Of a stretch of 32,993 nucleotides of DNA, positions 1 to 32,993 are shown in pieces; positions within the stretch are counted from its first letter, which is position 1; the number at the start of each line of letters is the position of its first letter. Source of the DNA: Chloroflexota bacterium (GTDB lineage: Bacteria; Chloroflexota; Dehalococcoidia; JACPPY01); contig JACPPY010000083.1 of assembly GCA_016190755.1 (NCBI GenBank), positions 1 through 32,993 on the forward strand, in the 5' to 3' direction. Made by a program: the position numbers and the translations under genes. The notes beneath the pieces were generated by a model. The model had not been told where the DNA came from, did not search any database, and worked only from the letters and a program-made list of their open reading frames with translations.

Positions 1-609
1 ACGGACTACATCGACCTGTATTATCTGCACTCCCCGGATGTGCAGACGCCTATCGAGGAGACCCTGCGCGCCATGGATGACCTTGTCCGTTCCGGGAAGG
101 TGCGTTACGTAGGCTGCTGCAACTTTGCAGCATGGCAGGTCAGCGAGGCCCTGTGCACCTCCGTGTTTCTCAAGCTGGCGTCCTTCGTCGCAGTACAAAA
201 CAAGTATAGCCTGCTCGACCGCGACATCGAAAACGAATTGGCCCCTTGCTGCCAGGCACATGGCATAGGGGTCATACCCTGGGGACCGCTGGCCTCCGGC
301 TTCTTGACCGGCAAATATCGCCGGGGTCAGGCGATGCCGGCAGGCGCACGTCTGGCAAAGCCAACATACTCCGCCTACGGCAACGTCATATCTGACAGGA
401 ACTTCGACAAGCTAGAAAGGCTGGAGGCCTTTGCCAAGGAGCGCGGCCACAGCGTCGGCGAGTTGGCTATAGCATGGTTGCTGTCCCACCCGTGGCTGGG
501 CTCGGTTATCGCGGGGGCTATGACTGCGGAGCAGCTATCGGCCAACGCGGCTGCGGCAGGCTGGAAATTGACGGCGGAGGACGTGTCGGAGCTTGACAAG
601 ATAGTCTGA
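1..609 (+). CDS. Aldo/keto reductase, 5' truncated by window edge
   Basis: The reading frame is open from base 1, so the gene begins outside the window; 202 codons remain. The product should be an NAD(P)H-dependent oxidoreductase of the aldo/keto reductase superfamily, reducing aldehydes or ketones in the cytoplasm. The first residues read [13 protein letters not shown], the family block carrying the catalytic-tetrad histidine. Next come [13 protein letters not shown] (strand 6 region), a [10 protein letters not shown] block, [17 protein letters not shown] and a C-terminal [12 protein letters not shown] block that normally binds the cofactor phosphate. The C-terminus looks complete. The family is very clear; the substrate is not. 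The histone-deacetylase-like gene follows after 55 bases. Confidence 0.93.
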
Positions 610-641
610 ACTCCGGCCGTGCTGTTCCGACTTGCAGGATA

Positions 642-657
642 TTCTGTACTGACAGAA
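642..657. promoter_or_regulatory. Perfect 16-base palindrome before the HDAC-like gene
   Basis: TTCTGT-ACTG-ACAGAA has perfect 6-base arms and ends 7 bases before the ATG at 665. It covers the place where a ribosome binding site would sit, and no purine-rich Shine-Dalgarno is visible there. It could be a repressor operator or a small RNA hairpin at the translation start. No matching regulator is adjacent. Confidence 0.4.
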
Positions 658-664
658 CAACCCG

Positions 665-1570
665 ATGAAACGTACGGGCATCTTTTTTCACTATCAGATG
701 GGCGGCAGACTCAGCAGTTTCCCTGAGCTTCTCGGACCTTCTCTCAGCGCACCGAACGTTATGCTGTGCGATGCCTTCTATCCTCTCAAGCCCCGCTCCG
801 AGTACGAGCTCGACCCGGTAAACGAACAGCAGTTGCTCCGGGTCCACAGCAGACATCTGATAGAGGAGGTGAAGCGTTCCGGCTATTATCTGACGGCGGT
901 CCTCTCCGCAGGAGGGACGGTGCAGGCGGCGGAACGCATCTGGCGGGGCGATATCGACAACGCCTTCGTGTTCACCGGCGTCGGCGACCACCATTCTGGG
1001 CGGGACTTCTTCGGCGGCTGGTGCTATCTGAACGGCGCCGCGGCTGCCATTGCCGAGCTGCGCAGCAGCTACGGAGCTTGCCGGTTCGCCATAGTAGATA
1101 CGGACGCCCATCATGGGGATGGGACATGGGACATTTTCAAGGACGATGGGGATATGCTGTACGTCTGCTTCTGCGGCATGGCTTCACGGGAGGTGAACGG
1201 CAAGGTCAATGTCCATGTCCCGGACGGTGTGACCGATGCCGCCTATCTTAGACTGATGGAGGAGCAGTTTGTGCCGCGGGCACGCCTGTTCCGTCCCGAG
1301 GCTATCTTCTGGAACTGGGGTTACGACGGCACAACGGGGGAATACGGCGACATGGGGCTGAGCCCGGACGTACACAGGCGGCTGGCTTGCCTGTTCAAGT
1401 CGGTCGCAGATGAAGTCTGCCAGGGGAGGCTAGTTGTCGTGCTGTGTGGTGGTCACAGCCGTGAGGTTGCCGACTATGCCATACCGCAGGTCATCAACTG
1501 CCTGGCCGGGCTGGAACAGCCTTTGCACCAGGAGTCGACGCCTCCCGGGCCGGTTGGGCCTGCCGGATGA
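665..1570 (+). CDS. Histone deacetylase superfamily amidohydrolase
   Basis: 301 residues with the arginase/deacetylase fold typical of bacterial acetylpolyamine amidohydrolase and acetoin-utilisation (AcuC-like) proteins, which remove acetyl groups from amines using Zn2+. Visible landmarks are GDHHSGRDFFGGWCYLN (108-123, the active-site HH pair and following loop), VDTDAHHGDGT (144-154; probable zinc ligands D147 and H149) and NWGYDGTTGEYGDMGLS (218-233; third ligand D221). CGGHS near 261-265 replaces the usual GGY loop. All three zinc ligands are present, so an active enzyme is likely. It lies between an aldo/keto reductase and a HAD phosphatase on the same strand; no shared pathway is evident. 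Whether the substrate is a polyamine, a protein lysine or another amide cannot be told. Confidence 0.9.
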   Translation: MKRTGIFFHYQMGGRLSSFPELLGPSLSAPNVMLCDAFYPLKPRSEYELDPVNEQQLLRVHSRHLIEEVKRSGYYLTAVLSAGGTVQAAERIWRGDIDNAFVFTGVGDHHSGRDFFGGWCYLNGAAAAIAELRSSYGACRFAIVDTDAHHGDGTWDIFKDDGDMLYVCFCGMASREVNGKVNVHVPDGVTDAAYLRLMEEQFVPRARLFRPEAIFWNWGYDGTTGEYGDMGLSPDVHRRLACLFKSVADEVCQGRLVVVLCGGHSREVADYAIPQVINCLAGLEQPLHQESTPPGPVGPAG

Positions 1571-1592
1571 TAAGGCGGGACTGCCCCGGGCT

Positions 1593-1598
1593 TATAAT
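1593..1598 (+). promoter_or_regulatory. Consensus -10 box, possible leaderless start
   Basis: A perfect TATAAT lies only 6 bases before the GTG at 1605, and no Shine-Dalgarno precedes that codon. The predicted transcription start would fall at or next to the GTG, as expected for a leaderless mRNA. No convincing -35 box is seen at 16-18 bases upstream. Confidence 0.4.
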
Positions 1599-1604
1599 TA
1601 GACT

Positions 1605-2324
1605 GTGGGCCGTACGAAACGTATGAACGCACGGGCGCAGGCGGCGCTATTAGACGTGGATGGCGTTCTGGTGCGGAACTACACAATGCTCGCCTTCGGG
1701 CGCCTGCTGTTGCAGCGGGGTATTATCGACCGGCAAGGGTGGCTCAGCTTCTACTCCGACTTCAAATCTCTCTGGAGAAAACAGGTATCCTACGAACAGT
1801 TTGCCGAAAACGCCGTGCGCCACTTCAGCCAGGCGCTTGCCGGGCGCAGGCAGATGGATGTCCTGGAAGCGGGCAAGGCCTGTGCGGACCGCATGAAGCT
1901 GTACTGGTATGCGCGGCCCCTTGCGGACACGTTGCGGCAGAGGGGCGTAAAGACGATCGCCGTCTCCGGCGCACCGGACGAGTGCCTGCATTCCCTGGCC
2001 CGGGCACTGAGGTTGGATGAAGCCTACGGCAGTCTGGCCGCCGTAGACGCCTCGGGCATTTATACCGGGCAGGTGCAGCGAAATATGGCTCTCGGCGTAT
2101 CTAAGGGCGCGATAGTGCGTGAGCTAACTGCGAGGTTCGAGGTCGTCGCCGCCTTTGGCGACAGCGAGCAGGACATACCGATGCTTGAGACGGCCCGGTA
2201 TCCCGTAGCCGTAAATGCCAGAGCTGCGCTGTCACGGACTGCCATGGAAAGGGGCTGGACGCTGCTCTCCTTTCACAACAACCTCCCCGCCCGGGTGGCC
2301 GAACTGGTGGACAGTCACCGGTAA
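1605..2324 (+). CDS. HAD-superfamily phosphatase (subclass IB, SerB-like)
   Basis: 239 residues. Cytoplasmic phosphomonoester hydrolase of the haloacid dehalogenase superfamily. Motif I is LLDVDGVLV with nucleophile D17 and acid/base D19; motif II is S121 in AVSGAP; motif III is K167 in GVSKGAIV; motif IV is FGDSEQDIPML with D186 and D190. The helical cap between residues 25 and 110 and the SKG-type motif III fit the phosphoserine-phosphatase-like IB group, which also includes phosphatases of small phospho-alcohols. The GTG at 1605 is chosen because a TATAAT box sits just upstream; an ATG at 1623 (MNARAQ) would also keep motif I intact. It starts 34 bases after the HDAC-like gene. The substrate is unknown. 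Confidence 0.88.
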   Translation: MGRTKRMNARAQAALLDVDGVLVRNYTMLAFGRLLLQRGIIDRQGWLSFYSDFKSLWRKQVSYEQFAENAVRHFSQALAGRRQMDVLEAGKACADRMKLYWYARPLADTLRQRGVKTIAVSGAPDECLHSLARALRLDEAYGSLAAVDASGIYTGQVQRNMALGVSKGAIVRELTARFEVVAAFGDSEQDIPMLETARYPVAVNARAALSRTAMERGWTLLSFHNNLPARVAELVDSHR

Positions 2325-2368
2325 CGGCAGGTGTGCGCAAGATTTGTGGGAAATCCAAGTTTGTAATT

Positions 2369-2405
2369 TCTCTCCCCAGGTACCCACAGAGTGGGTGTGG
2401 AGAGA
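2369..2405. repeat. Nested inverted repeat
   Basis: Outer arms TCTCTCC (2369-2375) and GGAGAGA (2399-2405) enclose inner arms ACCCAC (2382-2387) and GTGGGT (2391-2396). It lies 45 bases after the HAD gene and could act as a weak terminator, but no T-run follows. It resembles short interspersed palindromes more than an intrinsic terminator. Confidence 0.55.
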
Positions 2406-2470
2406 TGAAAGTGGGGGGTGAGCTGGCATATATGGTGCTGAGTGCCTCAAGTAACAAACCCTCATCCTAG

Positions 2471-2513
2471 CCTTCTCCCCACCCCGACTTGTCGGGGTAC
2501 CCGAGGGAGAAGG
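2471..2513. repeat. Nested palindrome, REP-like
   Basis: CCTTCTCCC (2471-2479) pairs with GGGAGAAGG (2505-2513), and inside it CCCCGAC-TT-GTCGGGG (2482-2497) is perfect. The core CCCGA...TCGGG recurs near 31849-31863, which suggests a dispersed palindromic repeat family. Confidence 0.6.
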
Positions 2514-3017
2514 GAGTGATCGTGGCTCCGCCGCGCAAAGCTATTTCAGCTTTGCAACCATATCATCCAACAAAAGGACAACTTGGGACATCTCCAGAAT
2601 AGCTTTATGATGGGTAGTCCCCCGGGAGAACAGTAAACTGAAACAAGGCAGGCATTCGCTAGATTCTTCGGAAGGGGTAAAATGAGTATTCCGTACAGAT
2701 TTATGACCCCTGAACAATCAAGGTGCGGTTTGCGATTGGATAGCCGAATGGATAATAATATGAAAGGGATTGTCGAAGCTGAACAGGAATAATCCGGCCA
2801 ATAATACGGATAAGGCAGCGAGTGCCAGAGCAAAACAGGTATTGTTGCACAAAAGTGTTCCCGTGCAGCTTCCAGCAGACAAGTAGGAACTGACAAGGAA
2901 AGAGGCAAACGACCTGGTTATCGGTCCAACTACTCTTGCCTGGATAGGGATTGTGGAAAGCCTCCGCAAACTTGGAACTGGAGCCGGTCTACTGGAGAAG
3001 TAGCCGAGGAGCGTAAG

Positions 3018-5966
3018 ATGGCAACCAAGAAAGAGCAGGGCAAGAAGCCCCAACCGACGCTGGACACTGAACAGCAGCAAGCATCCAGGAAACAGGACCT
3101 CGGCACGAATTCCCTCCCCGTTGTCGGCGTCGGGGCCTCCGCCGGCGGTCTGGAAGCCTTTTCCAAGTTCCTCAATAACCTGCCCAAGGACAGTGGCATA
3201 GCTTTTGTCCTCGTCCAGCACCTTGACCCATCTCGTCCCAGCAGCCTGCCTGAACTCCTTGGCAAGCAATCCCAGATACCCATCAAAGAAGCTGAGGAAG
3301 GTGACCGGGTCCAACCGGATCAGGCTTATGTCATTCCTCCAGGTAAGGCCATGTCCATCCGCAACCGCACTCTCATCCTCCTGGAGCAGCCGGAGCATCC
3401 CGGGATCTCTCATAGCATTAATCTATTCTTTCGCTCCCTGGCAGAGGATGTGAAGGAAAGAGCGATCGGCATTATCCTTTCCGGCACTGGCAGCGATGGA
3501 ACGGACGGCGCCAAGGCAATCAAAGCCCAGGATGGCCTGGTGATAGTTCAAGACCCGGCAACAGCCGCATATGACGGCATGCCCCGGACGGCCATTGACG
3601 CCGGTCTGGCAGACTACGTCCTGGCCCCGGAAGCCATGCCTGCCAGGGTGGTCGATTACCTTCGTCAGTCATTTCACCAGCGAGACCAGGTCCGCCAGTC
3701 CCTGAAGAAGGATAATCCTAATCTGAAAAGCATCCTTTCCCTGGTCAAGGCCCGGACAGGGCGCGATTTTTCCGGCTACAAGATATCCTCTGTCAATCGC
3801 CGGATTGAGCACCGGATGGCGGTGAATCAGATCGAAAGAGCAGAGGATTACCTCCGGTTTCTTCGTGAGAATCCGGCTGAGATCGAGAACCTGATGAAGG
3901 ACTTCCTTATCCATGTGACCTCCTTCTTCCGAGACAGGGAGGCCTTCGAGGCACTGAAGCAGGAAATGAGCAAAACCCTCAGAGCCAAACCCGAAGCCAA
4001 CCTGTTGAGGGCCTGGGTACCCGGCTGTTCGAGCGGAGAGGAAGCCTACTCCATCGCCATGATCGTGCTTGAATGCGTGCAAGAAACGGGACAGCGCCGT
4101 GAGGTCCAGGTATTCGGCACTGACCTGGATGCCGGGGCGATTTCCGCCGCCCGTACCGGCACATATCCATCGGATATCACTCAGGATGTCGGCCCGGAAC
4201 GGCTTGAGAGGTTCTTCAGCAAGGTGGATTCACGTTATCAAATCGAGAAAGAGGTACGGGAAAGTGTCATATTTGCCGTGCATGACCTGATAACGGACCC
4301 ACCCTATTCCCGGATGGATATCGTATCCGTGCGCAATCTGCTGATCTATTTTGACGTCGAGCTGCAGAAGAAAGTCCTGCCCCTGCTGCATTACTCTCTC
4401 AACGAGGGTGGCCTCCTTTTTCTGGGCACCTCGGAGACCGTTGGGGAGCTTGGCGACTTCTTCACGACCGTCGACTCCAAATGGCGAATCTACCGGGCCC
4501 GGGGCAAGAAGAAAGCCCTTCCTGTCAGCATTCACGGTCAGCCGGTAACACACGAGACTGGCGCAGTGAAACTGTCGGAAACCCGTGCCTGGGCCGGAGT
4601 GGCACCTGAGCCATTACTTCTCCTGGAGGCCCTGCCGCCTTCTGTCCTGGTTGACCAAAGCTGCCAGGTGCTCTATACCCATGGGGATACCAGCAAGTAT
4701 CTGCGAATGCCGGAAGGCAAGCTCAGCGCCGGCCTCCTGGACTTGGCCAAACCGGAACTGGGAAGCACACTGGCCACCTTGCTTCACGAAGCCTCTCAGC
4801 AGCAAAAGGAGGTGGCCAACGAGAATCTCCAGGTTAAATATAACGGCGGTGTCCAGCCGGTCAAGATCACCGTGCGGCCCTTAAGCACCATCGAAGGGCA
4901 AATGGTTGTCATTTTCGAGGACTTGCCGAAAGCGAAGCGCCGGAAAGTCAAGGGCGAGCCGGCGACCGAGGCCCAACGCCAGGAGTTGGAGCAGGAACTG
5001 CGGCGTACCCGGGACACCCTGCGGGGTACCATCGAGGAACTCAGGACAGCCAATGAAGAGCTCCGTTCAGCCAATGAGGAATACATGTCCACCAACGAGG
5101 AACTCAAGAGCGCCAACGAAGAGCTGGAGACCTCGCGGGAGGAGCTCCAGTCGATTAACGAAGAACTGACCACCCTGAATACTGAGTCACAGAAAAAGAA
5201 CGAGGAGCTGACTACCCTCAACAACGACATGCAGAACCTGCTGAATGCTACCAGGATAGCGACTGTCTTCCTCGATGAAGGGCTGCGGATACGGCGCTTT
5301 ACCCCGGCTGCTGCCCGGCTATTCAAGTTTATCGACTCCGACATGGGCCGGCCGGTAGAGGATATCTCCTCTCCGCTCAAAGACAACATACTGGTCAAGG
5401 CAGCCCGCCAGGTGCTGGATAATCTTGTCCCGGTGGAACGGGAAGTGCAGACCACCGACGGCCGATGGTACGGTCTGCGGATTTTACCTTACCGCACCCT
5501 GGACAACAGCATCGCCGGGGTGGTAGTGTCTTTCGTGGATATCAACCGGATCAAAGCAGCGCTGCAATATGCCGAGGATATCATTGGCAATATCCGCGAG
5601 CCTCTGCTGGTGCTAGATGACAAACTGAGGGTGATCTCCGCCAGCCGGGCTTTCTACCGGGTCTTTCAGGTGAAGCCGGAGGATACCGAAGGACAGCTTG
5701 TTTATGAGTTGGGCAACCACCAATGGGATATCCCGCAGCTAAGAACAGTATTAAGAGAGGTCCTGAAAAAAGACACTGTCTTTGAAGGCTACCGGGTAGA
5801 GCATGATTTCCCCGGCATCGGTAAGCAGGCGATGTTGCTCAACGCCCGGCGTATATATGACGGGAAAGCCTCGCGGAGCATTCTGTTGGCAATAGAAGAT
5901 GTCACCGGCCGCACGGGACTGGAGACTTTCTCCCAGAAAAAGGAGACCCGTAACGACGGAGGCTAA
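3018..5966 (+). CDS. CheB-CheR fusion with coiled coil and PAS domains
   Basis: 982 residues. The N-terminus is a CheB-type methylesterase without a receiver domain: GASAGG with S41, QHLDP with H68 and [11 protein letters not shown] with D160 form the catalytic triad. A CheR-type SAM methyltransferase follows (about 225-490) with HVTSFFRD, the SAM loop [15 protein letters not shown] (333-347), FGTDLD and RNLLIYFD. A heptad-rich linker of repeated EELxxxNEEL units spans about 650-735, then come two PAS domains (about 745-850 and 870-960). There is no kinase domain; that function is supplied by the next gene, which overlaps by one base. Such fusions usually act in signalling outside classical chemotaxis, and no che, mcp or flagellar genes are in the window. 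The start follows GAGGAG. Confidence 0.95.
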
Positions 5967-7189
5967 TGCAGGAGAGGCCAAGGATGGGTAAACAGACATC
6001 TGAGGACTTACGCCGAAAGGCGGAAGCTCAACTGGCCGAGAGGGAAGGCCTGATAAAGAGCCTGGAGAGGGCTGACCTGGAAAGCCTGGCGCACGAACTC
6101 GCGGTGCACCAGGTAGAACTGGAAATTCAGAATGAAGAACTGCGTAGAACCCGCGAGGAGGCCGAAGAAGCCCGAGACCGCTACCTTGACCTGTTTGATT
6201 TTGCGCCGGTAGGCTATTTCACCCTGGATGAGCATAACCGGATAGTCGAGGCCAATCTCACGGGTTGCCAGCTGTTGAAAACAGGCAGAAGCAGCCTGCT
6301 GAAGCAAAGTTTCACCAAATTCGTTAACCCTGAGGAGAGTGACAGGTTCTACCTGTATCGTAAGAAGGTGTTGGAGGATGGCACGAGGCAGACCGCTGAG
6401 CTGCGAATGCAGAAAGTGGACGGTGCTCCGTTTCATGCCCAGGTTCTGGCCTCGAGAGTGAAAGAAGAAAGGCTGCGCCTGGCTGTAATAGATGTCACCG
6501 AGCGCAAGAAGACAGACGAGATTAAGGATGAGTTCCTCAGCCTTGTCTCTCACGAGATGAGGACGCCGCTCACTGTTATGCTGGGAGGATTGCAAACGTT
6601 GGTGGCTCAAGGCACGCAGCTAACAGAGGAAGAGCGTGCCAGGCTTCTGGAAGATGCTTACCTGGAGACGGCATCGCTGGCTGACATGGTGAACAACCTA
6701 TTGGAGCTGTCGCGGTATCGGGCAGGACGATTGAAGCTGACTGAAGAGATGGTGGACGTACCAAGATTGCTGTATCACCTGGTGGGCAGGGCAGAAGAAC
6801 AGCACCCCGGCTACAAGTTTGAGGTGGAGTGTGATGGCATGCGGCGGGTGAGCGCCGCCCGGATCAGGCTGGAGACAGTAGTGTACAACCTGCTGGACAA
6901 TGCTGCCAAGTACTCTGCGGAGGGCAGCACCGTGAGAGTGCTCTGCGACGCGAGAGATATTGAGATGATAGTGAGTGTCAGGGATGAGGGCAAGGGCATA
7001 GCAGTGGAGGATCAGGACAAGCTGTTCACACAGTTCGAGAGGCTGGGACAGGACTCACCCGTTGGACCACGCGGCACAGGTCTGGGACTGGTGGTGTGCA
7101 AGAGGCTGGTGGAAGCCCACGGCGGCAGAATATGGGTGAAGTCCGAGCCGAGCAAGGGTTCCATTTTCAGCTTCACGATACCGCTCTAG
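5966..7189 (+). CDS. PAS-domain sensor histidine kinase
   Basis: 407 residues, apparently soluble. A short helical lead with [20 protein letters not shown] (45-64) is the segment typical of kinases linked to CheB-CheR-PAS fusions. A PAS domain follows (about 70-180, [19 protein letters not shown]), then HisKA with phospho-acceptor H196 in [11 protein letters not shown], and a HATPase_c domain with [17 protein letters not shown], a short GTGLGL box and a C-terminal [10 protein letters not shown] strand. The ATG overlaps the upstream stop (TAATG), so translation is probably coupled; an ATG at 5984 is an alternative. No response regulator follows, so the phosphoryl acceptor must be encoded elsewhere. 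It ends 325 bases before the next gene. Confidence 0.94.
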
Positions 7190-7514
7190 CAGGCGGGATT
7201 GCCGCATCCGCCCGAGGTGCAATCCCCTCTCAAGGCAGGCCGCAGCCGGGAGAGTTACTCTTCCCTACTCGTCCCGTTTGTTTATAGTAACAAAGTGGTG
7301 AATCGGTACATACGAAGAAGCTGCCGCGACTAATCAACTCAGACTGAATCTCCATGCGTGAGATCAATTTCCAGACAGAATGTTAGCAGGAGCCGGGGAT
7401 AGTGATCGATGTCGACCATTCCACCCACCGAGTTGACCGGAGGCATCCTGTTACGTATACTATGGTCTGGTAGGCGGGCAAGCAGGCTCGCAAACAACCC
7501 TTCAGGTAAGAAAA
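7190..7514. other. Intergenic region of 325 bases with a promoter
   Basis: No gene recognised. Its only clear content is the sigma-70-like promoter at 7433-7461 near the right edge. No terminator with a T-run was seen after the kinase gene. Confidence 0.6.
7433..7461 (+). promoter_or_regulatory. Sigma-70-type promoter for small ORF and efflux gene
   Basis: TTGACC (7433-7438), a 17-base spacer and TATACT (7456-7461) make a near-consensus promoter. Transcription would start near 7468, giving a leader of roughly 45 bases before the 40-codon ORF at 7515 and about 270 bases before the MFS start at 7742. Confidence 0.7.
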
Positions 7515-7637
7515 ATGGGAAGAAAAGCTGAAAAAGCGCGCCAGCGCCAGGGATACCATGCGGCCTTCGCCAAGGTAAAGCATGGCCACGGCGGGCGCAG
7601 CGTGAGGAAGAAGGACGAGGCGGCCCTGGGCCGTTAG
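7515..7637 (+). CDS. Small very basic protein of 40 residues
   Basis: A 40-codon ORF starting MGRKAEKARQRQGYH and ending KKDEAALGR. It has 12 Lys/Arg and 4 His, with no hydrophobic segment. AGGTAAG upstream is a weak but properly placed ribosome binding site, and a near-consensus promoter lies about 50 bases ahead. It could be a small nucleic-acid- or ribosome-associated protein, or a regulatory upstream ORF for the efflux gene that starts 104 bases after its stop. I do not recognise the family. The evidence is position, composition and promoter only. Confidence 0.5.
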   Translation: MGRKAEKARQRQGYHAAFAKVKHGHGGRSVRKKDEAALGR

Positions 7638-7660
7638 TCCAGACCCATATTGTACTCTGT

Positions 7661-7697
7661 CGAATAGCGCGGGGAGCATCGCTTCTTGCGCTATTCG
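7661..7697 (+). promoter_or_regulatory. Perfect 10-bp stem-loop in the MFS leader
   Basis: CGAATAGCGC (7661-7670) and GCGCTATTCG (7688-7697) are exact reverse complements around a 17-base loop whose GAGC...GCTT can extend the stem. No T-run follows, so it is not a simple terminator. It lies between the 40-codon ORF and the MFS start and could be a regulatory leader hairpin or an operator. Confidence 0.55.
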
Positions 7698-7741
7698 TGT
7701 TTCGAAAAGGACTTCTGCCCGTATCCCATCACTGCTACCGT

Positions 7742-9166
7742 ATGACTCAACAGGTTGTTCGCAGCGCTGAGCCTGGTGCGGCCGTTGGTACCGCTCCGAC
7801 AAACAAAACAACGGCGCTTTTTGTCGTTGCCTTGGGATCTATACTTACTCCTCTGTCGGGCACCGCCGTCAACATGGCGTTGCCCAAGCTCGGCGCTGAT
7901 TTGAAGCTGGACGCCGTACTGCTTTCCTGGGTAGCGACAATATATCTGGTGACAATCGCCGTTTTTCTCATACCTCTGGGTAGGGTGGCGGACATATACG
8001 GCCGGAAGAAGGCCTTTACAGCCGGAATAGTTATTTGCTCCTTGTCTTCGCTGCTCGCCGGGCTGTCGACATCCGGCGGCATGCTCATCCTGTTTCGCGC
8101 CATGCAGGGTTTGGGAGGCGGATTGTTCATAGGCTCCGGTTTCGCCATATTGACCTCTGTGTTCCCCGTAAACGAGCGCGGCAAGGCCCTGGGCATAGTC
8201 ACCGCCGCTACGTACATAGGCCTCACGATGGGCCCGCCGGTAGCAGGTCTGCTGACAGAGAGGTTCGGCTGGCGCAGCGTCTTTCTGATGAATGTTCCGA
8301 TCGCCCTGACCGCCGTTGTCATGGTGCTGTGGAAGCTCAAGGGCGAATGGGCCGATGCCAGAGGAGAGAAGCTGGACCTTGGCGGCTCCGCGGCTTATGG
8401 CTTGGGAGTGTTGATCCTGATGTATGGCATGTCCTTGTTGCCCAAGGCCGGTGGTGCCTGGTTCATTGCAGCCGGCATCCTGTCGCTGGTAGGATTCATG
8501 TGGTGGGAGACAAAGGCCAAGAGCGTTGTTCTAGATGTGCGGCTGTTCCGCGGCAATAAGCTGCTCCTCTTCTCGAATTTGGCGGCGCTCATCAACTATA
8601 GCGCCAGCTTTGTTGTCATCTTTTTACTGGGACTGTATTTGCAGTACATCAAAGGGCTTAACCCTGAAGAGGCCGGGCTGGTCATGATAGTGCAACCAGC
8701 CTGTATGATGGCGATATCGCCGCTGGCGGGACCGCTATCCGATAGGATAGAGCCGCGCGTGGTTGCAACAGCAGGGATGGGGCTAGCTACGATCGGTATT
8801 GTGATGCTCATCTTCGTGGGCCCAGAGACGGGCATGACTACTATATTTGCACTACAGGCCATACTGGGAATTGGCTTTGGCCTTTTCTCCTCGCCTAACA
8901 CCAACGCGGTGATGAGCTCAGTGGAGAAGAAAGCCTATGGGGTGGCCTCGAGCATTCTGTCTACCATGAGGGTTGTCGGGCAAATGACCAGCATGGGCAT
9001 TGCGGCAGTGCTCTTTTCCGTCTACATGGGCAGAGTTGAGATAACACCGGAGGTATATCCCCAGTTTCTTGCCGCTTTCAAGATGACCTTCATCGTCTCC
9101 TCTAGCCTTTGTGTCGTTGGAATATTCACGTCACTAGCCAGGGGAAACCGTCCCGACCACATTTAG
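7742..9166 (+). CDS. DHA2-family MFS multidrug efflux transporter
   Basis: 474 residues, highly hydrophobic, with about 14 membrane segments as in the EmrB/QacA (DHA2) group of proton-driven drug exporters. MFS motif A is seen as GRVADIYGRKK (80-90), and the antiporter motif C as GLTMGPPVAGLL (160-171), followed by TERFGWRSVFLMNVPIAL, typical of DHA2. The frame is open to a GTG at 7697, but that codon lies in the hairpin; the ATG at 7742 begins just before a short soluble N-terminus and is preferred, although its ribosome binding site is weak. No membrane-fusion partner (EmrA) is adjacent, as expected for a cell with one membrane. The drug or metabolite exported is unknown. Confidence 0.92.
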   Translation: MTQQVVRSAEPGAAVGTAPTNKTTALFVVALGSILTPLSGTAVNMALPKLGADLKLDAVLLSWVATIYLVTIAVFLIPLGRVADIYGRKKAFTAGIVICSLSSLLAGLSTSGGMLILFRAMQGLGGGLFIGSGFAILTSVFPVNERGKALGIVTAATYIGLTMGPPVAGLLTERFGWRSVFLMNVPIALTAVVMVLWKLKGEWADARGEKLDLGGSAAYGLGVLILMYGMSLLPKAGGAWFIAAGILSLVGFMWWETKAKSVVLDVRLFRGNKLLLFSNLAALINYSASFVVIFLLGLYLQYIKGLNPEEAGLVMIVQPACMMAISPLAGPLSDRIEPRVVATAGMGLATIGIVMLIFVGPETGMTTIFALQAILGIGFGLFSSPNTNAVMSSVEKKAYGVASSILSTMRVVGQMTSMGIAAVLFSVYMGRVEITPEVYPQFLAAFKMTFIVSSSLCVVGIFTSLARGNRPDHI

Positions 9167-9213
9167 CCCTGAATTATTTAAAGTCTTTGGTTTTCTTACC
9201 GCCTTTGCCGGTG

Positions 9214-9534
9214 CTAGCGCTTCGGAGCCATCGCCATTTCCTGGGCCGCCGCTTTCTTGGCTCGCTCGAAGGCGTTTTTGGCATCCACCAATGGGTAGAT
9301 TTCGGTATGAGAGAACGGTGCAAGGGGAAACTCGGACATTATCTGGTCCAACTCATCGGCAGACTCAACGTTTATCACTCCGCCCCCGGCTGGAATGCCC
9401 GCGAAGCCCCACACCTGCTCAAATTTCTTAGCCATAATGTACCTGTTGTTCCATGCCAGTGTCGCGTCCATGGCACCTGACACCATTTCTATCGGGATCG
9501 GAGAAGTGCCCTTGGAAATGACTAAGAACCTCAT
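9214..9534 (-). CDS. Small muconolactone-isomerase/YciI-like protein
   Basis: 106 residues, soluble. The pattern MRFLVISKGTSPIP at the start, then GGGVINVESADELDQIMSEFPLAPFSHTEIYPLVD, fits the dimeric alpha/beta-barrel (ferredoxin-like) fold of muconolactone delta-isomerase-like and DUF3303-type proteins. These are small enzymes or ligand-binding proteins of often unknown role. The C-terminal helix (AFERAKKAAAQEMAMAPKR) is basic. A strong GGAGGG ribosome binding site stands before the ATG. No muconate or aromatic degradation genes are nearby, so the isomerase name should not be taken as function. Confidence 0.75.
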   Translation of the reverse strand: MRFLVISKGTSPIPIEMVSGAMDATLAWNNRYIMAKKFEQVWGFAGIPAGGGVINVESADELDQIMSEFPLAPFSHTEIYPLVDAKNAFERAKKAAAQEMAMAPKR

Positions 9535-9671
9535 ATTATTAATTTCCCTCCTGACTTAGTGAATAGACCAATTGCGACTTGACGACAGGATATTCCAAAC
9601 TCAGAATCGCCTACTTGCTACTTGGGGAATCCAGGCGGATTGACTTGAGGGTCCGGGGTTTGGGCTACATA

Positions 9672-9705
9672 CGGGCAGCCCGTTGCCGCAGGCAACGGGC
9701 GCCCG
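9672..9705. repeat. Long perfect hairpin, REP-like palindrome
   Basis: GCCCGTTGCC (9678-9687), loop GCA, GGCAACGGGC (9691-9700), extended outward by CGGGC (9672-9676) and GCCCG (9701-9705) with a single bulged A. It lies downstream of the minus-strand Cys-rich gene at 9730. No T-run follows on either strand, so a dispersed palindromic repeat or RNA-stabilising hairpin is more likely than an intrinsic terminator. Confidence 0.65.
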
Positions 9706-9729
9706 GACATGTGAGATACGAAACGTCAG

Positions 9730-10008
9730 CTACGCTGCTTTTACTGGCTCTTTCTTTGCTTTTGCCCGCGAAGACGACGTTGCCCTGCTTCTCGTGGCTT
9801 TCATCGGCTGGTCGCAGCAGATGATGTCATGGGCTTCCACGCAGCCGCAGGTCTCATCCACCGTTACCACCAGGCCGCAGGTCTGGCAGGAGTAGGATTC
9901 TCCCCGGCTTGCCTTGCTCTTCGTCGTTGATCTTGAGGTCATTCCTTTTGACGCGGTGGTTTTGGACTTAGACTCTGACTTGCGCTCCGCTGTAGCTTGC
10001 TTTGCCAT
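9730..10008 (-). CDS. Desulforedoxin-like metal-binding protein with basic tails
   Basis: 92 residues. The centre reads YSCQTCGLVV...CGCVEAHDIICCDQPMK: Cys at 41, 44, 54, 56, 64 and 65. The C41-x2-C44 pair and C64C65-x-QPM pattern match desulforedoxin and the desulfoferrodoxin N-domain, which bind iron through four cysteines; C54 and C56 are extra. Both flanks (1-37 and 71-92) are low-complexity Lys/Ser/Arg/Ala/Thr, probably disordered and nucleic-acid-binding in character. The start is the ATG at 10008, since a perfect AGGAGG lies 8 bases upstream; an in-frame GTG at 10017 overlaps that ribosome binding site. Possible roles are electron transfer, zinc structure or redox sensing. Confidence 0.7.
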   Translation of the reverse strand: MAKQATAERKSESKSKTTASKGMTSRSTTKSKASRGESYSCQTCGLVVTVDETCGCVEAHDIICCDQPMKATRSRATSSSRAKAKKEPVKAA

Positions 10009-10171
10009 TATTGTCACCTCCTCTTACTTTCCATTCTAACACCATGTATTGGCTGCCCGACTTCATGTGCGTGTTATTGCTCGGAGCAAGGAAAGGAGGC
10101 ATCAAGCAATATCTGTTTGGCTCCCGAGTACTATCGCAGCTATCAACAGACCTGTCGCACCCGAGGTTCCT

Positions 10172-11035
10172 CTAGCTGGTCACGTCGCGCTTCCGAAACA
10201 GGTAGAAAGCCGCTATCAAGAAGGCCAGACTGTAGAGCGACAGGACGATTGCCGCGTGCCAGACTCCGGGGGTGGAGATATCAAAACCACCTCCACCGAA
10301 CCCGCCGCCGACACGGGAAGGGAGACTGTTTAGCTGCGCAATCACCCTGACATTGGCCGCCAGAAGGTAGTTTGGCACATCAGCCACCCATCCGCCGGCG
10401 AGCCTCATGAGAGTAGTAATAATCGACTCCAGAAATAACACCCCGATACCGAGAGCAATACCCGAAGTAGCCGAACGCCCGACCACTGCGAATAGGAACC
10501 CCAGTAGAACATAAGGCATGATAATGAACAGTGTACGCCAGAACTGGAGGAACTGGTCACGTATATATGCTGAGGTCATAAAGCTAAAGTCGAAGGAGTA
10601 GCCACCTAGGGCAGTAGTGATCAGGCTCATGATGAAGCCCGTGGCCACGCCGATGATCGCCCCGACAAAGATTAAGGCCGCTGCTGTCACAAGCTTGGCG
10701 CCAAGAAACCTGGCACGACTTTCGCTGCAGATGAGCATCGTCCTGACGGTTCGCCAGCTATATTCGCTTCCCACCGAACTGCCGATGAGTATCACAGCCA
10801 GCACAGTGCCGAGGGATGACAGCATCGAGAAGGCGAAAGGAATGGCGACAGGAAGCCCGAGCAGGTTCTCCGCGTTTCCCATTCCCCGCCCGTCTCCACC
10901 GAGAGGAGCGACCTTCGACACCGCCAGCAGCAACAAGTACATGATGACCAGTATACCGACCAGGACGAATAGCAGCACCCTCGTCATCTGGCGCTTGAGT
11001 AGTTTGATGAACTCGGCGTCGATGAGCCTAATCAC
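10172..11035 (-). CDS. ABC-2 type transporter permease
   Basis: 287 residues with about six membrane segments (first at 18-39, last at 262-280). The layout is that of ABC-2 permeases: a cytoplasmic N-terminus (LIDAEFIKLLKRQ), a large first extracytoplasmic loop, and the conserved SVGSEYSWRTVRTMLICSES block after the second segment, close to the NatB/BcrB/LinM-like permease group. A Gly-rich stretch (GGGFGGGGF, about 243-251) precedes the last segment. It starts with GTG at 11035 and overlaps the 3' end of the ATPase gene by 8 bases; AGGAGG lies inside the ATPase coding region 8 bases before it. The two probably form one exporter; the cargo is unknown. Confidence 0.88.
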   Translation of the reverse strand: MIRLIDAEFIKLLKRQMTRVLLFVLVGILVIMYLLLLAVSKVAPLGGDGRGMGNAENLLGLPVAIPFAFSMLSSLGTVLAVILIGSSVGSEYSWRTVRTMLICSESRARFLGAKLVTAAALIFVGAIIGVATGFIMSLITTALGGYSFDFSFMTSAYIRDQFLQFWRTLFIIMPYVLLGFLFAVVGRSATSGIALGIGVLFLESIITTLMRLAGGWVADVPNYLLAANVRVIAQLNSLPSRVGGGFGGGGFDISTPGVWHAAIVLSLYSLAFLIAAFYLFRKRDVTS

Positions 11036-11987
11036 CGCTTTTGCCTCCTGTTAACTCGAGGAAAACGTTTTCCAGGCTCAAGCTATGGCTTATCATCTCG
11101 GACGGGAATATCCTCTGTTCCGCCAGCGCTTCGGCTACCTGAGATGACCTGTCCTTGGGCACAGCCACAGCCAGGTAGCTGTCCTCTCTTTTTATTGAGC
11201 CGACCCAGGGCAGCTTTTTGAGGACTTCCTCGGCAGAGGCAATATCTGCCACAGCTATCCGGAGCATATGGCCTCGGTTGAGTAGTTCATCCACCGGAGC
11301 TGAAGTGAGCATCGCACCCTGCTTGATGACCGCAACCCTGTGGCATATTTGCTCCACTTCATGGAGCATATGGCTGCACAGGAAAACGGTACGACCTTCG
11401 CGCGCCAGTGCAGCAATGAGGTCGCGCACCTCCTTCGTACCGGCAGGGTCAAGCCCGTTGGCCGGCTCGTCCAATATTATGAGTTCCGGGTCTCTCAGCA
11501 GGGTTGAAGCAATGCCCAGCCTTTGCTTCATCCCCATGGAGTAGTGTCCGTACGGGTCTGAGGCTCGGTCTTTCAGGTTTACCCGTTCCAGGACTTCGGC
11601 AATCCTGCTCTTGGGAACACCGCCTGTAGCTGTAGCCAGCACTTCCAGGTTGTCCCACCCGGACAGGTAGGGGTAGAAGGCAGGCGCCTCGACAACCGCG
11701 CCAACCCGCCGTAGCACGCTCCACAGGTTATCCCGGAGGTTGAGACCGAATAGCTCAATGTTTCCAGCGGTGGGCTCGATGAGGCCAAGTATCATGCCGA
11801 CGGTAGTGCTCTTCCCTGAGCCGTTCGGCCCAAGGAAGCCGAAGACCTCGCCCCGACGAAGCTCCAGGTTAAGGTCCTTGACGGCTTCCAGTTTCCCAAA
11901 TCGCTTGCTCAACCCGGTAGTCCGAAGGACAATTTCATGGCCCATGTCGGAGCCGGGAACAGGTGCTGTAATAGCCTGAGTCTTCAT
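11028..11987 (-). CDS. ABC transporter ATP-binding protein (BcrA/NatA-like)
   Basis: 319 residues. Walker A is GPNGSGKST (53-61), the signature is the relaxed YSMGMKQR form (149-156) typical of BcrA/CcmA-type ATPases, Walker B is LIILDEP (169-175), D-loop NGLD follows and the switch histidine is H206 in CSHMLHE. The roughly 85-residue C-terminal extension with VAVPKDRSSQVAEALAEQRI is normal for this drug/antibiotic-exporter group. It is the first gene of the pair and powers the ABC-2 permease encoded next. The ATG at 11987 follows CGGAG. Export of a small amphiphile or bacteriocin-like molecule is the usual family role; nothing here identifies the cargo. Confidence 0.93.
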   Translation of the reverse strand: MKTQAITAPVPGSDMGHEIVLRTTGLSKRFGKLEAVKDLNLELRRGEVFGFLGPNGSGKSTTVGMILGLIEPTAGNIELFGLNLRDNLWSVLRRVGAVVEAPAFYPYLSGWDNLEVLATATGGVPKSRIAEVLERVNLKDRASDPYGHYSMGMKQRLGIASTLLRDPELIILDEPANGLDPAGTKEVRDLIAALAREGRTVFLCSHMLHEVEQICHRVAVIKQGAMLTSAPVDELLNRGHMLRIAVADIASAEEVLKKLPWVGSIKREDSYLAVAVPKDRSSQVAEALAEQRIFPSEMISHSLSLENVFLELTGGKSGD

Positions 11988-12073
11988 AGCGTACTCCGTA
12001 TACTTTCGCGCTGCGACCTACTGCAAACATCATACAACGGAAATCTGGGCGGCGTGCTTCATGTTCTTGTGGC

Positions 12074-12655
12074 CTATTCGCGGCCAAGATACTGCAGAGC
12101 CTGCCGCACCCGCTCTTCCAACGAGAGGCCGGAGGCAGGGGGCAGGTGAGAAACAGCCTTCATGGCCTCGGATGCGGAATAGCCCAGGGCAGTCAGAGCG
12201 GCCACTATATCGGAGCTTTCAGGCAATAGCGGCACATGCTCCACAGGCCACTGTTTTTCTACCTTGCCTTTGAGCTCCAGTATGATACGGCCGGCGGTCT
12301 TTTTGCCTATGCCCGACACAGTAGTGAGCACGTCAGGGTTGCTGCTGGCTATGGCCAGCGCCACCTGCTCTGGGCTGAGAGCGGACAGGATAGACAGGGC
12401 TAGTTTCGGTCCAACCCCGGAGACTGTTATTAGCGTTTCGAACAGGCCAAGCTCCTCGGCGGTGGCAAATCCGTATAAGGCGATGACGTCTTCACGCAGG
12501 TGGAGATGTGTATGCAAATCCACTGAGCTGCCAACGGCACCGAGGTTGTCGAGCACCGGCCCTGGGGCGAAAACCTTGAGCGCAAAGCCACCGACGCGTA
12601 CCGCAGCCCATCCAGGCCCGCAGCCTTCGAGCGTGCCATGAATAGCCGATATCAT
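12074..12655 (-). CDS. ruvA: Holliday junction branch migration protein RuvA
   Basis: 193 residues, the usual length. RuvA tetramers bind four-way DNA junctions and load the RuvB motor for branch migration. An N-terminal OB domain (MISAIHGTLEG ... LREDVIALYGF) is followed by two helix-hairpin-helix motifs, TVSGVGPKLALSILS and TVSGIGKKTAGRIILELK, and a C-terminal domain ending SLEERVRQALQYLGRE that contacts RuvB. The ATG overlaps the ruvC stop by 4 bases (ATGA) with GGAGGAAG ahead, so it is translated in step with ruvC. ruvB is not in the window; the gene order continues with ABC exporter genes instead. Confidence 0.97.
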   Translation of the reverse strand: MISAIHGTLEGCGPGWAAVRVGGFALKVFAPGPVLDNLGAVGSSVDLHTHLHLREDVIALYGFATAEELGLFETLITVSGVGPKLALSILSALSPEQVALAIASSNPDVLTTVSGIGKKTAGRIILELKGKVEKQWPVEHVPLLPESSDIVAALTALGYSASEAMKAVSHLPPASGLSLEERVRQALQYLGRE

Positions 12656-13149
12656 TGGTCTTCCTCCAGGAGTCTAGATAGTTGTGTTTCCTGGAGATGG
12701 CAGAGCGCCAGCGCCAGGGCATCTGCTGCATCGTCGGGTTGCGGCGCCTCCGGCAATCCCAGCCTCAGGCGCACTACCTCCTGGATTTGCTGCTTGCCAC
12801 TGCCACCGTACGAGGATACACGCTGCTTTACCTGAGCTGGACTATACCTGAAGACAGGAATGCCCTTCTGTGCTGCGGCAAGTATGGCTATAGCCTGCGC
12901 CCGGCCTATGGACAGGGCGGCACGGACATTATCAGACACGAACGGTTCCTCTACGGCTACCTCATCAGGTTTGGCGCGTGCGATGACCTGAATTAATTGT
13001 TGGTACAGCATGGCCAGCCGCTCTTCGATATCCGAGGTTGCCCGGCATGTAAGGACGCCGCACTCTATCATCTTGGCGGTATCGGCATCTTCCTCCACGA
13101 CACCATATCCCATCTTCACTGTGCCCGGGTCTATACCAAGTATGCGCAA
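12652..13149 (-). CDS. ruvC: Crossover junction endodeoxyribonuclease RuvC
   Basis: 165 residues. RuvC is the dimeric resolvase that nicks Holliday junctions symmetrically. The four acidic metal ligands are visible: D7 in ILGIDPGT, E67 in VAVEEPFV, and D140 and D143 in PDDAADALALA. The start is a TTG at 13149, required to give the family N-terminus MRILGIDPG; GAGGAG lies 7 bases upstream and no ATG is available. It overlaps ruvA by 4 bases and follows yebC on the same strand after 178 bases, the common yebC-ruvC-ruvA arrangement. Confidence 0.97.
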   Translation of the reverse strand: MRILGIDPGTVKMGYGVVEEDADTAKMIECGVLTCRATSDIEERLAMLYQQLIQVIARAKPDEVAVEEPFVSDNVRAALSIGRAQAIAILAAAQKGIPVFRYSPAQVKQRVSSYGGSGKQQIQEVVRLRLGLPEAPQPDDAADALALALCHLQETQLSRLLEEDQ

Positions 13150-13327
13150 AAAACGTCTCCTCGTGCCCGGCGGTCTTCAGCCTGAACCAGGGAGAATAAT
13201 AGCACGGCGGGGCTGTATTGAGAAACATTGCCTGAGCAACCCATGAAAATAAGGTGAGGAACAGCAGGGGAAAACACTACTCTGCTTAATACGTGGGATA
13301 TGTACAAGCAGCGCTGTGACGCGGCAG

Positions 13328-14089
13328 CTATGCCTTTCCGGAATGCATCTGCTCTAGCACGGCGTCGGAGAAATCGGCGTTGGAATAGACCTGCTGCACA
13401 TCGTCCAGTTCTTCGAGCCGTTCGAGTAGCTTCAATGTCTTTAGAGCAGCCTCATCCTCGAGGTTGACCACTGTCTTGGGGATCATGACCACTTCGGCGG
13501 AGGATACCTTGATGTTCTTCTGCTCCAGTGACTTGCGCACGGCCTCGAGGTCCTTGGGCCTGGTCTGTATTTCGACGTAGTTCTTATCCGTCTTGACATC
13601 TTCCGCTCCGGCGTCTATGGCCATAAGAGCGAGTTCATCCGCGTCTATGCCGTCCGGTTGAATAGTGATGACGCCATGGTTCTCGAACATCCAGGAGACT
13701 GCGCCGCTTTCAGCCATGTTGCCACCGCCGCGCACGAAGGCATTGCGCACCTCTCCGATAGTCCTGTTGCGGTTATCGCTTACTGCCTGGACCATGATAG
13801 CGACGCCATTCGGACCGTAACCTTCGACAACAAACTCCTGGAGAGCGGCGCCTTCACCTGCTCCCGAGGCGCGCTTAATGGCACGGTCTATGTTGTCCAG
13901 GGGCATATTGCTGTCCCTGGCTTTCTGTATGGCGAGGCGCAATCTGGCGTTCCCCTCAGGGTTTGGGCCGCCGCCTTGCTTGACAGCGATGATGATCTCG
14001 CGGGCAAGCCTGGTGAAAAGCTGTCCGCGCTTAGCGTCAGCTACACCTTTTGAACGTTTTATCTGTGCCCACTTCGAGTGACCTGACAT
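13328..14089 (-). CDS. yebC: YebC/PmpR-family protein
   Basis: 253 residues, the normal length. The N-terminus MSGHSKWAQIKRSKGVADAKRGQLFTRL and the block EGYGPNGVAIMVQAVSDNRNRTIGEVRNAF are diagnostic. Members are cytoplasmic; some were described as DNA-binding regulators (PmpR), while more recent work links the family to ribosome function at difficult peptide bonds. It is the first gene of the yebC-ruvC-ruvA group and is read from the minus-strand promoter at 14162-14190. The ribosome binding site is weak. The 178 bases between it and ruvC hold no gene. Confidence 0.96.
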   Translation of the reverse strand: MSGHSKWAQIKRSKGVADAKRGQLFTRLAREIIIAVKQGGGPNPEGNARLRLAIQKARDSNMPLDNIDRAIKRASGAGEGAALQEFVVEGYGPNGVAIMVQAVSDNRNRTIGEVRNAFVRGGGNMAESGAVSWMFENHGVITIQPDGIDADELALMAIDAGAEDVKTDKNYVEIQTRPKDLEAVRKSLEQKNIKVSSAEVVMIPKTVVNLEDEAALKTLKLLERLEELDDVQQVYSNADFSDAVLEQMHSGKA

Positions 14090-14161
14090 ATTCTGCCCGC
14101 AATCTCCGTACGGCTTTATGATCGTACGAAACGGCCTCGCCTCCGTCGCGAATTTAGCATG

Positions 14162-14190
14162 ATTCTAGCACTTGGTTGCAGGGGGGTCAA
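14162..14190 (-). promoter_or_regulatory. Sigma-70-type promoter for yebC
   Basis: Read on the minus strand: TTGACC (14190-14185), 17-base spacer, TAGAAT (14167-14162). Transcription would start near 14155 and enter yebC about 65 bases later. It is back to back with the ribF promoter, with 14 bases between the two -35 boxes. Confidence 0.65.
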
Positions 14191-14204
14191 TCAGTGCAAT
14201 CTAT

Positions 14205-14233
14205 TTGACGCTCATATGTGCTTGTGATAGCAT
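14205..14233 (+). promoter_or_regulatory. Sigma-70-type promoter for ribF leader
   Basis: TTGACG (14205-14210), 17-base spacer, TAGCAT (14228-14233). Transcription would start near 14240, directly before the hairpin series at 14243-14284. Confidence 0.5.
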
Positions 14234-14242
14234 TCTGCCACC

Positions 14243-14284
14243 GGGAAAGTCCTTTCCAGGGGGTCGAAAGGCCCCTTTTGTTGT
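14243..14284 (+). terminator. Attenuator-like leader: intrinsic terminator with alternative pairing
   Basis: GGGGTC (14260-14265), GAAA tetraloop, GGCCCC (14270-14275), then TTTTGTTGT: a textbook intrinsic terminator. Just upstream GGAAAG can pair with CTTTCC, while CCTTTC (14251-14256) can pair with GAAAGG (14266-14271), which would break the terminator. These mutually exclusive helices sit between the predicted ribF transcription start and the ribF coding region, so attenuation is plausible. It does not resemble the FMN riboswitch. Confidence 0.55.
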
Positions 14285-14346
14285 ATTATTGATAATCGTT
14301 ATTTGTTAATCTGAGGCCACACACGAATACATCCTTAGGTCAATTC

Positions 14347-15264
14347 CTGAAGGGTCTTGCCCCTGAGGGCGACACACTGATAACCTTCGGCGTTTTCGAC
14401 GGGGTCCACCGTGGTCATCAGTTCCTCATCGAAACACTGAAGAACAGGGCCGCCGAACGCGGCCTGCTGAGTGTGGTCGTGACTTTTGCTCGCCATCCCC
14501 AGGAGGTGCTTGCCCCGCAGACCAGATTGCCCTGGTTGACCAATATTGAGAAGAAGCTCCAATTGATCCGCTGCCTGGGAGTGAACATGGTGACGGTGTT
14601 CCCTTTTGACTCGAGCGTGGCGGCGCTGAGCGCCAGGGAATTCCTGAAGATCACTCAGGAGAACCTGCGCATGAAGGGCCTGATAATCGGGCCTGACTTC
14701 GCCCTGGGCAGAGGACGGGAGGGCGACTTTGACGCCTTGTGTTCTCTGGGCCGGGAAATGGGCTTTACCGTTGAGAAGGTGCCGCCGCTGGTGCTGGATG
14801 GCATGGTCGTCAGCAGCACCACAGTCCGGAAAGCCATAGCCCTGGGGGATGTCAGGTTGTTCCAGAAACTGGTGGGCCGCTACTACGCCTTGAACGGTGA
14901 GGTCATACGAGGCGCCGAACGCGGTAGACACCTCGGCTTCCCGACTGCCAACCTGGCACTGCCTCCGGAGCGGGCAACACCGGCAAACGGCGTATACGCC
15001 AGTTGGGCTTACATCCATGGCGAGCGCTGTGCAGCAGCAACGAACATAGGTGTGCGCCCTACTTTCGATAATGGGCAGCGCCTCGCCGAGGTCTATATAC
15101 TGGACTTCGAAGGCGACATATACGGCCGCGAGTTGTGCGTCGAGCTTGTGGAAAAGCTGCGGGATGAGCTGCGTTTTTCAAGCGTGGATGAGCTCAAAGA
15201 GCAAATGAAACTGGATGTGTTGAAGACGAAGGAGTTGCTGGTGGCGGAGGCAAGAGCGAAATAA
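14347..15264 (+). CDS. ribF: Bifunctional riboflavin kinase/FAD synthetase RibF
   Basis: Converts riboflavin to FMN and FMN to FAD. The N-terminal nucleotidyltransferase motif TFGVFDGVHRGHQ is encoded at 14383-14421, then VTFARHPQEVL, IIGPDFALGRGREGD and SSTTVRKAI. The C-terminal kinase domain has GRHLGFPTANL and NGVYASW, with NIGVRPTF. The start is a problem: between the in-frame stop TAA (14293-14295) and the first GTG (14473, inside the domain) there is no ATG, GTG or TTG. CTG codons at 14311, 14347 and 14377 are candidates; 14347 gives 305 residues, the usual size, and AGGT precedes it, while 14377 has GAGGG at good spacing. A base error is also possible. The stop overlaps the tyrS start (TAATG). 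Confidence 0.9.
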   Translation: MKGLAPEGDTLITFGVFDGVHRGHQFLIETLKNRAAERGLLSVVVTFARHPQEVLAPQTRLPWLTNIEKKLQLIRCLGVNMVTVFPFDSSVAALSAREFLKITQENLRMKGLIIGPDFALGRGREGDFDALCSLGREMGFTVEKVPPLVLDGMVVSSTTVRKAIALGDVRLFQKLVGRYYALNGEVIRGAERGRHLGFPTANLALPPERATPANGVYASWAYIHGERCAAATNIGVRPTFDNGQRLAEVYILDFEGDIYGRELCVELVEKLRDELRFSSVDELKEQMKLDVLKTKELLVAEARAK

Positions 15265-16484
15265 TGAAGACGCTCGATTTCAATAAGCTGCTGCGTCGCG
15301 GCGTAGCTGAGATCATCTCCGAACAGGAGTTAATCAAGCTGCTGGAGTCCGGGAAGCCCTTACGGTTGAAGCAGGGGTTCGATCCCTCCAGGCCGGACAT
15401 ACATCTGGGACATGTGGTCGGGTTGCGCAAACTGCGCCAGTTTCAGGAGCTAGGCCATCACGTGATATTGATCGTGGGCGACTGGACGGCGCAAATAGGC
15501 GATCCCAGCGGTGTATCGGCAACCAGGACCATGTTGTCCGCAGAAGAGGTCAAAGCCAACGCCCGCACCTACATGGAGCAGTTCTTCAAGGTCATTGATA
15601 AAGATAAGACCGAAGTTCGATGGCAAAGCGATTGGTTCGGCAAGTTCAACCTGGCCGACGTCATTCGACTGACCAGCCGCTTCACAGTCGCCCAGTTTCT
15701 GGCTCGTGAGGATTTTCACAACCGCTACGCTGCGGGCAAACCCATCGCCATAACTGAGCTGCTTTACCCGCTACTCCAGGCCTATGACTCTGTCGAGATC
15801 GACGCGGACGTGGAGTTCGGCGGCGTGGACCAGAAATTCAACTGCCTTGTAGGACGCGAGCTTCAGGGCATGCTGGGCAAGCCTCAGCAGCAGGTGTTCC
15901 TGATGCCCCTGCTGGTCGGCACCGACGGCGTACACAAGAAGAGCAAGAGCCAGGGGAACTATGAAGGTGTGACAGACCCGCCCAACGACATGTATGGTAA
16001 GATCATGTCCATACCGGACACACTCATTTTGAGCTATTTCGAACTGCTCACTGACGAGGTCGATGAGGAGCTTGAGAAGTTCCGCGAGCAGATGAACAAG
16101 TGCGAGATCAACCCCATGGTGTTGAAAAAACGCCTGGCCAGGGATATAGTGCAACAGTTTCATGGCCGCGAGGGCGCTATGCAGGCAGAGGAGCATTTCA
16201 CCACGGTGTTCCAGCGGCGCCAGAAGCCCGAAGAGATGGCGGAGTGCGTGGTCATCGCCGAAGCTTTGAGTGATGCGTTGTACCGGGTGGATTTGGTGAC
16301 GATGCTGCTCGATAGAGGAATAGCGAAGAGCAAGGCTGAAGTGAAACGACTTCTGGCCCAGGGCGCCATCGAGATCGAGGGAAAGAAAGTAGATACGGCA
16401 CTGGTTGATGTGCCCGACGGCGCCGTGGCAAAAGTGGGCAAACGCGGTTTTCTAAGGATGACTATAAAGCAAACTCGCTCATAA
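15264..16484 (+). CDS. tyrS: Tyrosyl-tRNA synthetase (TyrZ type)
   Basis: 406 residues. Charges tRNA-Tyr. The class I signature HIGH appears as HLGH (47-50) in PDIHLGHVVGLRKL. The tyrosine pocket region has QAYDSVEIDADVEFGGVDQKFN, and the KMSKS loop is KKSKS (225-229) followed by QGNYEG, so the second position is Lys instead of Met. A C-terminal S4 RNA-binding domain (about 340-403, DRGIAKSKAEVKRLLAQGAIEIEGKKV) completes it. It overlaps ribF by one base and is probably cotranscribed with it. No T-box leader is seen, as expected for a gene inside an operon. Confidence 0.96.
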   Translation: MKTLDFNKLLRRGVAEIISEQELIKLLESGKPLRLKQGFDPSRPDIHLGHVVGLRKLRQFQELGHHVILIVGDWTAQIGDPSGVSATRTMLSAEEVKANARTYMEQFFKVIDKDKTEVRWQSDWFGKFNLADVIRLTSRFTVAQFLAREDFHNRYAAGKPIAITELLYPLLQAYDSVEIDADVEFGGVDQKFNCLVGRELQGMLGKPQQQVFLMPLLVGTDGVHKKSKSQGNYEGVTDPPNDMYGKIMSIPDTLILSYFELLTDEVDEELEKFREQMNKCEINPMVLKKRLARDIVQQFHGREGAMQAEEHFTTVFQRRQKPEEMAECVVIAEALSDALYRVDLVTMLLDRGIAKSKAEVKRLLAQGAIEIEGKKVDTALVDVPDGAVAKVGKRGFLRMTIKQTRS

Positions 16485-16494
16485 CTCGCTCATA
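16473..16494. repeat. Tandem 11-base duplication across the tyrS stop
   Basis: ACTCGCTCATA occurs twice in direct succession (16473-16483 and 16484-16494). The first copy carries the last codons and most of the stop of tyrS; the second lies between tyrS and the next ribosome binding site. It looks like a small slippage duplication. Confidence 0.8.
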
Positions 16495-16507
16495 AATAAG
16501 GAGGAAG

Positions 16508-17608
16508 ATGATGCCACCACAACTACGAATCCCCGGACCGACCCCGTGTCCTGATGATGTGCTGAAAGCGATGGGACGCCAGATGATAGACCATCGCGGC
16601 AAAGAGTTCGGCGAGGTGATGTACCGGGTTACGACCAGCCTCAAAGAGATGTTCCAGACCAAGGGTGATGTCTTTGTATTGACTACGTCGGGGACCGGGG
16701 CGATGGAAGCATCGATCGTGAATACATTATCTCCTGGAGACAAGGTACTGGCAGTGAGCATCGGCTCCTTCGGCGACCGCTATGCCGATATCGCTAAGGC
16801 CTACGGAGCGGATGTCCAGTGCTTGAACTTCGAGTGGGGCCATCAGGCCGACCCCGACGCTGTGCGGCGCGTCTTGAAAGATGTTCCGGCGATCAAGGCG
16901 GTGCTGTTTACGCATAACGAAACATCGACGGGGGTCACCAACGATCTCCAGTCACTGGCGAAGGTCGCTCGGGAGTACGACAAGCTTGTTCTGGTCGATG
17001 CTATTAGCAGTCTGGGCTCAATCAATCTTGAGACGGATGCCTGGGGCTGCGATGTGGTGTGCACCGGGTCTCAGAAGGGATGGATGGTCCCGCCGGGGCT
17101 GGCCATGGTCAGCGTGAGTCAGAAAGCGTGGCAGGCCTACGAGAAGGCAAAGATGCCGAGATATTACTTCGACTTCGGCAAGGCTCGGAAATACCTGGAG
17201 AAGAAGCAGACGCCATGGACTCCGGCGGTATCTCAGTTCTTTGCCCTTCAGGTGGGCCTGGATGATCTGGCTAAAGAAGGTATGCCCAACGTCATGGCGA
17301 GGCACAAGCGAATATCCAAGCACGCACGGGACAGCGCTAAGGCTATTGGCCTGAAGCTGTTCCCGGCCAGTGAAACATATGCTTCGGCTACTGTCACAGC
17401 TATAAACGGGCCGGATGGCGTCAATGTTGTCAAGCTGTTGCAGGTGTTGCGAGACGAATACAAGGTAGTGCTGGCGGGCGGCCAGGGCAAGCTGGAGGGG
17501 AAGATCTTCCGCATAGGGCACCTGGGCCTGGTCACAGAAAAGGACATGGACGAGGTCGCTGCAGCACTGAGGTCTGCGTTACCGAGCGTTGGCCTCAAGG
17601 CCTTATAG
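16508..17608 (+). CDS. Class V aminotransferase (alanine-glyoxylate/serine-pyruvate type)
   Basis: 366 residues. PLP-dependent transaminase of the AGXT/PucG/small-hydrogenase-subunit-like group, moving amino groups between serine or alanine and glyoxylate, pyruvate or phosphonate-type acceptors. Seen: RIPGPTPCPDDVL at the start, DHRGKEFG (28-35, substrate/PLP loop), TSGTGAMEA (60-68, phosphate binding), VDAISSLG with D164, and GSQKGWMVPPGLAM with the Schiff-base K190. The C-terminal domain with AGGQGKLEGKIFRIGHLG carries the conserved substrate-carboxylate arginine. AGGAGG precedes two successive ATGs at 16508 and 16511. In related bacteria this enzyme often feeds serine synthesis, but no serA is next to it here. 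Confidence 0.93.
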   Translation: MMPPQLRIPGPTPCPDDVLKAMGRQMIDHRGKEFGEVMYRVTTSLKEMFQTKGDVFVLTTSGTGAMEASIVNTLSPGDKVLAVSIGSFGDRYADIAKAYGADVQCLNFEWGHQADPDAVRRVLKDVPAIKAVLFTHNETSTGVTNDLQSLAKVAREYDKLVLVDAISSLGSINLETDAWGCDVVCTGSQKGWMVPPGLAMVSVSQKAWQAYEKAKMPRYYFDFGKARKYLEKKQTPWTPAVSQFFALQVGLDDLAKEGMPNVMARHKRISKHARDSAKAIGLKLFPASETYASATVTAINGPDGVNVVKLLQVLRDEYKVVLAGGQGKLEGKIFRIGHLGLVTEKDMDEVAAALRSALPSVGLKAL

Positions 17609-17638
17609 AGCGTCACATAGCAGTGACATCGGTGAGGC

Positions 17639-20353
17639 ATGGTGGAAAGCAGGGCAATGCCCAATAGACCGCTTCTAATGCTGGTCGACGGCAATGCATT
17701 AGTGCATCGCGCGTTCCACGCCTTGCCGCCACTGACAGTGCCCAAGACGGGCGAGATGGTGAATGCCGTCTACGGTTTCGCCCTGATGTTGCTCAAGGCC
17801 ATGTCCGAATTGCAGCCGACCTACTGTGGCGTAGCCTTCGACCGCGGTCTGTCCTTCAGGCGCGAGGTGTTCGAGCAGTACAAGGCCCAACGCAAGAAGG
17901 CCCCGGACGAGCTTTCCTCGCAGTTTTCCGTTGTCAGGCGGTTGGTGCAGACCTTCGGGATACCTGTGTTGGATGTGGAAGGCTTTGAGGCCGACGATGT
18001 CCTCGGCACTCTGGCGAGACAGGCAACGGAACAAGGCCTCGATACAGTTATTGTTACAGGCGATGCCGATGCCCTCCAATTGGTATCAGCACAGGTCAAG
18101 GTGCTGGTGCCCGGGCGCACGTTCAAGGAGACCTTGATCTACGATGTGGACAAGGTCATAGAGAAGTATGGTGTGGCACCGGCACAGATGACTGACCTCA
18201 AGGCGCTCATGGGCGATCCCTCGGATAATATCCCCGGCGTGCCTGGAGTGGGCGAGAAGACGGCAGCCAAGCTGGTACAGCAATTCAGCAGTATCGATGG
18301 CATAGTACAACATATGGAGGAAGTATCGCCACCGAGAGTGCAACAGGCGCTCTCCGAAAACAAAGAGGTAATGAAGCACGGCAAGAGCCTGGTTACTATC
18401 AAGCAAGATGTGCCGGTCGCTCTCCAACTCAAGCCTTGCGGGTCCGACTACGACCATGACAAGCTGGTAGAGCTGTTTCGGGAGCTAGGCTTCGTTTCGC
18501 TCGTCGCCAGGTTGCCGCATATATTCGCCGGTGCTGCGCCATCCAACCCAGTACAGGCTGCGCGTGGTAGGCGCAACACCGTGAGGACGCTTGCCGACCT
18601 GGAGTCTCTTGCCGCCGGTCTCACCGGCATTCGAGAGCTGGCAGTGGACGTGGTGGGCAGTGGTACCGGGGCCGTGTCCTGCACCGTGGTTGGCATTGCT
18701 CTATCCCCAAAGCCTGAAGAGGCGTATTACATACCCGTCGGGCACTCCACGCTGGAGGAACAGCTGCCCCTATCACAGGTGATCGAAAAACTGAGGCCGG
18801 CTGTCGAGGACGAGAGAATGGTCAAGGTGGGCCATAACATCAAACTCTCCTCGCTCATGCTATCGCGCCACGGCCTGTGTCTGTCTAACATTGGCTTCGA
18901 CACCATGGTCGCCGCTCATCTAGTGGGCGAGAAGTCTTTGAGCCTCAAGGCTCTGGCGTTCAGCAGGCTGGGCCTTGAGCTGACAACTGTTGCTGAGCTT
19001 CAGGGCAAAGGGGCAAAGAAGGTCGCACCGGACAAACTGCCCGGTGACCAGGTATCGGATGTCTCCTGCGCAGCGGTTGACGCCATAATGCACCTTGAAG
19101 GGCCGCTGGAAGCGGACCTGAAAGGTGAGAATGTCCTGCACCTGTTCAGGAGAGTCGAAATGCCGCTGGTGCCGGTACTGGCCCATATGGAGACCAGCGG
19201 CGTTGCCCTGGATACGGGCTTGCTGCATGAGATGTCACAAACCATGACAGCGGATATGAGGCGCATCGAGCAGGGCGTCTATGCTGATGTGGGGCACGAG
19301 TTCAACCTCAATTCGCCTCACCAGTTGAGCCATGTGCTGTTCGTTGAGCTGGGATTGCCCCGCTCCAGGCGCACGGCCGGAGGGTATTCCACTGAGGCAG
19401 CGGTGCTGGAAGAGCTACGCGGCGTGCACCCGGCGATAGACGGCATACTGGAATACCGCCAGGTGATGAAGCTCAAGTCCACGTATCTCGACGCCCTCCC
19501 GGAGCTGGTTAACCCGCAAACGGGGAGGTTGCACACCTCGTTTAATCAGACCGGGACGGTTACCGGCCGGCTTTCTTCCAGCGAGCCGAACCTACAGAAC
19601 ATACCGGCACGCGGCGAGCTGGGCAAGAAGATAAGGCAGGCCTTCGTGGCCCCTGAAGGGTGCCGCTTTCTGGCTGGCGACTACTCTCAAATAGACCTCA
19701 GGGTACTGGCGCACCTGTCTCAGGACCCCACACTCATGGGCGCCTTTGAGCGCGGTGAAGACATACATTCCGCCACGGCATCGGTCGTATCCGGTGTGCC
19801 AATCTCGCAGGTGACGCCTGAAATGAGGCGCGCCGCCAAGACGGTCAACTTCGGCGTTGTGTACGGCATGAGCGAGTATGGACTGGAGCAGGCCACTGGG
19901 TATACCAGAGAGCAGGCCGCCCGGTTCATCAAGGCGTACTTTGAGAAATATCCGCAGGTATGGTTGTACCTGGAGTCCACCAAGAAGCAGGTCAGGGATG
20001 AGGGGTATGTGCAGACAATGCTCGGCCGCAGGAGATACGTACCAGAGGTCAGATCGCCCAACCGCATGGTCAGGGAAGCGGCGGAGCGGATGGCCATAAA
20101 CATGCCGGTACAGGGAACTTCCGCTGATATAATAAAGGTGGCCATGGTGGAGCTGTACAGGCGTATTGTCTCGCGCAGGTTGAAGAGCAAGATGGTCCTG
20201 CAGGTCCACGATGAGCTTATCTTCGAAGTCCCCTTGGACGAGATCGAGGAGGTCCGCTCGATGGTCCTCGATGTCATGCCCAATGCTATTAAGCTCAGTG
20301 TCCCACTGAAGGTGGACATTAAGATAGGGCGCAACTGGGGTGAAATGGAATAG
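17639..20353 (+). CDS. polA: DNA polymerase I
   Basis: 904 residues. Family A polymerase for Okazaki-fragment processing and repair. The N-terminal 5'-nuclease domain is complete (LVDGNALVHRAFHALPP, GFEADDVLGTLA, TGDADALQLV, GDPSDNIPGVPGVGEKTA). The 3'-5' exonuclease-like domain (about 310-500) has lost its acidic residues: the DxE position reads VDVVG and the later motif reads GHNIKLSS, so proofreading is probably absent. Polymerase motifs: A is DYSQIDLRVLAH (D681; D686 where most have Glu), B is RRAAKTVNFGVVYG (K734), C is LQVHDELIFEVP (D858). The start is an ATG at 17639; M7 (17657) is an alternative giving the usual N-terminus. mutM follows 6 bases after the stop. Confidence 0.96.
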   Translation: MVESRAMPNRPLLMLVDGNALVHRAFHALPPLTVPKTGEMVNAVYGFALMLLKAMSELQPTYCGVAFDRGLSFRREVFEQYKAQRKKAPDELSSQFSVVRRLVQTFGIPVLDVEGFEADDVLGTLARQATEQGLDTVIVTGDADALQLVSAQVKVLVPGRTFKETLIYDVDKVIEKYGVAPAQMTDLKALMGDPSDNIPGVPGVGEKTAAKLVQQFSSIDGIVQHMEEVSPPRVQQALSENKEVMKHGKSLVTIKQDVPVALQLKPCGSDYDHDKLVELFRELGFVSLVARLPHIFAGAAPSNPVQAARGRRNTVRTLADLESLAAGLTGIRELAVDVVGSGTGAVSCTVVGIALSPKPEEAYYIPVGHSTLEEQLPLSQVIEKLRPAVEDERMVKVGHNIKLSSLMLSRHGLCLSNIGFDTMVAAHLVGEKSLSLKALAFSRLGLELTTVAELQGKGAKKVAPDKLPGDQVSDVSCAAVDAIMHLEGPLEADLKGENVLHLFRRVEMPLVPVLAHMETSGVALDTGLLHEMSQTMTADMRRIEQGVYADVGHEFNLNSPHQLSHVLFVELGLPRSRRTAGGYSTEAAVLEELRGVHPAIDGILEYRQVMKLKSTYLDALPELVNPQTGRLHTSFNQTGTVTGRLSSSEPNLQNIPARGELGKKIRQAFVAPEGCRFLAGDYSQIDLRVLAHLSQDPTLMGAFERGEDIHSATASVVSGVPISQVTPEMRRAAKTVNFGVVYGMSEYGLEQATGYTREQAARFIKAYFEKYPQVWLYLESTKKQVRDEGYVQTMLGRRRYVPEVRSPNRMVREAAERMAINMPVQGTSADIIKVAMVELYRRIVSRRLKSKMVLQVHDELIFEVPLDEIEEVRSMVLDVMPNAIKLSVPLKVDIKIGRNWGEME

Positions 20354-20359
20354 AAGCCG

Positions 20360-21283
20360 GTGCCCGAGCTACCTGAAGTTGAGACCATAAAGAACGACCT
20401 TCTGCCTTTGGTCGTGGGGCGGACGATCGAGGGCATCGAACTCATCGAGAGCAGCATCGTCTCCACTCCCCGTCCAGACGAGTTCCTTCGCCGCATCATT
20501 GGCCGTACTGTCACAGGGTTGGAGCGGCGAGGCAAGTATCTCATCTTCCGGCTGGACAAAGGCTACCTCATCATGCATATGCGGATGACCGGCAGCCTGC
20601 TTGCAGTCCCGGCCGGCTCGGATGCTACAGAGGCGGTACGCGGCGCCAGGGTTCGCGCCATACTGGACCTCGACAACGATACCCATCTTTATTTCTTCGA
20701 CCGGAGGGGACTGGGCAAGATGTGGGCTGTGGGCGACAAGGAAGAGGTGGTGGGAAGGCTCGGCCCCGAGCCGCTGCAACCGGACTTCACGCCTGATGTC
20801 CTGAAGGGCATACTTGCACTTCACCGCTCTCCGGTGAAGGCTGTGCTGACCGACCAGCAGGCTATTGCCGGCATAGGGAATATGTACGCCGATGAGGCCC
20901 TGTTTGAGGCCCGCATCAATCCAATTACGCCGGCCAGCAAGCTTTCTGCTGAGCAAGTGGGACGGCTGTACGTGGCCATAAGGCAGGTCTTACAGTCAGG
21001 CATAGCAGGTCGTGGGGCGAGCGTTGACACCTACTTCCGCCCAGGAGGAGGATTGGGACAGGCGCACCTCAAGTTCAAGGTGGCCCACAGGTTCCGCAAG
21101 CCGTGCCCTGTGTGCGGTACGCCCATCGAGCGCGTCATGGTGCGTAACCGTGGATCCTACTTTTGCCCGCATTGCCAACCACTAATAAAATACACATTAG
21201 AAGAGGGCGATTCAGCTCCCCGTAAGGTAGTCCAAAAGCGGTTGAAAACGCATCGGGTCGTAGTGCAGTCTAATCAACCTTGA
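20360..21283 (+). CDS. mutM: Formamidopyrimidine-DNA glycosylase
   Basis: 307 residues. Removes 8-oxoguanine and ring-opened purines and cuts the abasic site. The GTG start at 20360 yields MPELPEVET, with catalytic P2 and E3; K59 in RRGKYLIF is the conserved lysine. The helix-two-turn-helix is QQAIAGIGNMYADEALF, and the zinc finger is CPVCGTPIERVMV...CPHCQ. The enzyme normally ends just after the finger; here about 33 extra basic residues follow. The gene is 6 bases after polA, a repair operon. Its last 14 bases overlap the 3' end of the convergent BON gene. Confidence 0.95.
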   Translation: MPELPEVETIKNDLLPLVVGRTIEGIELIESSIVSTPRPDEFLRRIIGRTVTGLERRGKYLIFRLDKGYLIMHMRMTGSLLAVPAGSDATEAVRGARVRAILDLDNDTHLYFFDRRGLGKMWAVGDKEEVVGRLGPEPLQPDFTPDVLKGILALHRSPVKAVLTDQQAIAGIGNMYADEALFEARINPITPASKLSAEQVGRLYVAIRQVLQSGIAGRGASVDTYFRPGGGLGQAHLKFKVAHRFRKPCPVCGTPIERVMVRNRGSYFCPHCQPLIKYTLEEGDSAPRKVVQKRLKTHRVVVQSNQP

Positions 21284-21926
21284 GCTTGTTGACGATGCCT
21301 GTGACACCCGTCGTAAACTTGGCTGTATCCTCGACTGCGAATCTCATATCCCATGTTGGTACTGTCCCGGATAGGATCACGACACCATCCTTGACTTTAA
21401 CCTTGATCCTTTCGGCGTCAATGGCCATGCTGCGGCGGAGGGCGCGGTGCACTTCGGTGGCTATGCAGTCGTCTGCTGCGCTCCGCCTCGGCGCCACTTT
21501 CAGTCGGTTGGTCATGCCGATCACTCCACCTACGTCTGACGCCAGGTCTTCAGCTCTGAACCTCTTCCAGTAGGCGTCCACGGAGCCTTCCAGCGTAACG
21601 ACACCATCCTTGACCCGTACCTTTATGTCTTTTGGGTTTACCAGAGCGTCCCATGCCAGCATGCTCTGGACTCGCGACCTTATATCTTCATCAGTCGCGG
21701 ATGTGCCGTTTTGTGGCTCAACCTGGAGCTGGTTCTCCACAGATGTGACACCGGGTACAAGGCGGACATCCCTCTCGGCGGCGACGCGTGCCGGATAAGA
21801 AGAAACAGTGCCGGTGAGTAAGACCTTGCCTTGAGAGACCGCGACCTGGATTTTGGAGGCATCGAAGCTATCATCCCAGGCCAGATGTTCCATTACCTCG
21901 CCTTTGATCCTCTCGCTAGTCGTCAT
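21270..21926 (-). CDS. Triple BON-domain protein
   Basis: 218 residues made of three BON repeats (about 4-69, 78-143 and 150-218), each with a KVLLTGTV / VVTLEGSV / VVILSGTV strand and a GVxxVxNxLxV ending. BON domains bind phospholipid or polymers in OsmY-like proteins and occur in stress proteins. There is no signal peptide or membrane segment, so this one is probably cytoplasmic or binds membranes peripherally. The conserved KIxVxVxDGVV pattern in all three repeats shows internal duplication. GAGGG stands 8 bases before the ATG. It converges on and overlaps mutM by 14 bases, with no terminator between them. Confidence 0.9.
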   Translation of the reverse strand: MTTSERIKGEVMEHLAWDDSFDASKIQVAVSQGKVLLTGTVSSYPARVAAERDVRLVPGVTSVENQLQVEPQNGTSATDEDIRSRVQSMLAWDALVNPKDIKVRVKDGVVTLEGSVDAYWKRFRAEDLASDVGGVIGMTNRLKVAPRRSAADDCIATEVHRALRRSMAIDAERIKVKVKDGVVILSGTVPTWDMRFAVEDTAKFTTGVTGIVNKLKVD

Positions 21927-22146
21927 TTCTTGCCCTCACTGATGCGGGTAAACTGTTCAGCTACTTGATGATAACACCTCGCACCGCGCCCCTGTCGAGC
22001 GTGGTCGTGGCAGGAAGCGTATACCGATGTGGCCCTTGTTATAGTACAGTATCTTTAGGGCCGCTCAGAGCGAGGTAAGCGGATTCCATTGTCTGACGCG
22101 ACATGGCATATGAGCCAGGACAATGTGTCGCATTGAGGAGCATCAC

Positions 22147-22443
22147 ATGCCGAAGGAGTTGCTCGTTGCAGGACTGCCTGAAGACGCTACCGAAGATGAT
22201 ATCAAGGAGGTATTTTCCCGGATAGCCCCGCCTCTTGCGGTGAACATCGTGAGAGACAAGGAAACCGGCAAGTCTCAGGGCTATGCCATCGTCGACATGG
22301 CTACCGAGGACCAGGGCGCAAGTGCGATCACCTGGCTCAACGAAACAGCAATGATCAGGGGCAAACTCATCACGGTTGGAGCGCACAGGCCGGGAAAAGA
22401 AGGGTACGAGCATGGTCCTCATAGAGAGCATCACGGACGCTGA
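22147..22443 (+). CDS. RRM-type RNA-binding protein
   Basis: 98 residues, a single RNA recognition motif. RNP2 is ELLVAGLP at the N-terminus and RNP1 is KSQGYAIVDM, where the usual GFGFV aromatic positions read GYAIV, so one stacking aromatic is lost. The tail (HRPGKEGYEHGPHREHHGR) is rich in His, Gly and Arg, as in cyanobacterial and other bacterial cold-induced RRM proteins. The frame is open to 22123, but GAGGAG 7 bases upstream supports the ATG at 22147. Probably an RNA chaperone; no partner gene is nearby. Confidence 0.88.
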   Translation: MPKELLVAGLPEDATEDDIKEVFSRIAPPLAVNIVRDKETGKSQGYAIVDMATEDQGASAITWLNETAMIRGKLITVGAHRPGKEGYEHGPHREHHGR

Positions 22444-22908
22444 CCCTGGATCCAGATACTGTCGCTGCTGCCATGCATGACCGTCTTGCCCCCCGTATTA
22501 GATATCTATAGGCTTGTCCCAACGAGCCCCGACATGCACTGCCAACCCATACCGCCTACCACGCACACAAAGTGGTCAGGTAGTGTATTGCGCTACACGA
22601 TGCTCATATATACGATGTACACGGCAACTCATGGACACAACGTATGGATAGTACTCAACCCAGCCTGTACACTATGATTTGTAGATTTGTAGCGTCCTTC
22701 CACTTCTCCCTGTTCCTCCAACGTCTTGTGTTCTAGCCGTATGGGAGTACTCGTCAGGCAAGCGGTCACAGGCAGAATAGACAGAGTTTTATGACAAAAC
22801 AGGAGTTGTCTGATAATATTTGGCAATAAGAGGAGGGGTAGAGGAACGGAGTTGAGCAACTGGGTAACCTGGTTTTCAACAGCGTGACTGCGCTATCGTG
22901 GGACTGCC
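22444..22908. other. Intergenic region of 465 bases before the sensor kinase
   Basis: No gene recognised. A short palindrome GTGTA-TTGCGC-TACAC (22583-22598) and an inverted repeat GACAA...TTGTC (about 22794-22811) followed by TGATAATATT are visible. The latter could be a -10 region with an operator for the histidine kinase gene, but no good -35 box is present. No terminator with a T-run is seen after the RRM gene. Confidence 0.5.
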
Positions 22909-25200
22909 ATGAAATCGCTATCGGACCTTTCGCTACAGAAAAGGGTCAACCTGCTGGTTGCCGTCAGCATGGTCGTCGGGCTCGGGTTGTTCTCATGGCT
23001 GGGGGTTCAATCGCTTAACGAAAGCACGGCGCGCGCCTTAGACGAGCGTTTGACCGTGGCGCGCATCGTGGCCAGCCACATGGATGAGACGCTCGATCAT
23101 GTTCTGGTCCACGTGGGCGAGGCAGCTCCCGGTATTTCCTCCGATGGTTTCGAACTGAGGGCGAAGGCACTGTCGGCCACATTGATGCAACTGGGCATTT
23201 CCATCGAGGGCATATACCTGTTCGATGGTGAAGGCAAAGTGCAAAGAACAGCGCCGCCTCTGGCCGGGACTTCCAACCCCAGCTTTTCGGGCCAGGCAGA
23301 TATACGTGACCTCCTGAACAAGGGAGTGCCTGCTATTTCGCCCCTGGTAAGCGCGCCGCTTACTGGAACGCCGGTGGCTTTCGCCGTAGTTCCGATACTG
23401 GGAGATGATGGCAAGGCAGTCTCCGCGTTAGGGGTCGCCATGGATGTCAACGGATCAGGTATTAGTGGATTCATCAAGCCGATAACTCTTGACAACACTG
23501 GATATACAGAAATCGTGGATACACACGGGATTGTGCTGGCAAGAACGACCCCTGGGCGTCCGCCTGACCCATTCGAGAGGAGCGACCATCCCGGACGTTT
23601 TGCACAGCTAATGGTGGAGGGTAAAGCTACGGTCCGCACGTGCCACAGGTGCCATGGTCCTGAGGACCAGCCCCAGAGACGGCGCGACGTACTGGCCTTC
23701 GCTCCCCTGTCTGTGGCGCCTTGGGGCGTTGCCATAAGACAGTCGGAGGAAGAGACTTTTGCCATCACACAGCAGTTGAAAAGGCGGCTGCTGATACTGG
23801 GCGCCATGTCTGTCGTCACGGTGTTTCTGATGGTGTGGATAGTCACTCAGGGCGTGGTGAGGCCGATCAAGATGCTTACAGCGGCTTCTGCCCGTGTGGC
23901 TGCGGGAGATTTCAGCGCTGTCGTTCCGCTGCGTCGCAAAGACGAAATAGGGAAGCTCAGCACAGCGTTCGCGGCCATGACTCGTGACCTTACGCAGGCA
24001 AGGGACGAAATCTGGACACGAAACCAGGAACTCATTGCACTCAACTCAATCGCTGCGACAGTCAGCCAGACGCTCAGACTGGAAGACGTGCTGGAGAAAG
24101 CGCTGCAAAAAGTGCTCGCGGTAGTACGAGCGGAAGCCGGATGCGTGTTTCTCCGCCGCCATCAGAGCAATGCGCTCACCCTGGTGAGTCGCATGGGGCC
24201 CTCGAAGCTGTTTCTCTGTGCATACGCCGAGTCAGTTGACTCTACCTGTGCCTGCCACCAGGTATTGCGCCTGGGTAGCACACTCGTTGTGAACGACGTT
24301 TCGCAATGCCCTGCTCTATCAGAAGCGCTTGCGACTGGAGATACCATATCTTGCTTTGTCTGCGTTCCGCTTCAGTCCAAAGACAAGACATTGGGGATTA
24401 TGAACCTGGCATGTTCGCGAGACTGGTGCATCACAGAGAGCGACTTAAGGCTTCTTCAATCTATCGGGAGACACGTTGGCTTGGCTGTGGAGAACTCATT
24501 GCTATTTGAGGAAACCAGGCGCGAGGAAGACCTGAGGGGCCAATTGCTTACTGCCGTCATAACCGCGCAAGAAGATGAACGCAGGCGCATCTCGCGCGAC
24601 CTCCACGATGGTCTTGCCCAGACGCTGACCGGTCTAATCATGAATATTGAGTCCGCCGAGAACCTGAGCACGCAGGAAAACTCTGGCCTTCACAGCAAGC
24701 TATCCGCTGTCCATAAGATAGCGGCGAACGCACTGGAAGACCTGCGCAAAATGATGAGAGGCCTCAGACCCACTGCGCTTGATGACCTGGGCCTGGTGGC
24801 TGCCATACAGTCCTACGCCGAGACTCATCTCGAGTCAGCAGGAATACACGTTGACTTCGCGACCGACGGACAACCCAAACGCCTGCCGCCCGCAGTCGAA
24901 ACAGCCCTGTTCCGGATTACTCAGGAAGCGATCAACAACATCACTAAGCACGCGCGAGCCAGGAACGTCAAGATTTCGTTGGCTACGGATAATGGCATGG
25001 TGAGGCTGACGGTCGAGGATGACGGCCATGGCTTTGATGTGAGGACATTGTCCGCCTACAATGGAACGCAATCACTGGGGCTCCTCGGCATGCGAGAACG
25101 GGCCACTCTTCTTTCTGGTACCTTCAAGGTCAGGTCAATTCCGGGCCAGGGAACATGTATCACGGTGGGGATACCGATATCAGACAAACAGAATGGATGA
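22909..25200 (+). CDS. NarX-like sensor histidine kinase with extracytoplasmic haem-c motif
   Basis: 763 residues. TM1 is about 13-33 and TM2 about 293-313. Between them lies a large Cache-like sensor domain with NTGYTEIVDTHGIVLARTTPG and then CHRCH (245-249), a CxxCH covalent haem-c site followed by the closing strand APLSVAPWGVAIRQ. A HAMP domain (about 314-366) and a GAF domain (about 375-535) follow; the GAF holds several cysteines (C437, C447, C449, C467, C482, C485) and H450. The kinase core is HisKA_3 with H566 in SRDLHDGLAQ and a HATPase domain with ITQEAINNITKHA and DDGHGFD. The gene is 14 bases before its NarL-type regulator. It probably senses redox state or a haem-binding gas or anion outside the membrane. 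Confidence 0.9.
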   Translation: MKSLSDLSLQKRVNLLVAVSMVVGLGLFSWLGVQSLNESTARALDERLTVARIVASHMDETLDHVLVHVGEAAPGISSDGFELRAKALSATLMQLGISIEGIYLFDGEGKVQRTAPPLAGTSNPSFSGQADIRDLLNKGVPAISPLVSAPLTGTPVAFAVVPILGDDGKAVSALGVAMDVNGSGISGFIKPITLDNTGYTEIVDTHGIVLARTTPGRPPDPFERSDHPGRFAQLMVEGKATVRTCHRCHGPEDQPQRRRDVLAFAPLSVAPWGVAIRQSEEETFAITQQLKRRLLILGAMSVVTVFLMVWIVTQGVVRPIKMLTAASARVAAGDFSAVVPLRRKDEIGKLSTAFAAMTRDLTQARDEIWTRNQELIALNSIAATVSQTLRLEDVLEKALQKVLAVVRAEAGCVFLRRHQSNALTLVSRMGPSKLFLCAYAESVDSTCACHQVLRLGSTLVVNDVSQCPALSEALATGDTISCFVCVPLQSKDKTLGIMNLACSRDWCITESDLRLLQSIGRHVGLAVENSLLFEETRREEDLRGQLLTAVITAQEDERRRISRDLHDGLAQTLTGLIMNIESAENLSTQENSGLHSKLSAVHKIAANALEDLRKMMRGLRPTALDDLGLVAAIQSYAETHLESAGIHVDFATDGQPKRLPPAVETALFRITQEAINNITKHARARNVKISLATDNGMVRLTVEDDGHGFDVRTLSAYNGTQSLGLLGMRERATLLSGTFKVRSIPGQGTCITVGIPISDKQNG

Positions 25201-25214
25201 CGAGGAGATGTAGT

Positions 25215-25877
25215 ATGCAAAAAAAGATTCGAGTTCTCATAGCTGACGACCATGCCATCATAAGGGATGGACTCCGGGCGATACTGGAGACTCAACCTGA
25301 TATCGAGGTCGTGGCGGAGGCTACCGAAGGACAAGAGGCGGTGGAAAAGACCGAACGGTTCAAACCCGACATAGTCATCATGGATGTGACAATGCCGGGA
25401 GTGAATGGACTGGAGGCCACGCGACTCATCAAGAGTGAAAACCCGGACGTGAAAATACTTGCCTTGACCATGCACGATAACCACCAGTACTTTTTCCAGA
25501 TGCTGCACGCCGGCGCCTCGGGTTACTTTATCAAAGGCGGCTCATCTGCGGAACTGGTATCGGCTATTAAGACGGTGTATCAGGGAGAGGTTTTCCTTTA
25601 CCCTTCGATGGCGAAGAAACTCCTTTCGGACTACGTCAAGAAGCTCCGGACGGGTACAGACAGGGACAGCACTGAACGACTCACCGACAGGGAGAGGGAG
25701 ATATTGAAGCTCGTCGCCGAAGGGCGCACAAACCAGGAAATAGCCGACATACTGGTGGTCAGCGTAAACACGGTGCAAACGCACCGGAGCCACGTTATGG
25801 CCAAGCTGGGCCTTCACAGCCGGACGGAGCTGGTGAAGTTCGCGATCAAGCAGGGTATCGTTGCGCTGGACAAATAA
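25215..25877 (+). CDS. NarL/FixJ-type response regulator
   Basis: 220 residues. Receiver domain with the acidic pair D11-D12, phospho-acceptor D57 in IVIMDVTMPG and a conserved lysine in GYFIKGGS. The C-terminal LuxR-type HTH (about 150-215) has LTDREREILKLVAEGRTNQEIA and SVNTVQTHRSHVMAKLGLHSRTEL. The frame is open to 25155, but GAGGAG before the ATG at 25215 and the MQKKIRVLIADDH N-terminus decide the start. It is the evident partner of the kinase just upstream and should activate or repress genes in response to it; the operon starting at 26078 is the nearest candidate target. Confidence 0.94.
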   Translation: MQKKIRVLIADDHAIIRDGLRAILETQPDIEVVAEATEGQEAVEKTERFKPDIVIMDVTMPGVNGLEATRLIKSENPDVKILALTMHDNHQYFFQMLHAGASGYFIKGGSSAELVSAIKTVYQGEVFLYPSMAKKLLSDYVKKLRTGTDRDSTERLTDREREILKLVAEGRTNQEIADILVVSVNTVQTHRSHVMAKLGLHSRTELVKFAIKQGIVALDK

Positions 25878-26007
25878 GATACCTGGAACGCATTATGGCC
25901 GCATACTCAGAATAATGTACTGACATACACAGGATCAGCACCCGGCGGCCCATTCCTATTGAGTACCTCTCGGATCACCTGTACCACAAGCCTGAAATAA
26001 GTTGTTT

Positions 26008-26021
26008 TGTGGATAGCCACA
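26008..26021. promoter_or_regulatory. Short palindrome upstream of the redox operon
   Basis: TGTGG-ATAG-CCACA has perfect 5-base arms and lies about 56 bases before the ATG at 26078, in the only sizeable gap between the two-component genes and the operon. It could be an operator for the NarL-type regulator. It is short enough to arise by chance. Confidence 0.3.
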
Positions 26022-26077
26022 CCTGGACTCCCCAGTTATGCTTATTACAGTAGCTATCCCAACATGGGAGGTGCGGT

Positions 26078-26827
26078 ATGGCAGGAAGGCTGAGAGCGCT
26101 CGTCGCTTCGGAACCGACTCAGGTAAGACATCTTCTTGTCGATGCTCTTGAGCGAGAGCCGGGGGTGGTTGTCGTCGGACAGGCTGACAGCGCTGTGAAG
26201 GCAGTAGGTCTGGCGCGCAGCCTGAGACCCGAGGTGGTGCTGGTTGATTTTCAGTTACCCCACCGCATCGGCCTTGATGCTGTTCCTCTTACCCGGACAA
26301 GCGGGTTGGACGCAGCGATGGACATATCGCGCGAGCTAGGAAAGACGAAGGTATTGTTGGTTACGAATGCCGGGCTCCCAGTCCAACAAGAGAGTGTCCT
26401 GGGAAAGGAAGTCGAGGCATTCCTGTATACGCAGACAGCCGCTGCCAGCCAGCCTGTAGACATACGGAAGCTGTTTGATGGAGGTGTCGTGGCTGACGGG
26501 CTGGTGTTCGCCAAGCTTGGTACAAGGGAGCGGATATCGGACTCAAACCGGATCATCGAGATCAGCGAGAAACTTGTCGCTTTCAGCAGCCTGGTCATAC
26601 TGGGAGGCCTTGGGTTGATGGTGACTCTCTTTCTGGCCAGTGCTGGTGTGTTCTTGGCCGCGGCGGGGGCCGCAGGCCTGCTTCTAGGCGTAACAGCAAG
26701 AGTTGCAGGCGGTTTGGCGCTCAAGCGGCGAAAATCTGCGTTGAAGCCTGAGGTGGTAAAGCCGAAATGGCTAAAGGTGGTGCGAGATGACGACCAGGAA
26801 CGTCCTCAAACAATGCTCGATATTTGA
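26078..26827 (+). CDS. Degenerate receiver domain fused to a membrane hairpin
   Basis: 249 residues. Residues 1-125 have the receiver fold (LRALVASEPTQVRHLLVDALE, VVVVGQADSAVKAV, RPEVVLVDFQLP). D57 at the phosphorylation position is kept, but the N-terminal acidic pair is reduced to S11-E12 and the usual lysine is replaced (AFLYTQT), so normal phosphorylation is doubtful. Two hydrophobic segments (about 169-190 and 191-212) place the C-terminus at the membrane, followed by a basic tail. There is no DNA-binding domain. GGGAGGTG precedes the ATG. It overlaps the next gene by 41 bases in another frame. I read it as a membrane-tethered signalling or scaffold protein; no known family name fits. 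Confidence 0.7.
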   Translation: MAGRLRALVASEPTQVRHLLVDALEREPGVVVVGQADSAVKAVGLARSLRPEVVLVDFQLPHRIGLDAVPLTRTSGLDAAMDISRELGKTKVLLVTNAGLPVQQESVLGKEVEAFLYTQTAAASQPVDIRKLFDGGVVADGLVFAKLGTRERISDSNRIIEISEKLVAFSSLVILGGLGLMVTLFLASAGVFLAAAGAAGLLLGVTARVAGGLALKRRKSALKPEVVKPKWLKVVRDDDQERPQTMLDI

Positions 26828-27248
26828 GGGCTTGAGCGAGATAGAGCTGGAGAAGATCATGGCTATCTCTCGATCAGCCCAATGGGAGGCGGGAGACGCT
26901 ATCTTCAGCGAGATGGGCAGCGCGGCGGAGATGTATGTCCTGGAAAAGGGCAGAGTAGCGCTCCAGATGTCTCTGCCTGCTGGCCAGGTGACCAGGAGGG
27001 TAACGGTGGATGTTGCCGGAAAGAACGAGGCGCTCGGCTGGTCCGCACTGGTCGAGCCCAAGCGGTACACGTTGAGCGCGATATGTCTGGAACCGACCAG
27101 CGTAGTGGCCGTTGATGGCGCTAAGCTCAGGTCGCTTCTCGAGGCAGATCAGGGTCTGGGATATAAGATACTGCGCCAGCTCATAAACGTGGTTGCCTCA
27201 AGATTGGACGAGACCAGGAAGGTATTGTTGAGCGAAAGGTTGGCGTGA
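26787..27248 (+). CDS. Stand-alone cyclic-nucleotide-binding-like domain protein
   Basis: 153 residues. A single CRP-type beta-barrel (ECSIFEGLSEIELEKI-like start, AGDAIFSEMGSAAEMYVLEKGRVAL, then NEALGWSALVEPKRYTLSAICLEPTSVVAVDG) and a C-terminal helix (GYKILRQLINVVASRLDETRKVLL), but no helix-turn-helix. The phosphate-binding cassette keeps the E-x2-G and the A-L but has RYTLSA rather than the RTA pattern, so cyclic nucleotide binding is uncertain. Such stand-alone domains recur beside bacterial redox gene clusters. It begins inside the end of the receiver-like gene, so the two are probably translationally coupled. Confidence 0.85.
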   Translation: MTTRNVLKQCSIFEGLSEIELEKIMAISRSAQWEAGDAIFSEMGSAAEMYVLEKGRVALQMSLPAGQVTRRVTVDVAGKNEALGWSALVEPKRYTLSAICLEPTSVVAVDGAKLRSLLEADQGLGYKILRQLINVVASRLDETRKVLLSERLA

Positions 27249-27317
27249 GTCGACCGTAATGATAGCTGCTCCCCTATCTAAGGGGCCGGGCAATGCTGGA
27301 AGGAGAGAAAAAGGAAA

Positions 27318-28106
27318 ATGACTATGGCGATTGTCTGGGTCGTGGTTGCTGTGGTGGTCGTATTGGCGTGGTTCGTGCTAGGCATTAGGGTTGTGCGCCA
27401 GTGGGAGGGAGGCGTCCTGCTCCGTTTCGGACGGTTTGTAGGAGTCAGGAAGCCTGGACTGAATTTGATAGTCCCGATAGTCGACCGGTTGGTGAATGTT
27501 GACACCCGCGTGATCACCACGATTCTCGAGCCACAAGAGGTAATCACCAAGGACAACGTGACCATCAAAGTAGATGCTGTGGTGTATTTCAAGGTGGTGG
27601 ATCCGGAGAAGGCGGTGATCAGTGTGGCGGACTTCGTTAGCGCCACAACTCAGATAGCGCTGACCACGCTGCGGAGCGTCCTTGGACAATCGGAATTGGA
27701 CGAGGTGCTGGCGCACCGCGACCGGATCAACCAGAGGTTGCGCGAGATAATCGACGGGCAGACTGAGGAACCTTGGGGGGTGCGTGTTACCGTGGCCGAG
27801 GTCAAGGATGTCCTCCTGCCGGAAAACATGCAGCGTGCAATGGCCCGACAGGCTGAAGCCGAACGAGAAAAGCGGGCGAAGATAGTACATGCAGAGGGTG
27901 AACGCCTGGCTGCTACTACCCTTGCCGAAGCCGCAACCATTATGGCCAAAGAGCCGGTGACGTTGCAGTTGCGCTACCTGCAATCTATGGTCGAGATGGC
28001 TGGCGAGCGGAACAGCACCATCATACCCATTCCACTTGATATTGCGGGAGCACTGCGAGGGCTGATGGAGCCTCGCGGAGATGGCAAACAAGTATTGACG
28101 AAGTAG
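27318..28106 (+). CDS. Slipin (SPFH/stomatin-family membrane protein)
   Basis: 262 residues. An N-terminal hydrophobic segment (about 4-24) is followed by the SPFH core: VVRQWEGGVLLRFGRFVGVRKPGLNLIVPIVDR, TRVITTILEPQEVITKDNVTIKVDAVVYFKV and LRSVLGQSELDEVLAHRD. A long charged coiled coil follows (ARQAEAEREKRAKIVHAEGE) and a short C-terminus. Slipins form cage-like oligomers on the cytoplasmic face and organise or protect membrane proteins, often with an NfeD protease partner; no nfeD is adjacent. Here it lies between the signalling genes and the redox subunits, suggesting a role in assembling that complex. GGAAGGAG and AAGGAA precede the ATG. Confidence 0.93.
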   Translation: MTMAIVWVVVAVVVVLAWFVLGIRVVRQWEGGVLLRFGRFVGVRKPGLNLIVPIVDRLVNVDTRVITTILEPQEVITKDNVTIKVDAVVYFKVVDPEKAVISVADFVSATTQIALTTLRSVLGQSELDEVLAHRDRINQRLREIIDGQTEEPWGVRVTVAEVKDVLLPENMQRAMARQAEAEREKRAKIVHAEGERLAATTLAEAATIMAKEPVTLQLRYLQSMVEMAGERNSTIIPIPLDIAGALRGLMEPRGDGKQVLTK

Positions 28107-28168
28107 ACTTGGCTACGGGTCGTTTGAAACTCCATTGATTGTTCAGAGAAACTACACGGGAGGTCAGG

Positions 28169-29020
28169 TTGGAGCTCACCAGGAGGGAACTTCTCAAGTG
28201 GCTTGGCGCCACAGGCATCGCAGTGACAGCTGCGAGTTATATACCTTGGCTGGGCAAGAGCGCGAGCGCTGAGCAAGCCACAACATCCGGCACGCAGACG
28301 ACCCGGTTGCGGCGATGGTCCATGGTAATCGACCTCAAGAGATGTGACGGCTGCATTGGGCTCAAGACGTCGCCGCAATGTACGCAGGCGTGCATCATGG
28401 GTCATCAAGCGCCAGTCGGCATGAAGTGGATCGAGGTATTCGAGTTCAAGCGGGAACTTGGCGGCAGCTATTTCATGCCTGTTCCCTGCCAGCATTGCGA
28501 GAATGCGCCGTGCACCAACGTTTGCCCTGTGGGTGCCACCTTCTCCACTCCAGAAGGGGTAGTATTGGTAGACCAGACGCGCTGCATCGGCTGCCGGCTG
28601 TGTATGGCGGCATGCCCCTACCAGCGTCGCTTCTTCAACTGGGGAGACCCTCAGGTGCCTCCGGAGACTCGATCTGCCAAGTATGACCTGCATCGACAGG
28701 TACCAGCAATCAAGGGTACGGTAATGAAGTGCTCCTTCTGTGTGGACATGGCCCGGAATGGGTCTGTGCCGTTCTGCGTCGCCGGATGCCCGAGGAGCGC
28801 TCTCTGGTTCGGCGACCTCGAAGAGGACATCGCCACAAACTCACGGGACATCGTCAAGCTATCTCGTTTCATGGCCGAAAACGAAGCCTTTCGATTCAAA
28901 GAGGAGCTGGGCACCCATCCACGGGTCTACTATTTGCCTGGCCATGGGCAGAACGTCGGGCGTAACCCGTATCAGACCGGCCTGCTCCCGGCGAGCTGGC
29001 CCTGGGGAGGCAAAAAATGA
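28169..29020 (+). CDS. Tat-exported four-cluster ferredoxin subunit (DmsB/NrfC-like)
   Basis: 283 residues. The N-terminus has a twin-arginine signal, LTRRELLKWLG, then a hydrophobic stretch and a SASA cleavage region, so the protein acts outside the cytoplasmic membrane. Four cysteine sets can bind four [4Fe-4S] clusters: RCDGC-x8-C-x3-C, CQHCENAPCTNVCP, RCIGCRLCMAACP and KCSFC-x11-C-x3-CP. It is the electron-wire subunit of a complex iron-sulfur enzyme and should pass electrons to or from the NrfD-like subunit, whose gene overlaps its stop (ATGA). The TTG at 28169 is chosen over an upstream TTG at 28139 because GGGAGGT precedes it and the Tat motif then sits at the very N-terminus. Confidence 0.92.
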   Translation: MELTRRELLKWLGATGIAVTAASYIPWLGKSASAEQATTSGTQTTRLRRWSMVIDLKRCDGCIGLKTSPQCTQACIMGHQAPVGMKWIEVFEFKRELGGSYFMPVPCQHCENAPCTNVCPVGATFSTPEGVVLVDQTRCIGCRLCMAACPYQRRFFNWGDPQVPPETRSAKYDLHRQVPAIKGTVMKCSFCVDMARNGSVPFCVAGCPRSALWFGDLEEDIATNSRDIVKLSRFMAENEAFRFKEELGTHPRVYYLPGHGQNVGRNPYQTGLLPASWPWGGKK

Positions 29021-30390
29021 ATGAAGCCCTAGAGCGGCTGGAAAGGACTGTCCTTCACCCCCTTACTCATACGACCATGACCTATCGGATAGTCGTGCTG
29101 GCGCTGGCGGCTGTAGCGGGGTGGGGTCTTTATGCCTTTTCCATCCAGATGAGGAACGGGTTGGTGGTGACAGGCATGCGCGACTACATCCTCTGGGGCC
29201 TGTACATCTCCAATTTCGTGTTCTTCATCGGCATAAGCCATGCCGGGACTCTCATCTCGGCGATCCTCAGGGTCACCAAGGCCGAATGGCGTGTCTCGAT
29301 CACGCGTATGGCGGAGTTCATAACTGTGGTGGCGCTAACCGTTGGCGGTGTCTTTCCCATAATTGACATGGGCAGGCCTGACCGCGTGCCGAGCATACTG
29401 TGGTTCGGGCGCTTCCAATCTCCCATAGTCTGGGACATTCTGGCGATAAGCACGTATCTGACTGGCAGTGCCATATACCTGTTCTTGCCCTTGATAGAAG
29501 ACCTGGCGATATGCCGTGACAAGTTGCCCAAAACGCTCTCACCTTGGCGGCGGCTCTTCTATCGTGTGCTGTCGGTCGGCTGGCGAGGGACCGACTCGCA
29601 GAAGAAGTCGCTGTTCACGGCGATGGGCATCATGGCCATACTCATCATCCCTATCGCGGTGTCCGTACATACGGTGGTGTCTTTCATTTTCGCCATGACT
29701 CTCAGGTCAGGCTGGAACAGCACCGTATACGGCATCTACTTCGTGGCTGGCGCCATCTTCTCCGGCATCGCGACCATTATTATAGTGATGGCAATACTGC
29801 GGCGTGCCTTCCACCTCGAAGAGTACATAACATCAAAGCAGTTCGTGTACCTGGGTTACATGCTCGGCGCCTTCGTGTTGATAATGGCCTACTTCAATCT
29901 GCTGGAGTTCCTCGTGCCCGGCTACAAGAACGAGGAAGGCGAAGGCTTCCTGTTGCAGTCGATGCTGGCCGGGAAGTATGCGTGGATGTATTGGGCCTAC
30001 ATAGTAGCTGGCCTGGGGATTCCCGCTTTCATTATACTAAACCCGCGTACCAGGAACGTGAAGGGGTTGGTAATAGCATCCATACTCGTTAACATAGCGA
30101 TGTGGTTGGAGCGGTTCCTGGTCGTGGTCCCAGCCCTTGATGTGCCACTCCTGCCGCGTGAGGCAGTAACTTATGTTCCCACTTGGGTGGAGTGGTCGAT
30201 AATCGCAGGGGCGTTTGCCGAGTTCTCCTTGATAATCGCCGTGTTCGCCAAGTTATTTCCCGTGATTTCCATATGGGAGGTGAAAGAGCAAATGGAGCAG
30301 AAGGAGCACGTCGCGGCTGAAGCCGAAACATCTCCAGCCACCACACATGGTTTCGGGGAACGAGCCAAGACAAGCCCCTTCGGCACCTAA
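29017..30390 (+). CDS. NrfD/ActC-like quinone-interacting membrane subunit
   Basis: 457 residues with about ten membrane segments. Stretches such as ILWGLYISNFVFFIGISHAG, ISAILRVTKAEWR, TRMAEFITVVAL, GGVFPIIDMGRPDR, SPIVWDILAISTYL and SVHTVVSFIFAM closely match the ActC/HybB type of NrfD proteins found in alternative complex III and polysulfide-reductase-like enzymes, which oxidise or reduce membrane quinone. The C-terminal 40 residues are charged and cytoplasmic. It overlaps the ferredoxin gene by 4 bases and is followed after 17 bases by an Ig-like protein gene. No molybdopterin subunit, pentahaem cytochrome or second NrfD copy is present, so it is not a standard alternative complex III. 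Confidence 0.93.
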   Translation: MNEALERLERTVLHPLTHTTMTYRIVVLALAAVAGWGLYAFSIQMRNGLVVTGMRDYILWGLYISNFVFFIGISHAGTLISAILRVTKAEWRVSITRMAEFITVVALTVGGVFPIIDMGRPDRVPSILWFGRFQSPIVWDILAISTYLTGSAIYLFLPLIEDLAICRDKLPKTLSPWRRLFYRVLSVGWRGTDSQKKSLFTAMGIMAILIIPIAVSVHTVVSFIFAMTLRSGWNSTVYGIYFVAGAIFSGIATIIIVMAILRRAFHLEEYITSKQFVYLGYMLGAFVLIMAYFNLLEFLVPGYKNEEGEGFLLQSMLAGKYAWMYWAYIVAGLGIPAFIILNPRTRNVKGLVIASILVNIAMWLERFLVVVPALDVPLLPREAVTYVPTWVEWSIIAGAFAEFSLIIAVFAKLFPVISIWEVKEQMEQKEHVAAEAETSPATTHGFGERAKTSPFGT

Positions 30391-30407
30391 GGCTTGGGTA
30401 GGAGCAC

Positions 30408-30965
30408 ATGATGAGGACGAGATTATTCATCTTGGTGATCGTAGCAGCCCTGCTCGCGGTTGTAGGAAGCGTTGGACTGGCTCTTGCTGACGATGGTGGA
30501 TCATTCAACACGAAGCTTTCCTTGGCGGTGCCCTCCAGTACGCCATTGGGACAATCCGTCCGGTTGGAGGCGAGGCTTCAAGATGGGTCGGGCAATCCGA
30601 TCAAGCAGGGCACGATCGTCTTCTACATCTCCACAGGTTTTCTCTCGGGCACAAGCGGCCTGATGCCCATTGGAAGTGCCGCTACCAATGACCTGGGAGT
30701 CGCCGTGCTGGAACACGAACCACGACAAAATGGGCAGATCGAGGTCGTTGCGCGTTTTCTTGGAGATGCCCGGCATGGCCCGAGTCAGGATGTGGCGAAG
30801 ATATCTATAGTGGGAAACCACCAGTTATACGAGGCGGAAGCGGGCATACATGTTCCATTCGTCGGCAAGTGGATTCTGGTACTGGTGTTGGGCTTCATCT
30901 GGGGTACGTACTTGTTTGTCGTTTCACGCGTCTTGAAGATAGCCACAGCACCGCCTGAAAAGTAA
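30408..30965 (+). CDS. Membrane-anchored Ig-like domain protein
   Basis: 185 residues. An N-terminal signal segment (about 5-27, ending SVGLALA) leads to one Ig-like beta-sandwich (about 35-135; SSTPLGQSVRLEARLQDGSGNPIKQGTIVFY and GVAVLEHEPRQNGQIEVVARFLGD), then a C-terminal membrane helix (WILVLVLGFIWGTYLFVVSRVL, 152-173). The domain should lie outside the membrane, anchored at both ends of the mature chain or at the C-terminus after cleavage. No cofactor motif is visible. Its place between the NrfD-like and cytochrome-like genes suggests a structural subunit of the same complex. AGGAG precedes ATGATG; either ATG may be used. Confidence 0.75.
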   Translation: MMRTRLFILVIVAALLAVVGSVGLALADDGGSFNTKLSLAVPSSTPLGQSVRLEARLQDGSGNPIKQGTIVFYISTGFLSGTSGLMPIGSAATNDLGVAVLEHEPRQNGQIEVVARFLGDARHGPSQDVAKISIVGNHQLYEAEAGIHVPFVGKWILVLVLGFIWGTYLFVVSRVLKIATAPPEK

Positions 30966-30989
30966 GGAATACTCTGGAGGCATTGTGCC

Positions 30990-31661
30990 TTGAAACGATA
31001 TGAACAGCCGAGACCGGTTAACGTAACTCCGATAAAGCCGCCGATTCCGGTGAGATACACGTCTACCGCCAGGGGAAGGCAGTCTGACCGGCGCAATGCG
31101 CTCTTCGCCCTGTTTCTTATAGGGTTCGTGCTCACCGTTTCGACGACGGTCATCACCATGATCATACGCGGGCCTGACACACATGGCAGTATCTGGAATG
31201 GCGTTCTTCCCGGATATAACCGTACGGAACCAATGTATGTAGTATCTGAACCCGGGCCGGCGCAGCTTCCGCCGTTACCTCCCGCGCAAACCCCAACGCC
31301 TCCTGTGCAAACAACAACCCCAGGGCAGACGACAACTCCAGGGCAGACGACAACTCCTGCCCCGAGCACTACTCCTGTTGTCGCCAAGGATGTTTCCTTC
31401 TCGCAGGACGTTCTGCCTATCCTGAAGGCAGGTTGCTCCTGCCATATACAGGCAATTGCCATGAAGGGTGTCGTTGTGGACTCCTACCAGGCCTTGACTA
31501 AGGCGCAGCCGCTCCTGCTGGTCCCTGGGAAACCGGATGACAGCCTGCTTGTAAGTGTGCTGCAAGGCAAACCGACGCAAATGCCCCCTTCAGGGCCGTT
31601 GTCGGAGGAAAAGATCAAGGCCATTAAGGATTGGATATCCCAGGGGGCGAAGAATAACTAG
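30990..31661 (+). CDS. Membrane-anchored cytochrome-c-like protein with CSCH motif
   Basis: 223 residues. One membrane helix (about 34-54), then an extracytoplasmic Pro/Thr/Gln-rich linker (about 88-128) containing a tandem repeat, then a domain of about 90 residues with the plan of planctomycete-type cytochrome c domains: VLPILKAGCSCHIQ, VVVDSYQALTK, PGKPDDSLLVSVLQG, TQMPPSGPLSEEKIKAIKDWISQGA. Met in QMPP is the expected sixth haem ligand. The haem-binding site, normally CxxCH, reads CSCH, one residue short. The start is TTG at 30990 with GGAGG 9 bases ahead. Last gene of the probable operon; it could carry electrons to or from the ferredoxin/NrfD pair if haem is bound. Confidence 0.82.
   Translation: MKRYEQPRPVNVTPIKPPIPVRYTSTARGRQSDRRNALFALFLIGFVLTVSTTVITMIIRGPDTHGSIWNGVLPGYNRTEPMYVVSEPGPAQLPPLPPAQTPTPPVQTTTPGQTTTPGQTTTPAPSTTPVVAKDVSFSQDVLPILKAGCSCHIQAIAMKGVVVDSYQALTKAQPLLLVPGKPDDSLLVSVLQGKPTQMPPSGPLSEEKIKAIKDWISQGAKNN
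31321..31356 (+). repeat. Tandem 18-base repeat in the cytochrome linker
   Basis: Two perfect copies of CAGGGCAGACGACAACTC (31321-31338, 31339-31356) encode the repeated GQTTTP unit of the Thr/Pro linker. The number of copies could vary between strains and change linker length without shifting the frame. Confidence 0.85.
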
Positions 31662-31764
31662 GGCGTTGCCTGCTGCGCGCGACGTCAGACACGCGGAAGA
31701 GCTGACAGCGGGGGTGTGCGCGGAAGTTTTGTAAGAGGGTAGAATGCCTGGCCCAATTCTGTCA

Positions 31765-31785
31765 TGGTCGGGCTTGACCCGGCCA
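31765..31785. repeat. Imperfect palindrome, interspersed-repeat type
   Basis: TGGTCGGG (31765-31772) pairs with CCCGGCCA (31778-31785) through one G-T pair, loop CTTGA. The surrounding GTCATGG...CCATCC form is reminiscent of common bacterial interspersed palindromes. Confidence 0.5.
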
Positions 31786-31847
31786 TCCAAGTAAGAAGGT
31801 TTGCCCCCGTTCAGGCAGGAGAGAGACGGCCTTAGCACTGGGCTTCC

Positions 31848-31864
31848 TCCCGATTTTGTCGGGA
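31848..31864. repeat. Palindrome sharing core with 2482-2497
   Basis: TCCCGA-TTTTG-TCGGGA, perfect 6-base arms. The CCCGA...TCGGG core matches the palindrome in the gap before the CheB-CheR gene. No T-run follows on the plus strand. Confidence 0.5.
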
Positions 31865-32091
31865 CTCAGACTACCCTATCTTGTCTGTAGCTGCTCAGAT
31901 AGCACAGCCGGCTTCCCAAAGATTTAGCGCACACCCAACTCAGGGGTTAGGGCCTTTCCGTTCTCCCTGGGCCGACTGTCCGTCCAGATATGGTTCGCCC
32001 GGACTGAGAAGCATGTTTTTGAAGCAGCCAGAATTAGAACGCATAACCCCTGCCCTTCTGTGTCGGGTGACAAGCATAGTTCACATACTTG

Positions 32092-32100
32092 TGATATACT
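32092..32100 (+). promoter_or_regulatory. Extended -10 promoter element
   Basis: TG-A-TATACT fits an extended -10 element. No clear -35 box lies at 16-18 bases (a GTGACA is 22 bases upstream). It would start transcription near 32107, just ahead of the secreted beta-rich protein gene. Confidence 0.4.
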
Positions 32101-32132
32101 GACTTAACATAATTGATAGGTGTGGCGTACAA

Positions 32133-32715
32133 ATGAGGCTCAGATCTTTTCTGGCTATCGCAGCAATCCTATCGCCAGGCATAGCATTCCCCGAGGCAGT
32201 CAGCGCTTCCGCTGAAACACAGTATGCTTCCGCTCCGGAGACCGCGGTTGTGACACCAGGGGAAGATTTGTCCGGAACCAGTAGCTTCTCCGCCTCCGGC
32301 TCTTTTTCCGCCATAACGCCTGGAATGGTCACTCCCTTGAGCAGCGGCAATTGGAAAGTTGTCAATCGTCAGATAACCGGTACTATGTCAGGAAGCATTA
32401 CTGGCGTCTTCGACATCACTTATGGTGGGGTTTTCAACCTGTCTACGCAGGCAGGCACTTTTGAAGGAAATATTAAAGTTCTGTCGTACCAGATTGAAAT
32501 TGAAGGCAGCACCTCGCCATCAACCATGGTAACGCTTTCTAATGGTCTTCAAGTTCCAAAGACATCGCTCTGGGGAATGGTCGATCGAGCGGGCGCTAAT
32601 AACCGGCGAGGGCAATTTCTCGGGTTGGTTCACATTTATTCCAACGCCTGATGGACATATCAGCCAGATGCTATCAAGTTCACTGACAATGACTGGAAAA
32701 ACTGGCATCCATTAA
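32133..32715 (+). pseudogene. Secreted beta-rich protein gene with a +1 frameshift
   Basis: The first frame gives 172 residues to 32651: a Sec signal peptide (MRLRSFLAIAAILSPGIAFPEAVSASA), a Ser/Ala/Thr-rich linker and a beta-rich domain with alternating polar and hydrophobic residues (ITGTMSGSITGVFDITYGG). After about 32585 this frame becomes unlike the rest (RAGANNRRGQFL). The +1 frame from about 32590 resumes the style, LITGEGNFSGWFTF, and runs to a TAA at 32713-32715, ending SSSLTMTGKTGIH. One extra base near GAGCGGGCGC would explain it; a true mutation and a base-calling error look the same here. The family is not recognised. A probable transposase gene starts 203 bases downstream. Confidence 0.6.
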
Positions 32716-32865
32716 AACATCGACGCCATGGTAGCCTGGAAAATGGACGCAGGGGGCCTCATTGAACGGACTTCAACAACATCTCCTGCTGGGTTTTATC
32801 CCGTTTGTACTAGCCCATAAGGCATCCGCAATTCCGCGTGTGGCATTAGGCAAGGTAACTATCCC

Positions 32866-32894
32866 TTGACAATATAAGTTCCTTGTGTTAGACT
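32866..32894 (+). promoter_or_regulatory. Sigma-70-type promoter for the transposase gene
   Basis: TTGACA (32866-32871), a 17-base spacer and TAGACT (32889-32894). Transcription would start near 32901, and AAGGAAGGG (32902-32910) serves as ribosome binding site for the ATG at 32919. Confidence 0.65.
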
Positions 32895-32918
32895 TGTAGC
32901 TAAGGAAGGGATACGAAA

Positions 32919-32993
32919 ATGCCGCCAGTTGATAGGAATAACCCCAAAAGAGCCAAAAGGTCGGACTCGCAATACTCGCTGATGGAGTTTATG
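32919..32993 (+). CDS. Probable IS1595-family transposase, N-terminal 25 residues
   Basis: The frame runs off the window. It begins MPPVDRNNPKRAKRSDSQ and continues YSLMEFM. A basic N-terminus leading to a YSLMEFM-type segment, just ahead of a zinc ribbon, is what IS1595-family transposases show, but only 25 residues are visible, so the family call rests on a short match. A good promoter and AAGGAAGGG lie just upstream. The element's left terminal repeat should lie between 32716 and 32865; I could not identify it. Confidence 0.5.
   Translation, partial: MPPVDRNNPKRAKRSDSQYSLMEFM

Follow-up and report, generated by a model that had tools for sequence, protein, structure and literature searches.

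Alternative complex III (ActABCDEF) carries electrons from quinol to cytochrome c with two NrfD-type subunits (ActC and ActF), a monohaem cytochrome, the pentahaem ActA, and ActB, which combines a molybdopterin-like half with a four-cluster ferredoxin domain (one [3Fe-4S] and three other clusters). The menaquinone reductase QrcABCD works in the opposite direction, and D120, S138 and Y150 of its QrcD subunit have been investigated for their part in reducing menaquinone. SirCD of Shewanella and Cbc4 (CbcSTU) of Geobacter, as described in an excerpt of PMC11434368, deliver electrons to cytochromes without a dedicated catalytic subunit. On the sensory side, the sCache_heme domain (DUF3365/Tll0287, PF11845) is a single extracytoplasmic Cache with a CxxCH motif in the loop before its last strand; it is commonly fused to kinases and is reported to be rare or absent in Chloroflexota (PMC12889525).

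Here, we analyzed the forward strand of contig JACPPY010000083.1 (32,993 nt, hereafter the window) from Chloroflexota bacterium GCA_016190755.1, a single incomplete metagenome-assembled genome whose overall content was judged from family searches and single stretches. Open reading frames and Pfam and NCBIfam profiles place nine genes between positions 22909 and 31661. These genes are a conserved unit, which most likely encodes, by prediction, a compact quinol:cytochrome c oxidoreductase. The redox complex varies an established type; the signalling parts are the unusual element. The features, all on the plus strand except the unstranded gap, are as follows:

22909..25200, plus: sensor histidine kinase, 763 aa, with a double Cache bearing a c-haem motif, then HAMP, GAF, HisKA_3 and HATPase_c (Pfam dCache_1, alignment of 17 homologues, structural model, PDB fold matches)
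23641..23655, plus: CHRCH (CxxCH) motif, residues 245-249, in the membrane-proximal Cache module (alignment and secondary structure)
25155..25877, plus: LuxR/NarL-type response regulator, likely start 25215 (Response_reg and GerE)
25878..26077, no strand: 200-base gap before the RECtm gene, possible promoter
26078..26827, plus: RECtm, a receiver-like domain with two C-terminal membrane helices (Pfam REC, alignment with nine homologues, class-wide search)
26787..27248, plus: stand-alone cNMP-binding-like protein without a DNA-binding domain (Pfam cNMP_binding, alignment)
27318..28106, plus: slipin/stomatin-like (Band 7) membrane protein (PF01145, Band_7, 125.7 bits)
28139..29020, plus: Tat-exported ferredoxin-like subunit of the DsrO/PsrB/ActB-C-terminal type, 16 Cys (Fer4, twin-arginine start)
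29017..30390, plus: NrfD-family membrane subunit, ActC/DsrP-like (PF03916, residue comparison)
30408..30965, plus: Ig-like periplasmic domain with a single C-terminal membrane helix (profile; model pLDDT 88.4)
30990..31661, plus: membrane-anchored PSCyt1-like cytochrome with a conserved helix-end motif, GPDTHGSI (weak PSCyt1 match)
31434..31445, plus: degenerate haem motif C-S-C-H (CxCH), residues 149-152

The first-pass annotation described a two-component pair followed by a tight cluster of six genes. The spacing and the families hold, and the genes downstream of the pair number seven. The RECtm and cNMP-like genes overlap by 41 bases, the ferredoxin and NrfD genes by 4; the remaining gaps are 69 bases (cNMP-like to slipin), 32 (slipin to ferredoxin), 17 (NrfD to Ig) and 24 (Ig to cytochrome). 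Since 25215 is the likelier start of the regulator, its gene need not overlap that of the kinase, and the 200-base gap after it makes a second promoter possible. Searches for 12-, 14-, 10- and 6-8-mers in this gap across 13 loci gave nothing clearly above shuffles, so that it is unproven that the regulator controls its own block. Predicted sigma-70 promoters and terminators likewise did not exceed those in shuffled sequence.

The full gene order recurs in four other Dehalococcoidia loci (L036, L043, L073 and L082), and eight more (L055, L075, L076, L078, L093, L106, L166 and L172) show it slightly altered or truncated by a contig end; in the same-family genome G001 the contig ends within NrfD. 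Because the same order is found in other genomes, the arrangement is not accidental, and the proposal that the genes form a coherent module rather than being scattered is borne out. It is extremely improbable that signalling and redox genes merely adjoin by chance. The 200-base distance between regulator and RECtm and the many relatives in which the core stands beside different kinases would fit such a coincidence, but the full order spans several families and two separate NrfD branches, and the RECtm-cNMP pair adjoins several respiratory operons. The ferredoxin-NrfD-Ig core is distributed much more broadly, in Chloroflexota, Actinomycetota, Bacteroidota and archaea. Among 65 well-flanked loci, the ferredoxin gene lies immediately 5' of NrfD in 61, an Ig gene is present in 48, and a CxxCH protein is encoded no more than three genes away in 47.

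Neither the window block (Pfam) nor any of the 48 Ig-type loci whose flanks were long enough contains a molybdopterin gene, the latter within four genes of the complex. The "missing" catalytic subunit is therefore not a local loss, and a lost or displaced molybdopterin subunit is ruled out, as is a complex iron-sulfur molybdoenzyme of the Psr/Ttr/Dms type, in which such a subunit is encoded with the ferredoxin and NrfD. Nor is the absence exceptional: SirCD and Cbc4 are precedents, each a ferredoxin plus a quinol dehydrogenase with no catalytic subunit of its own, and the window block is like them in gene content. Compared by description, the excerpt of PMC11434368 mentions no Ig subunit, haem kinase, RECtm/cNMP pair or slipin for these two systems.

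The 16 Cys of the ferredoxin suggest four [4Fe-4S] clusters, where ActB has one [3Fe-4S] and three others, and every one of these Cys is invariant across eight homologues. The membrane subunit scores 119.7 bits against PF03916 (cut-off 25.8), and its profile matches to ActC (6f0k_C, 6lod_C, 8k9e_C and 6btm_C) reach 272-300 bits, making ActC the closest solved relative. D117, S135, D140, Y147 and R366 are retained, and the first two do not vary among ten sequences; the equivalent of ActC Asp253 is lost (I226). With most quinone-site residues kept, the subunit is predicted to react with quinone, as the earlier reading had it. A full alternative complex III is ruled out by gene content: the ActC-type subunit and the four-cluster ferredoxin are present and a monohaem-type cytochrome gene accompanies them, whereas ActF, the molybdopterin-like ActB half and ActA are absent from the block and an Ig-like membrane protein takes their place. 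In a quick tree with long branches, the tandem-NrfD sets found in the class separate from the window type. The best NCBIfam matches of the ferredoxin and NrfD are DsrO and DsrP, and the quinone-site Asp and Ser are common to both systems; both scores nevertheless fall below the curated cut-offs (DsrO, 183.8 vs 200; DsrP, 121.2 vs 350), and the block lacks DsrM, DsrK and DsrJ genes, so that DsrMKJOP membership was rejected. Membership in QrcABCD was rejected too, at 127.1 vs 400 bits for QrcC and 65.2 vs 570 for QrcD, and the block has no QrcA or QrcB.

In the mechanism that we propose, NrfD would oxidise menaquinol close to the outer face of the membrane; the four [4Fe-4S] clusters would relay the electrons to a c-type haem in the Ig/cytochrome part, from which they would reach oxidases or other cytochromes. 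The acceptor is likely a c-type cytochrome, either the co-encoded one or another, that feeds the two haem-copper oxidases encoded in the genome. If so, the complex would be a compact substitute for complex III-type enzymes, common among uncultured bacteria and archaea and recognisable by its Ig/cytochrome partner. Electron direction is not readable from the sequence, however: D117, S135 and Y147 of NrfD have the same spacing as D120, S138 and Y150 of QrcD, and QrcABCD runs the other way. The complex might run backwards like QrcABCD, with cytochromes drawing electrons from a donor in the periplasm or outside the cell for the reduction of quinone, which we regard as unlikely. Besides the shared spacing, such a reversal would suit the MtrC-like multihaem genes found in the module at L076, beside it at L175 and elsewhere in the genome; on the other hand, the NrfD is closest to a quinol oxidiser, the genome's oxidases could take electrons from cytochrome c, and at most loci the cytochromes are all of an ordinary type with one to three haems.

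The same multihaem genes bear on an extracellular conduit from quinol through the complex to surface cytochromes, a reading we consider decidedly unlikely. The L076 module includes a decahaem MtrC/MtrF-like gene, L175 has a nine-motif MtrC-like gene that neighbours a kinase of this type and an RECtm/cNMP pair, and contig C54 of the same genome carries an MtrC-like frame of 847 aa; the window block and most full-module loci, though, have no multihaem gene. The partner outside the cell suggested by the first-pass annotation is thus suggested only by MtrC-like genes in the blocks of relatives and one elsewhere in the genome.

Ig protein and cytochrome are fused into a single protein in many relatives. 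A fold search with the Ig model returned generic beta-sandwich matches and no functional lead, and a literature search found no relevant paper on NrfD with slipin or Ig partners. In the window cytochrome, CxCH is one residue short of the CxxCH found in all four homologues examined, L036 included, and the label "cytochrome" is therefore insecure for this copy. It may lack covalent haem, judging from the motif, with the final step made through another cytochrome. Contig C57 of the same genome encodes a paralogous ferredoxin-NrfD-Ig-cytochrome set with three CxxCH motifs. This set and the shortened motif would be expected if the window locus were decaying and non-functional, its role taken over by the paralogue. 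We think this very unlikely, given that every other reading frame is intact, key residues are conserved and the three-base change is a possible assembly or strain variant. The C57 set is accompanied by an ordinary kinase rather than the haem kinase, an observation that counts against the proposed module.

Turning to the sensor, C245, C248 and H249 are invariant in 17 homologues, and the expectation that a CxxCH kinase is consistently attached held. In the model (pLDDT 85.7), CHRCH sits between two strands (241-247 and 258-266) in the second, membrane-proximal Cache module, and the PDB fold matches are tandem-Cache sensors. The kinase is thus a double Cache protein whose second module bears the c-haem motif, and haem binding is predicted from motif and model. 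The loop position of CxxCH is that of sCache_heme, the fold is a double Cache (dCache_1, PF02743) instead of a single one, and no PF11845 match was found in the sensor at E 0.01. With a covalent haem, the kinase would sense redox conditions or gases outside the membrane and signal them to the regulator, which would set transcription of the block. Covalent haem sensing would then include double as well as single Cache domains, in a phylum where the known type is reported to be almost missing, and whether the haem motif was gained twice would become testable.

The RECtm and cNMP-like proteins are a unit of their own, and both lack standard functional residues. In RECtm, the acidic pair is S-E in the window copy and S-E or S-G in most of nine homologues, and no conserved Lys was seen at the end of strand 5 in their alignment; of the receiver residues, the phospho-acceptor Asp (D57) alone is invariant. 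In cyclic nucleotide-binding domains such as that of CRP, the ligand is held by a Glu and an Arg of the phosphate-binding cassette. In the cNMP-like protein, the FGE-type motif reads GWSA, with an invariant Trp (W85) at the Glu position and no conserved Arg among ten homologues. The pair would be a membrane-bound, probably non-canonical control or assembly unit for quinol-oxidising complexes, and the slipin, a putative scaffold, would organise the complex in the membrane. Overall, we find it fairly probable that the block is a respiratory module uniting quinol:cytochrome c oxidoreductase, haem dCache kinase, RECtm/cNMP pair and slipin.

The first-pass annotation was right that signalling proteins are present and too narrow in calling them local. 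RECtm adjoins, or is one gene from, a cNMP-like gene in 14 of 14 class loci with visible flank, and the pair stands at the front of other respiratory operons as well, among them a Rieske/cytochrome b one in this genome. More tentatively, the haem dCache of Chloroflexota could be a second, independently evolved class attached mostly to respiratory operons, while the membrane pseudo-receiver and the ligand-altered cNMP-like protein would be a general control pair for unrelated quinol:cytochrome c oxidoreductases of NrfD and Rieske/cytochrome b types. The presence of RECtm/cNMP beside quinol-oxidising complexes of two unrelated types within the same genomes would then point to an unstudied layer of respiration control.

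Gene calls and family searches bore out the positions and family assignments of the nine genes in the block described by the first-pass annotation; the two-component pair is followed by seven genes, not six, and the last gene reads CxCH, not CxxCH.

22909-31661: block of nine genes, in order a double-Cache kinase with a CxxCH haem motif, a regulator, a receiver-like protein with two C-terminal membrane helices (RECtm), a stand-alone cNMP-binding-like protein (cNMP-like), slipin, a Tat ferredoxin (FeS), NrfD, an Ig-like protein and a cytochrome-like protein
30990-31661: the cytochrome homologue
31434-31445: its CxCH motif

CxxCH is present in 4/4 homologous cytochromes examined, including those of the G011 module and of contig C10 of the window's own genome (G000), and the CxCH may have arisen by decay, by variation between strains or by an error in the assembly. 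The window is contig C63 of a 2.09 Mb metagenome assembly (81% complete, 98 contigs) whose relatives are Chloroflexota, its class probably being Dehalococcoidia, and the whole analysis rests on genes of this one incomplete assembled genome and the sequences of its relatives. The upstream window genes scanned (tRNA synthetase, riboflavin kinase, aminotransferase, transporters, a CheB/CheR-PAS protein) are unrelated to the block, indicating that it is bounded.

We counted the FeS-NrfD-Ig-cytochrome core in 65 loci with sufficient flank, after taking out six known duplicates. The FeS gene lies immediately 5' of NrfD in 61/65, an Ig-like gene follows NrfD in 48/65 and a CxxCH protein is encoded within three genes downstream in 47/65; the loci were picked by similarity to the window NrfD and are mutually related, and the counts are therefore of non-independent events. 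A molybdopterin gene was found within four genes in 4/65 loci and in none of the 48 that bear the Ig gene, and on the NrfD tree the molybdopterin-bearing loci cluster with ActC-type sequences, separate from the Ig type. These counts rule out the alternative, raised in the first-pass annotation, that a molybdopterin subunit is usually adjacent and was simply lost here. In many relatives Ig and cytochrome are a single fused protein, which argues that the two act together, and many of these proteins share a motif at a membrane-helix end, [GS]P[DYEF][TS]Hx[NH][LI]. Hosts of the core include Chloroflexota, Actinomycetota, Bacteroidota, Acidobacteriota and several archaeal MAGs. Two cores are followed by an ethylbenzene-dehydrogenase-gamma-like protein, EB_dh (L069, 12535-14266; L072, 12442-13359), that of L069 also by an HmuY-like protein. 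Five Bacteroidota cores (L114, L117, L119, L121, L133) have cNMP-like genes nearby; no RECtm was seen there.

The ferredoxin starts with a twin-arginine motif, and the 16 Cys that are invariant in the homologue alignment would suffice for four [4Fe-4S] clusters. An NrfD profile search matched ActC of alternative complex III at 272-300 bits and ActF far more weakly; no other NrfD structure, e.g., PsrC, matched at E 0.01. In the alignments with R. marinus ActC, His139, Ser164, Asp169 and Arg395 correspond to D117, S135, D140 and R366 of the window NrfD, and the Asp253 position is occupied by hydrophobic I226. The residue equivalent to D117 is Asp in DsrP and QrcD, and D117/S135/Y147 share the spacing of QrcD D120/S138/Y150. 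Of these three, D120 is only mildly important in Qrc and the other two are essential. Given this correspondence to ActC and QrcD, the complex probably has its quinone site close to the outer face. Kinship to ActC, together with two haem-copper oxidases in the genome, suggests electron flow from quinol to cytochrome. The window complex belongs to the NrfD family, and its most likely function is that of an ActC-based quinol:cytochrome c oxidoreductase. Membership of alternative complex III, DsrMKJOP, Qrc or the molybdoenzymes was rejected on the features tested. In gene content it compares with SirCD and Cbc4, which have no dedicated catalytic subunit (PMC11434368).

The gene-neighbourhood comparison proposed with the first-pass annotation covered NrfD relatives from 60 related genomes plus 80 named contigs; gene order proved conserved, and the full block recurs in other genomes. 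The complete order, from CxxCH kinase to Ig/cytochrome, is found in L036 (G011), L043 (G009; one and the same contig as L077), L082 and L073, the last with one additional dihaem cytochrome. Partial or altered blocks occur in L055 and L075 (the contig begins inside the block, or different genes lie upstream), L166 and L172 (the contig stops at slipin), L078 (without slipin), L093 (no RECtm found), L106 (without RECtm and cNMP) and L076 (RECtm present twice, plus a decahaem gene). The L076 decahaem product (998 aa), inside the module at 3492-15101 alongside both copies, is MtrC/MtrF-like. On the NrfD tree, a quick, short search with some long branches, the window and L036 are basal in a 53-row group; most remaining full-module loci fall in a separate 13-row group. 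The signalling part has therefore either persisted with NrfD lineages that are ~56% identical or been passed between them.

Two parts stand out as most unusual: the double-Cache sensor with its predicted haem, and the RECtm/cNMP pair. C245, C248 and H249 are common to the sensor part of 17 kinase homologues, with shared flanks TCHRCH...RRDVLAFAPL...WGVAIRQSEEE. The structure model (pLDDT 85.7) has two Cache modules, and the haem motif falls between the final strands of the one nearer the membrane; the closest PDB folds are tandem-Cache sensors (rpHK1S-Z16, KinD, PctA and others). Single-Cache haem domains (DUF3365) are the subject of a 2026 preprint, which presents them as the first of the Cache type to carry a covalent cofactor (PMC12889525). 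According to that preprint, those joined to signalling parts have NO-binding properties, and the domains are rarely or never found in Chloroflexota. Their haem motif sits at a comparable place, and the window sensor gave no match to PF11845; the motif may have been acquired twice, in double- and single-Cache domains. In a phylum sample of 301 genomes, 12 had a strong match, and several weaker matches are without CxxCH. Flanks could be read for nine CxxCH kinases that are not part of the module; NrfD or multihaem genes are nearby in six (L176, L210, L211, L216, L217, L220) and not in the other three (L212, L213, L215). On C97 of the window's genome (L197, 4331-8848), a nine-CxxCH, MtrC-domain-like cytochrome neighbours a related double-Cache kinase that has no CxxCH.

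A search of 393 genomes of the class for RECtm gave long matches, of at least 130 bits, at 15 places in 11 genomes. A cNMP-like gene is near RECtm in all 14 places with visible flanks, adjacent or, in L166, one gene off. At three places (G000, G001, G009) the pair is followed by a GltD/NfnB-like flavo-FeS protein, assigned in G001 from position and size only; each of these genomes also carries the NrfD-type locus, and cytochrome b is encoded downstream in two of them (G000 and G001). The G000 locus (L173, C23, 440-10131) begins with RECtm-cNMP and continues with the flavoprotein, cytochrome b, Rieske, dihaem cytochrome c, a kinase and regulators. In L175 the pair has as neighbours an MtrC-like gene with nine CxxCH and a kinase of the haem-motif type. 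By alignment, RECtm keeps the acceptor Asp and lacks the acidic pair and conserved Lys. The cNMP-like protein has Trp at the expected ribose-binding Glu position and no conserved Arg, positions that we take to be equivalent to those of CRP. Its C100, invariant in ten aligned RECtm-linked proteins, may be redox-active. We infer that RECtm and cNMP-like form a non-canonical membrane control or assembly pair.

Elsewhere in the genome, C39 (L176, 7277-16843) encodes a regulator and a receiver as well as the same haem-motif kinase type and a slipin; kinase and slipin both lie ahead of a ten-CxxCH cytochrome, FeS, NrfD and a Psr/Phs-like molybdopterin subunit. A paralogous FeS-NrfD-Ig-cytochrome set on C57, its cytochrome with three CxxCH, is accompanied by an ordinary divergent kinase pair, and C54 has an MtrC-like frame. 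The content of these contigs argues that kinase and slipin are modules common to several respiratory complexes and that candidate partners encoded outside the window exist. C49 has a single cluster (L196, 1-12203) that brings NarG/NarH-like genes together with c-type cytochromes and a cytochrome oxidase set.

Follow-up and report, generated by a model that had tools for sequence, protein, structure and literature searches.

A Putative Haem-c-Binding Double-Cache Sensor Family of Histidine Kinases Associated with Electron-Transfer Genes

We present evidence which makes it fairly probable that covalent attachment of haem c evolved twice in the Cache superfamily, the second time in the membrane-proximal module of the dCache_1 domains of histidine kinases. 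The resulting "dCache_heme" redox or gas sensors would be spread over at least four phyla, would include a derived CxxCK branch with an NrfA-like lysine and would regulate electron-transfer operons that encode NrfD-like proteins and multihaem cytochromes. The double Cache (dCache) domain is a sensor-domain type not previously reported to hold haem; our literature search for dCache domains with haem c yielded nothing other than PMC12889525 and papers on known families, with subscription papers mostly outside its scope, and earlier descriptions are possible. A February 2026 preprint introduced the single-Cache DUF3365 domain as the first of the Cache type to carry a covalent cofactor (PMC12889525). 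The family described here would be a separate case of a covalent cofactor, in the double-Cache class and in a phylum from which sensors of this kind are said to be missing.

Results

A Histidine Kinase with a CHRCH Motif in Its Double-Cache Sensor Domain

The window (the whole stretch of 32,993 nucleotides that was analysed) encodes a 763-amino-acid histidine kinase (positions 22909-25200, + strand) with the domain order TM1 - dCache_1 - TM2 - HAMP - GAF - HisKA_3 - HATPase_c, all domains being assigned by Pfam matches over the cut-offs. The codons TGC CAC AGG TGC CAT at positions 23641-23655 (+ strand), in frame with this open reading frame, specify CHRCH (residues 245-249), which conforms to the CxxCH motif of haem c attachment. 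Hydropathy analysis revealed hydrophobic segments on both sides of the motif, at residues 15-33 and 294-312 (the latter being the second membrane segment, positions 23788-23844, + strand, which corresponds to helix 285-315 of the structural model). Since CHRCH is flanked by membrane segments, it is located on the extracytoplasmic side; the initial annotation, which placed the motif between two membrane segments of the kinase, is confirmed in this respect by both sequence and hydropathy. The two cysteines of CHRCH are the only ones in the sensor. CxxCH appeared in 0.02% of shuffled sensor regions and in 0.4% of trials when the entire protein was shuffled, and these rates, together with the conservation among relatives described below, rule out a chance occurrence.

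The extracytoplasmic sensor (residues 34-279, positions 23008-23745, + strand) belongs to dCache_1 (PF02743; 46.9 bits against the curated cut-off of 45, Pfam E-value of 3.4e-12). The AF2 model of the sensor (pLDDT 80, pTM 0.74), which was based on an alignment of six rows taken from the window and related loci, and its Foldseek matches support a double-Cache fold between two membrane helices, and what had been described as a Cache-like domain can thus be specified as a double Cache. The top Foldseek matches, as well as those found by HMMER in the PDB, are ordinary dCache sensor domains and receptors. KinD (4jgo), PctA (5ltx) and rpHK1S-Z16 (3lif) are ordinary dCache_1 sensors that share both the fold and the Pfam family with the window sensor. 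To our knowledge, the known members of this group bind small ligands and carry no covalent cofactor.

In the model, the motif occupies the end of β-strand 241-246 and the loop before strand 259-266, i.e., the β3-β4 region of the membrane-proximal Cache module. Between it and the second membrane segment there are two strands, and its earlier placement just before the last strand of the domain is therefore not upheld. The designation of the kinase as NarX-like is appropriate for the HisKA_3/HATPase core, which is of the NarX type and, as in NarX and NarQ, has a LuxR-type partner, but not for the sensor domain, which is unrelated to that of NarX/NarQ. The NarX and NarQ equivalog models scored 98 and 118 bits on the window kinase, compared to cut-offs of 578 and 553, and matched the kinase core only.

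Conservation of the Motif

A profile was created from six sensors, whose identities to the window sensor are ca. 31-39%, and used to search 400 Chloroflexota genomes, of which 49 had matches, and 60 close relatives. From the Nitrospirota phylum, 346 genomes were searched in the same way, with matches in 60 of them, as were 345 Desulfobacterota genomes and 396 Acidobacteriota genomes. When the Chloroflexota set was considered along with one Nitrospirota sequence, the motif was found in 46 of 103 sensors, among the best-scoring ones. The pooled set of 163 related domains contained 77 domains with CxxCH, four with CxxCK, two with CxxCT and 79 with none of these; one CxxCP domain was kept out of the motif groups. 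Domains with CxxCH come from Chloroflexota, Nitrospirota and Desulfobacterota and, rarely, from Acidobacteriota. Conservation in homologues had been proposed as a check on the haem c site, and, as can be seen, CxxCH is kept in homologues from four phyla and follows one lineage of sensor domains.

Both cysteines and the histidine of the motif are invariant in the CxxCH set by definition. At other positions, W272 and G207 are present in 100%, H246 in ca. 99% (CHxCH in 75 of the 77 domains), F264 and D204 in 97% and H227 in 88%. The strongly conserved positions of the haem-type set are concentrated near the motif, within the membrane-proximal module. The additional histidine of CHxCH is not universal, since the two Acidobacteriota matches carry CTTCH and CTSCH. 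H227, the last residue of an S-D-H tripeptide singled out by its conservation (residues 225-227, positions 23581-23589, + strand), is a candidate for the second axial ligand or for a residue on the distal side. A histidine ligand at this position cannot be obligatory, since 9 of the 77 CxxCH domains have tyrosine or arginine instead. One Nitrospirota relative (L231) has lost the motif and kept the operon.

Origin of the Haem-Type Domains and Offshoots of the Motif

Phylogenetic trees were built with the motif columns masked, so that the motif score itself gives no proof of relatedness. On the tree of the 103 sensors, only 2 changes between haem-type and other domains were counted, compared to a mean of 34 after shuffling. 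When the H227 columns were removed as well, the tree of 163 domains again gave 2 changes, compared to a shuffled mean of 54; such counts are blind to gain versus loss, and tree support is by SH-aLRT only. The haem-type domains thus form almost one clade, which corresponds to a near-single origin.

Two small offshoots of the tree carry altered motifs. Four Desulfobacterota proteins (L232-L235), grouped with 94% support, have CHRCK in place of CHxCH, which recalls the lysine-ligated haem of NrfA. In all four, H227 is replaced by glutamine or arginine, and a new cysteine is located three residues before this position. The other offshoot (L109 and L111) has CLGCT at the motif and lacks H227, i.e., the cysteine pair is kept and both histidines are lost. 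In the non-haem relatives, H227 is kept in 61% and a histidine is present at position 260 in 52%, whereas the haem-type domains have D, E or N at the latter position. Proteins L010, L159 and L160 are examples of non-haem sisters, which often keep H227 along with the histidine at position 260. Judging from sequence, these two residues of the sisters may form a site for a metal or a ligand which predates the haem. The availability of non-haem dCache sisters and of CxxCK and CxxCT offshoots makes the gain and change of the cofactor directly testable.

Haem Supply and Paralogues in the Host Genome

The haem c proposal had been made conditional on the host having a cytochrome c maturation system. 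The host genome (2.09 Mb in 98 contigs, 81% complete) does encode CcmE, CcmF (CcmF_C) and CcmH, in one cluster and over the cut-offs. Thus, two features of c-type haem proteins are both present, namely an extracytoplasmic CxxCH and a maturation system in the host, and the reading of the domain as a haem c sensor is, overall, supported by the conservation of the motif in homologues and by the Ccm genes. Among Chloroflexota genomes with haem-type kinases, a Cytochrom_C_asm gene was found in 19 of 21 (the other two genomes are 88% and 74% complete); it was also found in 14 of 23 genomes picked as lacking the kinase.

Three other proteins of the host are full-length relatives of the sensor, and a fourth, which is more divergent, was matched in pieces. 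Paralogue L002 carries CHNCH and adjoins genes for an SPFH protein, a protein with 10 CxxCH motifs, a 4Fe-4S protein and NrfD. Paralogue L003 carries CHSGCH, i.e., a motif with CX3CH spacing, and adjoins genes for a protein with 9 CxxCH motifs and a cytochrome b561-like protein. Neither CxxCH nor CX3CH is present in paralogues L004 and L005.

Gene Neighbourhood

The kinase gene is followed, on the + strand, by genes for its partner, a LuxR/NarL-type response regulator (25155-25877; Response_reg 2.8e-30, GerE 3.4e-21), a receiver-like protein (26078-26827; weak Response_reg match), a cyclic-nucleotide-binding-domain protein (26787-27248; PF00027, 1e-11), an SPFH/Band 7 protein (27318-28106; PF01145, 2.8e-36), a Tat-type 4Fe-4S protein similar to DsrO/NrfC (28139-29020; Pfam; NCBIfam DsrO at 183.8 bits, below the cut-off of 200), an NrfD/DsrP-like membrane subunit (29017-30390; PF03916, 2.6e-34; NCBIfam DsrP at 121 bits, below the cut-off of 350), and, beyond an Ig-like gene, a cytochrome c-like protein (30990-31661; weak PSCyt1 match). 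The initial annotation had the kinase directly upstream of an electron-transfer operon; the Fe-S and NrfD genes are indeed downstream and on the same strand, but the genes of the LuxR-type regulator and of the receiver-like, cyclic-nucleotide-binding and SPFH proteins lie in between. In the cytochrome c-like product, CSCH replaces CxxCH: the sequence GCSCH is one residue short of the motif, which its relative at L270 has as NCVGCH. This is either a degenerate site or a sequence error.

Much of the series is found again at loci L266, L270 and L008, and the SPFH gene is present at these three loci and next to a paralogue in the window's own genome (L090). A response regulator adjoins most relatives of the kinase. 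In many Nitrospirota and Desulfobacterota genomes, the relative comes after genes for a membrane-anchored cytochrome with 9-13 haems and for cytochrome b561, often with 4Fe-4S and NrfD genes; a frequent order in Nitrospirota is 4Fe-4S, NrfD, 13-haem cytochrome, cytochrome b561, kinase, regulator. At loci L279-L291, a recurring Nitrospirota operon consists of genes for a tetrahaem-like protein, a 4Fe-4S protein, NrfD, a membrane-anchored cytochrome with 13 CxxCH motifs, cytochrome b561, the haem-type kinase and the regulator.

Redox neighbours (a multihaem cytochrome, cytochrome b561 or NrfD) were found at 29 of 43 haem-type loci, compared to 5 of 18 loci of the non-haem type (Fisher p = 0.0098, an optimistic value, as p-values of this comparison are, since the loci are related; the draws were also uneven). 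When only Chloroflexota were considered, the contrast was not significant (14 of 27 haem-type versus 5 of 18 non-haem loci, p = 0.13). Electron-transfer genes adjoin relatives of the kinase in at least three phyla, and the neighbourhood ties the family to electron-transfer chains with multihaem cytochromes and NrfD in uncultured anaerobes.

Relation to Known Haem Sensors

The sCache_heme family (PF11845, DUF3365 or Tll0287-like), which includes Geobacter GSU0582 and GSU0935, has CxxCH between β3 and β4 of a single Cache domain (PMC12889525; reviewed in PMC8396549). Like these proteins, the window sensor has an extracytoplasmic Cache fold joined to HAMP and signalling outputs, and its motif is in the β3-β4 region, as judged from AF2 strands 241-246 and 259-266 and the description in PMC12889525. 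In contrast to the single-Cache family, the window sensor carries its CxxCH in the second of two Cache modules and belongs to another Pfam family. In addition, sCache_heme is reported to be rare or absent in Chloroflexota (PMC12889525), whereas the window family is present in many genomes of this phylum.

The shared position of CxxCH between β3 and β4 would be accounted for if the window sensor were a divergent member of PF11845 that spread into Chloroflexota, but the likelihood of this is very small. PF11845 had no match in the window sensor at E ≤ 10 and none in its own genome; the search itself works, since it matched 29 of 59 Desulfobacterota genomes, compared to 0 of 14 named genomes. A profile created from 26 Desulfobacterota PF11845 domains was aligned by hhalign to the second module of haem-type dCache domains over only 12 columns, at CxxCH, with a probability of 20%. 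In contrast, the haem-type and non-haem dCache second modules match over 99 columns (E = 5e-33). Membership in PF11845 is rejected in view of the lack of a profile match and of detectable homology outside the motif. Since the second module matches non-haem dCache domains and meets sCache_heme only at CxxCH, the motif was probably acquired independently, by convergence on the same position within the fold. It follows that the Geobacter-type precedent invoked earlier is valid insofar as such haem c sensors are known, but they are single-Cache PF11845 proteins, which the window sensor does not match.

The nearest functional precedent is DcrA, a chemoreceptor of Desulfovibrio vulgaris with a periplasmic haem c, proposed to be a redox or oxygen sensor according to the citation of Fu et al. 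1994 in PMC8396549. Like DcrA, the kinase would be a membrane receptor with a periplasmic c-type haem domain, the output being that of a chemoreceptor in DcrA and of a histidine kinase in the window protein. DcrA may be the founding member of the haem-type dCache family. A DNA pattern for CHHCH, used to look for DcrA in Desulfobacterota, retrieved radical-SAM-like genes, cytochrome genes and genes of other sensors; the dCache profile matched none of them. Three Desulfobacterota proteins of ca. 500 amino acids (L351, L365 and L371) have CHHCHG...LGG in a sensor-like region and appear to represent another type of haem c sensor.

Discussion

We consider it reasonably likely that the kinase is a covalent-haem redox (or NO) sensor which controls the neighbouring electron-transfer genes. 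The motif with its conservation and near-single origin, the fold, the Ccm genes and the gene neighbourhood are computational findings, and the parts of the proposal that go beyond them differ in strength: attachment of haem to CHxCH is highly probable, redox sensing is an evenly balanced prospect, and NO sensing is only tentatively suggested. The host Ccm system would attach c-type haem to CHxCH in the membrane-proximal dCache module, outside of the membrane, with H249 as the presumed proximal ligand and H227 as a possible distal ligand or a residue lining the distal side. The local cytochrome or quinol chain would then alter the oxidation state of the haem, or NO would bind. Either event would move the final strands of the sensor together with the second membrane helix. 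HAMP and GAF would relay this movement to the HisKA_3/HATPase core, from which the signal would reach the LuxR-type regulator, and the latter would adjust its putative targets, the adjoining electron-transfer genes. A covalent haem in the module nearest to the membrane would be in a good position to couple the oxidation or ligation state of its iron to the second membrane helix, HAMP and the kinase core. For known haem c Cache domains, NO binding or a redox-dependent change of spin state is on record (PMC12889525, PMC8396549), and the haem c sensors of Geobacter switch ligation with redox (PMC8396549). As relatives of the kinase are linked to cytochrome operons again and again, we rank redox feedback on electron transfer first and NO second.

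In a sensor of NO (or CO) rather than of redox state, an open or weak sixth site would bind NO, and the regulator would induce a nitrosative response. Signalling-type sCache_heme domains hold NO tightly (PMC12889525), and the replacement of H227 by tyrosine or arginine in some members suits an exchangeable distal side. We nevertheless regard such a sensor as rather unlikely, since the NO sensors that were measured belong to another Cache family, and the relatives of the kinase adjoin electron-transfer operons and not recognised NO-detoxification genes. Alternatively, CHxCH and H227 could form a site without haem, i.e., bind a metal ion (Zn, Fe or Cu) or act as a disulphide/thiol redox switch. 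H246 and H227 are conserved beyond the need of haem attachment, the frequent retention of H227 and of a histidine at position 260 in non-haem relatives hints at an older histidine-based site, and the CxxCK and CxxCT offshoots point the same way; the motif is, however, exactly the one recognised by Ccm, is located outside of the membrane in genomes with Ccm and often has multihaem cytochromes nearby, which makes a site of this kind improbable. It is also quite improbable that the haem is structural or electron-conducting and that the kinase responds to a small molecule which the membrane-distal module binds in the manner of ordinary dCache receptors: amino-acid- and carboxylate-binding dCache domains are indeed among the Foldseek matches, but conservation in the haem-type set is centred on the membrane-proximal module near the motif.

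The redox sensor that we favour may have a second site in the same protein. The GAF domain of the window kinase contains a cysteine cluster, C438...CACHQVL...NDVSQC467 (positions 24220-24309, + strand), the pattern of which is kept in close relatives. By its sequence, this cluster may be a cytoplasmic Fe-S site, in which case the kinase would be a possible dual redox sensor.
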